Source: Vulcanimicrobiota bacterium | GTDB lineage: Bacteria > Vulcanimicrobiota > Vulcanimicrobiia > Vulcanimicrobiales > Vulcanimicrobiaceae | Assembly (NCBI GenBank): GCA_003168375.1 | Contig: PMSI01000003.1 | Coordinates: 868,001-932,000, forward strand | DNA: 64,000 bases | Direction: 5' to 3' | Shown: one piece after another, positions 1 to 64,000 of the stretch | Layout of the letters: each line of letters opens with the position of its first letter | Numbering within the stretch: position 1 is the stretch's first letter | Program-made: the position numbers and the translations under genes | Notes under the pieces: generated by a model | What the model was told of the DNA's origin: nothing | Databases searched by the model: none | Seen by the model: only the letters and a program-made list of their open reading frames with translations

Positions 1-316
1 TCGACCCGCTCGCGCTCAGCGAGAGCACCTTCGGATCTTCCGTGTTGAGCTTGATCGGAAGGCCTTTGAGGTTCAGCAGCAGGTCGACGGTGTCTTCGAC
101 GACCCCGGGGATCGTCGAGAACTCGTGGAGCACGCCGTCGATCTTGACGTAGGTGACGGCGGCGCCTGGGATCGACGAGAGCAGCACGCGGCGCAGCGCG
201 TTGCCCAGCGTGATCCCGAAGCCGCGCTCGAGCGGCTCGATCACGAACTTGGCGTAGTTCTCGCGGCGTTCGCGGACTTCGATGTTGGCGCCGGCCGGCG
301 CTTCGAGGACGGTCAT
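1..316 (-). CDS. rpoA: RNA polymerase alpha subunit, N-terminal part (runs off the window)
   Basis: This is the first 105 codons of the alpha subunit, which dimerises to nucleate RNA polymerase assembly. The translation begins [20 protein letters not shown] and continues with the diagnostic alpha-NTD stretch [18 protein letters not shown], followed by [18 protein letters not shown]. The ATG at 316-314 is the only sensible start; a purine-rich GGAGAAAG lies upstream. It is the last visible gene of the rpsK-rpsD-rpoA unit, about 180 nt downstream of rpsD. The C-terminal domain and the usual following rplQ lie outside the window. Confidence 0.97.
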
Positions 317-438
317 ATTTTCGGTGTTGGTCTTTCTCCGTTTACGTTATCCGCCTCAGGTCTCTGAGACGATCGCACGCCTAACGGTAACTACTTGCTA
401 ATCTTGGCAGAGCGGTAAGAGTGGCTGGAGCGCGAGGC

Positions 439-479
439 GCCGGATGGCGAAGCGTACTACGGTACGCGAGTCATCCGGC
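439..479. other. Two-stage hairpin between rpsD and rpoA
   Basis: Arms GCCGGATG (439-446) and CATCCGGC (472-479) pair perfectly. Inside them GCGTAC (452-457) and GTACGC (462-467) pair around a TACG loop. No T-run follows on the minus strand, so a simple intrinsic terminator is unlikely. It could be an mRNA processing or stability element that sets the rpsD/rpoA ratio. The rest of the 317-500 gap shows no gene. Confidence 0.6.
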
Positions 480-500
480 AACGAAGCGATCCGGCCGCTA

Positions 501-1160
501 TTACCGCGAATAGAACTCGACGATGAGCTGTTCGTCGACGGGCGTATCGATTTGCTCGCGGCTCGGGAGCGCGAGCACTTTTGCCGTGGCATCGGTCTCG
601 TTGAACTCGAGCCACTCGGGGTGGCGGCGGTTCTTCGCGGTCTCGATGTTGGCGAGGAGGAGGTCGGATTTCATCGAGCGCTCGGAGATCGAGATCACGT
701 CGCCGGCCTTCACGATGATCGACGGGACGTTGATGGTCCGGCCGTTCAAGCGAAAGTGGCGATGCGTGACGAGCTGGCGCGCCTGCGCACGGCTCTGCCC
801 GAGGTTGAGCCGGTAGATGACGTTGTCGAGACGGCGCTCGAGCAGCTGCAAGAACGTCGCGCCGGTCTTGCCCCGGACGCGCTGCGCTTCGCGGAAGTAG
901 TTCGTGAACTGCGCCTCGAGCACGCCGTAGTAGCGGCGCATCTTCTGCTTCTCGCGCAGCTGGCGGCCGTACTCGGAGATCTTCTGACGCGTCTTGGTGT
1001 TCAGCGTCTTCTGACCCGGTGCGGTCCCGCGGCGCTCGACGGCGCACTTTTTGGACAGACAGCGGTCGCCCTTGAGGAAGAGCTTGATCTTTTCGCCGGT
1101 CTTCGACGTCGCGGTCTCGCGGCGGCACAGACGGCACACGGCTTCAGTGTAACGGGCCAT
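501..1160 (-). CDS. rpsD: 30S ribosomal protein S4
   Basis: S4 is a primary 16S rRNA-binding protein that starts assembly of the 5' domain of the small subunit. The 219-aa product begins MARYTEAVCRLCRRE and has two cysteine pairs, CRLC near residue 9 and CLSKKC near residue 34, so it is the zinc-binding type. The S4 RNA-binding domain follows (RLDNVIYRLNLGQSRAQARQ, then HFRLNGRTINVPS). It lies 18 nt downstream of rpsK in the alpha-operon order rpsK-rpsD-rpoA. In many bacteria S4 autoregulates this operon; no leader signal for that was identified here. Confidence 0.98.
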   Translation of the reverse strand: MARYTEAVCRLCRRETATSKTGEKIKLFLKGDRCLSKKCAVERRGTAPGQKTLNTKTRQKISEYGRQLREKQKMRRYYGVLEAQFTNYFREAQRVRGKTGATFLQLLERRLDNVIYRLNLGQSRAQARQLVTHRHFRLNGRTINVPSIIVKAGDVISISERSMKSDLLLANIETAKNRRHPEWLEFNETDATAKVLALPSREQIDTPVDEQLIVEFYSR

Positions 1161-1178
1161 TCTTTTTCTCTAACTCCC

Positions 1179-1574
1179 TTACACTCTGCGGCGCTTCGGC
1201 GGGCGGCAGCCGTTGTGCGGGATCGGCGTGACGTCTTTGATGAGCGTGATCTCCAGACCGGCGGCTTGAAGCGAGCGGATCGCGGCTTCGCGACCGGCGC
1301 CCGGCCCCTTGACGTAGACCTCGGCGGTCTTCATCCCGTGGTCCATCGCCTTGCGCGCGACCGCTTCGGCGGCCATCTGCGCGGCGAACGGCGTCGACTT
1401 CTTCGACCCCTTGAACCCGAGGTTGCCGGCGGATGCCCACGCGATCGTCGAGCCGGTGTTGTCGGTGATCGTCACGATCGTGTTGTTGAACGACGAGTGG
1501 ATGTGCGCGACGCCCGATCCGACGTTCTTGAACTCGCGCTTCTTGCGAGTCTTCGTTTGTTTCTTGGCGGCCAA
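1179..1574 (-). CDS. rpsK: 30S ribosomal protein S11
   Basis: S11 forms part of the small-subunit platform near the mRNA exit. The 131-aa product begins (M)[17 protein letters not shown] and contains [18 protein letters not shown] and the C-terminal [15 protein letters not shown] chose the TTG at 1574-1572: it gives the family length, and a purine stretch AGAGAG lies 11-14 nt upstream. The open frame extends far upstream, but that extension has no S11-like sequence. Its normal upstream partner rpsM is 7.4 kb away across an inserted block, and rpsK has its own promoter at 1741-1769. Confidence 0.95.
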
Positions 1575-1740
1575 AAGAAAACTACTCTCTGGTGGTTTAT
1601 CTTGCCGGGCGCGGCCCGGTGTCGTCGCCTCGACCGGCACGCGAGCATCACGCTCGACGTCCGACCTTTTGATCCAACCGCTCGGCGAGAACGGCGGGCG
1701 CGCGAACGCGCGCTGCGTCCGCGGGCGGACACAACGGCTT

Positions 1741-1769
1741 ACTTTACCACAGGCCGGGGCGAAGTTCAA
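1741..1769 (-). promoter_or_regulatory. Sigma70-type promoter of rpsK-rpsD-rpoA
   Basis: On the minus strand a TTGAAC -35 (complement of 1764-1769) and a TAAAGT -10 (complement of 1741-1746) are separated by exactly 17 nt. Initiation would fall near 1733 and leave a leader of about 160 nt before the rpsK TTG. The whole 1575-2057 interval (483 nt) holds no convincing gene; it carries this promoter and, on the plus strand, the upstream region of the gene at 2058. Confidence 0.65.
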
Positions 1770-2057
1770 CGGGCCGAAGGCGGCGGCCAAGACAACCAAG
1801 CGTATCGGGCGCACCCCGAACGCCGCAAGCCGATCGGCCAGCCGGCGAGCGGCTTCTTGAGCGCCAGCACGGGGCACGCGCGACGATCTGCGCGACATGG
1901 GTCTGAAAGCGATCGACATATGATGGCAGCGTGACCCTCCGCATCGCACTCTAACCGTCGCCCTCGGCGCTTTGGCCTCGAGCCGGCCTCGGTGCACTGG
2001 CACTGCCGGTCGATCATTGCGCCGCGGTGCGTTTCGCCGCGATCCGAGGAGTCCATT

Positions 2058-3107
2058 ATGAAAACCCACCATACCGCGATCGCGACGATCGTATCGGCTG
2101 CTGCCTCGATGGTGATCGGCCTTGCCTCCCCGGCCCTGGCCGGGATCGTCAACGGGAGCTTCGAGGCACCCGTCGTCGTGCCGAGCTACTCCACGTACGG
2201 GCCGGTCACCGGCTTCAGCTGGATCGTGTACAGCGGCAGCATCGACCACGGCAGACATCCCGGCGGGACGGACTGTTTCTTAGGTAACACGACCCAATGC
2301 GTGGACCTCAACGGTGATTCCGCGGGAGCGATCAAACAGAGTTTCGCGACGGTCGCCGGGCACAAGTACCGCGTCACGTTCTACATGTCGCGGCATCGCC
2401 AGCTCATCCTCAGCAACCGCCCGGCGACGTTGAACGCCCGGATCGACGGCGCGGTCGTCCAGAGCTTCACGCACAGCGTTATCGGCGGGTCGACGGCCTC
2501 GAGCGGAGGCTGGCAGCAAAAGTACTTCGACTTCTTCGCGGGATCCGGGACGACCGAGCTGGCTTTCGAGAGCACCACCAATGACGCGAACGTAGGAGTG
2601 GCGGCCGGCCCTCAGATCGACAACGTCAGCGTTACGGAGCTCGCTTCGTACGACATCGCGGTCAAGAAGAGCCACCAGGGCAACAAGTACATCGTCGCGG
2701 TGACGAATCCTGGATCGGCGATACCGGTCGGCGCGAAAATCGAGGTCATCGACGTCGTGCCTCCGGGTCTCACACTGACGGTCGCCGCGAGCAATCTGCC
2801 CTGGACCTGCACGCCGGCCGGCACGATCGTCGGACCGGACTCGATCACGTGCACCTATTCGGTCACGACCGCGATTCCGACATCGGGCAGTCTGCCGGTG
2901 CTTCAGTTCGTCGCATCGCCGAGCCCCATGTCGCCGGACTGCCCGAACTGCGTACGAGCCAGACTCTATCTTTCGAACGTGATCGGGTTCGCCGAGCTCG
3001 AGGCCCATCTGCAGAAAGGCCGGATCGTCACGCCGATCTGGAGCCCGAAGAGCTTGGTGCTGGTGAGTGAATCAAACCTCGCCAACAACGTCTCCTGCAT
3101 CAAATAG
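2058..3107 (+). CDS. Secreted DUF642-like (choice-of-anchor C) protein
   Basis: 349-aa exported protein of unknown function. A Sec signal peptide ([12 protein letters not shown]... ending SPALA) is followed by [12 protein letters not shown], a typical opening of DUF642/choice-of-anchor C carbohydrate-binding-like beta-sandwich domains. The domain closes near residue 190 with the [11 protein letters not shown] motif. The C-terminal part ([24 protein letters not shown]) looks like a DUF11-type repeat seen in surface proteins. AGGAG lies 7-8 nt before the ATG. It is the first plus-strand gene of the rpsM/rpsK island, facing away from rpsK. No sorting signal was seen. The domain assignment rests on motif resemblance. 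Confidence 0.75.
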
Positions 3108-3137
3108 CAGCGTCCGCGACGCGCGGCGCACCGGCCG

Positions 3138-4565
3138 ATGATCTTCGCTCCACGGGGACGAAGGTCGCGGTCGGTGCGCTTCAACCGCCTCTCCGGCCTC
3201 TGGATCGGAACGATCGCCGCGTTCGCGCTTCTCGCCGCGCTGGCGGCGGTGCGGGCGGCAGACTGGAGCTACGGCGCCGACACCGGCACGTTCGTCCAGA
3301 TCGTCCTCGACGCGTTCGGCGGCATGCACAACGGGGTCGAGCAGACGACGCATTACCGCTTCCACTGGTCACCGACTCTGGTGCTCCTGTGGCCGTTCCT
3401 CGCCGCGACCCACAGCCTCTGGGTGCTCCAAGTCATCCTAGCCGCCGCGGCCGTCGCGTGCGCGCCTCTGCTGGCGGCGATCGCCCGGGCGCGCGGGCTC
3501 GAGCGCGGTATCGCCGACCGGATCGGCGCCGTGGCGCTCGTCTACCCGCCGCTGGTCGCGGTGGGGTTCGGCGAGTTCCGCGACCTCGGGCTCTTGCCGG
3601 CGCTTGCGCTCGGCTGGTGGCTCGCGGTCCAGCGCCGCTCGTGGGGCTGGGTCGCCGGGCTGGCGCTGCTGCTGGCCGGGCTGCGGGAAGACGTCTGCCT
3701 CGAACTCGCGCTGATCGGGCTGGTCGTAGCCGCCGATGGGTTCCTCCGGCGTGACCGCGGCCTGATCGCCGCGGGCCTCGGCTCGGCCGCGCTCGGCGTC
3801 GCGTCGGATGCGATCTACGCGCTCGTCGTCCTCCCGCGCGTCGGACCCTGGCCACCCTCGCACTTCTACGTCTATCCGTTCGCGAACGGGCCGGCCGAGC
3901 TGCTGCTCGCACCGCTGACCCATCCGCTCGCCTTTGCAGCGGCGATTCTCACCCTCGGCCGGCTGACCTACGTTCTCGAAGCGTTCGTCCCGCTCGCGTT
4001 CGTGCCGCTGCGTTCGCGCTTGGCCTGGCTGGCCGTTCCCGGTTTCGCGATCGTGCTGCTCGCCAACAGCGGTTTGGTCTGGCGGATGGGAATGCACTAC
4101 GCGGCGCTCTGGATCCCGTGGCTTTTGATCGCGTTCGCCGCTGGGATCTCGACGCTCGCGCGACCGCGCCGCTGGACCACGATCGCGTTCGTGCTCTCTG
4201 CGGTCGTCCTGATCGCGTTCAGCCCGCTCCACCCGCTGCATTATTTGAAACCGTCGTACCGCGCGCTGGGCGATGCGCGGACGGTGCTGGCCGCCGTCCC
4301 CGCCGGCGCCTCCGTCAGCACGCACGACGAATGGTACACGGCGATCGCGGCAGAGCACCCGCGCGCCGAGGTCCTCGGCACGCAGTTCGTCGGCGGCGGC
4401 GCGGACTACATCGTCTTCGCGGCGGATTTCCCCAACCTGACGACCCAGTTCATCCTCAAATCGAAGATGCCCGAAACGATCGCGTGCCGCGACTACCATC
4501 TGGTCATGCAGCGTGGGGCCGTCTTTGCATACAGGCGCGGCGGTCATCCGCACAGGTGCATCTAG
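3138..4565 (+). CDS. DUF2079 family multi-pass membrane protein
   Basis: 475-aa integral membrane protein with about ten hydrophobic helices. Residues 55-90 (GADTGTFVQIVLDAF, then HYRFHWSPTLVLLWPF) resemble the DUF2079 signature of a glycosyltransferase-C-like membrane fold. An acidic-aromatic GEFRDLGLLPAL motif and LREDVCLELAL follow. Family members have no firmly established reaction; a polyprenyl-sugar transferase-like role is a fold-based inference. It starts 30 nt after the secreted protein gene, so the two are probably cotranscribed. The last 100 residues form a soluble domain that mentions a THDEW motif (about residue 396). Confidence 0.75.
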   Translation: MIFAPRGRRSRSVRFNRLSGLWIGTIAAFALLAALAAVRAADWSYGADTGTFVQIVLDAFGGMHNGVEQTTHYRFHWSPTLVLLWPFLAATHSLWVLQVILAAAAVACAPLLAAIARARGLERGIADRIGAVALVYPPLVAVGFGEFRDLGLLPALALGWWLAVQRRSWGWVAGLALLLAGLREDVCLELALIGLVVAADGFLRRDRGLIAAGLGSAALGVASDAIYALVVLPRVGPWPPSHFYVYPFANGPAELLLAPLTHPLAFAAAILTLGRLTYVLEAFVPLAFVPLRSRLAWLAVPGFAIVLLANSGLVWRMGMHYAALWIPWLLIAFAAGISTLARPRRWTTIAFVLSAVVLIAFSPLHPLHYLKPSYRALGDARTVLAAVPAGASVSTHDEWYTAIAAEHPRAEVLGTQFVGGGADYIVFAADFPNLTTQFILKSKMPETIACRDYHLVMQRGAVFAYRRGGHPHRCI

Positions 4566-4649
4566 CAAACCGCTCGGCGACCGGCGCAACGGCGGCGACG
4601 GCGCTTGGGTCGAACGGAGAGTCTCACCGAACCCGACAGGAGAACCGCT

Positions 4650-5498
4650 TTGATCGCTTGGCTCGGCACCGGTTTACTCGGCGCCAACTTCGTTCGCAAG
4701 ATGCTCGAGCGCGGCGAGACCGTGCACGTCTGGAACCGCACTCCCGAGAAGGCGCGCGCGCTCGAGGCCGAGGGCGCGAAAGCGTTCGACACCGCGGCCG
4801 AAGCCGTGCGCGGCGCGAGCGAGATCCACCTGACGCTCAGCGACGATGCGGCGGTCGACTCGGTACTGGACCCGCTCGCCGATCTGATCCTCCCGACGGC
4901 CATCATCGCCGATCACACGACGACCGCGCCGACCCCGACCGGCGAGCGAGTCGAGCGCTGGAAGCAGCGCGGTCGCACCTACGTGCATGCGCCGGTCTTC
5001 ATGGCGCCGAGCCACGCCCGCGAGGGGACCGGTCTGATGCTGCTCTCCGGCGATCCGCACGTCCGCGAACGCGTCAAGCCCCTGCTTGCGCCGATGACCG
5101 GCAAGATCATCGAGCTCGGCGACGACCCGACGCGCGGCGCGTCGTTCAAGCTGTTCGGCAACATGATGCTGCTGGTGATCACCGGCGGACTCGCCGACGT
5201 CTACAAGCTCGGCCGCTCGCTCGGAATCGACCCGAAGGACGCGTTCACGCTGTTCACCGAGTTCAATCCGGGGATGGCGGTTCAGGGGCGCGGCAAGCTC
5301 ATGGCCGACGGCAAGTTCGACAACCCGAGCTTCGAGCTCACGATGGCGCGCAAAGACCTGCGGCTGATGGAAGACGAAGCGGCTCGCCACGGCGCGAAGC
5401 TGGACGTCGTGCCCGCGGTCGGCGCGCTCTACGATCGCTATATCGCCGCCGGCTACGGCTCGAGCGATTCCTCGGTCGTCGGTTCCGGCAAAGCGTGA
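4650..5498 (+). CDS. NAD(P)-dependent beta-hydroxyacid dehydrogenase (HIBADH family)
   Basis: 282-aa Rossmann enzyme of the 3-hydroxyisobutyrate / tartronate-semialdehyde / GLYR1 group. GTGLLG near the N-terminus is the dinucleotide loop. VWNRTPEKARALE follows the second beta strand and suggests NADP preference (Arg after the Asn). The GASFKLFGN stretch holds the lysine expected at the catalytic site. The true start is TTG 4650, with AGGAG 7 nt upstream; a longer frame from 4605 adds an unrelated N-terminus. It overlaps the next gene by GTGA, so the two are translationally coupled. The exact substrate cannot be read from sequence. Confidence 0.85.
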   Translation: MIAWLGTGLLGANFVRKMLERGETVHVWNRTPEKARALEAEGAKAFDTAAEAVRGASEIHLTLSDDAAVDSVLDPLADLILPTAIIADHTTTAPTPTGERVERWKQRGRTYVHAPVFMAPSHAREGTGLMLLSGDPHVRERVKPLLAPMTGKIIELGDDPTRGASFKLFGNMMLLVITGGLADVYKLGRSLGIDPKDAFTLFTEFNPGMAVQGRGKLMADGKFDNPSFELTMARKDLRLMEDEAARHGAKLDVVPAVGALYDRYIAAGYGSSDSSVVGSGKA

Positions 5499-6454
5499 AC
5501 CCGCTCTACCTCACCGAAGGCGACGTCGTCGCCACCCTGACGATCCGCGACGCACTCACCCTCGTCGAAGACGCCGCACGCGCGCTCGCCGAAGGCCGCG
5601 CGCAGAATCGTCCGCGCCAGCGCGCGTATCTCCCCTCGTCCGTGATCCAGGTGCTCGCCGCGTCGTACGGATCGCGCATGGGCCACAAGACGTACACCGT
5701 CGCGATGAAAGGCCGCGGTGCACGCTTCTGGCACACGATGTTCAACGATAACGGCGAAATGCTCGCGCTGATGGAGGCCGACGCGCTCGGCCAGCTCCGC
5801 ACCGGCGCCGCCTCCGGCGTCGCAACGCGCTTCCTGGCACGCGACGACGCGCACACGCTGGCGGTGATCGGCACCGGCTGGCAGGCTCGGACGCAGCTCG
5901 AAGCGTGCTTCCACGTCCGCCAGTTCACCCGCGTCCTCGTCTACGGCCGCAACGCCGACCGCCGCGCGGACTTCTGCGAGCAGATGGCGGCGCGCATTGG
6001 CCATGCCATCGAACCGGCCGAGAGCGCACGCGACGCGGTCGCTGAAGCCGACGTCGTCTGCACGATGACGAACTCCTCGACGCCGGTCCTCGAAGGCGCC
6101 TGGCTGCGCGCCGGCACCCACGTCAACGCCGCCGGCTCAAACCGCGCCAACGCCCAAGAGATCGACGTCGAAACGGTCACGCGCGCGAGCGTCGTCGCGG
6201 TCGAAGACCTCGCCCAAGCAAAAGTCGAATCCGGCGACCTGCAAGCCGCGAACGAAAGCGGCGCGTGGGTGTGGGAACACGCCACACTACTCAGCGACAT
6301 CATCGCCGGCCACGCCCTCGGCCGCACCGGCGACGATCAGATCACGCTCTTCGAATCGCTCGGCATCGGCCTGTGGGACCTCGCCGCCGCCTCCCACGTC
6401 TTCGACGCCTGCATCGTCCAAGGCCGCGGCACGAGGCTCCCGATCCCCAGCTAG
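5495..6454 (+). CDS. Ornithine cyclodeaminase / mu-crystallin family protein
   Basis: 319-aa NAD(P)-dependent enzyme. Family members act as ornithine cyclodeaminase, alanine dehydrogenase or ketimine reductase. The N-terminal half has the family pattern GHKTYTVAMKGRGARFWH and ends in LRTGAASGVATRFLAR; the Rossmann half opens IGTGWQARTQLEA and includes VCTMTNSSTPVLEGAWLRAG. The GTG start overlaps the TGA of the upstream dehydrogenase, so both should be made together, perhaps for turnover of an amino or keto acid. Which family activity applies is not decidable here. Confidence 0.88.
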   Translation: MNPLYLTEGDVVATLTIRDALTLVEDAARALAEGRAQNRPRQRAYLPSSVIQVLAASYGSRMGHKTYTVAMKGRGARFWHTMFNDNGEMLALMEADALGQLRTGAASGVATRFLARDDAHTLAVIGTGWQARTQLEACFHVRQFTRVLVYGRNADRRADFCEQMAARIGHAIEPAESARDAVAEADVVCTMTNSSTPVLEGAWLRAGTHVNAAGSNRANAQEIDVETVTRASVVAVEDLAQAKVESGDLQAANESGAWVWEHATLLSDIIAGHALGRTGDDQITLFESLGIGLWDLAAASHVFDACIVQGRGTRLPIPS

Positions 6455-6467
6455 AAAGCGCCCGGGA

Positions 6468-6785
6468 TCAACCTTGCTCTGATTCGACTTGACGCGTGTT
6501 TGTGTTGATGATGACGGTTCGCGTAAGAGGAGGGCTCGGCGCGTCCGAGGTCACGTTCGGCATGATCCGCACCGCGATTAGCGGGTCGGGGATTGCTTCC
6601 AGGCCTCGCGTCGCTACCGACTCGCTCTCGAGCCAAAGCGCTTTGCGTTCACCGGCGGTATGGTCGGGCGCCGTCGCGTCGGTAGCGGGAACCGCAAACG
6701 CCGCATCAGGAGTCGGCGCGACGACGAAGCCGGGCGCATGGTTCGAGATGATTTGATCGATGTCGTCCTGAGAGAGCTCAGCCAT
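6468..6785 (-). CDS. Hypothetical small acidic protein
   Basis: 105-aa protein with no family I recognise. It begins MAELSQDDIDQIISNHAPGF, is acidic overall, rich in Ala, Pro and Thr, and has no signal peptide or membrane segment. The start at 6785 is preceded by GGAAG. It lies 75 nt after the gingipain-like protease gene on the same strand, so it may be the third gene of the lipase-protease unit. It ends 13 nt from the convergent cyclodeaminase gene. An immunity, inhibitor or substrate role is speculation from position alone. Confidence 0.55.
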   Translation of the reverse strand: MAELSQDDIDQIISNHAPGFVVAPTPDAAFAVPATDATAPDHTAGERKALWLESESVATRGLEAIPDPLIAVRIMPNVTSDAPSPPLTRTVIINTNTRQVESEQG

Positions 6786-6860
6786 CGGATCTTCCCATTC
6801 TGCGACCTGTCTCTGCCGGCATTTTCTTGCCTCCACGTCGAGCGAACGCCACGTGCGCCC

Positions 6861-7979
6861 TCACCAGCCGAGCCCTAACGACGTGTACTCGAACATGATC
6901 TTGCGCTCGATCGCTTCGGCAAGCGCGCCGGTCTGTCCGTGCGGTATTGAGGGCAAATAGTCGCGATATTTCGCTTGAAACAAAGCGCGGGCGGGTGCAT
7001 CGCCCGAGCTCACGTTCTTCCAGAATGCCTCGTGGAGAGGTCCGCCGTTGAACGCATACGGCGGAACGACCGGTGAATAGTGCGTCCCCGTGCACCCCGC
7101 GAACGCGCGGGTACCGCCGTCGAGAAATTTCAGGGCCAGCGAGTCCGCGATACCGCGCGAAACGACGCCCGGCGCACTCGGACTCGCCGAAGCCTTTAGC
7201 GTCGTAGTCAGAGCCCCCCAACAGCATCCGGTGAAAACCACCTGACCGGAGACAGCAGCGACCCCGCTCGGGTCGACGGCCACCGGATACGCGACGCCGT
7301 CTTCGCCCCAAAAGCGTGTGCCGTCCGCATCGCTCCCGTGGAGCATGAGGTAAACCGACTCGCCGCTCAAGCTATACGGCGGCGACGCTCCGGGCGGCGT
7401 GTCTTTCGACGTCGGCATCGGCGGGGACGATGCGGGCACACCACTCCATATGCGGTCGGCGAAGGGACGCTTCACGTTACGAACCCCCCTGCCTACCCTG
7501 GTCGTCACTTCGGTCGCAGCTAAGCACTTCCAGACGAACGCCTCCGAGCCGGCGTCCGGAATGCGGGACGCGGGGAGCGTCGGCAACTCGCCGCTCGACG
7601 TCGAACCGTACCCGTCGTCACTCCAGACGATGAACTGGTCGAGATCTGCAGCGCGGGAGACCGAAGCCGCCAGGACGGGCGTGAGCGTATCGAGCCGTTC
7701 TGCGGGCACCACGTCGAGCCCACCGACGATCACGATCCCCTCGTACGGCGCCGCGGCTGTACGTGCACGGACGGCGGCCAAAGCGGCGTCCGGTGTTGCC
7801 GTTTGCGCGCCGGTTAGGTCTAACACCGTCTTGGTGCCGCCGATGGCCGCCGCGATCGCTGCGGCCGCAGGCACGCCGATCTTCGTTCCCAGCCTGTCCG
7901 TCGATGTGACGAAGAGAAGATTCGGAAGGACTCGCCCCGACGCGAGCGCCCATCCACTTGGTTGCGGCACTGCGGTCAC
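6861..7979 (-). CDS. Clan CD cysteine peptidase, gingipain (C25)-like
   Basis: 372-aa protein with the layout of gingipain/caspase-fold peptidases. GIVIVGGLDVVPAERL near residue 81 and SDDGYG...ELPTLPASRIP at 120-141 match the conserved core of C25-type enzymes. The catalytic pair is most likely His214 in YLMLHGSDADG and Cys252 or Cys253 in VVFTGCCWGA, each at the end of a hydrophobic strand as clan CD requires. There is no signal peptide, unlike secreted gingipains, so it may act inside the cell or leave by another route. The GTG start lies 2 nt after the lipase stop. Substrate specificity is unknown. Confidence 0.7.
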   Translation of the reverse strand: MTAVPQPSGWALASGRVLPNLLFVTSTDRLGTKIGVPAAAAIAAAIGGTKTVLDLTGAQTATPDAALAAVRARTAAAPYEGIVIVGGLDVVPAERLDTLTPVLAASVSRAADLDQFIVWSDDGYGSTSSGELPTLPASRIPDAGSEAFVWKCLAATEVTTRVGRGVRNVKRPFADRIWSGVPASSPPMPTSKDTPPGASPPYSLSGESVYLMLHGSDADGTRFWGEDGVAYPVAVDPSGVAAVSGQVVFTGCCWGALTTTLKASASPSAPGVVSRGIADSLALKFLDGGTRAFAGCTGTHYSPVVPPYAFNGGPLHEAFWKNVSSGDAPARALFQAKYRDYLPSIPHGQTGALAEAIERKIMFEYTSLGLGW

Positions 7980-7981
7980 CG

Positions 7982-8845
7982 TCAGCTCATCAGCGCGAGC
8001 GCAGCATCGTCAGAGACTGTCGCACAATCGCCGCCAGGCAACGGTTCGCTCAGCAATGCCGCCCGGTACGCCGATAGCGGATGACTGCACGCCGGCGTGT
8101 TCCGTACGTACGGCGACGAGTCGACTCCGACGGTCGTATCGACGTGTGTGTACCAAAGGTCGGGCGGCATGTCCGGGACGATGTCCGGAGCGTTGTCGAT
8201 CCGCCACGACGGCAAATGCAAACCGTTGTATGCTGCCGCGAAGTCCGGATCACCAACTCGCGGTGAAGCGAACGTGTATACCTTTGGACTCGGCAATAGC
8301 TTCTTTACGGCGTTCTCGACGACATAGAGCGTGAGCAGCGCCGCTCCAAGGCTGTGACCGACGAGCCGCATGCTGGTAGGTACCACGGAGTCCTGCGCGC
8401 TCGACTGTGCCACGACTGCTGCGACCATCTCGGCAAAGCTCGCACCCGGCAGAGCGTCCACGCCTGGGATCGCCGGTTCGACGCGAATGCTATCGTAGAT
8501 CGTCGTAAAACCCATGTGCGTCCGACCCGCATTCGGAGCGTGCTTGAACTCGACCAGCCACGCGAACGCGTTGTTGAACCACTCCAGAGCACTGTCCGTG
8601 CCTCGAAACGCGACGAGGTGCTCGCCAGGATCGGCCGTCTTTTGGGCGATGATTCCGTAGAACTGCGGCACCCTGGAGAGCCAGAAGTCGGACATTTGGA
8701 TCCACGCAACCAGGTCGTAGCCGAGCGGCAAGGCAACGGCGGGTTTGAGCACGCTCTTGTCTCGCTCGTACGCGGCATAGACCGCATCGACGAATGGAAT
8801 CTGCGCGACCGCGTCGCTCGCGTCGAACCCAGGCGGGAAACTCAT
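7982..8845 (-). CDS. Lipase class 3 family alpha/beta hydrolase
   Basis: 287-aa serine hydrolase of the fungal-lipase-like class 3 family. The nucleophile elbow GHSLG places Ser165, and Asp221 (NAPDIVP) and His255 (CSHPLSAY) complete the triad. FASPRVGDPDF and HLVAFRGTDS are further family hallmarks. No signal peptide is visible with the chosen ATG at 8845; a longer frame up to 8944 lacks lipase-like sequence and runs through the inverted repeat upstream. It heads the lipase / C25-like protease / small-protein unit. Its natural lipid or ester substrate is unknown. Confidence 0.85.
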   Translation of the reverse strand: MSFPPGFDASDAVAQIPFVDAVYAAYERDKSVLKPAVALPLGYDLVAWIQMSDFWLSRVPQFYGIIAQKTADPGEHLVAFRGTDSALEWFNNAFAWLVEFKHAPNAGRTHMGFTTIYDSIRVEPAIPGVDALPGASFAEMVAAVVAQSSAQDSVVPTSMRLVGHSLGAALLTLYVVENAVKKLLPSPKVYTFASPRVGDPDFAAAYNGLHLPSWRIDNAPDIVPDMPPDLWYTHVDTTVGVDSSPYVRNTPACSHPLSAYRAALLSEPLPGGDCATVSDDAALALMS

Positions 8846-8908
8846 CTCGGCCAATCCTCCGGGACGGGGCGTAGCCGGTCCCAGTCGAGCATACAGCAAT
8901 ATTCGACG

Positions 8909-8931
8909 CTTGTCTAGATATGCTAGACAAG
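8909..8931. promoter_or_regulatory. Perfect 9-bp inverted repeat, probable operator of the lipase-protease unit
   Basis: CTTGTCTAG at 8909-8917 and CTAGACAAG at 8923-8931 are exact complements separated by ATATG. The site lies 64-86 nt upstream of the lipase start. The size and symmetry fit a dimeric repressor such as a MarR- or TetR-type protein; no such regulator gene is adjacent. There is no T-run, so a terminator is less likely. Confidence 0.5.
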
Positions 8932-8958
8932 CTCTGTACGGCACTGGAAACCGAGCGA

Positions 8959-8979
8959 CCCCGGACAGGATGTCCGGGG
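8959..8979 (-). terminator. Hairpin just downstream of rpsM
   Basis: CCCCGGACA (8959-8967) and TGTCCGGGG (8971-8979) form a perfect 9-bp stem with a 3-nt loop, 14 nt after the rpsM stop. Only short T-runs follow on the minus strand, so termination may be partial or Rho-assisted. It marks the point where the spc/alpha unit is cut from rpsK. Confidence 0.5.
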
Positions 8980-8992
8980 CCGCGTGTCCGCT

Positions 8993-9373
8993 TTACTTCT
9001 TGGTGGCGGTCTTCTTCTTGCCGGCGACCGTGCGCTTCGGACCCTTCCGGGTGCGGGCGTTCGTCTTCGTGCGCTGTCCGCGCACCGGCAGTCCGCGACG
9101 ATGGCGCAGGCCGCGGTAGCAGCCGATGTCGGTCAGCCGCTTGATGTTGTTCGCGATCTCGCGCTTGAGGTCGCCCTCGACCTTGAGCGTCTCGACGACT
9201 TCGCGCAGGCGCTGCTCGTCCTCGGTCGTGAGGTCCTTGACCCGCGTGTTCGGGTCGACCCCGGTCTGCGCGAGGATCTTCTTCGACGTCGGGAGCCCAA
9301 TGCCGAAGATAGCCGTGAGTCCGATCTCGATGCGCTTGTCGCGCGGGAGATCGATGCCGGAGATACGAGCCAT
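8993..9373 (-). CDS. rpsM: 30S ribosomal protein S13
   Basis: S13 sits in the head of the 30S subunit and contacts the P-site tRNA and the 50S bridge. The 126-aa product begins [20 protein letters not shown] and carries the helix-two-turn-helix segment [11 protein letters not shown]. It ends in the basic tail [19 protein letters not shown] followed by a lysine-rich extension. Its ATG shares one base with the rpmJ stop, so the two are coupled. Unusually, rpsK does not follow: a hairpin and an oppositely organised island come next. Confidence 0.98.
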
Positions 9374-9489
9374 TATCCCTGAACCTGCTTGTGCTTCGGA
9401 TTGACGCTGCAGATCACGCGCACTTTACCTTCGCGGCGGATGATCTTGCAGGCGTCGCAAATGCGCTTGACGCTCGGTCGTACTTTCAT
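9373..9489 (-). CDS. rpmJ: 50S ribosomal protein L36
   Basis: A 38-aa protein, [20 protein letters not shown] followed by [18 protein letters not shown]. It has the zinc ligands CDAC, a third Cys in VICS and a His in PKHKQ, so it is the C+ zinc-binding paralogue. It overlaps the rpsM start by one base (TAATG). It sits between map and rpsM as in many operons, but the infA gene that often precedes it is absent: the 42 nt up to map hold nothing. Confidence 0.96.
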
Positions 9490-9531
9490 GATTCTGCTCT
9501 TGCTGGGTGACGGGTGCGGCCGTGCGCCATG

Positions 9532-10335
9532 TCAGGCCGCGACCTCTTCGGAAGGACGGTAGCGAGCTACGTCCGGGTGCTCGGCGACGTCCCGCAACGT
9601 CAGGATCTTCGGACCTTGGTCCGTGATCGCGATCGTATGCTCGAAGTGCGCCGCTAGTTTACCATCCTCGGTAACGACCGTCCAGCCGTCCTCGAGGGTT
9701 GCGACCTCCCAGGTCCCTTGCGTGATCATCGGCTCGATCGCGAGCACGAGCCCCTTGCGGAGCAGCGTCCCCTGGCCGGGGTTGCCGTAGTTGGGGACCT
9801 GCGGGTCCTCGTGCATCTTGCGGCCGACGCCGTGTCCGACGAGGGCCCGAACGACGCCGTAGCCGTGAGCCTCGGCGTGCCGCTGGACGGCGTGGCCGAT
9901 GTCGCCGAGGTGGTTGCCGACCTGCATCTGCTCGATCCCGAGCATCAGGCACTCCTGGGTCACGCGCATCAAGCGCTTCGCCGCTTCATCGACATTGCCG
10001 ATGGCGACGGTGACGGCCGAGTCCGAGACGTAGCCTTCGAAGGTGGTCCCGATGTCGATCGAGAGCAGATCGCCGTCCTGCAGCACGCGATCGCCGGGCA
10101 TCCCGTGCACGACCTCGTCGTTGACCGATGCGCAGATCGCCGCCGGATAGCCGTGGTAGCCGATGAACGTCGGCACACCCCCCATCGAGCGGATCGACTC
10201 GTCGGCGAGCTGGTTGAGCTGGCCGGTGGTGACGCCCGGCTTCGCGGCCGCCATCAGGGTGGTGAGCGTCTTCGAGGTGATTTTTCCGCCGCGCCGCATG
10301 ATCTCGATCTCGCGCGCCGACTTGATGCTGATCAT
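9532..10335 (-). CDS. map: Methionine aminopeptidase, type I
   Basis: Removes the initiator methionine from nascent proteins. The 267-aa sequence has the pita-bread fold signature: HGYPAAICASVNDEVVHGMP, DGDLLSIDIGTTFEGYVSD (two Asp metal ligands), GHGVGRKMHEDP (His ligand), LAIEPM and FEHTIAI (Glu ligands). It lacks the N-terminal zinc-finger extension, so it is the basic type Ia form. The start overlaps the adk stop by four bases. Its place after secY-adk is the classical spc-operon order. Confidence 0.97.
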   Translation of the reverse strand: MISIKSAREIEIMRRGGKITSKTLTTLMAAAKPGVTTGQLNQLADESIRSMGGVPTFIGYHGYPAAICASVNDEVVHGMPGDRVLQDGDLLSIDIGTTFEGYVSDSAVTVAIGNVDEAAKRLMRVTQECLMLGIEQMQVGNHLGDIGHAVQRHAEAHGYGVVRALVGHGVGRKMHEDPQVPNYGNPGQGTLLRKGLVLAIEPMITQGTWEVATLEDGWTVVTEDGKLAAHFEHTIAITDQGPKILTLRDVAEHPDVARYRPSEEVAA

Positions 10336-10994
10336 GCCGCGCCGTTTCGCGAGACGTTGCCGGAGACGAGCTTCGTCAGCTGTGCGGTGACGTCATCGAT
10401 CGGCGCGAGCGCGTCGACGCTCACCAACCGCGGGTCGGCGGGGTCGTCATAGTAGGCGATCAGCGGCGCGGTCAGCGCGTCGTACTCGGCGAGGCGCGTG
10501 CGGATTGTCTCTTCCTTGTCGTCGGGCCGCTGGATCAGCGGCTCGCCCGTCTGATCGTCGATGCCGGGGAGCTTCGGCGGGTTGTGCCGGACGTGATAGG
10601 TGCGACCCGACGCGGCGTGCGTCCAGCGGCCGGTGAGCCGTTCGGTCAACACGCTGGGGTCGACGGCGAAGAGGACCGCTGCCGCTGACTTTCTCTTGCG
10701 CCGCAGCAGCTCGTCGAGCGCCTCGGCCTGCGTGGTCGTGCGCGGAAAACCGTCGAGGATCACATCGCCGGCGGCGTCGAGCACCGGCTCCATCATGCGG
10801 ATGATCAGCTCGTCGGGAACGAGCTTGCCGCTGTCCATATAACCCTTCGCCTCGACGCCGAGCGGCGTTCCCTCACGCACGTTCGCGCGCAGAATATCGC
10901 CGGTCGAAACCTGGCGATACCCGAAGCGCTGCTCGAGCACCTTCGCTTGCGTGCCCTTACCGGCACCCGGAGGGCCCAAGAAAATGAGGTTCAC
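10332..10994 (-). CDS. adk: Adenylate kinase
   Basis: Interconverts AMP plus ATP with two ADP in the cytoplasm. The 220-aa product has the P-loop GPPGAGKGTQA at residues 7-17 and the AMP-binding segment STGDILRANV. The DGFPRTTTQAEALD lid-hinge region and a long LID domain (about residues 124-165) follow. The LID lacks the four cysteines of zinc-type enzymes, so this is a long but zinc-free form. It overlaps both secY and map by four bases, indicating coupled translation. Confidence 0.97.
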   Translation of the reverse strand: MNLIFLGPPGAGKGTQAKVLEQRFGYRQVSTGDILRANVREGTPLGVEAKGYMDSGKLVPDELIIRMMEPVLDAAGDVILDGFPRTTTQAEALDELLRRKRKSAAAVLFAVDPSVLTERLTGRWTHAASGRTYHVRHNPPKLPGIDDQTGEPLIQRPDDKEETIRTRLAEYDALTAPLIAYYDDPADPRLVSVDALAPIDDVTAQLTKLVSGNVSRNGAA

Positions 10995-12283
10995 TTATTG
11001 ATGAACCCGCGGTAGTCGCGCATCGCGAGGCGGGCTTCGATTTGGGTGATCGAGTCGAGCGCGACGCCGACGACGATCAGCAGCGAGGTCGAACCGATGT
11101 ACAATCCCGAGACGCCGACGTCGCGCTGGAGCGAGGGCAGCACGGCGAGCAGGCCGAGATAGATCGCGGCCGCGGTCGTGATGCGAATCAGGATCTTGTT
11201 GATGTAGTCGACCGTCGGCTGGCCGGGGCGGATCCCCGGGATGAACGAGCCCGACTTCTTGAGGTTGTCGGCGATGTCTTTGGTGTTGACCACGATCGCC
11301 GAGTAGAAGAACGTGAAGACGACGACCAGCAAGAAGTAGGTGGCGTTGTAGAGGAACGAGTTCGGCCCGAAGTAGGTCGTCATGAAGAACGAGATGTTGC
11401 TGGCGACCCCGGTCGTCTTGCCGCTGGTTCCGAACCACGAGAGCGCTTGCTGCGGCAGCAGCAGGATCGAGATCGCGAAGATGATCGAGATGACGCCGGC
11501 GTTGTTCAGGCGCAGCGGAATGTAGCTCGAGCGTCCGGCGTACATCTTGCGGCCGATCACGCGGCGCGCTTGCTGCACCGGGATGCGGCGCTGGCCCTGG
11601 TACATGAACACGATCGAGACGATCGTGACGAGCGCGATGCCGACCCACAGGAGGAGGCCCAGCCAGTTGACGCCGCCCTTGTTGGCGAGCGAGAACGTCT
11701 GGCCGACCTGCGTCGGGAAGCGCAGCACGATGCCGACGAAGATGATCAGCGAGATGCCGTTGCCGATCCCCTTGTCGGTGATCTGCTCGCCCAGCCACAT
11801 CAAGAACATCGTGCCGGAGACGAACGCGACCACCGCGTACACGATGAACTGCCACGAGTGGTCGAAGAACACGCCACCGCGGCTCATCGCGATCGCCATC
11901 GAGGTCGCCTGGATCGTCCCCAGCACGATCGTCAGGTACCGCGTGTATCGGCTGATCGTCTTGCGGCCTTCCTCGCCGCCCTTTTTCGCCATCTCCTCGA
12001 GCTGCGGTATCACGACCGTCATCAGCTGCATGATGATCGACGCGTTGATGTACGGCGTGATCCCCATCGCGATGATCGAGAGCTTCTGCAGGGCACCGCC
12101 CGAGAGGAAGCCGAGGAACTGGTAGAACGCGCCGTTCGCGATCAATCGGTTCCACTGCGCCTGGTCCACATTCGGGAGCTGCACGTGGATCATGAAGACG
12201 AAGACGGCGAACGCGAAGAACACGAACCCGATCCGCTTGCGGATGTCGGGCACGGTCAGGGCGTTGCGAAGTGTAGTGAGCAC
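10991..12283 (-). CDS. secY: Preprotein translocase subunit SecY
   Basis: Central channel of the Sec translocon in the inner membrane. The 430-aa protein has ten predicted transmembrane helices. Recognisable segments are the TM2a plug region (LQKLSIIAMGITPYINASII), the TM5 gate GEQITDKGIGNGISLIIF and the cytoplasmic-loop motif GIRPGQPTVDYI, which contacts SecA and the ribosome. It follows rplO directly in the spc-operon order. The start ATG lies 8 nt after the rplO stop. Confidence 0.98.
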   Translation of the reverse strand: MLTTLRNALTVPDIRKRIGFVFFAFAVFVFMIHVQLPNVDQAQWNRLIANGAFYQFLGFLSGGALQKLSIIAMGITPYINASIIMQLMTVVIPQLEEMAKKGGEEGRKTISRYTRYLTIVLGTIQATSMAIAMSRGGVFFDHSWQFIVYAVVAFVSGTMFLMWLGEQITDKGIGNGISLIIFVGIVLRFPTQVGQTFSLANKGGVNWLGLLLWVGIALVTIVSIVFMYQGQRRIPVQQARRVIGRKMYAGRSSYIPLRLNNAGVISIIFAISILLLPQQALSWFGTSGKTTGVASNISFFMTTYFGPNSFLYNATYFLLVVVFTFFYSAIVVNTKDIADNLKKSGSFIPGIRPGQPTVDYINKILIRITTAAAIYLGLLAVLPSLQRDVGVSGLYIGSTSLLIVVGVALDSITQIEARLAMRDYRGFINK

Positions 12284-12291
12284 GAAGCCCT

Positions 12292-12864
12292 TTACTTGGG
12301 TTGAGCGGCTTCGGTGTCGCCGAAATCGGCGCCGGCGGCGCCGAGCGCTTCACGCGCCGACACCGAGAACAGGACGTCGCGGAAGCGCAGCCCCGTCGGA
12401 AGCGTGCCGCCCTTGGCCTTCGACTTGGTCGAGCCGCCGAGGATCTTCACGCCGTCCCGCAGGTTCTTGATCTTGCCGGCCTCGCGCAGCGACTGCGGGC
12501 TGACTTCGACGGCCGCGTCCCAGCCGGTGAGATCGCCGACGTTGAGCACCGCGAACGTAGAACGGAAATGCCCGATGTCGCGCGCCTTCTGCGAGTAGCC
12601 GCGCTTCGTCGGAAGACGGCGCGCCCACGGCGTCTGGCCGCCTTCGAACGAGGGACCCTTGCCGCCGCCCGAGCGCACGGTCTGACCCTTGCCGCCTTCG
12701 CCGCCGGTCTTGACCATGCCCGAGCCGTGCCCGCGGCCGACGCGCGTGCGCTTCGGACGGGAGTGCGGGTTCGGCTTGAGGGTCGCGAGCGAAAACACGG
12801 GCTCAGGCATCGACGGTGCGGCGGCCTCGGCTTTCGGTTTGCGAACGCTTTTGGAAGTAGCCAT
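12292..12864 (-). CDS. rplO: 50S ribosomal protein L15
   Basis: L15 helps late assembly of the large subunit. The core begins at about residue 25 (FSLATLKPNPHSRPKRTRVG) and has the Gly-rich RGHGSGMVKTGGEGGKGQ and FEGGQTPWARRLPTKRG. At 190 aa it is about 40 longer than the usual ~147, mainly through a charged N-terminal leader and an acidic C-terminal end. Its ATG shares one base with the rpsE stop, leaving no room for rpmD (L30), which normally sits between them. Confidence 0.97.
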   Translation of the reverse strand: MATSKSVRKPKAEAAAPSMPEPVFSLATLKPNPHSRPKRTRVGRGHGSGMVKTGGEGGKGQTVRSGGGKGPSFEGGQTPWARRLPTKRGYSQKARDIGHFRSTFAVLNVGDLTGWDAAVEVSPQSLREAGKIKNLRDGVKILGGSTKSKAKGGTLPTGLRFRDVLFSVSAREALGAAGADFGDTEAAQPK

Positions 12865-13373
12865 TATGCAAAGATCTCTTGGACCGTCTTGCCGCGCAGC
12901 TGCGCGACCTTCTCGGCCGTCTTGAGGGAGCTGAGCGCCGCGAACGTCGCGAGCACGACGTTGATGGGATTGTTGGTCCCCAGCGACTTGGTGACGATGT
13001 CGTGGATACCGGCGAGCTCGAGCACCGCGCGCATCGCGCCGCCCGCGATGACGCCCGTCCCGGGCGAGGCCGGCTTGAGCATCACGTGGCCGGAACCGAC
13101 GTGCACGTTGACCTGGTGCGGGATCGTCTTCTCGACCATGGGGACGGTGATCAGCGCCTTGCGGGCCTGCTCAACGCCCTTGCGGATCGCCTCGGGGACT
13201 TCGCCGGCCTTGCCGATCGCAAAGCCGACGCGGCCCTTCTTGTCGCCGACGACGACGAGCGCCGAGAAGCTGAAGCGCTTACCGCCCTTGACGACCTTCG
13301 CCACGCGGTTGATGCGGACGACGGTCTCCTCGAACCCCTGGTTGTCGCGGTCGCGACCACCTCTGTTGTACAT
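12864..13373 (-). CDS. rpsE: 30S ribosomal protein S5
   Basis: S5 contributes to decoding fidelity and mRNA unwinding. The 169-aa protein has the S5 double-stranded RNA-binding domain ([20 protein letters not shown], then [20 protein letters not shown]) and the C-terminal domain ([20 protein letters not shown]). It sits between rplR (3-nt gap) and rplO (1-nt overlap). Confidence 0.98.
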
Positions 13374-13376
13374 GCG

Positions 13377-13739
13377 CTAGAACTCCAAACCGGCTTCGCG
13401 CGCTGCCTGAGCGAGCGCTGCGACGCGACCGTGATACTTGTGACCGGACGTGTCGAAGACCACGGCGTCGATCCCGGCGGCCTTCGCGCGCTGGGCGATC
13501 GTCGAACCGATCTTCTGCGCGGCCTCGACGTTCGTGCGCGAGCCGAGGCCGTCGGCGACGGAGCCCTCGCGCGTCGATGCGGCGACGAGCGTGTGGCCCT
13601 TCGTATCGTCGACGACGAACGCGTAGGTGTGGTGCAGGCTGCGGAAGATCTGCAGGCGCGGGCGAGATTCCGTGCCGACGACCTTCTTGCGAAGACGCGT
13701 GTGGCGCTTGAGGCGCTGCGCGTTGCGTGAGACGGGCAT
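13377..13739 (-). CDS. rplR: 50S ribosomal protein L18
   Basis: A 5S rRNA-binding protein of the central protuberance. The 120-aa product begins MPVSRNAQRLKRHTRLRKKV and shows RLQIFRSLHHTYAFVVDDTKG and the C-terminal FDTSGHKYHGRVAALAQAAR typical of L18. Its ATG overlaps the rplF stop by one base, as at several other junctions in this operon. Confidence 0.97.
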   Translation of the reverse strand: MPVSRNAQRLKRHTRLRKKVVGTESRPRLQIFRSLHHTYAFVVDDTKGHTLVAASTREGSVADGLGSRTNVEAAQKIGSTIAQRAKAAGIDAVVFDTSGHKYHGRVAALAQAAREAGLEF

Positions 13740-14287
13740 TATTTCTTCCCTGCCTTGCCCGCTTTACCGAGCTTCTTGCGGACGATTTCGCCCGAATAGC
13801 GAATGCCTTTGCCCTTGTACGGCTCGGGGGGCCGGAGGCCGCGGATCTCCGCTGCGACCTGGCCGACGCGCTGCTTGTCGATCCCCTCGACGTGCACGCG
13901 GTTCGTCCCCTCGACGGTGAACGCGATCCCGTCCGGCGCGGCGTACGAGACCGGGTGCGAATACCCCAGCGAGAAGTTCAGGTCGTTCCCGGCCTTGTTG
14001 ACGCGGAAGCCGACACCCTGGAGCTCGAGCGACTTGCGAAAGCCCTTCGTGACCCCGTCGATCATGTTTGCGACGAGCGTGCGCGTGAGGCCGTGCGCCG
14101 AACGCCCGGGCTTGTCGTCGCTCTTGCGCGCGACGACGACCTGACCGCCGTCGATCGTCACTTCGATGACCGGCAGGATGTGCTGCTGCAGCGCACCCTT
14201 GGGGCCATTGACGAACACGATCGAGTCTTTGAGCGTCACGTCGACGCCCGACGGAACCGCGACCGGAAGCTTACCAATTCGTGACAT
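13739..14287 (-). CDS. rplF: 50S ribosomal protein L6
   Basis: L6 lies near the sarcin-ricin loop at the factor-binding site. The 182-aa protein begins MSRIGKLPVAVPSGVDVTLK and has the duplicated L6 fold. Near the end it carries the signature RGLRPPEPYKGKGIRYSGE, which is diagnostic for bacterial L6. It is 6 nt from rpsH and abuts rplR. Confidence 0.98.
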   Translation of the reverse strand: MSRIGKLPVAVPSGVDVTLKDSIVFVNGPKGALQQHILPVIEVTIDGGQVVVARKSDDKPGRSAHGLTRTLVANMIDGVTKGFRKSLELQGVGFRVNKAGNDLNFSLGYSHPVSYAAPDGIAFTVEGTNRVHVEGIDKQRVGQVAAEIRGLRPPEPYKGKGIRYSGEIVRKKLGKAGKAGKK

Positions 14288-14293
14288 GATCGA

Positions 14294-14698
14294 TTACCAG
14301 ACGTACGCGAGGACTTCACCGCCGAAGCCTTCGCGCTTAGCGCGCTTGCCCGACATGATGCCCTTCGAGGTCGACATGATGACGAGACCCAGCCCGCCGA
14401 GGACGCGCGGGATCTCCGTCTTCGAGGTGTAGACGCGAAGACCGGGACGGCTGATCCGGCGGAGGCCGGTGATGACCTTCTCCTTCTCAGGGCCGTACTT
14501 GAGCGTGATGCGGAGCGTGCCTTGCGGGCCCTCCGCCTTCAGCTCTTCGAGGCCGGTGATGAAGCCTTCGTCGAGCAGGATCTGCGCGACAGCCTTCTTC
14601 ATCCTCGAGGCCGGGATGTCCACGGTCTTATGGTTCACGTTGTTCGCGTTGCGGATGCGCGTGAGCAGGTCCGCGATCGGATCGGTGATTACTCCCAT
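14294..14698 (-). CDS. rpsH: 30S ribosomal protein S8
   Basis: S8 binds the central domain of 16S rRNA and, in some bacteria, represses the spc operon. The 134-aa protein begins [20 protein letters not shown], includes [20 protein letters not shown] and ends with [20 protein letters not shown], the standard signature. It is 4 nt downstream of rpsN. Confidence 0.98.
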
Positions 14699-14702
14699 GA
14701 TC

Positions 14703-14888
14703 TTACCAGCTGGCCTTCGTGATGCCGGGGATGAAACCGAGATGCGCGTTCTCCCGGAAGCAGATCCGGCACATGCCGAACTTGCGGTAGTACGCGCGGG
14801 GGCGCCCGCAGACTTTGCAACGGTTGTGCGCGCGCACGCTGAACTTCGGCGTGCGCTTCGACTTCTCGATCAGCGAGGTCTTGGCCAT
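14703..14888 (-). CDS. rpsN: 30S ribosomal protein S14, zinc (type Z) form
   Basis: Short 61-aa S14, typical of the zinc-binding class. [20 protein letters not shown] supplies the four cysteines and the product ends [11 protein letters not shown]. Presence of the zinc form in the operon implies the C+ paralogue is the housekeeping copy. Its ATG shares one base with the rplE stop. Confidence 0.97.
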
Positions 14889-15460
14889 TATCGCGCCCCT
14901 GCGGTTTGGGTACCGGCCGGCTTCTGCAGCGGCAAGCCCATCTGGGTGAGGAACTCGGTCGCTTCTTCGTCGTTCTTGGCCGTCGTCACGATGACGATGT
15001 CCATTCCACGCGCCTTCTCGACCTTGTCGAAATCGATCTCCGGAAACACGAGCTGCTCGCGCAGACCGAGGTTATAGTTGCCGCGGCCGTCGAACGACTT
15101 GCGGTTCAACCCGCGGAAGTCGCGGATACGCGGCAGCACGATGTTGAAGAGCTTGTCGAGGAACGTGTACATGCGGTCGCCGCGCAGCGTCACCTTGGCA
15201 CCGATGTTCATGCCCTCACGCAGCTTGAACGCCGCGATCGACTTCTTGGCCTTGGTGATCACCGGCTTCTGGCCGCTGATCGTCGTCATCTCGTCGACTG
15301 CCTTGTCGAGCGCCTTCGAGGTCTGGATCGCCTCGGTGACCGACATGTTGATGACGACCTTCTCGAGCTTCGGGATCTGCATCGGGTTCTTGTAGCTGAA
15401 CCGCTCCTGCAGCTTCCCTCGGACCTCGTTGGTGTACTTTTCTTTCAATCTTCCTACCAT
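14888..15460 (-). CDS. rplE: 50S ribosomal protein L5
   Basis: L5 binds 5S rRNA and contacts P-site tRNA. I start it at the ATG 15460-15458 ([20 protein letters not shown]), which gives 190 aa. A longer open frame upstream to 15715 has no L5 homology and overlaps rplX. Family features are [35 protein letters not shown] and the [15 protein letters not shown] segment. It is 2 nt downstream of rplX. Confidence 0.97.
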
Positions 15461-15462
15461 GA

Positions 15463-15828
15463 CTAGCGGCCCTTCACGGGGACGAGCAGCTGCTCGCCGG
15501 ATTTCGCGACGCGCACCGAGGTGCCGTCGGACTGACGGATACGGCGCACGCGAGTCGGACGATCCGTCTTCGGATCGATCACCATCAGCGCGGAGAGCGG
15601 GATCGGCATTTCCTTTTCGAGGATGCCGCCGGCTTGCACGCCGGTCGCGCCGGGCTTCGTGTGGCGCTTGACGACGTTGAGACCCTCGACCGTCGCGCAG
15701 CCGTCCTTCGGCCATACGTGCTTGACGATCCCGCGCTTGCCTTTCTCTTTGCCGCGCCGCAGGACGACGGTGTCGCCCTTGACGATCTTCTGCTTCGAGA
15801 GGCTCTGCCGGTTCACCGGACTGCCCAT
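15463..15828 (-). CDS. rplX: 50S ribosomal protein L24
   Basis: An assembly-initiator protein that binds the 5' end of 23S rRNA. The 121-aa product has the KOW motif [20 protein letters not shown] and, further on, [20 protein letters not shown]. It starts 1 nt after the rplN stop. The N-terminal ten residues ([10 protein letters not shown]) are a small extension. Confidence 0.97.
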
Positions 15829-15829
15829 G

Positions 15830-16207
15830 CTAGAGCACCTCCGGCGCGAGGCTGGCGATCTTCAGGAAACCGCGGTCGCGGAGCTCGCGGCAGACGGGTC
15901 CGAACACGCGCGTCCCGCGCGGGTCGAAGTTGTCCTTGTCGCCTTTGATGATCACGCAGGCGTTCTCGTCGAACTTGATCACCGAGCCGTCGGGCCGGCG
16001 GAACGGCGCGCTGGTGCGAACGACGACCGCCTTGACGACCTGGCCCTTCTTGACCGCGGCGCCCGGGATCGCGCTCTTGACCGTGCCGACGATAATGTCC
16101 CCGACGTGCGCGTACGCATGACGCGAACCGCCGCTGACGTGGATGCACAGCAGCTCGCGCGCGCCTGAGTTGTCGGCCACCTTGAGCCGTGTCTCTTGCT
16201 GGATCAT
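15830..16207 (-). CDS. rplN: 50S ribosomal protein L14
   Basis: L14 forms intersubunit bridge B8. The 125-aa protein begins [20 protein letters not shown], the canonical N-terminus; a longer frame upstream was rejected because this ATG overlaps the rpsQ stop by exactly one base. [20 protein letters not shown] and [20 protein letters not shown] are highly conserved L14 segments. Confidence 0.98.
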
Positions 16208-16500
16208 TACTTCGCTCGCTCGAGGATCTCGACCAGACGCCAGCGCTTGTCGCGTGACATCGGGCGGCACTCTTGGATGCGCACCAAATCCCCCGACTTG
16301 GCCTCGTTCTGCTCGTCGTGCGCCTTGAAGCGCGTCGAACGGCGGACGACCTTCTTGTAGACGGGGTGCGGCACGCGCGTCTCGGTCACGACGACGATGG
16401 TCTTATCCATCTTGTCGCTCTTGACGCGGCCCTGTTTGATGCGACGCCGGTTGTCGCGTTGCGCCACTTCGGCGGTTCCCACGGTATTAGGCTGCTCCAT
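16207..16500 (-). CDS. rpsQ: 30S ribosomal protein S17
   Basis: An OB-fold protein binding 16S rRNA in the body of the 30S subunit. The 97-aa product has [20 protein letters not shown] and, further on, [20 protein letters not shown]. About 15 extra residues lie at the N-terminus. Its first 14 nt overlap the end of rpmC, an overlap caused by the extra C-terminal codons of that gene. Confidence 0.97.
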
Positions 16501-16741
16501 GACGCGCCTTGTCCTGAGTGTTTCTCATGTCATCCTGAGCTTGTCGAAGGGTCTTCTCGGAGATCGCGGTCTGAATCTGGGCGTACGTGCGGCGGACGAG
16601 CTTCACGCGGGAGAAATCGCTCAGATGCCCGGTGCGCAGCGAGAAGCGAAGGTTGAAGAGCTCTTCCTTCGTCTCGCGGGCACGCTGCTCGAGCTCCGCC
16701 AGGGGCAGTTCGCGCAGGCTGCGCAGGTCGTTGCGCTTCAT
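16487..16741 (-). CDS. rpmC: 50S ribosomal protein L29 with a repeat-derived C-terminal tail
   Basis: L29 sits at the polypeptide exit tunnel and docks SRP and trigger factor. The first 64 residues ([20 protein letters not shown] ... [18 protein letters not shown]) are normal L29. The remaining 20, [20 protein letters not shown] plus a final alanine, are encoded by a dispersed 21-bp repeat (16530-16550) and its flank. The protein is 84 aa against a usual 60-70. The tail also makes the gene overlap rpsQ. Its ATG overlaps the rplP stop (ATGA). Confidence 0.95.
16530..16550 (+). repeat. Dispersed 21-bp element, copy inside rpmC
   Basis: Copy of the element TCATCCTGAGCTTGTCGAAG plus G. Read on the rpmC strand it encodes TLRQAQDD. 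Three other loci (17216-17257, 21840-21860, 35145-35166) carry it in the same orientation. It resembles the short dispersed repeats that translate as LRQAQ or FDKLR in many GC-rich genomes. Confidence 0.85.
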
Positions 16742-17172
16742 CAGATCGCGACCTCCGCTTCCTGTTCGGTGCGGGTCACGATCTTCGTCGAAATCGGCAG
16801 CTTCTGGGCCGCGAGCCGAAGCGCTTCACGCGCCGTCTTCTCGTCCACGCCGGCGAGCTCGAACAGCACGCGGCCCGGACGGATCACGGCCACCCAGAAC
16901 TCGGGATTGCCCTTACCGGAACCCATGCGAACCTCGGCCGGTTTCTTCGTCACCGACTTGTCGGGGAAGATCTTGATCCAGACCTTGCCGCCGCGCTTGA
17001 TGTGACGCGTCATTGCGATACGCGCAGCCTCGATCTGCCGGTTGGTCATCCACACCGGCTCGAGCGCCTGCAGGCCGTACTCGCCGAACGTCAGGGTGTT
17101 GCCGACCAGCGCTTTGCCGCGCATGCGGCCGCGGTGCTGACGGCGCCACTTTACTCTCTTCGGAGTGAGCAT
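16741..17172 (-). CDS. rplP: 50S ribosomal protein L16
   Basis: L16 contacts the A-site tRNA elbow. The 143-aa protein begins [20 protein letters not shown] and contains [20 protein letters not shown] and, near the middle, [20 protein letters not shown] with the downstream arginine environment typical of the family. It lies 3 nt after rpsC and overlaps rpmC by four bases. Confidence 0.98.
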
Positions 17173-17175
17173 CGC

Positions 17176-18426
17176 TTACTGGCCCTCGTTGGTGGTGTCG
17201 AGCTGGGGTGCCGTGTCATCCTCAGCTTGGGCAGTGTCATCCTGAGCTTGTCGAAGGGCCGGCGCCGGTTCCGGATGCGTCGCGGTCGGCGCCGTTGAGG
17301 GCGCGCCCGGACGCTCCTGTGCGTCGGTGGTGTGCTGTGATTCGGGGTTGGGCTGCGAGGTCTCGGTCGTCACGCCCGCGCCGTGCTCGGCGTCCGGTTC
17401 GTGCGTCACCGCGCCTGCGTGCGGCGCCGTGTGGTGATGCTCGGCTGCTGCGCCGCCGTCGATGACCGACTGCAGCGAGGGTCCTTCGGTCTGCGCGGTG
17501 CGGAGCGCGTCGCTCGTGTCGATCGCCGGAGCGTCGGACGCCGGAGCGTCGATCACCGCAGCGTCGCTCACCGTAGCGTCGCTCACCGAAGCATCGGTCA
17601 CTGGAGCATCGGTCACCGGAGTGTCGGTCACCGCTGCGCTGCCCGCCGGACGCGGAGCACGGCCTTCGCCGCGTCCCTCGCCGCCGGCGGCACCGCCGCG
17701 ACCGCGACCGCCGCGCGTCCCGCGCCGGTTGTCGCGGAAGCGAGCGCCATCGCCCGAACGTCCGGCCCCGCCGGGACCGTCGCGTTCGCCGCGCGGGCCT
17801 TCGGGGAGCACTTCGCCCTTGTAGATCCACACTTTCACGCCGATGCGGCCGAAGGTGGTGAACGCCTCGACGTGCGCGTAGTCGATATCGGCGCGCAGCG
17901 TGTGCAGTGGCACCTTGCCGTCGTGGTTGCGCTCGGTGCGGGCGATCTCGGCGCCGCCGAGACGGCCCGAAACCTGGACCTTGACGCCGCGCGCGCCGGC
18001 CTTCATCGTGCGCATGATCGCCTGCTTCATCGCACGTCGGAACGCGATGCGCTTCTCGAGCTGATCCACGATGTTTTGGCCGACGAGACGCGCGTCCAGC
18101 TCGATCGTCTTGATCTCGACGACGTTCACCTGGACTTGCTTGCCGGTCAGCGTCTCGAGGTTACGCCGGATCTCGTCGATGCCGACGCCGCGCTTGCCGA
18201 TGATGATGCCGGGCTTGCCGGTGTTGATGATGATGCGCGCCTGGTTGGCCCGCCGCTCGATCTCGACGCGCGAGATCGCCGCCGCACGCGTCATGCGCCC
18301 GAAATACTTCCGGATCGCGACGTCTTCGTGCAGCCACGCGACGTAGTTCTTTTTCTCGAACCAGCGGCTGTCCCACGTGCGGGTGATGCCGAGCCGCAGG
18401 CCAACCGGGTGAATCTTCTGTCCCAT
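17176..18426 (-). CDS. rpsC: 30S ribosomal protein S3 with a ~200-residue C-terminal extension
   Basis: S3 lies at the mRNA entry tunnel and has helicase activity. Residues 1-215 are standard: [20 protein letters not shown], the KH domain ([14 protein letters not shown]) and the C-terminal domain ending [16 protein letters not shown]. The rest is exceptional. An Arg/Gly-rich stretch ([12 protein letters not shown]) is followed by about eight pentapeptide repeats such as [10 protein letters not shown] and SDATV, then an acidic Ala/Pro/Glu/Thr tail. Near the end is LRQAQDD, encoded by the dispersed repeat, and a related heptad TAQAEDD. Total length is 416 aa against about 210-280 usually. The reading frame is intact and flanked normally by rplV and rplP. 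Confidence 0.95.
17216..17257 (+). repeat. Dispersed 21-bp element in tandem inside rpsC
   Basis: Positions 17237-17257 match the element exactly. The preceding 21 nt (17216-17236) are a diverged copy (TCATCCTCAGCTTG...). The tandem has a 21-nt period, so it keeps the S3 frame and encodes LRQAQDD followed by TAQAEDD. Confidence 0.8.
17520..17634 (-). repeat. 15-bp tandem repeats in the rpsC tail
   Basis: Roughly eight imperfect 15-nt units encode pentapeptides [35 protein letters not shown] and IDTSD. The period is a multiple of three, so copy-number changes would alter only tail length. Confidence 0.8.
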
Positions 18427-18433
18427 GGTGTCC

Positions 18434-18955
18434 TTACGCCCCCGCGCCCGCGGCGGCAGTCTTCTTGCGGCGCGTCGTCGCCGGCTTCGGCGACGCGGCC
18501 TTCTTCTTGCCCGCGACCTGCGCCTGACGCTGCGCGCGTGTTTTCAAACTGATCGCCGCGCCCGAACGCTGCTTCGGCTGCTTCTTCGGAGGCTGCGACC
18601 CGACCGCGATCGTGACGTGCGAGAGGCGCTTGCGCTTGAACGCCGCGCGGCCTTGCGCGCGCGGATCGAGCCGCTTCGTGAACCCGCCGCCCGGACCGCC
18701 GTCGACGGTGATCCGCGTGATGAAGAGCCCGTCCGAGCTCATGTCGTGGTTGTTCTCCGCGTTCGCGACCGCGCTCTTGAGGAGCTTCGCGAGCGGTTCG
18801 GAGGCGAACACCCCGGCGAACTGGAGCAGGACCAGCGCTTCGCGCACGGTCTTGCCGCGGATCGCGTCGGCGACTCGGCGCAGCTTGCGCGGGCCCATCC
18901 GGGCGAACTTCAGGTGCGCGACGGCTTCGGTGCGTTCGGTGACGGCGGTGCTCAT
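18434..18955 (-). CDS. rplV: 50S ribosomal protein L22 with basic C-terminal tail
   Basis: L22 lines the exit tunnel with a long beta-hairpin. The core (residues 8-115) has [20 protein letters not shown] and ends [17 protein letters not shown] further ~55 residues rich in Lys, Arg, Ala and Pro follow, giving 173 aa instead of about 110-130. Such basic tails occur in actinobacterial and other high-GC L22 proteins. The ATG overlaps the rpsS stop. Confidence 0.96.
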
Positions 18956-19227
18956 GACACCTTAGCCTTGTCGCCCGCGTGCCCTTTGAACGTGCGCGTG
19001 GGAGAGAACTCGCCGAGCTTGTGGCCGACCATGTTCTCGGTAATGAACACCGGGATGTGCGTCCGGCCGTTGTGCACGGAGATCGTATGACCGACCATCG
19101 CCGGAATGATCGTCGAAGCGCGCGACCACGTCTTGATGACGCGTTTCTCGCGCGTCGAGTTCATCTTCTCGACTTTGGTCATGAGATGGTCCGCGACGAA
19201 CGGACCTTTCTTCAGTGAACGCCCCAT
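18952..19227 (-). CDS. rpsS: 30S ribosomal protein S19
   Basis: S19 pairs with S13 in the 30S head. The 91-aa protein begins [20 protein letters not shown] and includes [20 protein letters not shown] and [16 protein letters not shown], the standard signatures. It is 1 nt from rplB and overlaps rplV by four bases. Confidence 0.98.
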
Positions 19228-19228
19228 G

Positions 19229-20056
19229 CTACTTGCTCTTCCGTTTCCGAACGATCATCTTGGTGGTGCGCTTGTTGCGGCGCGTCTTCTTGCCCATCGT
19301 CATCTGGCCCCAAGGCGTCGTCGGTGGACGACCCGAGGTCGAGCGTGCCTCGCCGCCGCCGTGCGGGTGATCGACGGGGTTCATCGCGATACCGCGCACC
19401 GACGGGCGCTTCCCGAGGTGGCGCTGGCGGCCGGCCTTGCCGATGATCTCGTTCTCGTGGTCGAGATTGCCGAGCTGGCCGATCGTGGCGCGGCAGACGA
19501 CCAGGATGCGACGCACCTCGCCCGACGGCATGCGCACCTGCGCGTAGTCGCCTTCCTTTGCCATCAGCTGCGCGGCACCGCCGGCCGAGCGGACGAGCTT
19601 CCCGCCTTGTCCAGGCTGCAGCTCGATGTTGTGGATCACCGTGCCGAGCGGGATGTTGCTGAGCGGAAGCGCGTTGCCGGTCTTGATGTCCGCGGCCGGG
19701 CCTGACTCGACCGAATCACCGACCTTGAGCAGCGCGGGCGCGAGGATGTAGCGCTTCTCGCCGTCGCGATAGTGCAGCAGCGCGAGCCGTGCGGTGCGGT
19801 TCGGGTCGTACTCGATCGCTGCCACCTTGGCCGGGATCCCGTCCTTGGAGCGCTTGAAGTCGACGATGCGGTACTGCTTGCGGTAGCCGCCGCCTTTGTG
19901 GCGCGTCGTGATATGGCCGTTGTTGTTGCGGCCCGAGTGCTTCTTGCGAACCTCGATCAGCGATCTCTCGGGATCCTTCTTCGTGATCTCGCTGAAGTCG
20001 GCGGTCGTGATGAAGCGGCGGGCAGCGCTGGTCGGTTTATACTTTTTAACAGCCAT
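19229..20056 (-). CDS. rplB: 50S ribosomal protein L2
   Basis: L2 is a core 23S rRNA-binding protein needed for peptidyl-transferase activity and subunit joining. The 275-aa product begins [20 protein letters not shown] and has [20 protein letters not shown] near residue 40. The universally conserved [15 protein letters not shown] with its critical histidine lies close to the C-terminus. Length and sequence are normal. It follows rplW by 1 nt. Confidence 0.98.
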
Positions 20057-20057
20057 C

Positions 20058-20366
20058 TTATTGCTCGAAGTAGTTCACGCCGCCGAGAGCGATCTTTTGC
20101 CCCGGAGCGATGGTGACGATGGCTTTTTTCCAGTCGGACTGCAGCCCGCTGGAGCGCTTGCCGCGGCGCGCGAAGTTCTTCTTCTTCCCGCCGATCTTGA
20201 TGGTGTTGATCTTGAGCACGGTCACGCCGAAGATCTCGGCGACCGCGGACTTGATCTGCGTCTTCGTCGCATGCGGGTTCACCTCGAAGGTGTACTGCTG
20301 CGCGACCGTGCCCGCCATCGACTTCTCGGAGATCAGCGGCGCAATGATGATATCGCGGGCTTCCAT
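20058..20366 (-). CDS. rplW: 50S ribosomal protein L23
   Basis: L23 is the exit-tunnel docking site for trigger factor and SRP. The 102-aa product begins [20 protein letters not shown] and has [20 protein letters not shown] and [20 protein letters not shown]. It shares one base with rplD at its start. Confidence 0.97.
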
Positions 20367-21025
20367 TACTTGTTCTCTCCGGAGAATTTCGCCGACAGGG
20401 CTTCGTGCGCGGCGGTGGTGATCACGAGCCGGCCGTAGCCGACCACGTCCTTCACGTCGAGCTCACCGGTGTGGGTCACCGTCACACGCTCGAGATTGCG
20501 GCCCGTGCGGCGCAGCGACGCGCCGACCGTCGCCAGCTCGTCCGTCGCGAACACGACCAGCGTGCGCGCCCCGTCCTTCGCGGCCTTCGGCGAACCGAAC
20601 AGCAGCGTGGCGAGCCCCTTCGTCTTCGACACGTCGAACTTCGTCGTGTCGAGGACGGTCACGCCGCCGCTCTGGTACTTGTCCGAAAGCGCGGCGCGCA
20701 TTGCGGCGCGGCGTTCCTTCTTGTTGAGGCTCGAGACGTACGAGCGCGGCTGCGGTCCGAAGACCACACCGCCGTGCGCCCACTGCGGCGAACGGATCGA
20801 ACCCTGGCGGGCGCGACCGGTCCCCTTCTGGCGCCACGGCTTGCGGCCGCCGCCGCGCACTTCGTCGCGCTTCTTCGTCGAAGCGGTACCGGCGCGCGGG
20901 TTGGCCAGCTCGCGGAAGACCGCGCGATAGATCGCGTTGGCCTTACCGTCGGTCGAACCGCTGAACGCAGCGGGCGTCTCTTGTTCGCGCACGACCTTGC
21001 CCTGCGCGTCGATCACCTGCGCCAT
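20366..21025 (-). CDS. rplD: 50S ribosomal protein L4
   Basis: L4 lines the exit tunnel and in some bacteria represses the S10 operon. The 219-aa protein has [20 protein letters not shown] and then the conserved loop [20 protein letters not shown], with [19 protein letters not shown] after it. It overlaps rplC and rplW by one base each. Confidence 0.98.
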
Positions 21026-21657
21026 TATGCGGTCACCTTCGTCTTGACGGACAGCTGCACGATGACGAGGCCATTCTTCGGGCCCGGCACCGGGCCGCGC
21101 ACCAGCAGCAGATTCCGCTCCGTGTCGGCGCGGACGACTTCGAGGTTTTGATGCGTGATGCGGTCGACGCCGTAGTGGCCCGGACGGCGGCTACCCTTGG
21201 GGGTGTGGCCGGCGTTGGTGTCGCCGTTCGAACCGGGCTGACGATGGATCATCGAGCCGTGGCTCGCACCGCCGCCGGAGAAATTGTGGCGCTTGATGCC
21301 GCCGGCGAAGCCGTGGCCCTTCGAGATCCCTTGGACGTCGACGCGATCGCCCTGCGCGAAACCGTCGACGGTGATCGTCGCGCCCAGTTCGACGCCCTCG
21401 ATCCCCGTGCGGAACTCGCGGATGTCGCGCTTGGGCGCGAGTCCGGCCTTCTTGTAGTGTCCCTGGAGCGCTTTGGTCAGCCGCGACGGTTTGACGTCGC
21501 CGAACGCCAGCGCGACGGCTTCGTAGCCGTCGGTCTCTTTCGTCTTCTTTTGTACCACGGTGCACGGACCAGCTTGGATCACGGTGACCGGAACGCTCCG
21601 GCCGTCTTCCGTGAACACGCTGGTCATCCCGACCTTGCGGCCGATGATGTTCTTCAC
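21025..21657 (-). CDS. rplC: 50S ribosomal protein L3
   Basis: L3 binds near the 3' end of 23S rRNA and starts assembly. I place the start at GTG 21657 (MKNIIGRKVGMTSVFTEDGR), because AAGGGA lies 9 nt upstream and the sequence then matches the usual L3 N-terminus; a GTG nine codons earlier is possible. GHGFAGGIKRHNFSGGGASH and the GSRRPGHYG segment are diagnostic. It is the first gene of the rplC-rpsM transcript here, with its own promoter, because rpsJ is 8.7 kb away. Confidence 0.96.
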   Translation of the reverse strand: MKNIIGRKVGMTSVFTEDGRSVPVTVIQAGPCTVVQKKTKETDGYEAVALAFGDVKPSRLTKALQGHYKKAGLAPKRDIREFRTGIEGVELGATITVDGFAQGDRVDVQGISKGHGFAGGIKRHNFSGGGASHGSMIHRQPGSNGDTNAGHTPKGSRRPGHYGVDRITHQNLEVVRADTERNLLLVRGPVPGPKNGLVIVQLSVKTKVTA

Positions 21658-21758
21658 GTTGATCGATCCCTTACGGATATCCACGGATCCTGGCGTATCA
21701 TCTACACCTTCGCCGCGGACGCCGAAAAGGCGCCCGCGTCGCGGACCACAACCGGGAT

Positions 21759-21787
21759 AGTGTACCGACCTTTCCGCACGACGTCAA
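21759..21787 (-). promoter_or_regulatory. Sigma70-type promoter of the rplC-rpsM operon
   Basis: On the minus strand TTGACG (complement of 21782-21787) and TACACT (complement of 21759-21764) are separated by exactly 17 nt. Transcription would begin near 21752, giving a leader of about 95 nt before rplC. Confidence 0.75.
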
Positions 21788-21839
21788 GCTCGGGGCGGCC
21801 TGGCGTTCCACGGGGCCCGGCGTTCGTTCAACCTCGATG

Positions 21840-21860
21840 TCACCCTGAGCTTGTCGAAGG
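21840..21860 (+). repeat. Dispersed 21-bp element upstream of rplC
   Basis: One mismatch to the other copies (TCACCC instead of TCATCC), otherwise the same 21 bases and same orientation. It lies about 50 nt upstream of the rplC promoter -35 and about 38 nt before the small ORF at 21898. Confidence 0.8.
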
Positions 21861-21897
21861 GTGGGGAGTGGTCGGCCGGTACGGGTAGGAGACATGC

Positions 21898-22038
21898 ATG
21901 ATTGTGCCGGTCTCCGCGTTGTCGACCGCTCCGGTTCAGACGCTTGCGCTGCCGCCGTACATTGGCCCGATTACGGCTCGGGATCCGGATGCGGATGGGG
22001 ACAACGACCTCGGCACGATCGTCGACACGTTCGCCTAG
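21898..22038 (+). CDS. Possible small protein (46 aa)
   Basis: A short frame starting MIVPVSALSTAPVQTLALPP and ending with an Asp/Gly-rich RDPDADGDNDLGTIVDTFA. A good ribosome-binding site (GGTAGGAG) lies 6-7 nt upstream of the ATG. The Asp/Asn-Gly spacing (DPDADGDND) resembles a calcium-binding loop of the dockerin/EF-hand kind, but one copy is weak evidence. No family is recognised. It is convergent with the CPBP protease gene. Confidence 0.45.
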   Translation: MIVPVSALSTAPVQTLALPPYIGPITARDPDADGDNDLGTIVDTFA

Positions 22039-22059
22039 ACGGCCTCGCTCAGGCCCAGT

Positions 22060-22734
22060 TCATTTGAAGATCAGGTGCGCCACGCTGGGCTCGAGGTTCC
22101 AGTAGATGATCGCGAGCGCGGCCAGGTCGTAGGCGGCATGCGCGCACATCAGCAGCCAGAGGCGGCCCGTGAACGCGAAGATCGTCCCGAACGTGAGTCC
22201 GGTGACGGTCGCCTGTTCGACGCCGGCGAGCCCCTGATCCGGGTAGTGGAGGAGCGCGAACAGCGCGGTGGTGGCGAGGACGATCGCGGCCTTCGAGCCG
22301 GCGCCTGAACCGAGGAGCTTGACGAGGCGCTCGAACAGGAAGCCCCGGAAGACGGTCTCCTCGCCGAAGCCGGCGGCCAGCATGGCGGAGACGGCGAACG
22401 GGAGCATGGCGGTGTTACCGGCCAGAGAGTGGTACGCGTGATTGACGGGGTCGGCGCCGATCAGCGGCATCACCACCGCCTTCGTCACGAGCTTGAGCGC
22501 GCAGCCCAACGCGACGCCGAGAACCAAGTCGGCGATCCAGCTTCTCGGCCGCACGTAGCCGATCTCTCGCCATGGAGTCTGTGACAGTCGAGCCCAGAGG
22601 AGCACCAGGAGGCCGCCCGCGGGGACGACGACGACGCTGTCGACGGGGAGGTTCCCGGCCGCCAGGATGAGGACGATCGCGAGGATTCCGAGCGGGCCGA
22701 ATCCTCGCAGAGCGGCGGCAGTGTCGCTTGGCAT
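22060..22734 (-). CDS. CPBP family intramembrane metalloprotease
   Basis: 224-aa membrane protein of the CAAX-protease/bacteriocin-processing (ABI) family. The motifs are in order: FGEETVFRGFLFERL (EExxxR, glutamate base and metal site), FALLHYPDQG (first His) and CAHAAYDLAAL (second His). About six membrane helices are predicted. The start ATG at 22734 (MPSDTAAALRGFGPLGIL) begins just before the first helix; a longer upstream frame is non-homologous. Family roles include prenylated-peptide processing and self-immunity; the substrate here is unknown. Confidence 0.85.
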   Translation of the reverse strand: MPSDTAAALRGFGPLGILAIVLILAAGNLPVDSVVVVPAGGLLVLLWARLSQTPWREIGYVRPRSWIADLVLGVALGCALKLVTKAVVMPLIGADPVNHAYHSLAGNTAMLPFAVSAMLAAGFGEETVFRGFLFERLVKLLGSGAGSKAAIVLATTALFALLHYPDQGLAGVEQATVTGLTFGTIFAFTGRLWLLMCAHAAYDLAALAIIYWNLEPSVAHLIFK

Positions 22735-22813
22735 GCTAACCTGCACGTACTCGCGTCCGGATCGAGTGATGCAAAAGGGTGCGCTGCGCCCGACGGCAAG
22801 AGCCTCGAGGAGC

Positions 22814-23380
22814 TCAGCGAGAAGCGTCTGGCAGCGTAATTCCGCGGTAAATCTTCTCCCAGTCGAGGACCAGACCGTCGAAGGGTTCGAGCGCCCACGC
22901 ACCGCGCGCATCGCGCTCTTCGACGGTACCGTTCGCGCGATGGAGCACTACGCGGCGTTTTATTGGATGCACGACCATCACGACGCGCGCGCCGAACTCG
23001 AGATAGATCTCGACTTTTCGACGTAGACGCCCCGGACGATCGCCGGGCGACATGATCTCCACCGCCAAGTCAGGCGCGATCCGCGGCCGTTGAGACTCAT
23101 CGTCCATGCTTGACGGCAAGCGGGCGTAGGACATGTAGTCGACGTCGGGGAGAAGCGACGACCACTTGCCGTCTGGGCGTAGGAAGTAGAAGCGTACCTC
23201 CGCTCCCACTGAACCATGCTCGCCGGCCCATTCGTCGAGCTGCGCACCGATACGGACCGCGAGTCGCCCGTGCGGACGATAAGGGCTCACGTCGGGCTGT
23301 GTCTCGCCGTCGAGGACGTCGAGGTACGGTTTCTCTTCGTCCAGTTTCGCGAGCCAGCGGGGAATCGGTGTGCTAACCAT
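22814..23380 (-). CDS. Uma2 family (DUF820) putative endonuclease
   Basis: 188-aa protein with the PD-(D/E)xK-like core of the Uma2/DUF820 family: PDLAVEIMSPGDRPGRLRRK followed by VEIYLEFGARVVMVVHP. The predicted active residues are Asp in PDLAVE, Glu in VEIMS and Lys in RRKVE. The N-terminal part (HGRLAVRIGAQLDEWAGEHG) matches the usual first helix. The family is very abundant in cyanobacteria and related phyla and has no well-proven biological role. It is 79 nt upstream of the CPBP gene on the same strand. Confidence 0.8.
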   Translation of the reverse strand: MVSTPIPRWLAKLDEEKPYLDVLDGETQPDVSPYRPHGRLAVRIGAQLDEWAGEHGSVGAEVRFYFLRPDGKWSSLLPDVDYMSYARLPSSMDDESQRPRIAPDLAVEIMSPGDRPGRLRRKVEIYLEFGARVVMVVHPIKRRVVLHRANGTVEERDARGAWALEPFDGLVLDWEKIYRGITLPDASR

Positions 23381-23489
23381 CTCACACCGAGCCTATCACG
23401 CGTCCTGAGGCGCGAACAAGGACGCGGTCTCCGGTCTATCCGTAGAACTACGGACGCCGCACCTGAACGCCATTGCCTATCATCAACGC

Positions 23490-24143
23490 ATGGCGACTAT
23501 CGGCATCTCCACCGTCGGCGACCTCGACGGCTTCGTTCGAACGGCCAAGAGTCGATCGGTTCCCGATGACGCCCTCGTCGCGCTCTTGCGCCAGAACGGC
23601 TGGTCGGAGCGGCGCATCTACGCCAGCCTTTCGGCATACTACGGCGAGTTGCTCGGGGTCGCGCCGCCGAGCCGCAGCGGCCGCGGCGAGCAAGCGCGTG
23701 AAGCATTCCTGTATCTGCTGAACTTCATCACGCTGGGATTCTGGACCGTGGCGCTCGGCCGGATCTTCATCGAGCTGATCGCACGCCGGTTCCCGGATGC
23801 GGCGCATCCCGTCTACGGCCATTCGGTCGTCTACGACGTCAGCTGGCAGCTCGCGACGCTGATCGTCGCGTTCCCATGCTTCCTCGTGATCGGCCGGCTC
23901 ATCGCGGGCGAGCTGCGCCGCCGTCCGGACGCCTTCGACTCGGGGATCCGTGCGTGGCTCACGCACGCCGCGCTCGTGATCGCCGGTTTGATTATGCTCA
24001 GCGACGGAATCTTCTTCGTCAGCGCGTTCTTGCAGGGCGAGCTGACCACGCAGTTCATTTTGAACACGATCGTGGTCATCGGCCTGGGCGGCGGTGTCTT
24101 CGCCTACTACCTGCGCACGCTGCGCCCCGCGAACGCCGAGTGA
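23490..24143 (+). CDS. DUF5671 domain membrane protein
   Basis: 217-aa protein. The N-terminal ~60 residues are soluble (LRQNGWSERRIYASLSAYYG, a short helical domain). Four hydrophobic helices at about 72-95, 112-135, 150-178 and 184-205 follow. The first helix opens REAFLYLLNFITLGFWTVAL, which resembles DUF5671. Function is unknown. Its TGA overlaps the GTG of the next gene, so they are coupled. Confidence 0.7.
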   Translation: MATIGISTVGDLDGFVRTAKSRSVPDDALVALLRQNGWSERRIYASLSAYYGELLGVAPPSRSGRGEQAREAFLYLLNFITLGFWTVALGRIFIELIARRFPDAAHPVYGHSVVYDVSWQLATLIVAFPCFLVIGRLIAGELRRRPDAFDSGIRAWLTHAALVIAGLIMLSDGIFFVSAFLQGELTTQFILNTIVVIGLGGGVFAYYLRTLRPANAE

Positions 24144-24601
24144 CGACCACCGAGAAGATCGGCACGCTGACCGCGTGCGTGCTCGTCGCGGCCGGCGTGA
24201 TCGCGGGGTGCTCGCTCGTCGGTTCGCCCCAGCACGCGCGTGCCCAAGCCTTCGATCGCCAGCGCAGCGACGATCTCGAGCGGGTCGCGCAGCGACTGCG
24301 TATCCGTTACGCGACCGCCGGGCCGTCGCGATCGCCGCTGCTGCCCCCTGCGCTGCCGCACGATCTCCGCGCCTTGCGGTCGGATGGTTCCGATGCGACG
24401 CGCGACCCCGCGACCGGCGCGGTGTACCGGTATCTCCGCGACGATGCGCGGCGGTTTCGGCTGTGCGCGACGTTCGCGCTCGCGGGCGAAGGCACGATCG
24501 ACACGGTCGTCGGATTCGAGCGGCATCCGGCCGGGCCGAGCTGCTTCAGGTTGGACGTCCTCGAAGCCGGCCCGCCGGGGGATGCGGTGCCGGACCGCTG
24601 A
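24140..24601 (+). CDS. Putative secreted or membrane-anchored small protein
   Basis: 153-aa product starting at GTG 24140, overlapping the preceding stop (GTGA). An N-terminal hydrophobic segment (LTACVLVAAGVIAGCSL) ends in AGC, a possible lipobox or simple anchor. The rest resembles small periplasmic proteins with a YRYLRDDARRFRLCATFALA motif. No enzyme family is recognised. Coupling to the DUF5671 protein suggests the two act together at the membrane. Confidence 0.65.
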   Translation: MTTTEKIGTLTACVLVAAGVIAGCSLVGSPQHARAQAFDRQRSDDLERVAQRLRIRYATAGPSRSPLLPPALPHDLRALRSDGSDATRDPATGAVYRYLRDDARRFRLCATFALAGEGTIDTVVGFERHPAGPSCFRLDVLEAGPPGDAVPDR

Positions 24602-24611
24602 AACCGGCGGT

Positions 24612-25838
24612 ATGACCACAACCGCCACGCCGGGCACGCACCGAGCGAACGTGCCGGCGCCCTCGCCGACCGACTTCCTCGGGATCGACGCACTTCTCCA
24701 CGATGACGAGCGCCTGATCCGCGATACGGTCCGCGCGTTCGTGCGCGATCGCGTCCTTCCGAACATCGCCGAGTGGTTCGAGGACCATACCTTCCCGCGC
24801 GCGATGGCGAAGGAACTCGGCGACCTCGGGCTGCTCGGGATGCATCTGCACGGCTACGGCTGCACGGGGACGACCGCCGTTGCGTACGGCCTCGCGTGTC
24901 TCGAGCTCGAAGCCGGCGACTCGGGATTCCGCTCGTTCGTCTCGGTGCAGGGCTCGCTCGCAATGTACGCGATCTGGGCGCACGGTTCGGAAGAGCAGAA
25001 GACGACGTGGCTGCCCCGCATGGCGACCGGCGATGCGATCGGCTGTTTCGGCCTGACCGAGTGGGATTTCGGCAGCGACCCGGGCGGAATGCGCACGACC
25101 GCGCGGCGCGACGGCTCGGACTACGTGCTGAACGGCTCGAAAGCGTGGATTACCAACGGCGGCATCGCCGACGTCGCGATCGTGTGGGCGAAGGCCGATG
25201 CGGAGGACGGCAAGAGCGGTGGGACGATCCGCGGTTTCGTCGTGCCGAAAGGCACCAAGGGTTTCTCGACGCGCAACATCGAGAAGAAGCTCTCGCTGCG
25301 CGCCTCGATCACGTCGGAGCTGAGTCTCGAGGACTGCCGGCTACCGGCCGACGCGATGCTGCCGAACGTCAAGGGGCTGCGCGGTCCGCTGTCGTGCCTG
25401 AACGAAGCGCGCTACGGTATCGTGTGGGGCGCGCTCGGCGCGGCGCGCGCGTGCTACGAGAGCGCGCTCGAATACGCGAAGACGCGCGTGCAGTTCGACA
25501 AACCGATCGCGGCGTTCCAGTTGACGCAGGAGAAGCTCGTCAACATGATGCTGGAGATCAACAAAGGGCTGCTGGTCGCGCTGCACGTCGGACGGCTCAA
25601 GGATGCCGGCAATGCCCACTCCTCGCACGTCTCGTTCGGCAAGCTCAACAACGTGCGCGAAGCGCTGGCGATCTGCCGCGAGGCGCGCACGATCCTGGGC
25701 GCGAGCGGAATCACCCTGGAATACCCGGTGATCCGGCACATGAACAACCTCGAAAGCGTGCTGACCTACGAAGGCACGAGCGAAGTCCACACCCTGATCC
25801 TCGGCCAAGCGATCACCGGCGAAAGCGCATTCAGCTAA
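24612..25838 (+). CDS. gcdH: Glutaryl-CoA dehydrogenase-type acyl-CoA dehydrogenase
   Basis: 408-aa FAD-dependent acyl-CoA dehydrogenase. It matches the glutaryl-CoA subgroup in several places: SFVSVQGSLAMYAIWAHGSE, IGCFGLTEWDFGSDPGGMRT, KLSLRASITSEL, NEARYGIVWGALGAA and the catalytic-glutamate segment TYEGTSEVHTLILGQAITG. GCDH oxidises and decarboxylates glutaryl-CoA to crotonyl-CoA in lysine and aromatic degradation. The ATG 24612 starts MTTTATPGTHRANVPAPSPT; a longer frame from 24240 overlaps the previous gene and is spurious. It stands alone without pathway neighbours. Confidence 0.88.
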   Translation: MTTTATPGTHRANVPAPSPTDFLGIDALLHDDERLIRDTVRAFVRDRVLPNIAEWFEDHTFPRAMAKELGDLGLLGMHLHGYGCTGTTAVAYGLACLELEAGDSGFRSFVSVQGSLAMYAIWAHGSEEQKTTWLPRMATGDAIGCFGLTEWDFGSDPGGMRTTARRDGSDYVLNGSKAWITNGGIADVAIVWAKADAEDGKSGGTIRGFVVPKGTKGFSTRNIEKKLSLRASITSELSLEDCRLPADAMLPNVKGLRGPLSCLNEARYGIVWGALGAARACYESALEYAKTRVQFDKPIAAFQLTQEKLVNMMLEINKGLLVALHVGRLKDAGNAHSSHVSFGKLNNVREALAICREARTILGASGITLEYPVIRHMNNLESVLTYEGTSEVHTLILGQAITGESAFS

Positions 25839-25889
25839 CGAGAGGCCCCGTCCGCGAGGACAGGTACCTCCCGCCACGTTCGGCTGCGG

Positions 25890-28800
25890 TTAATGGACCG
25901 ACACGGTCGCATTGCCGTCGGAGCAATTCGTGGCGGCGCTGCTGCTGCAAACGCGTACCTGGAACGTGTCGCTCACCGTGCCGGGGTTCAAGCCGACCGA
26001 AATCTGCCCCGAGCTGAGCACGGAAGGTGTCGCGTTCGAGGTGTGCCAGGCGTTGGCGCCAGCGCCCTGAGTGTACTTGAACTGCACGATGTCACCGGAC
26101 GCAAACGAGTTGCCAAAGATGGTCAGTGTTTGCGTTTGGCCGTTCGCCGTCATCGACGTGGGCGAGAGCGACGAAACGCTCGGCGTCACCACCGCTGGAC
26201 TGACCGTCACGGTCGCGTTGCCGTCAGAGCAATTCGTGGCGGCGCTGCTGCTGCAAACGCGTACCTGGAACGTGTCGCTCACCGCGCCGGGGTTCAAGCC
26301 GACCGAGATCTGCCCCGAGCTGAGCACGGAGGGCGTCGCGTTCGAGGTGTGCCAGGCGTTGGCGCCAGCGCCCTGAGTGTACTTGAACTGCACGATGTCA
26401 CCGGACGCAAACGAGTTGCCAAAGATGGTCAGTGTTTGCGTTTGGCCGTTCGCCGTCATCGACGTCGGCGAGAGCGACGAGACGCTTGGTGTCGCGACCA
26501 CCGGACTCACCGACACGGTCGCGTTTCCGTCAGAGCAATTCGTCGCCGCACTGTTGCTGCACACGCGGACCTGGAACGTGTCTGTCACCGTGCCCGGGTT
26601 CAAGCCGACCGAAATCTGCCCCGAGCTGAGCACGGAGGGTGTCGCGTTCGAGGTGTTCCACGAGTTCGCACCGGCGCCCTGAGTGTACTTGTACTGCACG
26701 ATATCGCCGGATGCAAACGAGCTACCGAAGATCGTCAACGTTTGAGTCTGGCCATTCGCCGTCATCGACGTCGGCGAGAGCGACGAGACGCTCGGCGTCA
26801 CCGCCGCTGGACTGACCGATACGGTCGCGTTGCCGTCAGAGCAATTCGTCGCCGCGCTGCTGCTGCACACGCGGACCTGGAACGTGTCGCTCACCGTGCC
26901 TGGGTTCAAGCCGACCGAGATCTGCCCCGAGCTGAGGACGGACGGTGTCGCGTTCGAGGTGTTCCAGGAGTTCGCGCCGGCGCCCTGAGTAAACTTGTAC
27001 TGCACGATGTCGCCGGACGCGAACGAGCTCCCGTAGATCGTGAGCGTCTGCGTTTGACCGTTCGCGAGCATCGAAGTGGGTGAGATAGACGAAACCGTCG
27101 GAAGAAAATCCGGTGGGATGACGAGGACAGAAGCGGCACCGTCGGAGCAGTTCGTTGCGGCGCTGCTGCTACAAACCCGCACGTTGATATTGTCCGATAC
27201 CGTCCCTGGGTTCAATCCGACCGAAATCTGATTTGGGCTGTTGATTTGGGGCGTTGCATTCGATGTGTTCCAAACATTCGCCCCTGCACCTTGGCCCCAT
27301 TTGAACTGCACGATGTCGCCCGCGGCGAACGAGCTGCCGTTTATCGTGAGGGTCTGTTGCTGGCCATTGGCGAACATCTGCGTCGGCGACACTGATGACA
27401 CGGTCGGCGAGCCGCCGCCGCCCGACGTCGTGACCACGACATTCTTGCTCCCGTCAGAGCAGCTCGTCGAGGTACTGTCGGTGCAGATGCGTACAAAGAT
27501 CGTATCACTGACCGTACCGGGGTTCATGGACACCGTGATCTGCGAAGCGTTGACCACGTTCGGCGTGGCATTCGACAGATGCCAACTTCCCGCACCTAAG
27601 CCTTGACCCCATTCGAACTCTACAACGTCGCCGGCGGCGAACGAGTTGCCGTTGATGGTCAGGACCTGTGCTTGACCGTTTGCATTCACCGACGACGGCG
27701 AAACGGACGAGACGGTCGGCACACCCGACGATGGCGCAGAAACGACGACGTTGACCAACCCGTCGGAACACGCCGTTGCTGCGCCGTTGCTGCATACGCG
27801 TACGTCGATCACGTCCGACACATTGCCGGGGTTCATCGAGACCGCGATCTGATTAGGATTGTTCACGGTCGGCATAGCGTTTGACGGATTCCACGTGTTC
27901 GCGCCGAGTCCCTGACCCCACTTGAATTGCACCACGTCGCCAGCCGCGAACGAATTACCGGAGATCACGAGCGTCTGCGCTTGACCGTTGGCCGTCATCG
28001 ACGTCGGTGACAGCGAAGAGACGAGCGGGGTCGGGTTCGGACCCACTATCGTATTAGTTCCGGCTTGATGAAGCCATGCAGTAATTCCGTACGGGCGTCC
28101 CGTGACAACTCCATTTTCGACACTAAGCATATTGACGCCCGTCGAACTGTTGTTCTGCTCCATCACATAGATCGTTCCCTTGCCGATTGAGGGGATCGAT
28201 GCGCCGGTCACGACCGATGTATGCCCATAATTGCACTTTGGAACGACCACGTCGCAATTCGGGACCTTGGTCGATGACACCGAATTGCCGTCACCGTACT
28301 GGATGATATCCCCCGGTACTGGAAGCGGACCCATACCGTTGTTCGGAATCTTCGCAAGAACCGGTCCGCGATAGTTGGTCGCGATGTCGAAGCCGTCCGC
28401 GCCGTACACCGGGATACGATATGCGATATACATGAAGCGCATGCTCAGCTCGACGCATTCCCACTCCAACGCTTGATTTGGTGAATTGCCAAATCCCGTG
28501 AACGTGACCGACAGGTCCTTCTGAATCTTGTCTAGCGGTAGCGGCCCACATGCGCGGACCCCGAGGTACACAGCGCCTGGGTCTGGCAACGGTTTAGAAT
28601 TACTGTTGTGGAAGGAGTCGCATAGGTGACTCACTCCGGCAGAGTCGTTCCACCATGGTGGTGCCGGTAATGATGCTCCACCCCCGAAGCCTCCGGTACT
28701 TACAGACCCTTTATAAATGCCCCCGGCGACCCCGATGGCGTAAACAGTCGACGCGGAATTTGAGGATAAGCTGACTGCCGCACCCGGCTGGACTGTCCAC

Positions 28801-29648
28801 GTCGTCGAAGACAAATCGTAATAATAGATTGGATAGCTTCCGTCAGCGTTCTGGAGGTATCCGAGCGCAAAGATACCCCCGATGATCGTAGGTGCCACTT
28901 CGATCGCCGCGCCCGGAACTTGAACGAACCCTGTGCTGGGCGAATAGTAAAAGATTGAATTGCCGGCATTCACGACCCAAATGCCGCCCGGCGAAAGGCC
29001 GCCCGTATATGACCCAGTGTCCCAGGACGCAGCAACTCGTACCGCCGCCCCGGGCATCTGCGTCCAGGCTCCGCCAGCAAAACGCCAGATTCCCCGGCCG
29101 TACGGGTTGCCGCCCTGATTCGAGATGACATAAACCGAGCCGTCTGCGCCAACGGAAATATCGCTCGCACCACCCGCGATACCGTTCCACGTTGTCCCGT
29201 CGAATGAATAGATGCTGCCTGCGGAGTTAACGACCCAAGGCGTTCCGTCGGGTCCCACGGCGATGCGCATCGCGGCGCCGGGTACGTTCGTCCACGTCCC
29301 ATTCGCGTAGTGCCAGATCGATCGGTCCGGTCCCGACCCGAGGCTCGAGAGCACCCAAACGGATCCATCGGGGCTCGTGGCTGCGACGATTGCGCCCCCG
29401 GGAAGTTGAGACCAACCAACGGGTGCGATTGCGCTCCTCGTCGAGCGGAACGACGTCATCACGGACGACGGCAAACGCTCGGTCTTCACCATCGCCGGCG
29501 GCCGAATCGATCCCGGCGAAACCGACATGGCGGTGGGAACAGCCACACGCGTTGAAGGCATGATATGGCTCGCGCGACCACCGCAACCGGCTGCAATAAG
29601 CAAAAGTCCGAGGCTGATACCTCGAAAAAGCGATACCGTCGCTTGCAT
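25890..29648 (-). CDS. Giant lipoprotein: tectonin-like propeller, CHAP domain and seven TIG repeats
   Basis: 1252-aa exported protein. A lipoprotein signal ends LLLIAAGCGGRASH. Residues 75-330 hold WxQxPGAA-type repeats (WSQLPGGAIVAATSPDGSVW), a tectonin-like beta-propeller. Residues ~335-545 form a CHAP-type amidase: the nucleophile Cys is in LEWECVELSMRF, then PVPGDIIQYG, GHTSVVTG (catalytic His) and VMEQNNS (Glu/Asn). Seven ~102-aa IPT/TIG repeats complete the protein, each with two cysteines (RVCSSSAATNCSDG). A surface peptidoglycan amidase or adhesin is likely. The N-terminal two thirds are lower in GC than the neighbours. GGGGGG lies 8 nt before the ATG. Confidence 0.8.
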   Translation of the reverse strand: MQATVSLFRGISLGLLLIAAGCGGRASHIMPSTRVAVPTAMSVSPGSIRPPAMVKTERLPSSVMTSFRSTRSAIAPVGWSQLPGGAIVAATSPDGSVWVLSSLGSGPDRSIWHYANGTWTNVPGAAMRIAVGPDGTPWVVNSAGSIYSFDGTTWNGIAGGASDISVGADGSVYVISNQGGNPYGRGIWRFAGGAWTQMPGAAVRVAASWDTGSYTGGLSPGGIWVVNAGNSIFYYSPSTGFVQVPGAAIEVAPTIIGGIFALGYLQNADGSYPIYYYDLSSTTWTVQPGAAVSLSSNSASTVYAIGVAGGIYKGSVSTGGFGGGASLPAPPWWNDSAGVSHLCDSFHNSNSKPLPDPGAVYLGVRACGPLPLDKIQKDLSVTFTGFGNSPNQALEWECVELSMRFMYIAYRIPVYGADGFDIATNYRGPVLAKIPNNGMGPLPVPGDIIQYGDGNSVSSTKVPNCDVVVPKCNYGHTSVVTGASIPSIGKGTIYVMEQNNSSTGVNMLSVENGVVTGRPYGITAWLHQAGTNTIVGPNPTPLVSSLSPTSMTANGQAQTLVISGNSFAAGDVVQFKWGQGLGANTWNPSNAMPTVNNPNQIAVSMNPGNVSDVIDVRVCSNGAATACSDGLVNVVVSAPSSGVPTVSSVSPSSVNANGQAQVLTINGNSFAAGDVVEFEWGQGLGAGSWHLSNATPNVVNASQITVSMNPGTVSDTIFVRICTDSTSTSCSDGSKNVVVTTSGGGGSPTVSSVSPTQMFANGQQQTLTINGSSFAAGDIVQFKWGQGAGANVWNTSNATPQINSPNQISVGLNPGTVSDNINVRVCSSSAATNCSDGAASVLVIPPDFLPTVSSISPTSMLANGQTQTLTIYGSSFASGDIVQYKFTQGAGANSWNTSNATPSVLSSGQISVGLNPGTVSDTFQVRVCSSSAATNCSDGNATVSVSPAAVTPSVSSLSPTSMTANGQTQTLTIFGSSFASGDIVQYKYTQGAGANSWNTSNATPSVLSSGQISVGLNPGTVTDTFQVRVCSNSAATNCSDGNATVSVSPVVATPSVSSLSPTSMTANGQTQTLTIFGNSFASGDIVQFKYTQGAGANAWHTSNATPSVLSSGQISVGLNPGAVSDTFQVRVCSSSAATNCSDGNATVTVSPAVVTPSVSSLSPTSMTANGQTQTLTIFGNSFASGDIVQFKYTQGAGANAWHTSNATPSVLSSGQISVGLNPGTVSDTFQVRVCSSSAATNCSDGNATVSVH
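25893..28045 (-). repeat. Seven ~306-bp tandem repeats encoding TIG domains
   Basis: The 3' part of the lipoprotein gene is seven in-frame units of about 306 bp. The last three units in reading order (plus-strand 25893-26800) are nearly identical at DNA level, while the first three are diverged, indicating recent homogenisation or expansion at the 3' end. Confidence 0.85.
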
Positions 29649-29895
29649 TTGCTAGCCCCCCGCTGCGTTGCCACCCCGAATCGGAAAGGCTCCGACCCGC
29701 GCTTGGTCAGTTCGGCCGAGTCAAGCTGGCACCTCCGGTCATATTATGACTTCGCAAGGAAAAAGCGATTTCTTAACCGTCCGTCGTGGTTACCATCTAA
29801 ACGGACTGTGCAGATTTCGTGACGCCACGACGAACGGTCGGCTCTATTGAACTAACTGTCGTCGAGGAATGACGCGTGACGTCGCAACAATCGGG
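29649..29895. promoter_or_regulatory. AT-richer intergenic region upstream of the giant lipoprotein
   Basis: This 247-nt gap contains an AT-rich patch around 29740-29800 (including TAATAT on the minus strand near 29752) that probably holds the lipoprotein promoter. No good -35/-10 pair with standard spacing was found and no gene is visible. Confidence 0.3.
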
Positions 29896-30321
29896 CTAGC
29901 GTTTTAGGACGCGGGCGAGTTTGTCGAACAGGCCTTCGATCGCACGCTCGTGCTGTTCTTCGAGCCGCCGCCACAGCAGCCGCCCCTGCACGTCGTCGAG
30001 CGTCGCGGTCAGCCGGTGCCGCACCGTCACCTTGCGTCCGTCGACGTCGAGCGAGAAGCCGTGCGTGCCGTCGACACCTTCGGTGTCGATCCGCCATACG
30101 ATGCGCTTCTCGGGCTCCACGTCGGCCAGCACCGCGTGCAGGCCCCCGTGCCACTCCTCCGTCGTGCCGGGCGTCAGCGGTCCCGGGCTGCGTATGAACG
30201 GCTGCGAGGCGAACGGCCAGATGCGATCCTGCGACGTGCCGAGCTCGGTGAGCAACTCGTAGATCCGTCGCGCGGTTCCGTTGAAAGTCCGTTCGTACAT
30301 CACGTCGATCGGCGTCGGCAT
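29896..30321 (-). CDS. SRPBCC (START-like) family protein
   Basis: 141-aa protein with a likely SRPBCC helix-grip fold: an N-terminal strand and helix (MYERTFNGTARRIYELLTEL), then WPFASQPFIRSPG and WHGGLHAVLADVEPEKRIVW, ending in a long amphipathic helix (LEEQHERAIEGLFDKLARVL). Members bind lipids or hydrophobic ligands; the specific ligand is unknown. I start at ATG 30321, because a TTG seven codons earlier lies in the rpsJ terminator. It lies after that terminator, so it needs its own promoter or read-through. Confidence 0.65.
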   Translation of the reverse strand: MPTPIDVMYERTFNGTARRIYELLTELGTSQDRIWPFASQPFIRSPGPLTPGTTEEWHGGLHAVLADVEPEKRIVWRIDTEGVDGTHGFSLDVDGRKVTVRHRLTATLDDVQGRLLWRRLEEQHERAIEGLFDKLARVLKR

Positions 30322-30340
30322 TTCCGGTGCTTTCCCCGGC

Positions 30341-30368
30341 AAAAGAAAAACCCCGGCTTTCGCCAGGG
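30341..30368 (-). terminator. Intrinsic terminator of the rpsL-rpsJ operon
   Basis: Read on the minus strand, CCCTGGC pairs with GCCGGGG across a GAAA tetraloop (7 bp with one G-T wobble), followed directly by TTTTTCTTTT. It begins 25 nt after the rpsJ stop. This is a textbook Rho-independent terminator, so rpsJ ends the str transcript and does not read into rplC. Confidence 0.9.
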
Positions 30369-30392
30369 TCTTCTGTCAGGGTGACGTTGCCT

Positions 30393-30701
<309 letters not shown>

Positions 30702-30720
30702 ATCTTCGTTTCTCTCGTGG

Positions 30721-31923
<1,203 letters not shown>

Positions 31924-31961
31924 GATGCCTTGTTTTCTGGTCCTTTAGCTGCGTGTTGTGA

Positions 31962-34070
31962 CTAAGCGGTGGCGAGTTTCTTGCCTTGCGCCTTGGCGAC
32001 GATCTCTTCTTCGACCGACTTGGGCGCTTTCTCGTAGCGGGCGAATTCCATCGTGTAGGTGGCGCGGCCCTGGGTCGCGCTGCGAAGGTCGGTTGCGTAC
32101 CCGAACATCTCGCTCAGCGGAATGTTCGCCTTGATCACGACCGCCCCGCCGATCGCCTCGTCCTGCGATTGGATCTGGCCGCGACGGCGCATGAGGTCAC
32201 CGTTGACCGCGCCCATGTAGTCGCGCGGTGCGGTGACTTCGACGCCCATGATCGGTTCTAGGAGAATCGGTCCCGCCGCACGGTTCGCCTCTTTGAACGC
32301 CATCGAGCCGGCGATCTTGAAGGCCATTTCGCTGGAGTCGACGTCGTGGTACGAACCGTCGAACGCCGTCACCTTGAAGTCGAGGACGGGGTAGCCCGCG
32401 AGCACGCCGGACTCGGCAGCCTCGCGAATCCCTTCCTGAACCGGCTTCTGGTACTCTTTGGGGACGGCGCCGCCGACGATGGCCCACACGAAGACATAGC
32501 CCGTGTTCGGCGCGCCTGGTTCGAGGCGGATCCAGACGTCGCCGTACTGGCCCTTACCGCCGGTCTGCCGGATGAACTTGCCCTGTTTTTCGACCTTCTT
32601 CGTGATCGCTTCTTTGTACGCGACTTGCGGCTTGCCGACGTTCGCTTCGACCTTGAACTCCCGTTTGAGGCGGTCGAGGATGATCTCCAGATGGAGCTCG
32701 CCCATCCCGGCGATGATCGTCTGCTGGGTCTCCTCGTCGGTCCGCATACGGAACGTCGGGTCTTCTTGTGCGAGACGTGTCAGCGCGATGCCCAGCTTGT
32801 CCTGATCGCCCTTGGTCTTCGGCTCGATCGCCTGCGAGATCACCGGCTCCGGGAACACGATGTTCTCGAGCAGGATCGGGTGCTTCTCGTCGCAGAGCGT
32901 GTCACCGGTGCGCGTGTCGGAGAGGCCGACCGCCGCCGCGATGTCGCCCGCGCCGATCGCGTCGATATCTTCGCGATGGTTCGCATGCATCCGCAGGATA
33001 CGCCCGATGCGCTCCTTGCGGCCGCTGCGCGCGTTGTACACGTACGAGCCCTTTTCGAGCACGCCGGAGTACACGCGGAAGTACGTCAGGTTGCCGTACG
33101 GATCGGTCGCGATCTTGAACGCCAGCGCGGAGAAGTACTCCTCGTCGCGCGGCTGGCGCGTCATGTCGGAGTCGTCCTTCGGATCCTTGCCGGTGATCGG
33201 CTTCGCGTCGATCGGCGATGGCAGGAAGTCGACGACGGCGTCGAGCAGCGGCTGCACGCCCTTGTTCTTGAACGCCGATCCGCAGAGCATCGGCAGGACC
33301 TTGCCCTGGATCGTCGCCTTGCGCAGAGCCGCGTGGAGGCGGTCGACTGGGATCTCCTGGCCGTCGAAGAACATCTCGAGCAGCGCATCGTCCTGTTCGG
33401 CGATCGCCTCGATCAGCGCCCGGCGCCATTCCTGCGCGGTCGTAAACAGCTCGCCGTCGGCCGCGGTGACCGGCGTCCTGTCGGACATCGAACCGAGGTC
33501 GTCCGTGTAGATGATCTTGCTCATCGTGAACAGGTCGACGACGCCCAGGAAGTCGGCCTCGGCGCCGATCGGAACTTGGATCGGGGTCGCCGGCGCGCCG
33601 AGGCGCGCGCGGATCTGCTTGACGCAGTTGAAGAAGTCCGCGCCGACGCGGTCCATCTTGTTGACGAAGATGACGCGCGGAACGGCGTACTTGTTGGCCT
33701 GGCGCCAGACCGTTTCGGACTGCGGCTGCACCGCGGCGACGGAATCGAAGAGCGCGACCAAGCCGTCGAGGACGCGCAGCGAGCGCTCCACCTCGACGGT
33801 GAAGTCCACGTGGCCTGGCGTATCGATAATGTTGATACGCGTCTCGCGCCAGGTGCAGGCGGTCGCAGCGGACGTGATCGTGATCCCGCGCTCCTGCTCC
33901 TGAACCATCCAGTCCATGGTAGCGGCGCCGTCGTGGACCTCGCCGATCTTGTGCGTGCGGCCGGTATAGAAAAGAATCCGCTCTGTCGCCGTCGTCTTGC
34001 CGGCGTCGATGTGAGCAGCGATCCCGATATTGCGGGTTCGTTCGAGCGGATATTCGCGCTTGAGAGGCAT
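31962..34070 (-). CDS. fusA: Elongation factor G
   Basis: Translocation GTPase. The 702-aa protein has the P-loop [20 protein letters not shown], the G3 region [20 protein letters not shown] and G4 NKMDRVG. Domains II-V follow in order; [20 protein letters not shown] marks domain V. Length and order are normal. It lies 21 nt downstream of rpsG in the str-operon order. Confidence 0.98.
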
Positions 34071-34091
34071 GATGCTAAGAGAGGGTGCCCA

Positions 34092-34562
34092 TCACCAACG
34101 GTAGTGGGCGAAGGCCTTGTTGGCTTCAGCCATCTTGTGCGTGTCCTCGCGCTTTTTGATCGACGCGCCCTGGTTGTTGGAAGCGTCCATCAGCTCGTTC
34201 GCGAGCTTCTCGGTCATCGACTTGCCGGGGCGCGAGCGTGCGAACGTGATCAGCCAGCGCATCGCCATCGCTTGACGGCGGTCCGGACGGACCTCCATCG
34301 GCACCTGGTACGTCGCGCCGCCGACGCGTCGCGGACGAACCTCGACGAGCGGCATCGCGTTGCCGAGCGCCTGCGTGAAGATATCCATCGGATCGCGGCC
34401 GGTCTTGGTCGCGATCAGCTCGAGCGCATCATAGGTGATCAGCTCGGCGACAGACTTCTTGCCGCGCAGCATCACCTTATTGATGAAGCGCGCGAGCACT
34501 TTCGAGCCGAACTTGGGATCGGGCAGAATCGGTCGTTTGGGGACGGGGCCTTTACGCGGCAT
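34092..34562 (-). CDS. rpsG: 30S ribosomal protein S7
   Basis: S7 nucleates assembly of the 30S head. The 156-aa product begins [20 protein letters not shown] and contains [20 protein letters not shown] and the C-terminal [20 protein letters not shown]. Length is typical. It is 15 nt after rpsL. Confidence 0.98.
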
Positions 34563-34577
34563 GAGAAACGCGGTTCC

Positions 34578-35021
34578 TTACTTCTTCTTCGTAGCGCGCT
34601 TGGCGCCGTACTTCGAGCGGCCTTGCTTGCGGTTCGCGGCGCCCGAGGTGTCGAGCGTTCCGCGGATGATGTGATAGCGCACGCCCGGGAGATCTTTGAC
34701 GCGCCCGCCGCGGATCAGAACCACCGAGTGCTCCTGAAGATTGTGGCCGATCCCCGGGATGTAGGCCGTGACCTCTTCGCCGTTGGTCAGGCGCACGCGC
34801 GCGACCTTACGGAGCGCCGAGTTCGGCTTCTTCGGGGTGATCGTCTTCACTTGAGTGCACACGCCGCGGCGCTGCGGGTTTCCCGCGACCTCGAAGGTCC
34901 GGTTGGGCAGGTCGGGGTGGCCCGGCTTGGGTCCGGTCGAAACGACGCGGAAAGCCGGGGTCTTCACCTTTTTCTGCTGTTTCTCGCGGCCCTTACGGAC
35001 CAGCTGGGAGATCGTCGGCAC
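34578..35021 (-). CDS. rpsL: 30S ribosomal protein S12 with an internal insertion
   Basis: S12 controls decoding accuracy at the A site. The 147-aa protein begins [20 protein letters not shown] and has the core [20 protein letters not shown] (including the lysine tied to streptomycin resistance) and [20 protein letters not shown]. Between the N-terminus and RRGVCTQ lies a longer segment ([20 protein letters not shown]) than in the 124-aa E. coli protein; Bacillus has a shorter insertion at the same place. The start is GTG at 35021 with GGAG 7 nt upstream. It is the first gene of the str operon. Confidence 0.97.
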
Positions 35022-35082
35022 TCAGTACTCCGGAACGCACACGAAAGCGGCCGAACCACGGCGGTCCGGCCGGAACCTCCGA

Positions 35083-35111
35083 AGCATACCACCTCCCGTG
35101 GAGAGCGTCAA
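35083..35111 (-). promoter_or_regulatory. Sigma70-type promoter of the rpsL operon
   Basis: TTGACG (complement of 35106-35111) and TATGCT (complement of 35083-35088) are separated by 17 nt on the minus strand. The start would fall near 35076, about 55 nt before the rpsL GTG. It has the same -35 as the rplC promoter. Confidence 0.8.
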
Positions 35112-35144
35112 CGCGGAAGCAGCCCGCCCGGGGCCACCCCCTTG

Positions 35145-35166
35145 TCATCCTGAGCTTGTCGAAAGG
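35145..35166 (+). repeat. Dispersed element upstream of the rpsL promoter
   Basis: A fourth copy of the TCATCCTGAGCTTGTC element, here with one extra A near its end (GAAAGG), so 22 nt. It lies between the rpsL promoter and the end of the downstream SDR gene, in the same orientation as the other copies. Confidence 0.8.
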
Positions 35167-35197
35167 TTGCCGAGGGATCAGCCTAAGCAAGCGCCTT

Positions 35198-35929
35198 TCA
35201 GACGAGGCCGACGCCGACGGAGCGTCCACCGTCGATCAGCAGCGTCTGGCCGCTGACGTAGCTCGATTCGTCGCTCGCGAAGAAGGTCGCGACGGCGGCG
35301 ATCTCTTCGGGCTGTCCGATGCGGCCGAGCGGGATCGCGCTCACCGCCTTGTCGCGGACTCGGTCGGGGACGACGTCGGTCATCGGCGTTTCGATGAAGC
35401 CCGGCGCGAGCGCGTTCACACGGATACGCCGCTTCCCGAGTTCGAGCGCGAGCGTGCGAGCGAGCGAGACGACGCCGCCCTTCGACGCGGAGTAGTTCGC
35501 CTGACCGATGTTTCCGAGCCACGAGCGCGACGAGGTGAGCACGATCGAGCCGCCATCCTCCATCTCGCGCGCGACGGCCTGGGCGACGATGAACGAGCCG
35601 GTGAGATTGACGCGGATGACGTCGTCCCATTGCTGCAGCGTCATCTTGCTCGCGAGCGCGTCCTTGGTGATCCCGGCGAAGTGCGCCAGAACATCGATCT
35701 TGCCGAAGCGCTCTTTGGCCTGCGCGACGGCACTCTCGACGCTGGCCTGGTCGGCGACGTCGCAGGCGATCCCGAGCCCGCCCGCCGGCGCTTCGGGCGC
35801 TTTCAGATCGAGCGCGACGACGTGCGCTCCTTCGTCCGCGAAACGGCGTGCCGTCGCGCGCCCGATCCCGCTCGCCGCCCCGGTCACGATCGCGACGCGG
35901 CCGTCGAGGCAGCCTCCCTTGGTTGTCAT
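35198..35929 (-). CDS. Short-chain dehydrogenase/reductase, FabG-like
   Basis: 243-aa classical SDR. TGAASGIGRATARRFADEGA is the TGxxxGIG cofactor motif, HFAGITKDAL the NAG-like motif, and SSRSWLGNIGQANYSASKGG gives the catalytic Ser, Tyr and Lys. The C-terminus ALAPGFIETPMTDVVP is typical of 3-oxoacyl-ACP reductases. AGGAG is spaced 7 nt from the ATG at 35929, better than from the one at 35935. It follows the MFS exporter gene almost directly, so the two form an operon; whether it acts in fatty-acid or secondary metabolism is open. Confidence 0.85.
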   Translation of the reverse strand: MTTKGGCLDGRVAIVTGAASGIGRATARRFADEGAHVVALDLKAPEAPAGGLGIACDVADQASVESAVAQAKERFGKIDVLAHFAGITKDALASKMTLQQWDDVIRVNLTGSFIVAQAVAREMEDGGSIVLTSSRSWLGNIGQANYSASKGGVVSLARTLALELGKRRIRVNALAPGFIETPMTDVVPDRVRDKAVSAIPLGRIGQPEEIAAVATFFASDESSYVSGQTLLIDGGRSVGVGLV

Positions 35930-35931
35930 GG

Positions 35932-37452
35932 TCATTCTCCTTTCGACCGCGTCTGACCCGGTATCGCCAGCAGCGCGATCAGAGCGGCCAGCACGCAGAC
36001 GCCGGCCGATGCCGCCATCACCGCGCGGAATCCCGCCAAGTAGCCTTCGCGCACCGCTGCCGCGACGTCCGCCCGGTCGCGCGGCGGCACGTCGGGCGGC
36101 ACCGTCCCGGCATACAGGCGCGCGCGGTCGTCGTGCGCGATCTGGGCGGTCTGCGGGCTCACGTGATGACGCGCGATCCGGCGGTCGAACCCGCCGTTGA
36201 AGACGCCGGCGAGAACGATCCCCAACGCGGCGACCGCCAGCAGCCCCGCGGTGCGGGCGACGGCGTTGTTCACGCCCGACGCGACGCCGCTCTTCTCGTC
36301 GGGGACCGCGTCGAACACCGTGGTGGTGAGCGGGGCGACGAAGAGCGCGCCGCCGATACCGAGCAGCATCGCCGCCGGGAAGTACGTCGTCCAATACGAC
36401 CCGCCGAGGCCGGGCAGCGCGAACGCCACGAACCCGAGCGCCGCGACCAGCGCGCCCGCGACCAGCGGGATCCGCGCCCCGATGCGGTGGGTCAGACCAC
36501 CCGACCAGCGCGATGCGAAGAACATCGTCAAGACGAACGGCAGCAGCGACGCGCCGGCGGCGGTCGGCGTGTAGCCTTGCACGTCGACGAGCAGATAGGG
36601 CAGGAAGTACAGGCTGCCGCCGATCGCGGCGTAGAGGAAGAGCGTGTACAGGTTCGCCGCGGCGAAGGTGCGCGAGCGGAACAGATTAAGGGGCATCATC
36701 GGCGCGGACGAGCGGCGCTCGACGGCGACGAACGCGACCAGCAGCGCGATCCCGACCACGACGGCGGCGATTCCGAGCACACCGGGCCGGCCGCCCTGCG
36801 CGCGGATCAAACCGAAAGTGAACGCGCCGAGCCCGAGCGTGGCGAGGGCGGCGCCCGGGACATCGAGCCGCCGCGGCATCTCCTCGTCGCGGCTTTCGGC
36901 GTACCCGCGCCACGAGATGACGATCACGGCGATCGCGATCGGGATGTTGATCAGGAACACCCACCGCCACGACGCGTGCTGCGCCAGCCAACCGCCGATC
37001 ACCGGTCCCAGCGCGCCGGTGATCGACGCGAAGCCCGACCAGGTCCCGATCGCACGGCCGCGCTCGTCGCCGGTGAACGTCGCGCTGATGAGCGCGAGCG
37101 ACTCGGGCATCGCGCAGGCGGCACCGATCCCCTGGATGCAGCGCGCCGCGATCAGCACGGAGACGTTCGGCGCGAAGACACACGCCAGCGAGGAGAGGGC
37201 GAAAATGACGATGCCGCTCAGGAAAAGGCGCTTGCGGCCGTAGAGATCGCCGAGCGACCCGCCGAGCAGGATCAAGGCCGACAGAAAGAGCGAGTAGCCC
37301 TCGATGACCCATTGCATCTGCGCGGCGTCGGCCCCGAGTTCGCGCTGAATCACGGGAAGCGCGACGTTGACCGCGCTCCCGTCGATGAACGTCATCGCCG
37401 AGCCGAGGATCGCCGCGACGAGGACCCACGTCTTCGCCGACGTCTTCGCCAC
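35932..37452 (-). CDS. MFS multidrug-type exporter, DHA2 family (14 TMS)
   Basis: 506-aa drug:proton antiporter of the EmrB/QacA group. DGSAVNVALPVIQRELGADA in the first helix region is the DHA2 signature (motif D1), and LGGSLGDLYGRKRLFLSGIV is MFS motif A. GPVIGGWLAQHASWRWVFLI is motif C and marks an antiporter. Fourteen helices are predicted. The start is GTG at 37452. It is divergent from the selenoprotein gene across only 55 nt. Substrate is unknown. Confidence 0.88.
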   Translation of the reverse strand: MAKTSAKTWVLVAAILGSAMTFIDGSAVNVALPVIQRELGADAAQMQWVIEGYSLFLSALILLGGSLGDLYGRKRLFLSGIVIFALSSLACVFAPNVSVLIAARCIQGIGAACAMPESLALISATFTGDERGRAIGTWSGFASITGALGPVIGGWLAQHASWRWVFLINIPIAIAVIVISWRGYAESRDEEMPRRLDVPGAALATLGLGAFTFGLIRAQGGRPGVLGIAAVVVGIALLVAFVAVERRSSAPMMPLNLFRSRTFAAANLYTLFLYAAIGGSLYFLPYLLVDVQGYTPTAAGASLLPFVLTMFFASRWSGGLTHRIGARIPLVAGALVAALGFVAFALPGLGGSYWTTYFPAAMLLGIGGALFVAPLTTTVFDAVPDEKSGVASGVNNAVARTAGLLAVAALGIVLAGVFNGGFDRRIARHHVSPQTAQIAHDDRARLYAGTVPPDVPPRDRADVAAAVREGYLAGFRAVMAASAGVCVLAALIALLAIPGQTRSKGE

Positions 37453-37507
37453 GAGGACGATGATCGGGTATCATGGTGGCCCACCCCTGCACGCTGAGAG
37501 GAGACCG

Positions 37508-38071
37508 ATGAGCGAGATCGCGTGGCTCGGATCGCTCGACGAGGCGCTGCGCGCGGCGCAGGCCGGCGAGAAACTCGTGTTGCTGGACGTGTTCAACCCT
37601 GGTTGAGGGGGCTGCAAAGCACTGGATACCGTGACGTATCCTGAGACCCCGGTGCGCGAGGCGATCGAACGCCTCACCGTGCCGCTTCAGTTGGACAACA
37701 CCGCCGACGCCAGCCAGGCCGTCCTGGACCGGTACCGCCACGTCTGGACGCCCGACCTGCGCATCCTCGACACGGACGGCACCGAGCTCTACCGCTGGAA
37801 CGGTTACCTGCCGCCCTACGAGTTCGCCCCGCAGCTGATCGCCGCGGTCGCCCACGCGCGGCTGCGCCGCAAAGAGTACGACGCGGCGAAGGCGCTCTAC
37901 GAGGAAGCGCTGCGCCGGTTCCCCACCGCGCTGATCGCCGCCGAAGCGCAGTACTATGTCGGCGTGAGCGCGTACCGAGCCTCACACAACGCGAACGATC
38001 TGCTGCATGCCTGGCACGAATTGGAGAAGTCCTATCCCCAAAGCGACTGGACCGTCAAGCAAAACTTCTAA
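37508..38071 (+). CDS. Probable selenoprotein: thioredoxin-fold protein with UGGC redox motif and TPR-like tail
   Basis: Read through the in-frame TGA at 37604-37606, this is one 187-residue protein. AGGAG precedes the ATG by 5-6 nt. Residues 1-32 (MSEIAWLGSLDEALRAAQAG, then KLVLLDVFNPG) give the first thioredoxin strand. Residue 33 is the TGA, followed by GGCKALDTVTYP, so the motif is Sec-Gly-Gly-Cys where relatives have a CxxC- or GC-type site. VWTPDLRILDTDGTELYRWN is the cis-Pro strand region and the last ~75 residues form TPR-like helices. A SECIS-like hairpin follows at 37624-37641. A simple nonsense mutation is the alternative, but both halves keep the frame and family pattern. Likely a thiol-disulfide or peroxide reductase. 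Confidence 0.85.
37624..37641 (+). promoter_or_regulatory. Bacterial SECIS-like hairpin in the selenoprotein gene
   Basis: GGATAC (37624-37629) pairs perfectly with GTATCC (37636-37641) around the loop CGTGAC. The loop begins 23 nt after the UGA and contains G-U near its start, as expected for a SelB-binding bacterial SECIS. An extra C-G pair closes below a T-T mismatch. Confidence 0.65.
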
Positions 38072-38615
38072 GGCCGCGAAGAAGAAATCGCCGCCGATAC
38101 GGATCCCCAAGCGCCCGACGCCCGAGGACCGCATTCCGCGCGTCGTCGAGAATCCGACGCTCAGCGATCACCTCGCAGTGATGACGCGCGCGGTGATGCA
38201 GGCCGGCATGTCGTGGGCGTTCATCGACGTGCGCTGGGACGATCATGTCGCCGGGTTCGAGAACTTCGCCGTCGACAAGGTCGCGGCATACGGCGACGCC
38301 GACGTCGACCGGCTCATGAACGCCGACGGCGTTGTCCACTCGAAGTCGAAGATCGAAGGCACGATCCGCAACGCCCGGGCCCTGATCGAGTTGGAACGCG
38401 AGCACGGCTCGATCCGCGCATACCAGACGTCGTTCGCCGACTACGACGCGATCCGAAAAGACACGAAGAAGCGCTTCGCCTTCATGGGCGATCTGAGCAC
38501 GTACTACTGGCTGTTCCGAACCGGCGCGCCCGTCCCCGACCTCGAGGAGTGGATGAAAGGCCAAGAGCGCGACCACCCCCGCATGCGCGAGATGGTCCGC
38601 CGCAACATCGCCTGA
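38007..38615 (+). CDS. DNA-3-methyladenine glycosylase I (Tag)-like protein
   Basis: 202-aa protein. After a basic, Pro/Lys-rich N-terminus (residues 18-45), the fold resembles the HhH-GPD-type alkyladenine glycosylase Tag: MTRAVMQAGMSWAFIDVRWD, FENFAVDKVAAYGDADVDRL and SKSKIEGTIRNARALIELER. Tag removes 3-methyladenine from DNA. The zinc-binding Cys/His residues of classical Tag are not evident, so it may be a divergent member. The ATG at 38007 lies within the end of the selenoprotein gene (65-nt overlap); no later in-frame start precedes the fold. Coupled translation is likely. Confidence 0.75.
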   Translation: MPGTNWRSPIPKATGPSSKTSKAAKKKSPPIRIPKRPTPEDRIPRVVENPTLSDHLAVMTRAVMQAGMSWAFIDVRWDDHVAGFENFAVDKVAAYGDADVDRLMNADGVVHSKSKIEGTIRNARALIELEREHGSIRAYQTSFADYDAIRKDTKKRFAFMGDLSTYYWLFRTGAPVPDLEEWMKGQERDHPRMREMVRRNIA

Positions 38616-38672
38616 CCCCGTAACCGGGCTGTAACCAGCGCTCGCTATCGTTAGCGTAGGCGATGGGGTGCA

Positions 38673-38705
38673 TGACGGCTCGCACCCGACGAGGTGCAGC
38701 CGTCA
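38673..38705 (+). promoter_or_regulatory. Strong hairpin in the leader of the papain-like protease operon
   Basis: TGACGGCT (38673-38680) pairs with AGCCGTCA (38698-38705), and inside them GCACC (38682-38686) pairs with GGTGC (38693-38697) around a 6-nt loop, with a single bulged C. It ends 79 nt before the operon start. There is no T-run, so it is either a Rho-type end signal for the upstream gene or a structured 5' leader. Confidence 0.5.
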
Positions 38706-38784
38706 CGGCCTTAACGTCGCTCCGGCGCACCCGAGGAATCGGATTCCGCTTCTTTCGTTGTGCCTGTTACGCCGAGAGGTGACG

Positions 38785-39339
38785 ATGATCGCAAGCTCTA
38801 CGCCCGTTTCCTTCACGGTCAGTGCGGCCGGCGCCGCGCCCGGATTTTACTTCGAAGCCCAACTTACCTCGAATCTGTGTTGGGCGGCGTCCATCCGAAT
38901 GGTCGCGAATCGCATGGGGCTGCCGGCCCGGCACCTGCAATGCGAGATGCCAACGTACTACTTCGGAGCGGACAATTGTTGTCCGCAACCCGACGAGTTC
39001 TCGGACTGCAACAAGCCGCTTGACGTCACCGCCTTTGCGGGCGTCGCGAGCGACTGGGGGATCAATGCCACGTTGCACGACGCGCGTCCGGGCACCGTTC
39101 CGATCCAGTCGGTGATCGATCAACTGACGGCCGGACGGCCCGTGCCGGTCTTCTTCGCTTGGACGGACGGCGGGCGCCAAGGCCATTTTGCCGTCGTGGG
39201 CGCGGTCAACACGGCTGGCCCAGAACCGCTCTTTCTGATGCTCGACCCCGGCCAGCCCGGCCCGGGCACCGTCACGGCGCGCGGTCTCGCGACCGCGTAC
39301 GGCTCCGGCGAATGCATCATTGCGTGGCAGTTGGGTTAG
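38785..39339 (+). CDS. Papain-like cysteine peptidase (AvrRpt2/C39-like)
   Basis: 184-aa predicted peptidase. The nucleophile is Cys31 in LTSNLCWAASIRMVANRMG, a clear CWAAS active-site helix. The histidine is in GRQGHFAVVGAV, and LFLMLDPGQP gives the Asp/Asn position. Several further cysteines (CEMPTYYFGADNCCPQPDEF) recall the papain-like family in which CWAAS and CCxP motifs co-occur. No signal peptide is seen. AGAGGTGA lies before the ATG. It is the first of three closely spaced genes (5 nt, then an ATGA overlap). Substrate unknown; precursor or effector processing is inferred. Confidence 0.72.
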   Translation: MIASSTPVSFTVSAAGAAPGFYFEAQLTSNLCWAASIRMVANRMGLPARHLQCEMPTYYFGADNCCPQPDEFSDCNKPLDVTAFAGVASDWGINATLHDARPGTVPIQSVIDQLTAGRPVPVFFAWTDGGRQGHFAVVGAVNTAGPEPLFLMLDPGQPGPGTVTARGLATAYGSGECIIAWQLG

Positions 39340-39343
39340 GAGC

Positions 39344-39901
39344 ATGGCACAATCACTTTCGCTCGGCGCAACCGCAGCACCGAAGATCGTAGCTCAGGTC
39401 ACCCCAATGCTCCAGGTGTTGGGAAGGGCGGGTCGATTTCGGCTCGGCGAATCGTTCGAACTCTGGCACGTCGACCGAACCCGTCTCGCCGACGCAGCAA
39501 CGCTCGACGATACCGTCGTTTTTTCCGGATCGGCACATCATCAAATCTACGCCGACGACGACAATGGGCAACACTTCGTCGCCCTGACGACGGTCGACGA
39601 CGCACTCGGACAGATGACGGTCCACTCCCTCGGCAGCGGCGATCTAGCGAGATCCGTATCGGCTGCGATCGGCTACTTCGACGACACGGAGGCTCGCGAC
39701 TCGACCGAGGTCGCGCGCCTGCTCAGCGCAGCGTCGCTGCACGTGCGCGCCCTATGGCTCCCCGAGTCGTCGTCGGTGTACGTGCTGCATGCTCCGGAAC
39801 GCCGCATTGAAGGGCGAGGTGGACCGCATTCCGCGCCTGATCTGCTGCACTACCTGCAAGTCCTTGCCACCCGCATTCCATCAGGAAGGCACACACGATG
39901 A
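39344..39901 (+). CDS. Unknown protein coupled to the papain-like peptidase
   Basis: 185-aa soluble protein, no family recognised. It begins MAQSLSLGATAAPKIVAQVT and has a central beta-rich part (VVFSGSAHHQIYADDDNGQH) and a helical C-terminus (DLLHYLQVLATRIPSG). AGGAG sits 1-2 nt before the ATG, closer than ideal, so translation probably depends on coupling to the gene before. It ends in an ATGA overlap with the secreted protein gene. An inhibitor, chaperone or adaptor for the peptidase is possible but unproven. Confidence 0.6.
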   Translation: MAQSLSLGATAAPKIVAQVTPMLQVLGRAGRFRLGESFELWHVDRTRLADAATLDDTVVFSGSAHHQIYADDDNGQHFVALTTVDDALGQMTVHSLGSGDLARSVSAAIGYFDDTEARDSTEVARLLSAASLHVRALWLPESSSVYVLHAPERRIEGRGGPHSAPDLLHYLQVLATRIPSGRHTR

Positions 39902-41601
39902 AGCGCTTTACCGTCGCGACACTGAGCATGGTGCTGCTCGCGATTCCGGCGATTGCCGGCGCGCAATCTCAAGTCGGACCTCCCGCGCCGACGCCGACGC
40001 CATTGCCCCCCGGTCCGCATTTCAGCGCGACGAGTTCCGCGGTGTTCAAGGCGACAGGTCCTTTAAACGTCCTCTACGTCGACTACGATCCTTTGCACTA
40101 CACAAACGCCAAGGTCATCGTCACGACGAAGACGATCGATGCGCCCGACATCTCCAAGGTCTTCGCTCCGCTGACGGGCGGCAGCACCAAAGGCGTCGTG
40201 CCTACGGTCGCCGGCGACGTTGCCGCGGTGGTACGTGCCATCAACGGAGACAGCGAGCAGGCATGCATGAAGCTGGGCACGTCGAGCGCCGCCTATTTCA
40301 CCTGCCGCGCCAACGACGCGGACGTCGAAATCACGACCCTTGCCGCAATCTACGCACGCGACCTTGCGCGCGCGGATGCGCTCCTCGATCCTGCATCCGG
40401 AGAGATTGCCAAGGAGGTCGCGAAAGATGATCAGCTCCTTTCCGGTTCGCCGCGCGGCGGACTGAGCCCGACGGTCACGATACCGAACCGTGCCAAATCC
40501 GAAGCCGCCGACCTCGCCGGCCGATTGTCTTCGGATCCGCATCACGGATGGCAGGACGTTATCGTGAACGGTTACGACCCGAACAATCCGGCCGGCAGTC
40601 CTACGCCGCCCGCTCCGACGCCCTTCTTACCATCGCAGGGTCGGCCGGCGCGTCCGAGCCCTCGCTGTGCCCCCGTTGCCGCGCTACCTCCACCTCCCGC
40701 CTCGGAGGTTCCCGGCCTCATCGAGATCACGGATGGTTGCGCGACGCTGTTGGCAATGGACCTGGACCGGCTTAGCAAAGATGCCAACGCCGCGCGCAAC
40801 TCCGCAAACGCGGCCGGGCGGGCAGCATTCGACGCCCCCATTCAAGCACTCGACGCGAAGCGGAAGCTCCTGGCCCCCTACGTCACAGGTGGGACGGACG
40901 CAACGACGATCGCGACCTATCATGCTCGACTGGCCCAGATCGATGCCTGGGCGCGGCGCTTCTACGCCGTGAATTCCAACGATTTCAGCATCGGAACATC
41001 GACGCCATGCAACACGGGTGCCGGCGGCTCGACGGCGACCGTCCACTTCACCGCCAACGACCGCTTTGCAGGGACGATCGACCCGAAAAAACCCGAAGTC
41101 GACAAGGACGTTGTCGTTGTTACGTGCTATTCGCCGCTCGTCGTGGGTGCCGCGGGAGGGTGGAGCTTCATCCCACAGACGACGTACTTTGTTTCACAGT
41201 CATCGGTGCAAACAAACGGTCCGTCGACTGGTAACCCACCCTCACCCGCCCCGGCATTTCAGACAACCTATCAACTTCAGCAGTCTCAGAATCCCGGGCG
41301 CACCATTGCCGGAGTCTTCCTGCACCGGTGCCTGTGCCAAAATCCAAGCGACGGCGCGAATGCGTATGCGTCTTTCGCGCTTGCTGGCGCGGCGAAGGAC
41401 TTTCCGAACGTCCTCCTCGGCCTCAGCATCGGTTTCAACCATCAGTACTTCCTGACGGTCGGCGGTAATTACGGGAGCGACACGACGCTCACGAGTCCAA
41501 ACAAGGTCGGGGACTTCGTGCCGTCCGGATACTCCATCCAGACCGGAAAGCGTTACGTCGTAAAGCCCGCGATTACTTTCGGAATCGCTACCGGCAAGTA
41601 A
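39898..41601 (+). CDS. Secreted protein of unknown function, possible envelope beta-structure
   Basis: 567-aa exported protein. A clear Sec signal (MKRFTVATLSMVLLAIPAIA, then GAQSQ) is followed by a Pro/Thr-rich linker and a ~140-aa domain (PLNVLYVDYDPLHYTNAKVI). A proline-rich spacer (PTPPAPTPFLPSQGRPARPS) and a helical segment (LDRLSKDANAARNSANAAGR) come next. The C-terminal ~150 residues alternate short strands (ITFGIATGK at the end). Four to six cysteines (CLC, CNTG) could form disulfides. No family is recognised. It is the third gene of the peptidase trio and a plausible secreted target or carrier. Confidence 0.65.
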   Translation: MKRFTVATLSMVLLAIPAIAGAQSQVGPPAPTPTPLPPGPHFSATSSAVFKATGPLNVLYVDYDPLHYTNAKVIVTTKTIDAPDISKVFAPLTGGSTKGVVPTVAGDVAAVVRAINGDSEQACMKLGTSSAAYFTCRANDADVEITTLAAIYARDLARADALLDPASGEIAKEVAKDDQLLSGSPRGGLSPTVTIPNRAKSEAADLAGRLSSDPHHGWQDVIVNGYDPNNPAGSPTPPAPTPFLPSQGRPARPSPRCAPVAALPPPPASEVPGLIEITDGCATLLAMDLDRLSKDANAARNSANAAGRAAFDAPIQALDAKRKLLAPYVTGGTDATTIATYHARLAQIDAWARRFYAVNSNDFSIGTSTPCNTGAGGSTATVHFTANDRFAGTIDPKKPEVDKDVVVVTCYSPLVVGAAGGWSFIPQTTYFVSQSSVQTNGPSTGNPPSPAPAFQTTYQLQQSQNPGRTIAGVFLHRCLCQNPSDGANAYASFALAGAAKDFPNVLLGLSIGFNHQYFLTVGGNYGSDTTLTSPNKVGDFVPSGYSIQTGKRYVVKPAITFGIATGK

Positions 41602-41606
41602 GGAAA

Positions 41607-41650
41607 TACGCACCCTTCGTTCGCAGATCACGGCGAACGAAGGGTGCGTA
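41607..41650. terminator. 18-bp perfect inverted repeat between convergent genes
   Basis: Arms 41607-41624 (TACGCACCCTTCGTTCGC) and 41633-41650 are exact complements with an 8-nt loop. It lies 6 nt after the stop of the secreted protein and 102 nt before the stop of the convergent histidine kinase. No T-run is present on either strand, but the stem is strong enough to act as a bidirectional end signal. Confidence 0.6.
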
Positions 41651-41752
41651 AAGGGGGACCTCGTGAAGCCTAGTGCGTGACATCCGACTGAGACTTCCAG
41701 ATCTCGTTGGCTTGCTGGCGGATGACGGCGGCGGTCCAGTTTGGTCGAGGGG

Positions 41753-43324
41753 CTACTCGCCCGCGGCGCCGGCCGCGGCGGTCGGCTGCGGGCGCGGTTC
41801 GCGCTTGCGCACGCGATCGGCGCGTAGGTTCAGCGCGAACGTCGTTCCGGCCGGTGACGTCTCGGCGAGTACGAGCGTTCCGCCGGCCCGTTCGAGCGCA
41901 CGCTTCGCGATCGCGAGCCCGAGACCCGAACCCTCGACGTCGCCGCGGGTCGCGCCTCGGTAGAAGCGATCGAAGATTCCCTCGCGGTCGTCGGGATGGA
42001 TACCCGGCCCGAGGTCGGAGACCGTCACCGCCACGCCTTCGTTGGCCGCGGCCGTCGCGACGCGGATCCGCGTTCCCCGCGCGTACTTCATCGCATTGTC
42101 GACGACGTTCGCGATCGCTTCCTGAACCTCGCTCTCGTTCCCGATCACGGCCGCATCGACCGCGCAGTCGAGCTCGATCTGCAGCGAGGGCTCGAGCAGT
42201 CGCCGTGCGTCGACCAACTGCTCCAGCAGCGGGCAGAGCTCGAAGAGCTCCGGCGGACGGACGTCATCGCCTTCCATGCGTGCCAGCAGTACGAGGTTGT
42301 CGATCAGGGTGCGCATCCGGGCGCCCTCGATCGAGATCGCCGAGAAGATCCGCCGCGAACGCTCGTCGCCCGCATCGGCCTTGCGCTTGAGCAGATCGAT
42401 GTAGCCGAGCACGATCGTCAGCGGCGTGCGCAGTTCATGCCCAGCGTCGGCGACGAACTGCCGCATCTGCGACTCGGCCTGCGCGCGCTCGGCGAACGCG
42501 GCCGCGACCTGCGAGGCGGCGGCATTGTACGCCACGGCGATCGCGTCGAAGTCGCTCTTCCCCGCCACGGCGATCGGCTGCGGCGTGAAGTCGCGCGTCG
42601 CGAAACGCTGCAGCGCGCGCGTCACCTCGACCAGCGGCTGCAGCACTTGGCCGGTGACGTAGCGGCCCGCGAACCACGCGAGCACGCCCGCCAGCGCACC
42701 GACCAGCACCGCGCCGGCCAGCAGCCAGAGCGCGACGCGCTGGGTTGCGTCGGGATCCGCGCCGACGCGCAGATCGCCGTTCAACAGATCGATGCGCTGA
42801 AAGTGGACGCTGAGCGCTGCCCCGATCGCGAAGCCCATGCGGCTGCCCTCGGAGCGGAATTCGCGCGGATCCCGGTTCTCGAACACCTGTCCGTTCACGA
42901 CGACGTACGGCGGGATCGGTGGACCGGAGGCGGCCGGCAGCCGCGCGTCGAGCGTTTTTCCCGGCGCCGCCGACGGCGCCGGTGTCGCCAGAGACGGAAG
43001 CATCAGCTGCGGCGCACGGGTCGTGCTCGGCGCACCCGGCGGCCGGCCCTCGCGCGGAAACGGGCCGGCGGCGACCATCCGGATCCCCGGATGCGCCAGC
43101 CGCTTCTCGATCTCCACCGCGGCGTTGACGAACGACTGCCGCTGCATCGCCGCCCGCAGCGCGAAGGCTTGCGCGTCGCGCGCGTCGGTGTCGATCGTGT
43201 CTTGAATACCGCGGACGTACACCATCATCGCGACGACGGCGAACGCGAGCGAGACCGCGAGCACCATCGACACGCCGGCTGCAACGTACCAGGCGGTCAG
43301 CCGGCGCGCAAACGGCGTGAACAT
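41753..43324 (-). CDS. Sensor histidine kinase (HAMP-HisKA-HATPase)
   Basis: 523-aa membrane sensor. TM1 is at about residues 12-36, a Pro/Ala-rich periplasmic domain runs to ~195, TM2 is ~197-219, and HAMP follows. The H box is DAGHELRTPLTIV with His296 as phosphoacceptor. The N box is NVVDNAMKYA and the G boxes are DLGPGIHPDD and GSGLGLAIAK. The start at 43324 overlaps the regulator stop by one base, so the pair is coupled. The ligand is unknown; the adjacent TonB-type receptor gene suggests envelope or nutrient sensing. Confidence 0.93.
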   Translation of the reverse strand: MFTPFARRLTAWYVAAGVSMVLAVSLAFAVVAMMVYVRGIQDTIDTDARDAQAFALRAAMQRQSFVNAAVEIEKRLAHPGIRMVAAGPFPREGRPPGAPSTTRAPQLMLPSLATPAPSAAPGKTLDARLPAASGPPIPPYVVVNGQVFENRDPREFRSEGSRMGFAIGAALSVHFQRIDLLNGDLRVGADPDATQRVALWLLAGAVLVGALAGVLAWFAGRYVTGQVLQPLVEVTRALQRFATRDFTPQPIAVAGKSDFDAIAVAYNAAASQVAAAFAERAQAESQMRQFVADAGHELRTPLTIVLGYIDLLKRKADAGDERSRRIFSAISIEGARMRTLIDNLVLLARMEGDDVRPPELFELCPLLEQLVDARRLLEPSLQIELDCAVDAAVIGNESEVQEAIANVVDNAMKYARGTRIRVATAAANEGVAVTVSDLGPGIHPDDREGIFDRFYRGATRGDVEGSGLGLAIAKRALERAGGTLVLAETSPAGTTFALNLRADRVRKREPRPQPTAAAGAAGE

Positions 43325-44007
43325 CAGTGTGTGCGCAGCGCGTAACCGGCGCCGCGGATCGTTCGGATCAGCTTCGGCTCGAAACCGGCGTCGATCTTGG
43401 CGCGCAGATACGAGACGTACGTCTCGACGGCGCCGGGGCCGACGTCGCGGTCCGTTCCCCACACGAGGTCGAGCAGCTGGTCGCGCGTGAACACGCGCTC
43501 CGGGTTGCGCACGAAGGTGAGCAGCAGCGCGTATTCGCGGGCCGACAGTTCGATGCGACGGTCGCCGCGCTTCACGTCGCGCCGGTCGAGGTCGATCGTC
43601 AGGTCGGCGTAGGAGACGATCGACGGCTGCTCGAGACGCGGCCGGCGGAGCGCGGAGTGCAGGCGCGCGGCGAGCTCCGACATCTCGAACGGCTTCGGGA
43701 TGTAGTCGTCGGCACCGCGCCGCAGCCCGGTGATCCGGTCGTCGGTATCGGCCTTCGCGCTGAGCATCAGGATCGGCGCTTCGGTGATCCGGCGCAGCAT
43801 CGGCAGCAGCTCGAGGCCGTCGACGAACGGCAGCATGACGTCGAGCACGATCGCGTCCGGGCGCCACTCGCGCACGAGCTGCAGCCCGGTCCGCCCGTCG
43901 GGGGCCGACCGGACCTCGAAGCCGTCCTCGGCGAGCCCGAGCTCGAGGAGATCGCGCAGATGACGCTCGTCGTCGATCACGACGACCCGGGGTGCAGTAG
44001 CGGCCAT
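43324..44007 (-). CDS. OmpR/PhoB-type response regulator
   Basis: 227-aa regulator. The receiver domain has IDDERHL (acidic pocket), Asp56 in DAIVLDVMLP as phosphoacceptor, LSAKAD (Thr/Ser switch) and the lysine in YIPKPFEMSEL. The C-terminal winged helix includes ELSAREYALLLTFVRNPERV and VETYVSYLRAKIDAGFEPKL, then IRTIRGAGYAL. The ATG 44007 (MAATAPRVVVIDDE) was chosen over a longer open frame. It forms one unit with the kinase and lies 4 nt after the TonB receptor gene, so all three are probably cotranscribed. Confidence 0.94.
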   Translation of the reverse strand: MAATAPRVVVIDDERHLRDLLELGLAEDGFEVRSAPDGRTGLQLVREWRPDAIVLDVMLPFVDGLELLPMLRRITEAPILMLSAKADTDDRITGLRRGADDYIPKPFEMSELAARLHSALRRPRLEQPSIVSYADLTIDLDRRDVKRGDRRIELSAREYALLLTFVRNPERVFTRDQLLDLVWGTDRDVGPGAVETYVSYLRAKIDAGFEPKLIRTIRGAGYALRTH

Positions 44008-44011
44008 GCTG

Positions 44012-47000
44012 CTACTGTTTGACGCTGCCGCCACTGACGCTTCCGCCCCCGGTTCCGAGGTCCGGCGGCCGAACGACGAACAATCCGATCGCCGGCGTGT
44101 AGTAGAAGGCGTTGCCACCGCCGGCTCCGCCTGCGCCGCCACGCCGGGCGCCGTTCGGACCCGGGCTCGCGCCGGGCGCCGGGGATCCGGCCGGTGCAGC
44201 CGTAGCGGCGGTCCTGGGTGCCGCCGACGGTGCGGGCGAGGCCGCGACTTGGACGCCCGCTTGGACGTCGAAGCCCTTGGCCTTCGCCTCGGTGGTCGTC
44301 ATGACGGTGCCGTACGCGCACGCGGACACGGCGCGCACCGGCAGCAGTGCGGCGATCAGCTCGGGCGGCGGCGTGAACTGCTGCTGCCGCTGTTGGCTGT
44401 CCGGCGACGCCGCCGTCACGCGGTCTTGGAATCCGGGCGGGCCGCCACCCGGGCCGCCGGGTTCGCCGCCCGGTCCGGTCCGCGGGCCGCCGTTGCCGCC
44501 GGTGTTCGCGCCGGCCGGCCGCGCGGCACGAATCTTGTCGAGAACGGCCTGCGGGATCGACGGATTGAGCCCGAGGTACCACGTGCCCTTCGGATCGCCG
44601 TGCCCCGTCACGGTGAGGCCGGTAACCGGCGGGAGCGGTTGACCTGCAGCGTACGCGGTCGCGGCGATGCCGAGCTCGGCCAGCACTTTTTGCGCTTCCG
44701 GCTTCAGGTCGGCGGTGCACTCGGCGCGACTCGCCGCGATGCTGAGCGGGTCGACGCCCGGAGGCGGCGGGATGAAGTTGACGCGTCCTAAGCCGAGGCC
44801 GCCGCGCTGTTGGTTCTGCGTGCCGGCCGCGCCCGCGGTCTGCGCGCCGCGCGCACCGGTCGCCGAACCGCGCGAGAAACCCGCACCCGGACGTGCGCCG
44901 GTGTTGAACGAGTAGGTCACCGTGAACTGGCGCGGCGCGTTCGGATTCGCGGCCTGCAGCAGCGTACCGCCGCCGCTGAGCGGGATCGGCTGCGCGTACA
45001 GCAAGGTCGAGAAGTCGCCGGACTCCGTGTTGAACAGGTTCGAGGCGAACATGGTGAGGCGGCCGATGCCCAGCGCGTGCGAAAGACCGAGGTTCACGAT
45101 CGTGTACGGAGCGATGCGCTGGTTGTTGCCCGGCCCGACGTACCGCGCGTTGGCGAGGAACTCCATCCCGCTCCACGGCTGCAGTGCGTCGATCGTCAGG
45201 TTGCCCGTGTGCAGCGGGCGCCCGGGGATCTGCGAGTCGAGGATCAGCGTGCTGTCCAGCCCCGTGAAGCGCGGGTCGGCCGCGGTGATCATCGACGAGG
45301 CGGTGGTGAACGACGGGATCACGACGATGTTCTTGCCGATGCCGAAGCGGCCCGTCGCGGTGAAGCCCTGATAGACGCGCGTCGTGCCGCCGATTTGCTG
45401 CGAGACGTAGAGCGACTGCGCGGTCGGCGCGGCAAACCCGGGGCAGACCTGCCCGAAGTATCCGGTGACCGCATTGAAATACGGATCGCCCGGGAAGAGC
45501 CCGAGGCTGGCCGCGGTGACCTGCGCGTTGACGAGCTGGCCGGCTTGCGACTGGCGGTACATGTTCAGCGAGATCTGCCCGTGCGCCCATGCGTGCGTCC
45601 AGCCGGCGTCGTAGCTGATCGCTGACTGGGGTCCGGGCTGATCGCCCGGGCCGCTCACTTGCGCGGTATTGGCGAAGCAGTTGACGCGCGCGGAGTTCGG
45701 ATCGCTGAACGATCGCACGAGGCCGTTCGCCGCCTGCGAGCTCCCGACGCTGACCGACGCGTTGTAGCTGTCGTTGTTGGTCGGCCGCCAGCTCCCGCTG
45801 AACCCGCCGAGCAGCGACCCGCCGCTGCCGGACGTTCCCGCGTACGAGAGATTCGGCCCCAGCGTCAGCTTGTCGTTGACCTTGAACGTGTCGGCGAACT
45901 GCACTTGGCGCGAGGCGGTCGCGAAGGTCGACGGCTGCACGAACGCGACGGCCGACCCGCTCAGCACCAACGGCGTGAACGTGGTGACGCCGGCGAACGT
46001 CGAACCCGAGAGCGTGAACGTGTGACGGTCGCGCGTGAGCGTGGCGCTCGCCGCGATGCCGCGCGCGAGGCTGCCGTTCATGGTCGAGAGCGGGCTGAGC
46101 AAGGGGCCCACCGTACACGGCTGCGGCGCCGTGGCTGGGCACGTCTGGAAGATATAGCGATTGAGGTCGTTGGTCAGCGAGGTGTTGTTGTTGACGTACG
46201 CGGTGGCCGTGATCGCGGTCTCCCCGATCAGCGACTGCACCGTGCCGTACGCGAACCCGAACCTGCTGGTGTTGCCGTTGTCGGGGCCGATCCCGCAAGG
46301 GAGCGGCGTGACGAACTGGGTGCAGAGCGACGCGGTCGCCTGATGGTTCTGCAGCGCGGTGAACATCAGCGTCGTGCGATCGGTCAAGCCGTAGCGCAGC
46401 TTCAAGAAGTCGCCGATGTTGGCGTTCTCGCCGGCGTGCGCGTAATCGATCCCGCTCTGATCGGTATAGTCCTGGAAGGTGAGCGGGCTGTTCCCGGCAC
46501 GCTTCGTGTGCAGCAGTGCGATCCCCAGCTTCCCGATCGATCCGGTCTCTCCGATCTGGTAGTTGTACTTATCGAAGGTGCCGTACGAGGTGGCGACTTT
46601 TGTCTGCCAGGTCTGCGTCGGCTGGAGGGTGCGGAAGTTCACCGAGCCGCCGAGCGCACCGGCCTGCGCGCCGAAGCTCACCCCCGCCCCCGAGAAGAGG
46701 TCAGTGTTGATCGAGCGCAGGTTGACCGCCGAGCCCGGCGCTCCGAGCGGGATGCCGTCGAGCGTGATCGCGGTCTGCGATTCGTCGTGACCGCGCAGCG
46801 AGATCGTCTGCGGCGCGTTGGGGTCGTTGGAGTCCTGCGTCACGTCGACGCCACCGATCGTCGAGAGGGCATCGGTCAGCGAGTCGGAGATCCGGCGCAC
46901 CGCGCTGTTCTCGTCGACGTCGGTCGTGGTAACCGTCACGCGCGCGCGCACCGAGCCGATGATCTTCAGCCCGCTGGTGTCGGTCGTGCTGGACGTCGTC

Positions 47001-47377
47001 GTCTGCGGGACGGTCGGTTTCTGCGTCCCGAGGTCGACGATGACCGCCACCTGCTTGTTGCCGAGCACCTCGAACGCCGCGGAGGTCACTCCGGTGAAGC
47101 CGCTCTTGCTGACGCGCACGCGGTAGATCCCGCTCGGCACGTCGGTGTACTTCACGATCCCGCTCTTCGTCGTGAGCGCGCTCGCGACGGTCGGGCCGAT
47201 CAGGAAGACGCGGGCGTTCACCAGCGCTTGCTGCACGCCGGCGTCCTTGACGGTGATTTCGATGATCCCCGTGTCGCTCGAGCTCTGCGCGCTCGCGGGG
47301 GCGATCGTCCCGATCGTCCCGGCGAACAGCGAAAGCGCGAGCATGACCGCGGACCACCGGCTGCGTGCCCTGCTCAT
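44012..47377 (-). CDS. TonB-dependent receptor with a long post-barrel C-terminal extension
   Basis: 1121-aa outer-membrane receptor. After the signal peptide (SAVMLALSLFAGTIGTIAPA) come a carboxypeptidase-regulatory-like domain (DAGVQQALVNARVFLIGP) and a plug (LSTIGGVDVTQDSNDPNAPQ, then TISLRGHDESQTAITLDGIP). The beta-barrel that follows ends near PRQFTVTYSFNTG. About 250 residues come after the barrel: a Gly/Ala/Gln-rich linker, a small domain with two cysteines, and Gly/Pro-rich low complexity. This is unusual, because TonB barrels normally end at their last strand. I start at ATG 47377; an ATG 19 codons earlier is possible. Substrate unknown. Confidence 0.85.
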   Translation of the reverse strand: MSRARSRWSAVMLALSLFAGTIGTIAPASAQSSSDTGIIEITVKDAGVQQALVNARVFLIGPTVASALTTKSGIVKYTDVPSGIYRVRVSKSGFTGVTSAAFEVLGNKQVAVIVDLGTQKPTVPQTTTSSTTDTSGLKIIGSVRARVTVTTTDVDENSAVRRISDSLTDALSTIGGVDVTQDSNDPNAPQTISLRGHDESQTAITLDGIPLGAPGSAVNLRSINTDLFSGAGVSFGAQAGALGGSVNFRTLQPTQTWQTKVATSYGTFDKYNYQIGETGSIGKLGIALLHTKRAGNSPLTFQDYTDQSGIDYAHAGENANIGDFLKLRYGLTDRTTLMFTALQNHQATASLCTQFVTPLPCGIGPDNGNTSRFGFAYGTVQSLIGETAITATAYVNNNTSLTNDLNRYIFQTCPATAPQPCTVGPLLSPLSTMNGSLARGIAASATLTRDRHTFTLSGSTFAGVTTFTPLVLSGSAVAFVQPSTFATASRQVQFADTFKVNDKLTLGPNLSYAGTSGSGGSLLGGFSGSWRPTNNDSYNASVSVGSSQAANGLVRSFSDPNSARVNCFANTAQVSGPGDQPGPQSAISYDAGWTHAWAHGQISLNMYRQSQAGQLVNAQVTAASLGLFPGDPYFNAVTGYFGQVCPGFAAPTAQSLYVSQQIGGTTRVYQGFTATGRFGIGKNIVVIPSFTTASSMITAADPRFTGLDSTLILDSQIPGRPLHTGNLTIDALQPWSGMEFLANARYVGPGNNQRIAPYTIVNLGLSHALGIGRLTMFASNLFNTESGDFSTLLYAQPIPLSGGGTLLQAANPNAPRQFTVTYSFNTGARPGAGFSRGSATGARGAQTAGAAGTQNQQRGGLGLGRVNFIPPPPGVDPLSIAASRAECTADLKPEAQKVLAELGIAATAYAAGQPLPPVTGLTVTGHGDPKGTWYLGLNPSIPQAVLDKIRAARPAGANTGGNGGPRTGPGGEPGGPGGGPPGFQDRVTAASPDSQQRQQQFTPPPELIAALLPVRAVSACAYGTVMTTTEAKAKGFDVQAGVQVAASPAPSAAPRTAATAAPAGSPAPGASPGPNGARRGGAGGAGGGNAFYYTPAIGLFVVRPPDLGTGGGSVSGGSVKQ

Positions 47378-47442
47378 TTCGTGCGAAATCCTGTCATTAG
47401 GGTCTGTGCTCTCCCTGAGAACGCTCTTCGACATACGAACGT

Positions 47443-49278
47443 TTAATGCACGCGGGCGGCGATCGCCGCCAAGAACCGCGTGCCGAAATCGGCCAGCTTC
47501 TTCTCCCCTACCCCGCTGATCGAGCGCAGCTCCGCCGGGGTGCGCGGAACCTCGCGTGCCATCGCCCGCAGGACGGCGTCGCTGAACACGACGTACGGGG
47601 GGACGTCCCGCTCGGCGGCGATCTCTCGGCGGAGCGCGCGCAGCACGGCGAACAGCTCCCGATCGTAGGCTTCGTCGCCGGCCGGTCCGGCGGTGACCGT
47701 CCGCCCGCGCCTGCCCGGGGCCGGCGCGACCGCCTCGCGGACGGTGATCGGCGACCGCAGCGCGAGCGCACGCTTCCCGGCGTCCGTCAGCGAGACGACG
47801 TTGTGACGCGCCGCGTCCTGGGCGATCAGGCCGAGGCGCAGCAGCTCGTCGGCCAGGTGGCGCCAGACACGGCGGTCGCGGTCCTTGCCGATCCCGTAGG
47901 TCGAGAGCCGCTCGTGAAACCAGCGCTCGATCTTCTCGGTCTTCGCGCCGACCAGGACGTCGATGACGTGCGCGATCCCGACTCCGTAGCCGTGCGCTTC
48001 ACGAACGCGGTAGACGCACGAGAGCAGCTTCTGCGCGTCGAGCGTGGCGTCGAACGAGGCCCGCGGCTGCACGCAGTTATCGCAGTTCCCGCAGTGCTCG
48101 TGCGGGTACGTCTCGCCGAAGTACGCAAGCAGCTCGCGCCGCCGGCATTCGTTCGAGTAGGCATAGCGCTTGACGCGCTCGAGCTGCTCGCGGGCGGCGG
48201 CCCGCTCGCCCTCGGGCTTCTCCTCGACGAACCGCTCGACGCGCGCGATGTCGCCGTACGCGAAGAACCACGCGCACTCGGCCGGCAAGCCGTCGCGGCC
48301 GGCTCGCCCGGTCTCTTGGTAGTAGCCTTCGAGGCTGCGCGGCACGTCCCAGTGCACGACGAAGCGCACGTTGGACTTGTCGATCCCCATCCCGAACGCG
48401 ATCGTCGCGCACATCACGCGCACGTCGTCGCGGATGAACGCTTCCTGCCGCCGCGCGCGCGTCGCCGAATCGAGCCCGGCGTGGTACGCGAGCGCGGGAA
48501 TCCCGGCGGCGTTCAAGACGTCGGCCAGCTTGTCGCTGTTCGCCCGGCTGCCGGCGTAGACGATCCCGGACTCGTCGTCCGGCCGAGCGGCGATCCATTT
48601 CACCAGCGTGTCGGCGGTGCGCGTCGCGTGCAGCACGCGATACCCGAGGTTGGCGCGGTCGAATGACGCGACGTGGACCGCCGGGCGGCGCAGCCCGAGC
48701 TGCGCGACGACGTCGTCACGAACGCGCGCGGTCGCGGTCGCGGTGAACGCGCAAAACGGGATGTCGGGGAAGCGATCGCGCAGCGGCGCGATGCGCCGAT
48801 ACTCCGGACGGAAATCGTGGCCCCATTCGCTGATGCAGTGGGCCTCGTCGACGACGAACCGGGCGACGTTCCAGCGTTCGAGATCGTCGCTGAATCCGGG
48901 CAGCGTCAGCCGCTCGGGCGCAACGTAGAGCAGCTTGTAGTCGCCCCGCTCGAGCCCGTCGAGGCGCCGCCGCTGTTCCGCCCGTTCGAGCGACGAGTTG
49001 AGCGCGGTCGCTGGCACTCCGGCCGTGTCGAGCGCGTCGACCTGATCTTTCATCAACGCGATCAGCGGCGAGATCACGACGGTCAGCCCGGGCGTCAGGA
49101 CCGCCGGGAGCTGGTAGCAGAGCGACTTCCCGCCGCCGGTCGGCAGGAGTACGAAGACGTCGCGCCCGTCCAGCACATCGCGAACGATCGCCTCCTGCGA
49201 CGGCCGGAAGGTGTGGAACCCGAACCAGCGTTCGAGCGCCTCGCGCACCTCCGCCGTCTGAACGACCATGAGTGTCAT
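47443..49278 (-). CDS. recQ: ATP-dependent DNA helicase RecQ
   Basis: About 611-aa 3'-5' helicase for recombinational repair. Motif 0/I is FRPSQEAIVRDVL and LLPTGGGKSLCYQLPAVL, and motif II is VVDEAHCISEWGHDFRPEYR. FGMGIDKSNVRFVVHWD and QETGRAGRDG come from the second RecA domain. The RQC zinc site includes CGNCDNC, and a C-terminal HRDC domain (FAVLRALRREIAAERDVPPY) is present. I start at ATG 49278; codons upstream are not RecQ-like. It follows the TonB receptor start by 65 nt on the same strand but is probably functionally separate. Confidence 0.95.
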   Translation of the reverse strand: MTLMVVQTAEVREALERWFGFHTFRPSQEAIVRDVLDGRDVFVLLPTGGGKSLCYQLPAVLTPGLTVVISPLIALMKDQVDALDTAGVPATALNSSLERAEQRRRLDGLERGDYKLLYVAPERLTLPGFSDDLERWNVARFVVDEAHCISEWGHDFRPEYRRIAPLRDRFPDIPFCAFTATATARVRDDVVAQLGLRRPAVHVASFDRANLGYRVLHATRTADTLVKWIAARPDDESGIVYAGSRANSDKLADVLNAAGIPALAYHAGLDSATRARRQEAFIRDDVRVMCATIAFGMGIDKSNVRFVVHWDVPRSLEGYYQETGRAGRDGLPAECAWFFAYGDIARVERFVEEKPEGERAAAREQLERVKRYAYSNECRRRELLAYFGETYPHEHCGNCDNCVQPRASFDATLDAQKLLSCVYRVREAHGYGVGIAHVIDVLVGAKTEKIERWFHERLSTYGIGKDRDRRVWRHLADELLRLGLIAQDAARHNVVSLTDAGKRALALRSPITVREAVAPAPGRRGRTVTAGPAGDEAYDRELFAVLRALRREIAAERDVPPYVVFSDAVLRAMAREVPRTPAELRSISGVGEKKLADFGTRFLAAIAARVH

Positions 49279-49398
49279 CGGTTCGCCGTCTGCGCCGTCG
49301 CGACCGTCCCGCAAGGCTGATGACTTATCCACAAGGGCAGCGGGGTACCGACCGCCGTACAGCGTTCGTCAGGAACAGCGAGCAAAGGTAGGGGTACC

Positions 49399-49806
49399 TT
49401 GCGGGTGGGGATCTTTCTGCGGACGCTTTATGAGTGGTCCGAAAAGCCGTGCGTCCTGACGGTCCGCGTCGCGTCGACCGGGTCCGAGCTGCGCCTGACC
49501 GGGATCCTCCGGTCGTACTTCAGCCTCGCGTCGCTGCACGGCTGGGCGCTCGTGCCGCCGCAGCAGCACGGCGGGTTCGCCGCGGTCAAGCTGACGCAGC
49601 TGAACATCGCCGACGCCGTCCAGCGTGATGTCGTGCTCGACGGACGCGCCCGGCGATTGCGCTTCTGCGCGGACGCCGAGGTCGTGTTCGAGCTCGAACG
49701 CGACGACGCGATCCTGACCGCGCCACCGCGCTGCGTCGGCCGCGGGCGCTATCTCTACGTCGGCGGCCGTCGGCGCCGCGTCGCGGAACCGTGGATGCTC
49801 CGCTAG
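49399..49806 (+). CDS. Hypothetical protein
   Basis: 135-aa basic protein, no family recognised. It starts at TTG 49399 (MRVGIFLRTLYEWSEKPCVL) with AGGGG upstream and is beta-rich (VRVASTGSELRLTGILRSYF) with no signal peptide or helix pair. It ends 21 nt before the carotenoid glycosyltransferase gene and could be cotranscribed with it. The TTG start and lack of homology leave its reality uncertain. Confidence 0.5.
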   Translation: MRVGIFLRTLYEWSEKPCVLTVRVASTGSELRLTGILRSYFSLASLHGWALVPPQQHGGFAAVKLTQLNIADAVQRDVVLDGRARRLRFCADAEVVFELERDDAILTAPPRCVGRGRYLYVGGRRRRVAEPWMLR

Positions 49807-49827
49807 GCGTGTTACCATCGTCGGGCG

Positions 49828-50964
49828 ATGCTGCTCTTTTTCGCCGCGCTGCTCGAAGCGCTGGCCGGCGCCCGCGCGGCGTGGCGAATGCTGGCGACGG
49901 CGGGCGGTGTCGCGCTCGCGCCGGCGCCTCCCCAACCGCCGGGAACGCTCGCCGCGATCGTGCCGGTGCTCGACGAAGAAGCGCGCGTCGGTGCATCGCT
50001 CGCCGCGCTCGCGTGCTGCGGCCCCGAGCTCGTCGAGATCCTGGTCGTTGACGGTGGTTCGGCGGACGGAACGCGCGGCGTCGTTGCCGCGGCTGCGGCG
50101 CGCGATCGCCGCGTGCGATTCATCGCGGCACCGCCGGTGCCGCCCGGCTGGAACGGCAAAGCCTGGAACCTCGAGGTCGGACTGCAGGCGACGCGCACGC
50201 CGTGGATCGCGACGGTCGACGCGGACGTGCGGGCCGGCCCGACCGTGCTCGGCGACGCGGTCGCTCGCGCGCAGCGCGACGGACTGGTCGCGCTGAGCGT
50301 CGCGACGCGCCAAGAGCTGGCCGGCGCCGGCGCCGCACTGCTGCATCCGGCGCTGCTGACGACGCTGGTCTACCGCGCCGGGCTTCCGAACGTCGCGACC
50401 GGCGACCCGGCGCGCGTGCTCGCGAACGGTCAGCTCTTCGTCGCGCGGCGCGACGCGCTCGCCGGCGCCGACGTGTTTCGCGCCGCGCGCGCATCCCGCT
50501 GCGAGGACGTCACGGTCGCGCGCGTGCTGGCGTCGGCCGGTGGGCGCGTCGGCTTCTACGAAGGCGATGCGGTCGTTCGCATGCACGCATCGTGGCGCGA
50601 CTGCGCGGCGAACTGGCCGCGCTCGCTGACGCTGCGCGACGCGTTCGTCTCGCCGGCACGGCTCGGCCTCGCGCTCACCGAGCTCCTCCTCGCGCAGGCG
50701 CTTCCGCTCCCCACGCTGCTCGTGCTCGTCGCGCTCGGCGGACGCGTGCCGTACGGACCGGCGGCGACCGCGCTCGCGTTGGCGCTCGTCGCCATGCGGA
50801 TCGGCGTCCTGGCCGGGACGCGCCGCGCGTACGTCCGCCCGCCGCCGTCGTACTGGCTCTCGCCGCTCGCCGATCTCCCCGCCGTCGCGCTGCTCGTGCG
50901 CAGCGCGCTGCGTCGCAGGCACGTCTGGCGCGGCCGCGTCCTCGCTCGCGAGAACGCCGCATGA
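49828..50964 (+). CDS. cruG: GT2 glycosyltransferase, CruG-like (carotenoid 2'-O-glycosylation)
   Basis: 378-aa membrane-associated family 2 glycosyltransferase. An N-terminal hydrophobic segment precedes the catalytic domain AIVPVLDEEARVGASLAALA, with the DGGSADGT nucleotide-binding motif and ATVDADVRAGP as the metal-binding DxD-like motif. Three C-terminal hydrophobic helices anchor it. In cyanobacteria CruG glycosylates hydroxylated carotenoids, and its gene adjoins cruF as here (ATGA overlap). The assignment to CruG rests on that adjacency and the GT2-plus-membrane layout; other sterol or hopanoid glycosyltransferases are possible. Confidence 0.68.
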   Translation: MLLFFAALLEALAGARAAWRMLATAGGVALAPAPPQPPGTLAAIVPVLDEEARVGASLAALACCGPELVEILVVDGGSADGTRGVVAAAAARDRRVRFIAAPPVPPGWNGKAWNLEVGLQATRTPWIATVDADVRAGPTVLGDAVARAQRDGLVALSVATRQELAGAGAALLHPALLTTLVYRAGLPNVATGDPARVLANGQLFVARRDALAGADVFRAARASRCEDVTVARVLASAGGRVGFYEGDAVVRMHASWRDCAANWPRSLTLRDAFVSPARLGLALTELLLAQALPLPTLLVLVALGGRVPYGPAATALALALVAMRIGVLAGTRRAYVRPPPSYWLSPLADLPAVALLVRSALRRRHVWRGRVLARENAA

Positions 50965-51788
50965 AGCGCGTCGCGTGGACGTTCACGGCGCTGCACGTGC
51001 TGGCGCTGCTGCTCGGGCTGTTCGGGATCCTCGTCGCGATCCCGCATCCGGAGCTGTGGACCGGACGGCCCGGCGATGCGGCGTTCTTCGCGTTCGCGAT
51101 CGACAAGACGGGCGGTGCGGCGATGCTGCTCGGCGCGATCGCGATGCTCGCCTACGGCTTCTGGACGCTCGGCGCGCGGCGCACGCTGCTCTTCTTCGTC
51201 GCGGCCACCGTGATCTCGGCGGCCGCCGAGCTGACCGGCACAAAGACGGGGTGGCCGTTCGGCGGTTACGAGTACACCAACTTCCTAGGCTGGAAGCTGT
51301 TGGGACGCGTGCCGGCCGCGGTGCCGCTGTCGTGGTTCTCCATGGGCTTCGCGTCGTTCGTACTCGCCGACGCGTTCGCTGCGCAGCGTGCGCGGCCCAA
51401 TCGCCGGCTGCTGACCTCGATCCTGCTCGGCGCGTGGCTGCTCACCGCGTGGGATCTGGTCCTGGACCCGTCGATGGCGGCGCCGCGGATGCAGTACATC
51501 CACTTCTGGATCTGGCACGAGAGCGGTCCCTACTTCGGGATGCCGTTGCGCAACCTCGCCGGCTGGTTCGGCACCGGCCTCCTCTTCATCGCGGTCGGAC
51601 GAACGCTGTGGAACGAGCGCGAGCCGCCCACCGCGCCGGTGGCGCTGCCGTTCGTGGTGTACGCGTGCAACGTCGCGTGGTCGATGGTGCTCGGCCTGTG
51701 GGCCGGCATGTGGCCGGCGGCGCTGCTCGCGATCGTGCTCGCGCTGATCCCGGCCGCCCGATGCGTGCGTATCCGCCGCCCGGGATGA
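50961..51788 (+). CDS. cruF: Carotenoid 1',2'-hydratase CruF family (DUF422)
   Basis: 275-aa integral membrane protein with about eight helices. GTKTGWPFGGYEYTNFLGWK is the DUF422/CruF signature; TAWDLVLDPSMAAPRMQYIH and the aspartates within it are conserved. CruF hydrates the psi end of gamma-carotene or lycopene, creating the tertiary hydroxyl group used later by glycosyltransferases. It overlaps the glycosyltransferase upstream and the acyltransferase downstream by four bases each. Confidence is high for the family, lower for the exact substrate. Confidence 0.82.
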   Translation: MKRVAWTFTALHVLALLLGLFGILVAIPHPELWTGRPGDAAFFAFAIDKTGGAAMLLGAIAMLAYGFWTLGARRTLLFFVAATVISAAAELTGTKTGWPFGGYEYTNFLGWKLLGRVPAAVPLSWFSMGFASFVLADAFAAQRARPNRRLLTSILLGAWLLTAWDLVLDPSMAAPRMQYIHFWIWHESGPYFGMPLRNLAGWFGTGLLFIAVGRTLWNEREPPTAPVALPFVVYACNVAWSMVLGLWAGMWPAALLAIVLALIPAARCVRIRRPG

Positions 51789-52441
51789 TCGGCCCGCGCG
51801 CGATCGCGTGGTGGTCGTTGCGCACGCTGACCGGCGACGTGCGGGTCGAGGGGCTGGAGAAAGTGCCGCGCACCGGTCCGGTGCTGCTCGCGGCGCACCA
51901 TTATCACCATCTGCTCGACGGCGCGGTCCTGGTCCGCCATCTCGGCCGTCCGCTGCACATCGTCGTCGGACTCGACTGGGCCGCCGGCGCCGCGCAGCGC
52001 CGCTGGATGGAGCGGCTGTGCGGCTGGGCCGGCTACCCGGTGATCCTGCGGCCGGCGACCGCCGGCACGCGCGGCGGGTACGGCGCCGGCGAGGCGGCGC
52101 GCTACCTGCGGCGCGGGATGCGCGACGCTGCCGCGCTCCTGGGCGCGGGGCGGGTCGTGCTGGTCTTCCCCGAGGGCTATCCGCTGGTCGATCCGACCGC
52201 TTCCGCCGCGACGCCGCGTGACCGCGACGCCGAGGGGTTCTTGCCGTTCGCCCGCGGGTTCCGAACGGTCGCCGGACTGGCACGCCGGAACGGGGCGGAC
52301 GAGGTCGCGATCGTACCGGTCGGCTTCCGCTACGAACGCCGCGGGCGCAAATGGAACATCGTCGCTCGCGTCGGAGAGCCGCTCGGCCCGGAGGCCGGCG
52401 TCGCCGCCGTCGAGCGGGCCGTGCGCGAGCTTTCCCGCTAG
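51785..52441 (+). CDS. PlsC-like acyltransferase, possible carotenoid-glycoside acyltransferase
   Basis: 218-aa lysophospholipid-acyltransferase-fold protein. Motif I is atypical: AAHHYHHLLDG places His residues four and six positions before the Asp instead of the canonical five (HxxxxD). Motif III, VVLVFPEGYPLVDP, is normal, and a later IVPVGFRYERRG fits motif IV. In an operon with CruG and CruF it could acylate the sugar hydroxyl of a carotenoid glycoside, as in staphyloxanthin-type pathways. The ATG overlaps the CruF stop. It ends 17 nt from a convergent regulator gene. Confidence 0.72.
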   Translation: MIGPRAIAWWSLRTLTGDVRVEGLEKVPRTGPVLLAAHHYHHLLDGAVLVRHLGRPLHIVVGLDWAAGAAQRRWMERLCGWAGYPVILRPATAGTRGGYGAGEAARYLRRGMRDAAALLGAGRVVLVFPEGYPLVDPTASAATPRDRDAEGFLPFARGFRTVAGLARRNGADEVAIVPVGFRYERRGRKWNIVARVGEPLGPEAGVAAVERAVRELSR

Positions 52442-52457
52442 CGCCCTGGTAGGGCCG

Positions 52458-52835
52458 TCAGTCGCAGCGCGGGTCGGTGAACGAGCCGCGCGTCCGCGCG
52501 GTGCGCAGGACGTCGGCGATCTCGCGCGGCCCCGACCGCTTCGAGAGCACGCAGTTCGCGCCGGCGAAGCGGAGCCGGTCGGCCCGCTGCCCCTCGCCGT
52601 TGGTGTAGGCGCAGATGAACGCGCGCGGGAGCGCGGCGCGCATCGCGCTGACCGCGTCGGCCGGGTCGACATCGAGGAAGTCGGTGTCGACGAAGAGCGC
52701 GTCCGGACGGGTTGCCCGGATGTCGTCGACGTCCAGGTTCGGCGCGACTCGGACGACCCGAAGTTCAGCGCCTGCCAGTACGTCGCTCAAATAAGGGACG
52801 AAGAGAGATTGCGGTTCTACGACGTACGAATCCAC
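52458..52835 (-). CDS. Single-domain receiver protein (REC only)
   Basis: 125-aa CheY-like protein. VVEPQSLFVPYL forms the first strand and helix, Asp50 in DALFVDTDFL the likely phosphoacceptor, and YTNG and LSKRSG the Thr and Lys switch positions. The acidic pair expected at the end of strand 1 is reduced to one Glu. It lacks an output domain. The start is GTG. It is 67 nt downstream of the NarL regulator gene, and the first strands of the two are similar (VVEPQSLF and VVEGQALF), so they may be duplicates. Confidence 0.7.
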   Translation of the reverse strand: MDSYVVEPQSLFVPYLSDVLAGAELRVVRVAPNLDVDDIRATRPDALFVDTDFLDVDPADAVSAMRAALPRAFICAYTNGEGQRADRLRFAGANCVLSKRSGPREIADVLRTARTRGSFTDPRCD

Positions 52836-52902
52836 GGTTGTTGGGTACCGCTACGGCGGTCCCGTCACACGGAGGCTTGCGGCCTATGAAACGTACGGTC
52901 TG

Positions 52903-53568
52903 TTAGGCCAACCCAGTCTTGATCGCGTGGACAGCCGCCTGGGTACGCGCCGTGATGTTGAGCTTGGCGAAGATCCGGCTGATGTGGTTCTTGACCGTTT
53001 TCTCGGAGAGGTGCAGCTTCGCGCTGATCTCTTTGTTCGACATCCCGCGGGCGATCAGGCGGATGATCTCCGTCTCGCGGACCGAGAGCTCGTTCTGCGC
53101 GGCGCGACCGAAGCCGTTCGACCGGCGTTTGAGGACGCCGCCCGCGACGCGGGGGTCGACGTACGCGTGCCCGCTCGCGATGCTCTTCACGGCCCGGATC
53201 AGCTCGGCCGGGAGGATGTCCTTGACCACGTAGCCGTCGGCGCCGGCCGAGAGGCAGCGCTGCATCACTTCGGGCTGCACGTGCGTGGAAAGGACGCAGA
53301 CCTTTGCCTGAGGCGCATGCTCCCGGCAAGTGCGCATCGCTTCGGAGAACTCGACGTGGTGGCCGTCGAGGTCGAGCACGATCAGATCGGGACGCAGCCG
53401 GCGGAGCGGCGCGTTCACCATCGAATCAGAGTCACCGACGACATCGATCTCGGGATCGCCGGCCAACACCTGGCAGAGGGCCTTGGCGAAAAGCGCCTGG
53501 CCTTCGACGACGAGAACGCGAACGGGCTTCGTGGACGAAAGGGTGGGGGCGGCGATCGATCCGAGCAT
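52903..53568 (-). CDS. NarL/FixJ-type response regulator with degenerate acidic pocket
   Basis: 221-aa regulator. The receiver begins VRVLVVEGQALFAKALCQVL; the two Asp normally at VDDH are Glu and Gly here. Asp66 in DLIVLDLDGHH and the Lys in GYVVKDI are kept. The C-terminal LuxR-type helix-turn-helix is normal (LSVRETEIIRLIARGMSNKE, then LHLSEKTVKNHISRIFAKLN). No histidine kinase is next to it. It is divergent from the LuxR gene at 53729 over an interval with several inverted repeats. Confidence 0.85.
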   Translation of the reverse strand: MLGSIAAPTLSSTKPVRVLVVEGQALFAKALCQVLAGDPEIDVVGDSDSMVNAPLRRLRPDLIVLDLDGHHVEFSEAMRTCREHAPQAKVCVLSTHVQPEVMQRCLSAGADGYVVKDILPAELIRAVKSIASGHAYVDPRVAGGVLKRRSNGFGRAAQNELSVRETEIIRLIARGMSNKEISAKLHLSEKTVKNHISRIFAKLNITARTQAAVHAIKTGLA

Positions 53569-53728
53569 CTTTTTTCCTCAGTCCTTTGGGGAAGGCCGAA
53601 TGACTGTCCCGGCCACTCATAGTGTGGCCAACCAAGGTGCCGTTGGAACTCCCCAAAATTGGGGGTTCTGGCCTAGGGCCTAGGGTTAGGGACCGTGAGG
53701 ACCGGGCAAAGCGATAGGTATAAAGACG
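53569..53728. promoter_or_regulatory. Divergent regulatory region with inverted repeats
   Basis: GGCCAC (53611-53616) and GTGGCC (53624-53629) form one inverted repeat. CCCCAA-AA-TTGGGG (53651-53664), embedded in a longer imperfect GAAC...GTTC repeat, forms a second. A direct repeat GGCCTAG-GGCCTAG (around 53670-53683) leads into TTAGGGACCGTGAGGACC. A box starting TTAGGGAC also occurs on the minus strand near 61351-61368. Confidence 0.5.
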
Positions 53729-54712
53729 TTGAGAACGCGACGCACCTCGCCCGCCGCGGCGGCGATCACCGCCGTCCCGGAGTCCGACCGAACCGGAGCG
53801 TTCGTCGGAGAACTCGCTTCGCTTATTAAGGCGAGCTACGTCGTCTTCGCGCGCTACGACCAGAACGGGCTCCAGAACGAGATGGTCCTGGCGGAAGATC
53901 GCGGGAACGCCGGCCGCCAGACCGAGTGGCTCCAGGCCGAGCGCCTCCTCCAGTCACGCTCCGAGGCCTCGATCCCGCGCGTGACCGACGCCATGATCGC
54001 CCTCGACGGGATGCGCGGGCTGGTCGCGGTCTACGGGGTCGACCGCACGATCTTCGGCCTCGCGATCGTGGCGCGGCCGCGGCCGTTCACCATCGAGGAG
54101 CTCAAGCTGCTCGAAGCGACGCTGCGTTCCGGCTCGGAGCTGATGCGGCGCCTCTCGACCTTCGAAGGCGAGCAGAGCGCCCAGGAACGGACCGCGGAGC
54201 GGGCCTCGCCGGCGCAGTTCGTGCTGAGCCGCGACTACGCGATCGAGTCGAAGTGGATCCCCAGCGACGATCCGACCGACGTGCTGCAGAACATCCTGGA
54301 GCTCGCCGAGACCGCGCTGCCGCCGGTCGTCGAGAGCGCGGTCCGGAGCGTGACCGCATCGTGGACCAACGACCCCAGGACCTGGGAGCCCGGGACGATC
54401 GTCCCGCTCCCGTTCATGGTCGTCCGCGTCGCGCCGTTGGCCGGCTCGGCCGGGCCGAAGATCGGCGTCCTGGTCGAGCGCTACCGCTCGCGCAACCCGC
54501 TGCGCCATGCGGCCGACAAGTTTGCGATGAGCTCGCGCGAGCTCGAGGTGCTGTCGCTGGTGCTGAAGGGCTTCGGAACACCGCAGATCGCGACCGCGCT
54601 CGACATCGCCGAGTCGACCGCTCACGACCACATCAAGCGCATGATGCTCAAGACCCGCGCCCGCAACCGCGTCGAGCTCGCCGCGAAAACCCTCGGCTGG
54701 CGAGGCGCCTAG
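53729..54712 (+). CDS. LuxR-type transcriptional regulator with GAF-like N-terminus
   Basis: 327-aa regulator. Residues 1-150 resemble a GAF sensor half (ASLIKASYVVFARYDQNGLQ, then GLVAVYGVDRTIFGLAIVAR). A central domain of unknown type runs to ~255. The C-terminal HTH is AMSSRELEVLSLVLKGFGTP followed by IATALDIAESTAHDHIKRMM. It has no receiver, so it would sense a ligand directly. The start is TTG at 53729. It is divergent from the NarL regulator. Confidence 0.8.
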   Translation: MRTRRTSPAAAAITAVPESDRTGAFVGELASLIKASYVVFARYDQNGLQNEMVLAEDRGNAGRQTEWLQAERLLQSRSEASIPRVTDAMIALDGMRGLVAVYGVDRTIFGLAIVARPRPFTIEELKLLEATLRSGSELMRRLSTFEGEQSAQERTAERASPAQFVLSRDYAIESKWIPSDDPTDVLQNILELAETALPPVVESAVRSVTASWTNDPRTWEPGTIVPLPFMVVRVAPLAGSAGPKIGVLVERYRSRNPLRHAADKFAMSSRELEVLSLVLKGFGTPQIATALDIAESTAHDHIKRMMLKTRARNRVELAAKTLGWRGA

Positions 54713-54715
54713 TCC

Positions 54716-55534
54716 TCAGCATCCCGCCGGCGAGCCGGACCTGACGGCGCTCTGGAAGCAATGAAACAGGACGTCGACGTCCGCGTCGCGCCACGGGCGT
54801 GACGGCACGGCGTGATCGGAGATGGCGCGTCCGTTGCGATCGCGCCCCGTGTCCAGGACGGTCGCGAACGTCCCGCGGTCGACGGACGCGGGCAGCGGGG
54901 CCGGTCCGGTTGCGCCGTGGCAGCGCAGACAGCCGGCGATCCGCGCCGGATACAGCCCGCCGGACGGATCGGCGCCAGGCGGAATCGTATCGGGGATGCG
55001 GTCGGAATCGAAGCTGAGGCGTCCGGTGAGGAGCATCAGGCGGCCCACGACGCCGAGACGAAACGGCGGCACGGGCCGCTCGATCGCCGGCGCGGCGCGA
55101 ATGTACGCGATGATCGAGGCGACGTCGTCGTCGCTCATCGCCGCGTAGTCGAGCGACGGCATCATCAGCAGGCGCATTCCGTCGGGGCGAAGACCACGTC
55201 GAATCGCGCGCTCGAAATCGGCGGTGCCGTAGGTCGCGCCGACCGACGGGTTGCCGCGGGTGAGGTTCGGACCCCAGAGCGTCCCGACCAGCTCGCTGCG
55301 CAGCACGAAGTCGCCGCCGAGATCGCGCGCGTGGCAGGCGGCGCAGCGGGCCGCCGTCTGGTAGAGATACTCGCCGCGGTCGCGCGACGCGCGCGCTTTC
55401 GTCAGCGCCAGCCCGCTCCGCCCCGTCGCCCGCACCTGCACGGCGTCGCGCGTCGTGACGTAGACGTACGCGACGCCGGCGAGCACGGCCAGGACCAGCG
55501 CACCCGCCGCTGCAACCAGGAGAGCTTTCCTCAT
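54716..55534 (-). CDS. Diheme cytochrome c
   Basis: 272-aa exported or membrane-anchored cytochrome. One N-terminal helix (LLVAAAGALVLAVLAGVAYV) precedes two c-type heme sites: CAACH near residue 65 and CLRCH near residue 203. The Met ligands are likely in RLLMMPSLDYA and a later Met. The spacing resembles the cytochrome c subunits of alcohol or aldehyde dehydrogenases. The C-terminus ends FHCFQSAVRSGSPAGC. It lies 9 nt downstream of an acyltransferase gene. No partner dehydrogenase is nearby. Confidence 0.82.
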   Translation of the reverse strand: MRKALLVAAAGALVLAVLAGVAYVYVTTRDAVQVRATGRSGLALTKARASRDRGEYLYQTAARCAACHARDLGGDFVLRSELVGTLWGPNLTRGNPSVGATYGTADFERAIRRGLRPDGMRLLMMPSLDYAAMSDDDVASIIAYIRAAPAIERPVPPFRLGVVGRLMLLTGRLSFDSDRIPDTIPPGADPSGGLYPARIAGCLRCHGATGPAPLPASVDRGTFATVLDTGRDRNGRAISDHAVPSRPWRDADVDVLFHCFQSAVRSGSPAGC

Positions 55535-55543
55535 CCGGACCGT

Positions 55544-56710
55544 CTAGGCCGGACCGGTAACAATCGCTGCGGTGCCGGTGACCTCGTTCATCCGTTCGGT
55601 GCGGTCCGGCGCGAGCTCGAGTGCGGCCCGGAATTCCGGCGAGAGGAACGGCCGTTCGGCGACCCGGTAGAACGCGTACGCCAGCCCGACCACGAGCGGG
55701 ATCAGCGCGCCGTACACGACCGCGCTGAGCGCGGTGCCGGCGTGAAGGCGGAGCAACAGCGCGGCCGCGACCAGCACCATCGGACCGTGAATGAGGTACA
55801 AGCTGTACGAGAATGTCCCGAGCGTGACGACGGGCCGCAGCGAGAGCAGCCGCGCGGTCAGCGGGACCGCCGAGCCGCCGGCGGTCACGAACAATAGCGC
55901 GACCGCCGCGCCGACGATGAGGTCCGAGGGCCACACCGAACCGTCGGCGGCGGCATCGCCCGCCGGAAGCATTGCGGCGATCGCCGCGACGCCGGCCGCG
56001 AACGCGATCCAGCGGAACGCGGGCGCGATGCGCGCGCCGCTGGCGGTGACCTGTGCAGCAAGCACACCCATCGCAAAGAGTCCGAGGAGCCACGGCGCCG
56101 TGTAGGCGAGCGCGCCGTGAAACAGGAGCTGCGGTGCCAGACCGATCACCAGCGCCACCGCGAGCTGCGCCCACGGGCCGAAGCGGCGCCACACGGGCAC
56201 CAGCAAGAGCGCGAACACGACGTAGATCTGGCACTCGAGCGCGATGCTCCACATCGGTCCGTTCAAGTACTCGGCGAGCGCCGGAACGAGGTTGTGCACC
56301 AGCGCAAGGTGCGAGACGAGGGCGACTCCGACGTGCCAAACCGGAACGTGCTGGCCGCGCAGCAGGAGCGCGATCCCGAACGGGATGAGCGAGAGAAACA
56401 GCGCGAGCACGTATGCGGGCCCGAGCCGCCGCGCGCGGCGCCGAGCAAACTTTGCGACGTCCATCGAACGATCGGAGCGCATCGCGACGGGCAACCCGAG
56501 GCAGTAGCCGGAGATCACGATGAAGATGCTGACGGCGAAGTGCCCGAACTGCAGCCAGGGCAGCGTGAGCGGCAGCAGGACGCCAAGCGTTGCGCCGGCG
56601 TGCGCGACCCCCGCCTGCCAGACGTGGTACAAGAACACGTAGAGCGCGGCGACGCCGCGCAGTCCTTCGACGTGCGGGAAATACGTTCGTGTTTGTGGTT
56701 GTTGAAGCAT
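55544..56710 (-). CDS. Acyltransferase 3 (OafA/NdvC-like) family membrane protein
   Basis: 388-aa protein with about ten helices. YFPHVEGLRGVAALYVFLYH holds the family H-x-x-G-LR motif, and FGHFAVSIFIVISGYCLGLP is the second signature. Members move acyl groups onto sugars or lipids of exopolysaccharide and O-antigen. The exopolysaccharide genes lie 100 nt upstream on the same strand, which supports exopolysaccharide acetylation. Start at 56710 (MLQQPQTRTYFPHVEGLRGV). Confidence 0.85.
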   Translation of the reverse strand: MLQQPQTRTYFPHVEGLRGVAALYVFLYHVWQAGVAHAGATLGVLLPLTLPWLQFGHFAVSIFIVISGYCLGLPVAMRSDRSMDVAKFARRRARRLGPAYVLALFLSLIPFGIALLLRGQHVPVWHVGVALVSHLALVHNLVPALAEYLNGPMWSIALECQIYVVFALLLVPVWRRFGPWAQLAVALVIGLAPQLLFHGALAYTAPWLLGLFAMGVLAAQVTASGARIAPAFRWIAFAAGVAAIAAMLPAGDAAADGSVWPSDLIVGAAVALLFVTAGGSAVPLTARLLSLRPVVTLGTFSYSLYLIHGPMVLVAAALLLRLHAGTALSAVVYGALIPLVVGLAYAFYRVAERPFLSPEFRAALELAPDRTERMNEVTGTAAIVTGPA

Positions 56711-56809
56711 CCGTGCCCCCTGGGCCCTGAACCCGTTAGCGAGCGCCCGTCGCGCTCTCGTGGTCGCCGGAACACCGCGCCCGCGACGCTCCGGCGACCG
56801 CGCCCAGAA

Positions 56810-59029
56810 CTACGCCGTCCCCGGAAGCTCGCGCAAGGCGGCCGACCCGGTGGCGAAGTAGTCGCTGTAATCGTCGATGTTGGCCGTCGACCGGTTCATC
56901 ACCGTACCGATCAGCTCGTTGACGCCCACCGTTTCGAGCCGCGCGATCGCGCGGCGCGTGGAGCGGCGGTCGGTTTGGTTCGCCGACAGGATCATCACCG
57001 TCCCGTCGGTCTTGTTCGCGAGGATCGCAGCGTCGAAGACGGGGACGAGCGCCGGCGCGTCGACGATGACCGTCGCGTAGCGTTCGCGCGCCTCGCGCAG
57101 CAGCGCGTCGAAACGGCTGGACTGCAGCAGCTTGATCGGATTGGGTGAATGCGTCCCGCTGGTCAGGACGTCGACGCCGGGCCGGTCGGTGCGCTGCACC
57201 GCCTGCGAGAGCGATGCGCGTCCGACCAGGATGTCGGTCAGGCCGAACTCGTTGGGCACGTCGAACTTCTTGTGCAGCGAAGGACGCCGCATGTCGGCGT
57301 CGATCACCAGCACGCGCGCCTCGCGCTCGATGCTCGAGACCGCGATCTCGCCGAGCGCGCCCGCGATGTTCATCGCGACCGTCGACTTGCCGTCGCCCTT
57401 GAGCGGGCTCGTGATCGTGACGCTGCGCAACGGCCGGTCCGAGCTGTAGCGCATCGCGAGCACGAGTTGGAAGTACGATTCCATCGCGGCGTTGCGCACG
57501 TTCGCGGGGACCGCTTTCGCGCCGTCGCCCGAGGGCATCAGCGGGATCGAGGCCAGCACCGGCAGGCCGAACTCGGTCTCGACGTCGCGCTCGTCGCGCA
57601 GGCGGCCGTCGAACCAATCGACGAGGAACACGATGCCGAGCGCGAGCAGCAGCCCGACGATCGCGCCGATCATCAAGTTGGTCGTGACGTGCGGGGTCTT
57701 CGTCGCGAGCTTCGAATCCGCGTACTGCGTGACCGTGACGTCGCTGATCCCCGTGGTCCGCGCGATCGTCGCGTCGTTGAACTTCTGCTGCAGCGCGTTG
57801 TAGGTGTCTTCCGCCAGCTTTTTCTCGCGCTGGAGCCCGAGCATCTGCGCCGACTCCGCCGGCAGCTTGGCGAGTTGCGGGTTGATCGCGGCGCGCTGCT
57901 TCGTGAGCTGGAGGAGTTGCGTCGAGTCGCCGGCGCTCATCGCGCGCGCGGCCGCCAACTGCTGGGAGACCTGCTGGTAGACCGGGTTCGCGATCGTGCT
58001 CGTCGTCGCGACGATCGTCGCGGGCTGGCGCGCGATCTCACGGTTCAGGTCGGAGATCTGCTGCTTGAGGGAGATCACCTGCGGATGCGAATCCGTATAC
58101 TGCTGCCGCGCGCTGCCGAGCTGCACCTGGAGCGCCGCGAGCTGGCCGCGGAGCTGCGGTAGGACGGGGTTCTGCGCGACGCTGGAGCCGCCGCCCGAGG
58201 TCGCCGACATCCCGCCGAGCTGCGAAGAGAGCGAGCCGATCTGCGCGTCGGCCTGCTGCTTCTCGAGCTGGATCGAGTTGATCTTCGCATCGGTGTTCGA
58301 CGCGAGGCCGACCAGCGCGGTCGTCTGCGCGCCGAGATCGGCGATGTTGTGCGAGGTCTGGAACTTGCTGAGGTTGTTCTCCGCCACGTCGAGTCGGCGC
58401 CTCGCGTCGGGGAGCTGCTTCTGAATCACCTCGAGCGCGCCGGTCGCGGAGCTCGCGACGAGCTCGGCCTCACGCGAGACGAAGACCGTCGCGAAGTCGT
58501 TCGCGATCTTCTCCGACATCACCGGATCGCTCCAGGTGACCTGCAGCGAGATGATGTTGGTGTTGGTGACCGGCTTGACGCGCACGGCGCCCTGCAGCGA
58601 GCGCACGTCGGTCTTCAGATTCAGATCGTCGATGACGTGCTGCACGACCGGCGTCTCGCCGATGAGCTCGGCGTACGTCTCGGCAGATTGGGCGGCGTTG
58701 GCCAGCAACAGCGCGTTCAGCACCGGGAGGCCGGTCTGCGCCTGCTGCGGGTTTTGTGCGACCGCGGCGGGGTTGCCGGCGATCATCTTCACGTCCGTGG
58801 TGTACTTGCGCGGGCTCAGGAACGTGGTGAGCGCGACCGTCAGCAGCACCGCGCCGAAGACGCCCACGAAGAGCCAGCGGCGGCGCAGAACCGTCGCGAT
58901 GAACGTCTGCCAGATCGCAACCGGATCGACCTCGACCTGCCGCTGCGCCTGGTGGTGCGGCGGGGGCGCGAACGTCGGAACGGCCGGTGGGATCATCGTC
59001 GTCCCCGCAAGCCGCGGCGCTTCGTACAT
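56810..59029 (-). CDS. Polysaccharide co-polymerase / tyrosine autokinase (Wzc-like)
   Basis: 739-aa inner-membrane protein controlling exopolysaccharide chain length and export. The N-terminal Wzz domain has TM1 (RRRWLFVGVFGAVLLTVALT) and a long coiled-coil region (about residues 190-400), with TM2 near 450 (GAIVGLLLALGIVFLVDW). The C-terminal BY-kinase has Walker A SPLKGDGKSTVAMNIAG, Walker A' VLVIDADMRRPSLHKKF and Walker B VIVDAPAL. Few tyrosines lie at the tail (DDYSDYF), fewer than in E. coli Wzc. SD AAAGGA. It is 12 nt after the export gene. Confidence 0.9.
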   Translation of the reverse strand: MYEAPRLAGTTMIPPAVPTFAPPPHHQAQRQVEVDPVAIWQTFIATVLRRRWLFVGVFGAVLLTVALTTFLSPRKYTTDVKMIAGNPAAVAQNPQQAQTGLPVLNALLLANAAQSAETYAELIGETPVVQHVIDDLNLKTDVRSLQGAVRVKPVTNTNIISLQVTWSDPVMSEKIANDFATVFVSREAELVASSATGALEVIQKQLPDARRRLDVAENNLSKFQTSHNIADLGAQTTALVGLASNTDAKINSIQLEKQQADAQIGSLSSQLGGMSATSGGGSSVAQNPVLPQLRGQLAALQVQLGSARQQYTDSHPQVISLKQQISDLNREIARQPATIVATTSTIANPVYQQVSQQLAAARAMSAGDSTQLLQLTKQRAAINPQLAKLPAESAQMLGLQREKKLAEDTYNALQQKFNDATIARTTGISDVTVTQYADSKLATKTPHVTTNLMIGAIVGLLLALGIVFLVDWFDGRLRDERDVETEFGLPVLASIPLMPSGDGAKAVPANVRNAAMESYFQLVLAMRYSSDRPLRSVTITSPLKGDGKSTVAMNIAGALGEIAVSSIEREARVLVIDADMRRPSLHKKFDVPNEFGLTDILVGRASLSQAVQRTDRPGVDVLTSGTHSPNPIKLLQSSRFDALLREARERYATVIVDAPALVPVFDAAILANKTDGTVMILSANQTDRRSTRRAIARLETVGVNELIGTVMNRSTANIDDYSDYFATGSAALRELPGTA

Positions 59030-59041
59030 CGGAATCCTTTC

Positions 59042-60025
59042 CTAGAGCCCTATCAGCCGTCCGAGGATCGAGAAGATTGCCATCGCGCCCGTGCTCAGCG
59101 ACTTCGCCTCCGGGATGTAGATCTTGTCGTTGACCTGCAGCTGCGGGTCGTACCGCTGATCGCCTTTTTCCGCCGCGAGGAAGTAGTTGAGCTCGTACAC
59201 TCCCGAGACTTTACCCGTCGTGGGGTCGGTTCTCGTCAGATGGATGCGCGAGAGATCGGGGCGCGACGCGGCCTCGGCGCCGGCGCGGGCGATCGCCATC
59301 GACAGGTGGTCGCCTTCGTTGATCTCGACGTTGCCGGGACGCGACACGGCGCCGAGCACCTGAACCCTTATCGTCTCCGCCCCGGAGATGTAGACGTACG
59401 CGCCCTCTTCGATATCGACGTTCTGCGTCGGATCGCCGTCGCGAAGCAGCTTCTGGACGTTCGCGGTCATCATCGAGCCGTTGCTCTGCTGCACGCGCGC
59501 GACCGGGGGTTTTCCGCTGACCGTCGCGAGCCCGCCGCCGGCTGCGAGCGCGTCACTGAGGCGGCCTCCGCTCCGAATCTGGTACTTGCCCGGATTCTTC
59601 ACGTTGCCCAGCACCGTGACGTTGACCTGACCCTGCTGCTGGATCGCGAGCGTCACCGACGGCTTCTTGATGTACTTGCGCAAGGCGGCGACGAGCATGT
59701 CGTGCGCCTCGGGGACGGAGAGGCCGCCGACCAGGACACGACCCGCCAGCGGGTGCTGGATCGTCCCGTCGGCCTGCACGACGGCGGTGAACGGCTGCTC
59801 GCCGTAGACGTTGATGGCAAGGACGTCGCCCGGGTGAACCGTGCTCGAGACGGAGACCCCGGTCGGAGCGGTCGGTACCGCGGGCGATGGGGCCGGCACC
59901 GGCACGGCGGCCGGCGGCGACGCTTGGCCGAGATCGGCCGAGCGCACGGCAAGCGGGCTCGCCGCGAGCAGGAGAGCCGCGGACGCCGCGGACAGAGCAC
60001 GAACGAGATGGGTGCGAAGGATCAT
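59042..60025 (-). CDS. Polysaccharide export outer-membrane protein (Wza/SLBB type)
   Basis: 327-aa exported protein with a signal peptide (LSAASAALLLAASPLAVRSA). The Poly_export domain opens VHPGDVLAINVYGEQPFTAV and an SLBB repeat follows (VLGNVKNPGKYQIRSGGRLS, then VLGAVSRPGNVEINEGDHLS). No lipobox Cys is evident, unlike E. coli Wza. It works with the Wzc-like kinase gene downstream. The start overlaps the divergent VanZ-like frame by about 18 nt, so one of those starts must be wrong; this one is the better supported. Confidence 0.88.
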   Translation of the reverse strand: MILRTHLVRALSAASAALLLAASPLAVRSADLGQASPPAAVPVPAPSPAVPTAPTGVSVSSTVHPGDVLAINVYGEQPFTAVVQADGTIQHPLAGRVLVGGLSVPEAHDMLVAALRKYIKKPSVTLAIQQQGQVNVTVLGNVKNPGKYQIRSGGRLSDALAAGGGLATVSGKPPVARVQQSNGSMMTANVQKLLRDGDPTQNVDIEEGAYVYISGAETIRVQVLGAVSRPGNVEINEGDHLSMAIARAGAEAASRPDLSRIHLTRTDPTTGKVSGVYELNYFLAAEKGDQRYDPQLQVNDKIYIPEAKSLSTGAMAIFSILGRLIGL

Positions 60026-60424
60026 GACGATTCACCGGGGTCCGGCAGAGCGAGGAGGGTTTGGATAGCCACGGCGTCGGTCGTGGCGGCCGTCCTGTTC
60101 TGGGTGGCCACCAGCAACGAACTGTATGAGATAACTTCGCCGTCGCTGCTCTCGTTCCACGTGCTCTTGCGGAAAGCGTACAGTATCGCGGCCTTCGCGC
60201 TGGTCGGGTTCACCGCCGACAAGGCGCTGGGCTCGAGCACGCGGGGTCCGCTGCGGGCCGCGCTGCTCGTCGCCGCGTACTCCGGGGCGATCGAGATCGT
60301 CCAGGCCGTCCGCGGTTCGAACGAGGGGCTCGTCTGGAACGCAGCCGACGTCGCGTTCGGCGCGGCCGGCGGCTGGCTCGGGGTGATGCTCGGGCGCATC
60401 AGACGCGCGCGTCGCGGCGCGTGA
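60008..60424 (+). CDS. VanZ-like small membrane protein
   Basis: Up to 138 aa with four hydrophobic segments and the VanZ-type end AAYSGAIEIVQAVRGSNEGL followed by AADVAFGAAGGWLGVM (Glu and Asp conserved). VanZ relatives have poorly known envelope functions. The start is uncertain: ATG 60008 overlaps the export gene on the other strand, GTG 60083 has no ribosome site, and an AGGAGGG at 60053-60059 points at neither. Confidence 0.7.
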   Translation: MGAKDHDDSPGSGRARRVWIATASVVAAVLFWVATSNELYEITSPSLLSFHVLLRKAYSIAAFALVGFTADKALGSSTRGPLRAALLVAAYSGAIEIVQAVRGSNEGLVWNAADVAFGAAGGWLGVMLGRIRRARRGA

Positions 60425-60486
60425 CCGGGTCGTTCCTCAACGTGGTGCCCATCGCGAATCCTTTCGTGGCACGGGCTTAGGTCAGG

Positions 60487-60502
60487 GGCCGATCCGTCGG
60501 CC
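60487..60502. terminator. Hairpin between convergent genes
   Basis: GGCCGA (60487-60492) and TCGGCC (60497-60502) pair around TCCG, abutting the stop of the gene at 60503. The site lies between the ends of two convergent genes. No T-run is present. Confidence 0.4.
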
Positions 60503-61276
60503 TTACGGACAGGGCGGTGGCGGCGGGCAGGTGCAGACGTGCGGCGGCGGGGGTCCCGTGATCGTACCCGTGCCGGGAACGAAGCTACCGGGGATAACGC
60601 TGTTGTTGCTGCTGCTGTGGATGAGGAACGGCAGGAGCGCGGCGAGCGGGAGCAGGCCGAAGCCGTGGTGGGCTACCGCCGGGATCGCGATCGGCGGCGC
60701 GACGGCGGCGACGACCGGCGGGGGCTGCACGTCCGCGACGACGGTTTGATCGACCGGCGGCGGGACAGCGACGGCGGCGACGTGGGGGACCGGGAAGTTG
60801 CGGACCGCGGCCACGCGCGGGACGTTCCGCCGGATCACGGAGAGATTGCCGCACTTGGCCGGCAGGAACACCGCGATCAGCTTGTCGTTCGAGTGCAGGT
60901 CGACCTCGACGCCCTTCTGGTTCGGCGGGATGATGACGTCGTGCAGGACGTGGACGCGGCCGGCCGAGGCCCAGGTCATCGCGTCGAGATGGCGGGGAAC
61001 CGTGACCCAGTTCGGCTTGCCGACCTCGAGCGCGAGCCGGAACTGCTCGTACTGCTCGGTGGTAAGACCGATGGCCATCCCGGCCTGGCGCATCATCCCT
61101 TCATTCTTCGTGAAGTTGCTCTTGAGCTCGGCGGCGTTCGTGGACTGCCCCATGACGGGTGCGCGTCCGAGGGTCGCGATCTCGATGGGCTGGGCGAGGG
61201 CAGGCAAGCCGGTCATCATGACCAGCAGCGCTGCTGCGACCGGGCGGGTGATCCACATCGTGCTACTCATCTCCAT
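60503..61276 (-). CDS. Secreted proline-rich protein of unknown function
   Basis: 257-aa exported protein. A signal peptide (MWITRPVAAALLVMMTGLPA) precedes a soluble domain (residues ~30-140, with NFTKNEGMMRQAGMAIGLTT and PRHLDAMTWASAGRVHVLHD). A low-complexity Val/Ala/Pro region follows, then a short hydrophobic stretch, and the protein ends in CTCPPPPPCP. A cell-wall-associated or structural role is plausible. No family is recognised. Hairpins at 61305-61366 lie upstream. Confidence 0.65.
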   Translation of the reverse strand: MEMSSTMWITRPVAAALLVMMTGLPALAQPIEIATLGRAPVMGQSTNAAELKSNFTKNEGMMRQAGMAIGLTTEQYEQFRLALEVGKPNWVTVPRHLDAMTWASAGRVHVLHDVIIPPNQKGVEVDLHSNDKLIAVFLPAKCGNLSVIRRNVPRVAAVRNFPVPHVAAVAVPPPVDQTVVADVQPPPVVAAVAPPIAIPAVAHHGFGLLPLAALLPFLIHSSSNNSVIPGSFVPGTGTITGPPPPHVCTCPPPPPCP

Positions 61277-61304
61277 ATGACATATTCTTCCTAGATGAGT
61301 GTTG

Positions 61305-61372
61305 CCCGAGCGCCTGCTCGGGGTAGCGTGGCTGCAGTCCCGATTGTCGAAGGACCAAAGTCCCTAATCGGG
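61305..61372. promoter_or_regulatory. Paired hairpins with a candidate NarL/DosR-type box
   Basis: CCCGAGC-GCCT-GCTCGGG (61305-61322) and CCCGATT...AATCGGG (61339-61372) are two stable stems between the ABC permease and the secreted protein gene. On the minus strand the second contains ATTAGGGACTTTGGTCCTT, similar to the palindromic GGGACT-N-GTCC boxes of NarL/DosR regulators. The two roles (terminator of the ABC unit, operator of the next gene) are not exclusive. Confidence 0.45.
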
Positions 61373-61376
61373 GGGC

Positions 61377-62198
61377 TCAGTACATTGAAAGGGTCCCGTC
61401 GACCCGTGCTTTGTCGACCGCGCGCGAGAAAAGCCACAGCGAGAGCGGCATCAAGATGATCGAGGCGACCAGCAGCCAGATCGCGTCGGGTGCCGCCTTC
61501 GAAAGCGGAACCCCGGCGATGGCGGCCCGGAAACCGTTGAGCGCGTGGGTGATCGGGAGGCACCAGCCGATGACCTGCAGCGCCACCGGCAGCTTCGCGA
61601 GCGGGATGTAGACCCCGCCGAACAGCATCGCGCTCGAGTTCGAGATCCACTCGACCGGACCGGTCTTCTTGATGACCATCGCCAGTGCCGCGGCGAGGAC
61701 CCCGAGCGGCGAGACCGCGGCGACGGTGAGCACCAGGAAGACCACTGCGGTCAGCGCGTCGATCCGGGAGAGGTCGAGGCCGAACGGGATCGCGATCAGC
61801 AGGAAGACCAGCGTCTGCAGGACCGTCAGCGTGAACGACCAGAGCCCGCTCGAGAGCACCAGCGTCGGGAGCCGGGTCGGCGTGGCAAGCAGCATCTCGA
61901 GCGTGCCGGTCAGTTGCGCGTCGCGGATCGATTCGGCGAAGCTGTTGAGCGCGATGGTCTGGAAGCGCAGGAAGGCGCTGTTGATCGCCAGGTACTGGAA
62001 GTACGTCATCACGACGCCGCCGGAGTCGACCGGGCGGTTCACCAGCCGGGAGATGTACCACGCGACGACGACCTCGACGATGATGCTGGCCCAGCTCAGC
62101 GCGAAGTTGCCCGGATAGGAGAGCGCGACGCGGCGGTCGCGCGCGAAGATCGCGCCGACTTTCGCCCAGCGCCCGCGGCGCTCAATCGTCGCGGTCAT
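61377..62198 (-). CDS. ABC-2 type transporter permease
   Basis: 273-aa membrane protein with six helices. It has NALNGFRAAIAGVPLSKAAP after an ABC-2-like core; QLTGTLEMLLATPTRLPTLV is the family's coupling-helix-like segment. It overlaps the ATPase gene by 17 nt, so the two form one exporter. The substrate may be a lipid-linked or polysaccharide compound, given the adjacent exopolysaccharide and glycosyltransferase genes; this is inference. Confidence 0.88.
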   Translation of the reverse strand: MTATIERRGRWAKVGAIFARDRRVALSYPGNFALSWASIIVEVVVAWYISRLVNRPVDSGGVVMTYFQYLAINSAFLRFQTIALNSFAESIRDAQLTGTLEMLLATPTRLPTLVLSSGLWSFTLTVLQTLVFLLIAIPFGLDLSRIDALTAVVFLVLTVAAVSPLGVLAAALAMVIKKTGPVEWISNSSAMLFGGVYIPLAKLPVALQVIGWCLPITHALNGFRAAIAGVPLSKAAPDAIWLLVASIILMPLSLWLFSRAVDKARVDGTLSMY

Positions 62199-63192
62199 TC
62201 GTCATCTTCTTGAAAACGTCGACGGGTTCGGGCTCGAGCAGCCGGAAGTCGCGCAGCACGCTTCCATTCGCCGAGACCGCCCGCATCAGCGCGCCGAGCG
62301 TCCCGTCGAGCTGGTCCATCTCGATCTGGACGTCGACGCCGCGCGGCGTGTGCTCGACGCGCAGATCGCGAAAGCCGGGAACGTTGCGGGTCCGCGCGAG
62401 CAGCGCTTCGTCGACCTGATCGAGGCTGACGCGGTAACGCGCGATGGCGTGCATGTCGACGTCGAGTTCGCGCGGCGGACCGATCGCGACGATGCGGCCG
62501 CGGTTCACGACCGCGACGCGATCGCACAGCTGCCACGCCTCTTCCAGCAGGTTGGTGGCGAGCACGACCGTCTTGCCGGCTTCGCCGACCAGCCGCTCGC
62601 GGATCAGCGCGCGCAGATCTTCGGCGTGCACCGGGTCGACGGCACGCGTCGGTTCGTCGAAGAACAGGATCTGCGGATCCGCCATCAGTGCCCGCGCCAC
62701 GGTCAGCCGGACGCGCATCCCCGACGAGTATCCGCCGAAGCGGCTGTCGAGGTGCTCGGTCAGGTCGACCAGCGCGACGCACTCTTCGATGCGACGGCGC
62801 AGGCCGGCGCCGTGCAGGCCCACCAGGGCGCCGAAGAACTCCAGGTTCTGCCGCGCCGTCAGGCGGAAGTAGAAGCTACGCTCGTCGCTCGTGCACAGGC
62901 CGATCCGGCGCTTCGCCTCGTACGGGTCGCTGATCACGTCGATGCCGTCGATCGTCAAGCGGCCCGCGTCCGGCACGATCAGCGTCGACAGCAGCTTCAG
63001 CAGCGTCGACTTGCCCGCGCCGTTGGGGCCCAGCAGACCGAAGAGTTCGCCGCGGCCGACGCTCAGCGAGACGTCGAAGAGTACCTGGCGCCGCGGCATG
63101 CCGTGGACGAACGAGCGCAGCATCGCTGCCGGACCGTGCGACGCGGGAAAAGACTTGTCGACGTGCTCCACCGTGAGCATCTGGTCCATCAT
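62182..63192 (-). CDS. ABC transporter ATP-binding protein
   Basis: 336-aa ATPase. Walker A is GPNGAGKSTLLKLLSTL. The signature is GYSSGMRVRLTVARAL (SSGM in place of LSGG) and Walker B is ILFFDEPTRAVDP. About 90 residues follow the nucleotide-binding domain, including RVSLDQVDEALLARTRNVPG, a C-terminal extension common in DrrA/NatA-type exporters. It pairs with the permease gene through a 17-nt overlap. Confidence 0.9.
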   Translation of the reverse strand: MMDQMLTVEHVDKSFPASHGPAAMLRSFVHGMPRRQVLFDVSLSVGRGELFGLLGPNGAGKSTLLKLLSTLIVPDAGRLTIDGIDVISDPYEAKRRIGLCTSDERSFYFRLTARQNLEFFGALVGLHGAGLRRRIEECVALVDLTEHLDSRFGGYSSGMRVRLTVARALMADPQILFFDEPTRAVDPVHAEDLRALIRERLVGEAGKTVVLATNLLEEAWQLCDRVAVVNRGRIVAIGPPRELDVDMHAIARYRVSLDQVDEALLARTRNVPGFRDLRVEHTPRGVDVQIEMDQLDGTLGALMRAVSANGSVLRDFRLLEPEPVDVFKKMTNDRDD

Positions 63193-63266
63193 GGCTCCCC
63201 GGGTTTTGCCCCGAAGGACGCGGGGAGTAACGGGTTGCCCGGTCGCTGCGCCGAACCGCGCCGCTC

Positions 63267-64000
63267 ATGCGCGTGATGCACGTCGCCGCCGATCTCGGCA
63301 CGTACGGGGCGGAGCGCTTCGTCGCGCAACTGCTCGAGCGTCTGTCCGAGCCCGGCCTCGAGCTCGCGGCGCTTACTTTGGCGGCGGCGCGCCCCGGCGA
63401 CGCCCCGGACCGCGTCACGCGCTTCTCCGCGGGCCGGCGCGGGCGGTTCGACGCGACGTTCGCGGCGCGAATGACCGCTGCGATGCGCACCTGGCGTCCC
63501 GACCTGGTCCACACGCACACGCACGCGGGCAAGTACTGGGGCCGCATCGCGGCGATCGCGGCCGGCGTCCCGGCGATCGTCCACACCGAGCACAACAGCG
63601 AGTTCGGCGCGCCGGCGCCGTTCTGGTGGCTGAACCGCCTGCTGCTGCGGCGGACCGACGCACTCGTCGCGGTCTCGGAGGCGCAGCGCGATCGCCTCGT
63701 CGCCGACGAGGGAGCCGACCGCGCGCGGATCACGGTCATCCCGAACGGGATCATCGTCGCGGAACCGGATCCCGCGGCTCGAGGCTGGGCCCGCGCCGCG
63801 CTCGGGGCCGCCGAGGACGAGCGGATTCTCCTCCACGTCGGACGGCTGAGCGCCGTGAAGAACCAGGCTCTGGCGATCGAGGCGCTGGCGCTGCTCCCCG
63901 GCCGCGTGCGGCTCGTGCTGGCGGGTGCCGGCCGCGACCGCGACGCGCTCGAGCGGCGCGCCGCCGATCTGGGCGTCGCCCTGCGGACGACGTTCCTCGG
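63267..64000 (+). CDS. GT4 family glycosyltransferase, N-terminal part (runs off the window)
   Basis: A frame of at least 244 codons beginning MRVMHVAADLGTYGAERFVA, a typical GT-B/GT4 start. LVHTHTHAGKYWGRIAAIAA and TEHNSEFGAPAPFWWLNRLL belong to the acceptor domain. The donor domain starts near ILLHVGRLSAVKNQALAIEA, the GRLxxxKN motif. ATG 63267 is chosen because the sequence fits from there. It is divergent from the ABC ATPase gene by 75 nt. Likely an envelope sugar transferase. Confidence 0.85.
   Translation, partial: MRVMHVAADLGTYGAERFVAQLLERLSEPGLELAALTLAAARPGDAPDRVTRFSAGRRGRFDATFAARMTAAMRTWRPDLVHTHTHAGKYWGRIAAIAAGVPAIVHTEHNSEFGAPAPFWWLNRLLLRRTDALVAVSEAQRDRLVADEGADRARITVIPNGIIVAEPDPAARGWARAALGAAEDERILLHVGRLSAVKNQALAIEALALLPGRVRLVLAGAGRDRDALERRAADLGVALRTTFL

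What the first reader, a model, noticed from the sequence alone, without database searches (positions are those of the whole stretch)
25890..29648. Tectonin propeller, CHAP amidase and seven TIG repeats fused in one lipoprotein
The gene combines a lipoprotein signal, a beta-propeller of WxQxPGAA repeats, a cysteine peptidoglycan-amidase-type domain and a TIG stalk. This is a surface enzyme on a stalk, suited to attacking or binding neighbouring cells, and it sits inside the ribosomal cluster with lower GC than its neighbours, suggesting acquisition.
Basis: partly seen in the sequence, partly recalled or inferred. Interest (0 to 1): 0.6.

Follow-up and report, generated by a model that had tools for sequence, protein, structure and literature searches.

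The report
Swappable lectin-headed surface lipoproteins
The gene encodes a lipid-anchored protein with a sugar-binding-type propeller, a wall-cutting-type enzyme domain and a seven-repeat tail, and it turns out to be one of a soil-bacterial family in which the same propeller head is joined to many different enzymes, so it may show how an uncultured phylum assembles and swaps its surface tools.

Summary
In detail: one 1252-aa ORF (25890-29648, minus strand) with a lipobox, a six-bladed tectonin propeller, a CHAP domain and seven TIG-like repeats. CHAP rests on a 51%-identical relative that passes the Pfam cut-off; the AlphaFold model of CHAP failed.

The larger find is that the N-terminal module (lipobox, conserved linker, propeller; ~320 aa) is shared by 70 ORFs in 13 genomes of one Eremiobacterota family, joined to unrelated C-terminal cargo: subtilisin, kumamolisin-like, HExxH, M23 and CHAP-type peptidases, GH64 glucanase, PLD-like, ice-binding, Vgb/NHL propellers and others. 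N-modules group by genus, not by cargo. DNA similarity between sisters with different cargo ends at the module's edges.

The window gene sits in a 4.06-kb insert absent from the same slot in two relatives; cassettes elsewhere in the genus carry fragments of that slot's flanks, so acquisition is supported.

Best reading: a surface docking head with exchangeable payloads, perhaps glycan-binding. Glycan binding, surface exposure and CHAP activity are inferred. New variant of a known kind.

The parts
25890..29648 (-). Whole gene: lipoprotein, tectonin propeller, CHAP, seven TIG-like repeats (1252 aa)
29583..29648 (-). Lipoprotein signal peptide, lipobox AAGC, Cys22 (+2 residue Gly)
   Evidence: column Cys in 58 of 63 members, no Asp at +2 among those 58
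29454..29528 (-). Conserved linker aa 41-65 (SVSPxxIxxAPMxxTxxLPxSxM in the family); mean pLDDT 96-97 over aa 41-60 in the model
28698..29417 (-). Six-bladed tectonin propeller, aa 78-317
28044..28676 (-). CHAP domain, about aa 325-535; Cys398 (28455-28457), His476 (28221-28223), Glu497 (28158-28160) as putative catalytic residues
   Evidence: the Glu role is recalled from Gsp amidase
25893..28031 (-). Seven TIG / NF058597 repeats, aa 540-1252; the last four are a recent 306-bp tandem array
25833..29894 (.). 4062-bp insert relative to L200 (G095:C153), where 19 bp lie between the same two flanking genes
29896..30342 (-). Left neighbour, polyketide-cyclase/SRPBCC-like gene (PF10604 E 1.7e-5, below cut-off); its last 123 bp recur beside another cassette in G095
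24240..25838 (+). Right neighbour, acyl-CoA dehydrogenase ORF (true start probably further in); 3' fragments recur beside cassettes in G095 and G088
30393..30701 (-). rpsJ, left edge of the rpsJ-rplC slot
21025..21684 (-). rplC, right edge of the slot

Best explanation
The gene is one member of a clade-restricted family of lipoproteins built as a fixed head plus exchangeable payload. The fixed N-terminal module (lipid anchor, structured linker, tectonin-type six-bladed propeller) docks the protein on an envelope or matrix surface, probably by binding glycan as tectonin 2 does; the C-terminal payload does the chemistry. In this member the payload is a CHAP-type cysteine amidase or endopeptidase followed by a rod of seven TIG-like repeats that may reach outward or bind a partner. 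New members arise when the module DNA is joined to a new payload and whole cassettes move between chromosomal slots. Shown: the shared module, its fold, the payload variety, the mismatch of module and payload histories, the insert against empty sites. Inferred: lipidation, surface exposure, glycan binding, CHAP activity and its target.
For: 70 ORFs with the module in 13 genomes; 67 of 70 keep the N-terminal part. Unrelated payloads by Pfam in 31 scanned members. Propeller fold closest to tectonin 2. Tectonin 2 site VI uses Ser200, Asn216, Tyr222 and Trp3 (PMC6359319 figure legend); by my alignment the Asn and aromatic positions are kept in two of six units: Asn141 in 59 of 63 members with Trp154 in 59 of 63, and Asn227 in unit IV, where the five commonest patterns, all with Asn, cover 50 of 63. 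Holding the two genus-g1 HExxH payload carriers together on the module tree is rejected (p-AU 9.4e-13) although those payloads are 62% identical. DNA similarity of sisters with different payload starts near the start codon and ends at the module end. The CHAP relative is joined instead to a Vgb propeller.
Against: No test of sugar binding, localisation or enzyme activity is possible here. Four of six propeller units lack the tectonin 2 Asn. Neighbour genes are not clearly rich in glycan-synthesis functions: GDP_Man_Dehyd 5 of 109 against 2 of 109 control genes. The CHAP AlphaFold model failed (pLDDT 36.6) and its fold search found nothing. Module-payload mismatch could also come from gene conversion that homogenises modules within a genome. 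The groups in the AU tests were chosen after seeing a tree.
Confidence: 0.5

Rival explanations
1. The module is a display or sorting header only: the linker and propeller carry any C-terminal domain to the outside of the outer membrane, and the propeller binds no sugar.
For: Linker invariants (Pro45, Met53) are as strict as any propeller residue and the linker is modelled as ordered; payloads share nothing but being extracellular-type domains; 4 of 6 tectonin sites lack the Asn.
Against: Asn141, Trp119, Trp154 and Trp195, by alignment the ligand-site or adjoining positions, are kept in 59, 63, 59 and 63 of 63, which a mere scaffold need not keep.
Confidence: 0.25
2. The window protein faces the periplasm and remodels the cell's own peptidoglycan; the propeller is a protein-binding platform.
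For: CHAP lies next to the anchor; M23 payload or M23 neighbour lipoprotein in relatives; the cultivated family member has an ordinary diderm wall with LPS (PMC9758169).
Against: GH64, kumamolisin-like, ice-binding and PLD-like payloads on the same header have no obvious wall role; patchy presence in 13 of 99 family genomes does not fit a housekeeping role.
Confidence: 0.15
3. Offensive weapon: the family is an antibacterial or antifungal kit, with the propeller aiming at foreign glycans.
For: Payloads include wall peptidases, GH64 beta-1,3-glucanase, PLD-like domains and proteases; tectonin domains of a human protein bind bacterial LPS (PMC2707011 abstract).
Against: About a third of members carry Vgb/NHL propellers (21 of 61 labelled), which are not obvious weapons; no recurrent partner gene was found.
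Confidence: 0.1

Closest known systems
Tectonin lectins (Laccaria bicolor tectonin 2, 5fsb/5fsc; carp fish-egg lectin, 4ruq)
   Same: Six-bladed four-stranded propeller, sequence profile match E 5e-22 and 5e-11, Z 24.9 and 23.7
   Different: Here lipid-anchored, with a conserved 25-residue linker and a C-terminal payload; only two of six units keep the ligand Asn
CHAP amidases, nearest solved relative E. coli glutathionylspermidine amidase (3a2z, 2io7)
   Same: Cys and His aligned in a 3-sequence profile match, E 0.0034; relative passes Pfam CHAP
   Different: Joined to a tectonin module and TIG rod; remote; substrate unknown
Polymorphic toxin systems (PMC3482391, search listing and start of abstract only)
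   Same: Constant N-terminal part (recalled), very diverse C-terminal parts generated by recombination with cassettes
   Different: Payloads are extracellular enzymes and propellers rather than the toxins described; no recurrent partner gene seen; lipoprotein
Streptomyces 'tectonin domain-containing proteins' on plasmids
   Same: Tectonin repeats, 28-31% identity over up to 74% of the module
   Different: Linker not matched; payloads not examined

Membership tests
Tectonin propeller (PF19193) | Pfam model over its cut-off | tested here: met
   54.9 bits against 30
Tectonin propeller (PF19193) | Six-bladed tectonin fold | tested here: met
Tectonin propeller (PF19193) | Glycan (O-methylated sugar) binding | not testable with these tools
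   Site residues partly kept; no binding test
CHAP (PF05257) | Pfam model over its cut-off in this protein | tested here: not met
   18.3 bits against 26; met by the 51%-identical relative L134 (34.7 bits)
CHAP (PF05257) | Catalytic Cys and His in register | tested here: met
   Cys398 and His476 align with Gsp amidase and L134; the more distant L136 has Ala for the Cys
CHAP (PF05257) | CHAP fold | tested here: inconclusive
   AlphaFold model from 3 sequences failed
TIG (PF01833) / NF058597 | Model over cut-off, repeated | tested here: met
   84.6 bits against 20.9; 129.3 against 30
Bacterial lipoprotein | Lipobox Cys after a hydrophobic stretch, conserved | tested here: met
Bacterial lipoprotein | Lipidation and outer-surface location | not testable with these tools
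   no experiment
Polymorphic toxin system | Constant N-terminus with diverse C-termini | tested here: met
Polymorphic toxin system | Adjacent immunity genes | tested here: inconclusive
   no shared partner gene across loci in an ORF clustering, not searched with immunity models
Polymorphic toxin system | C-terminal toxin domains | tested here: not met
   Pfam shows extracellular hydrolases, propellers, ice-binding and unknowns in the 31 members scanned

The most novel reading that the evidence does not exclude
A new polymorphic surface system: a lectin-headed lipoprotein chassis, specific to one Eremiobacterota family, that acquires enzyme payloads by recombination at the module edge and spreads as cassettes between slots such as the rpsJ-rplC gap. 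It would be a non-toxin counterpart of polymorphic toxins, used to equip the cell surface for whatever polymer or neighbour is at hand.
Probability: 0.35. Interest if true: 0.75.

Novelty: new variant of a known kind. Interest (0 to 1): 0.62.

Why it matters
Eremiobacterota are common in oligotrophic soils and almost uncultured, and how they use polymers or meet neighbours is little known. A single header attached to proteases, wall hydrolases, glucanase and other domains predicts a binding target that can be tested with one recombinant propeller, and gives a marker for finding further payload enzymes. The empty and filled sites give a natural case for how surface-protein cassettes are exchanged.

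Tried and rejected
CHAP structure: AlphaFold from 3 sequences failed; the Foldseek search with that model gave nothing with E below 1, as expected for a poor model. More CHAP relatives: none confirmed in viral contigs, one weak Streptomyces plasmid hit, 3 of 149 genomes in the phylum. RNA element upstream: no Rfam match in 20000-36000. Glycan-cluster idea: methyltransferase and sugar-kinase-like ORFs near three paralogs in the genome (labels are my reading) suggested that the module sits in surface-glycan clusters; against 109 control genes (sampled from 182) the difference was small, so it was dropped as evidence. Partner gene: none recurring across the loci. Plain low-GC argument: paralogs have GC3 0.71-0.86, so low GC is only partly special to this gene. 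For L103, put in the S53 group by clustering, a PDB search gave nothing, and for the NlpC-like label of L088 a PDB search gave nothing meaningful: both labels are mine. The HExxH (M30-like) label rests on the motif and a weak match to lugdulysin (E 0.0011).

Full report
Observation. Pfam gives seven TIG stretches (E 4.7e-24), Tectonin (1.1e-14) and a CHAP match below the curated cut-off (0.0033). NCBIfam gives the repeats a closer name, NF058597 choice-of-anchor Z repeat (E 4.1e-38). The order is lipobox Cys22, linker, propeller (78-317), CHAP (about 325-535), seven repeats (540-1252). Repeats 4-7 are 88-97% identical in protein and form a 306-bp tandem array. The rod is therefore distal to the enzyme.

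Propeller. A 63-row alignment of the module (A1) gave a confident model (pLDDT 88.9, pTM 0.85). Foldseek and VIA-align put tectonin 2 of Laccaria bicolor first (Z 24.9, rmsd 1.9, 212 residues), as did a profile search of PDB sequences (E 5.3e-22). A review describes tectonin 2 as a six-bladed lectin for O-methylated glycans, with Ser200, Asn216, Tyr222 and Trp3 in site VI (PMC6359319, passages). By the profile alignment and my own register, the Asn is kept in unit II (59 of 63) and in most members in unit IV; in their commonest patterns units I and III have Ser with Trp, units V and VI mostly Gly. Two sites are therefore plausible, not shown.

CHAP. The domain has few relatives: 3 of 149 genomes of the phylum, the window's own included. 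One, L134 in a genus member (G091), is a lipoprotein-type protein with the same domain (51% identity in the alignment) followed by a Vgb propeller and no tectonin module. It passes Pfam CHAP (34.7 bits against 26). A profile of three sequences finds E. coli glutathionylspermidine amidase (E 0.0034), aligning Cys398 with the Cys in WQCVEF and His476 with the His in GHVAII. Glu497, in MEQNN, as third residue is recalled from Gsp amidase. A remote relative, L136, has Ala for the Cys.

The family. The module occurs in seven ORFs of the window's own genome, one of them cut short at 258 aa, and in 70 ORFs of 13 genomes overall; 67 keep the N-terminal part. A few of the 70 are fragments at contig ends or split frames. 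In the class, 20 of 117 genomes have some match; the full module is in 13, all of one GTDB family with 99 genomes held. A scan of GTDB species genomes with the closer alignment gave 30 loci, all from records titled Candidatus Eremiobacterota or WPS-2. Cys22 is kept in 58 of 63 rows and the residue after it is Ser 39, Gly 12, Ala 4, Lys 2, Thr 1, never Asp. The cultivated relative Vulcanimicrobium alpinum has an LPS-covered outer membrane (PMC9758169, passages); it is placed in Baltobacteraceae (PMC10582173, search listing). That the window's family is Baltobacteraceae is my inference.

Payloads. Pfam on 31 members shows subtilisin, M23, GH64, PLD-like, ice-binding, Vgb/NHL propellers, BNR/sortilin-like, Lipoprotein_15, beta-helix, pro-kumamolisin and unknowns. 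One member's payload matches kumamolisin (E 6e-31). Other members were labelled by clustering: of 63 tree rows, two were left unlabelled (cut at contig ends) and 61 fall in 19 classes, 21 of them Vgb/NHL.

Module against payload. On the module tree the 15 genus-g1 rows form one set (support 100), and the four copies in genome G088, with four different payload classes, form one set (100). Trees holding together the two g1 HExxH carriers, all four HExxH carriers, the GH64 carriers or the S53 carriers are rejected (p-AU 9.4e-13, 2.7e-57, 1.1e-4, 5.2e-9), although the g1 HExxH payloads are 62% identical. In pairs with related modules and different payloads, DNA similarity (67-81%) mostly covers the module and stops at its end: for L086/L087, positions 554-1540 against a module at 601-1551. 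Of the pairs run, L092/L093 also showed offset matches of 62-70% further downstream, and the two controls with the same payload (S8 pair, HExxH pair) were similar throughout. Payload exchange at the module edge explains this; module gene conversion within genomes is not excluded.

The slot. In the five other genus members that have both genes on one contig, rpsJ and rplC are about 5 to 17 kb apart. In G095:C153 the flanking genes match the window at 90-91.5% but only 19 bp separate them where the window has 4062 bp (25833-29894). In G090 the two flank fragments abut. Of the six other members whose slot I read (G087, G088, G089, G091, G094, G095; G088 on two contigs), none has a module gene between those two neighbours, but G088 has one, with an NHL payload, on the far side of the dehydrogenase, followed by an M23 lipoprotein-like gene and a second dehydrogenase 3' fragment. 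G095:C151 carries a module::Vgb gene elsewhere, flanked by 123 bp of the left neighbour (95% identity) and 151 bp of the right one (88%), both ending at the same edges as the window's insert. Cassettes thus seem to move with slot flanks. These are metagenome assemblies, so a chimera in G095:C151 is possible.

Mechanism. Shown: shared module, fold, varied payloads, incongruence, empty sites. Inferred: that the head docks to glycan and that the CHAP cuts wall or other amides. I rank lectin docking (0.5) over display only (0.25), own-wall remodelling (0.15) and weapon (0.1).

Print. Searches for tectonin with lipoprotein or Eremiobacterota, and for Eremiobacterota with predation, peptidase or lectin terms, listed no paper on such a family; only the listed rows were seen, and most subscription journals are not held.

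Noticed in passing
window 21025-30701: The rpsJ-rplC junction of the S10 operon is broken by a variable slot of about 5-17 kb in the genus members checked.
   Followed up: partly
window 38668-39339: ORF matching Peptidase_C70, AvrRpt2-like papain-like cysteine protease (23.7 bits against a cut-off of 19).
   Followed up: no
L089 3992-6136 (G000:C4, about 555 kb): Tectonin-like repeats at the C-terminus of what looks like a serine-protease-type domain: reversed order to the family.
   Followed up: no
G094:C3, about 97.4-97.9 kb: A 5572-aa open frame contains tectonin-like matches.
   Followed up: no
L136 2002-3261 (G047): CHAP relative with the catalytic Cys replaced by Ala, possibly inactive.
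   Followed up: partly
G000:C7:151921-152214: Another CHAP-domain gene (328-aa frame) in the same genome.
   Followed up: no
L207-L224 neighbour genes: Vgb_lyase propellers recur next to module genes: 6 of 109 neighbours, not among the 25 listed families of 109 control genes.
   Followed up: partly

What the first reader, a model, noticed from the sequence alone, without database searches (positions are those of the whole stretch)
37508..38071. Likely selenoprotein with a Sec-Gly-Gly-Cys redox site split by an in-frame UGA
A TGA at 37604-37606 interrupts one continuous thioredoxin-like frame. Upstream is VLLDVFNPG, downstream GGCKALDTVTYP, so the missing residue sits exactly at the redox-active position. 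Read through, the motif is UGGC. The frame keeps family-like structure for 154 more codons, and a SECIS-like hairpin (6-bp stem, loop CGTGAC) begins 17 nt after the UGA, within the range known for bacterial SECIS. A random nonsense mutation would not be expected to fall on the catalytic residue and be followed by such a hairpin. Automated annotation would call a truncated 32-aa protein and a second ORF from a false internal start.
Basis: partly seen in the sequence, partly recalled or inferred. Interest (0 to 1): 0.95.

Follow-up and report, generated by a model that had tools for sequence, protein, structure and literature searches.

The report
Thioredoxin-TPR selenoprotein with UGGC site
The "stop" codon inside this gene is almost certainly read as the rare amino acid selenocysteine: the gene encodes a small thioredoxin-like protein whose selenium atom would sit at the active site, and it belongs to a selenoprotein subfamily that the curated family library and reviews we searched do not list separately.

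Summary
TGA 37604-37606 lies in one coding frame (187 aa, 37508-38071) whose read-through product has UGGC at the CxxC position of a thioredoxin fold. The host genome carries tRNA-Sec, SelA, SelB and a SelD that itself has an in-frame TGA. All 34 homologues compared residue by residue, from this class, other families of its phylum and other bacterial lineages, have TGA at exactly this codon. Two more distant relatives have Cys there; the one whose genome was tested lacks SelA and SelD. The hairpin 37624-37641 is kept in all 34, its wobble bases are nearly frozen although the protein does not require it, and one pair switches A-U to G-C through a synonymous Tyr change, at least twice independently. 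Folding energy in local context is unremarkable; comparison decides. The confident two-domain model is a DsbD-gamma-like thioredoxin fold plus a TPR-like tail, probably cytosolic. Most likely role: Sec-dependent thiol-disulfide reductase with a TPR docking arm. DsbD-gamma/PF13098 UxxC selenoproteins are already known; the TPR-fused subfamily has no NCBIfam model and no review entry that I found. The organism's name was not obtained.

The parts
37508..38071 (+). selenoprotein gene, 187 aa with UGA read as Sec: thioredoxin fold (residues 1-~102) + TPR-like helical tail (103-184)
37604..37606 (+). Sec UGA codon, first position of UGGC (37604-37615)
   Evidence: TGA in 34 of 34 close and mid-range homologues, Cys in two distant ones:
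37613..37615 (+). resolving Cys codon (C36) of UGGC
   Evidence: invariant in alignment A2; role inferred from the thioredoxin mechanism
37624..37641 (+). SECIS hairpin: 6-bp stem, loop CGUGAC, 23 nt between the UGA and the loop
   Evidence: kept in 34/34; nearly frozen wobble bases; A-U to G-C double change:
37745..37756 (+). WTPD (residues 80-83), W-T-P invariant; presumed thioredoxin cis-Pro loop before strand 83-87
   Evidence: cis-Pro role inferred from the fold
37814..38068 (+). TPR-like C-terminal helices (103-120, 124-137, 144-159, 162-175)
37497..37503 (+). probable ribosome binding site AGAGGAG
   Evidence: sequence

Best explanation
The gene encodes a 187-aa selenoprotein. During translation SelB carrying Sec-tRNA(Sec) binds the hairpin 37624-37641 just downstream of the UGA, and the UGA is decoded as selenocysteine, giving a Sec-Gly-Gly-Cys active site at the start of the first active-site helix of a DsbD-gamma-like thioredoxin fold. 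The selenolate attacks a substrate disulfide (or another oxidised thiol) and Cys36 resolves the mixed selenosulfide, as in thioredoxins. The TPR-like tail most likely binds a client or partner protein. With no signal peptide or membrane segment evident, it probably works in the cytosol as a reductase or protein-repair factor, comparable in layout to Trx-TPR chaperedoxins such as CnoX. Shown: machinery, conserved UGA, conserved SECIS, predicted fold. Inferred: actual Sec insertion, reductase direction, TPR partner, physiological role. The confidence given is for 'a UGA-decoded selenoprotein with a thioredoxin-type UxxC site'; for the disulfide-reductase role it is about 0.65.
For: tRNA-Sec (76 bits, C4:548423-548512, anticodon TCA), SelB (300 bits, over cut-off), SelA next to SelB (492 bits), SelD with in-frame TGA at SSCAG-U-ASK. 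34 of 34 homologues aligned have TGA at the same codon, UGGC in the class and UIGC/ULGC in other lineages. Distant relatives in G190 (ECNGC) and G201 (ECGGC) have Cys at that column, and G190 has neither SelA nor a SelD over cut-off. Hairpin paired in 100% of cells, pair 23-36 A-U in 31 and G-C in 3 sequences, one inside the class clade and two outside it. Hairpin codons GAT, GTG, ACG invariant and TAT 29/30 in 30 class members, whereas none of 50 other conserved codons is invariant. Loop of 6 nt, G at loop position 2, spacing 23 nt: within the published bacterial SECIS model (PMC13188914). Third-position excess of changes downstream of the UGA shows that part is translated. AF2 model pLDDT 94, pTM 0.90, matching cDsbD and DsbH and, for the tail, BamD/YbgF TPRs.
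Against: No peptide or expression data. Free energy of the 18-nt hairpin alone is -6.0 kcal/mol, weaker than the published limit of -7.5, which the 48-nt context meets (-16.3); in about ten homologues another pairing is the single-sequence minimum. One TGA-bearing genome, G040, shows no SelA, no SelB over cut-off and no tRNA-Sec, though its SelD has an in-frame TGA and the assembly is in 370 contigs. Most species of the same genus lack the gene, so it is dispensable. Partner and substrate are unknown; no neighbouring gene is conserved beyond the genus.
Confidence: 0.96

Rival explanations
1. Ordinary nonsense mutation: the gene is a pseudogene, or a 32-aa peptide plus a separate 146-aa protein from an internal GTG start at 37631.
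For: That is how a standard ORF caller reads it; the gene is patchy in the genus.
Against: Same TGA codon in 34 separate genomes with up to 65% protein divergence; purifying selection downstream as well as upstream; TAA or TAG never seen at the codon.
Confidence: 0.01
2. UGA is read through as an ordinary amino acid (Trp, Gly or Cys) by a near-cognate tRNA or a changed code.
For: The frame is open under any sense reading.
Against: TGA ends several of the homologues (L031, L033, L035, L045); distant homologues have Cys there, not Trp or Gly; a SECIS-like hairpin and full Sec machinery are present.
Confidence: 0.02
3. It is a selenoprotein, but acts as an oxidase/isomerase, a peroxidase-like enzyme or a selenium/metal handling protein rather than a disulfide reductase.
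For: Substrate and redox direction are untested; neighbours give no clue.
Against: Fold and motif are closest to DsbD-gamma, DsbH and thioredoxins, which reduce disulfides.
Confidence: 0.3

Closest known systems
Sec-containing thiol:disulfide interchange protein / 'Trx-like 2' (PF13098, cd02953, UxxC; PMC13188914 Table 1, PMC2398784 Table 2)
   Same: Same domain class (PF13098 over its cut-off; cDsbD among the best solved relatives) and same UxxC motif
   Different: TPR-like tail; the representative WP_011366075.1 could not be fetched, so close kinship was not tested
VPGUxxT thioredoxin-like selenoproteins (NF041383/NF041382)
   Same: Related thioredoxin-like N-terminal domain, Sec near the same place
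   Different: Score 30 of 275 needed; UGGC with a resolving Cys instead of UxxT; shorter
CnoX/YbbN chaperedoxins (Trx + TPR; PMC6282202)
   Same: N-terminal thioredoxin domain, C-terminal TPR, reductase with an active CxxC in Caulobacter; YbbN 3qou is Foldseek rank 14
   Different: Sec instead of Cys/Ser; shorter TPR part; Trx domain closer to DsbD-gamma/DsbH; whole-chain superposition poor (rmsd 11.8)
TsoB rhodanese/DsbD fusion-like selenoprotein (NF045694)
   Same: DsbD-gamma-like domain; 35 of 35 members match weakly
   Different: 572-position model with UxxxxU; score 24 of 805 needed

Membership tests
bacterial selenoprotein (UGA-Sec) | Sec machinery in the genome (SelA, SelB, SelD, tRNA-Sec) | tested here: met
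bacterial selenoprotein (UGA-Sec) | in-frame UGA conserved in homologues and aligned with Cys in others | tested here: met
bacterial selenoprotein (UGA-Sec) | SECIS hairpin directly downstream: 3-9 nt loop, 4-16 bp stem, G in first two loop positions, 16-37 nt spacing | tested here: met
   the energy limit of -7.5 is met in 48-nt context, not by the 18-nt hairpin alone
bacterial selenoprotein (UGA-Sec) | Sec detected in the protein | not testable with these tools
   needs mass spectrometry or 75Se labelling
Thioredoxin_2 (PF13098) UxxC thiol:disulfide interchange selenoproteins | PF13098 over gathering score with UxxC | tested here: met
   33.8 bits against 27; 34 of 35 members match at E <= 0.001
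Thioredoxin_2 (PF13098) UxxC thiol:disulfide interchange selenoproteins | orthology to the published representative WP_011366075.1 | not tested
VPGUxxT Trx-like selenoproteins (NF041383) | score over curated cut-off 275 | tested here: not met
   30.4 bits
DsbD | multi-domain protein over NF001419 cut-off 330 | tested here: not met
   38.9 bits, C-terminal (gamma) domain only
CnoX/YbbN | sequence family membership | tested here: inconclusive
   no CnoX model among the hits; layout alike, YbbN at Foldseek rank 14

The most novel reading that the evidence does not exclude
A selenium-based chaperedoxin: a cytosolic DsbD-gamma-like Sec reductase fused to a client-binding TPR arm, a subfamily so far unlisted, with Sec in nearly all members seen and Cys only in remote relatives from a lineage whose tested genome lacks SelA and SelD.
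Probability: 0.3. Interest if true: 0.65.

Novelty: new member of a known kind. Interest (0 to 1): 0.5.

Why it matters
A standard ORF caller reads this gene as a truncated peptide plus a false internal ORF, so a whole redox enzyme subfamily is likely hidden by annotation in this lineage. The SECIS alignment is a clean natural experiment: a hairpin presumably read by SelB, preserved over large protein divergence with a synonymous compensating change. A (seleno)protein exception model built from the 34 sequences would correct annotation. Being predominantly Sec rather than Cys among the homologues found is unusual for a thioredoxin-fold selenoprotein, most of which have widespread Cys homologues (PMC1088965).

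Tried and rejected
Single-sequence folding as proof of SECIS: rejected, z near 0 to -1.7 in context. Rfam: no hit in the window. Naming the organism: the first genome-contig scan used a pattern with Cys at the Sec codon and found nothing; the second was a DNA pattern that I wrote two bases short (misframed), so its five loci L063-L067 are chance matches and were not used. The phyla of G180, G172 and G190 hold only 1, 3 and 4 genomes, so the Sec/Cys ratio in those lineages rests on few genomes. Plasmids hold no relative. Conserved operon partners: none beyond the genus. A three-sequence DNA alignment (A3) used a wrong strand for one row and was discarded; so was a first extraction with wrong strands. 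A guess that the lineage is Eremiobacterota (from memory) could not be tested; no paper in the library links that name with selenocysteine.

Full report
Observation. The TGA at 37604-37606 interrupts one frame running from ATG 37508 to TAA 38069-38071. Read as Sec the product is 187 aa with the motif PG-UGGC-KALDTVTYP. Standard ORF calling sees only a GTG-started 146-aa ORF. Pfam places residues 18-109 in Thioredoxin_2 (PF13098, 33.8 bits, cut-off 27) and 5-88 in Thioredoxin_7, with the UGA at the first Cys of CxxC, and finds weak TPR matches in the tail.

Machinery. The window lies in a 4.43 Mb genome in 7 contigs. That genome has tRNA-Sec (C4:548423-548512; ARAGORN anticodon TCA), SelB (C4:578778-580634, 300 bits), SelA directly beside it (C4:580654-581991, 492 bits) and SelD (C4:1443085-1444011), whose own active-site codon is TGA (SSCAG-U-ASK). 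The organism therefore almost certainly decodes UGA as Sec in at least one other gene.

Homologues. A search of 198 relatives found about 40 strong homologues, nearly all with exactly one TGA inside. For 34 of them, the window's own copy included, I extracted and compared the coding sequence: TGA is at the same codon in every case, UGGC in the class and UIGC or ULGC in G180, G117, G118 and G172. A further one, G198, also fits (UIGC with a matching hairpin). Two distant relatives, G190 (HPECNGC) and G201 (HPECGGC), carry Cys at the column; G190 has no SelA and no SelD over the cut-off. A weaker relative in G214 has TGA with a less regular hairpin. In 388 genomes the family was found in 42 at E <= 1e-30. 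It is patchy: 7 of 11 genomes of the genus lack it, including G006, a single-contig 99% complete genome with Sec machinery.

SECIS. In local context the folding energy is unremarkable, so the hairpin had to be judged by comparison. Counting the T of UGA as 1, stem 21-26/33-38 is formed in all 34 sequences; 3 pairs never vary, one is G-C/G-U, one A-U/G-U, and pair 23-36 is A-U in 31 and G-C in 3. The 23-36 change couples Asp/Gly codons (GAT/GGT) with a purely synonymous Tyr change (TAT/TAC). It occurs in L032 inside the class clade and in L060 and L062 outside it, so at least twice. Among 30 class members the codons GAT, GTG and ACG of the hairpin are invariant and TAT is 29 of 30, whereas 0 of 50 other conserved codons is invariant, although for example Asp is GAC 60% of the time in these genes. 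No other 6-bp stem in the gene is kept in all sequences; the next best is kept in 23. The sequences are related, so these counts are not independent events. Loop size (6), G at loop position 2 followed by U, and the 23-nt distance fit the published bacterial model (PMC13188914); the energy limit is met by the 48-nt context but not by the bare 18-nt hairpin (-6.0).

Coding after the UGA. Between close pairs, differences downstream concentrate at third codon positions (e.g. 15/9/40 at positions 1/2/3 over 150 codons, L025 against L028), as in translated sequence.

Structure. AlphaFold2 with the 35-sequence alignment gives pLDDT 94, pTM 0.90: a thioredoxin fold to about residue 102 with the UGGC at the start of helix 34-43, then helices 103-120, 124-137, 144-159 and 162-175. 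Solved relatives by sequence profile are a Bacteroides putative disulphide isomerase (2kuc) and DsbD-gamma for the first part, YbgF and BamD TPRs for the second. Foldseek and VIA-align agree: DsbH 2ju5 Z 13.5, rmsd 1.9 over 115; DsbD-gamma 1vrs Z 13.3, rmsd 2.0 over 109; BamD 5waq Z 13.2, rmsd 2.2 over 83 residues of the tail; Z values of helical repeats must be read with care. YbbN, a Trx-TPR chaperedoxin, is Foldseek rank 14.

Mechanism. Shown: machinery, site conservation, RNA structure conservation, predicted fold. Inferred: SelB-dependent insertion, selenolate attack with Cys36 resolving, cytosolic location (no signal peptide or membrane segment evident in the sequence), TPR tail docking partners. 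No conserved neighbour helps: MFS transporter and methyladenine glycosylase genes flank it only within the genus.

Known or new. DsbD-gamma/PF13098 proteins with UxxC are already listed as selenoproteins (PMC13188914 Table 1; PMC2398784 Table 2, 'Trx-like 2', cd02953). No entry with a TPR tail or UGGC was found in the 2026 review or in NCBIfam 20.0, where every hit of the window protein is far below its cut-off, and a text search for selenoprotein with tetratricopeptide returned nothing relevant. I therefore file it as a new member (subfamily) of a known kind, with the caveat that orthology to the published representative was not tested.

Noticed in passing
G000:C4:1443085-1444011 (L103): SelD of the host genome has an in-frame TGA at the active-site codon (SSCAG-U-ASK), a second selenoprotein gene.
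   Followed up: partly
G040 (L037, L120): Genome with a TGA-bearing homologue and TGA-bearing SelD but no SelA, SelB over cut-off or tRNA-Sec found; probably an assembly gap at the sel cluster (370 contigs).
   Followed up: partly
window 38007-38615: Methyladenine glycosylase (PF03352) ORF whose listed start codon lies inside the 3' end of the selenoprotein gene; the pair may be translationally coupled, or the true start differs.
   Followed up: no
window 38668-39339: ORF with a weak match to papain-like peptidase C70 (PF12385, 23.7 bits against 19), not conserved beside the gene elsewhere.
   Followed up: no
window 32346-35153: 935-aa open frame antisense to what look like translation genes (EF-G and ribosomal proteins), most likely a high-GC mirror ORF and not a gene.
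   Followed up: no
G006: Single-contig genome of the same genus with Sec machinery but no copy of this gene: the gene comes and goes within the genus.
   Followed up: no
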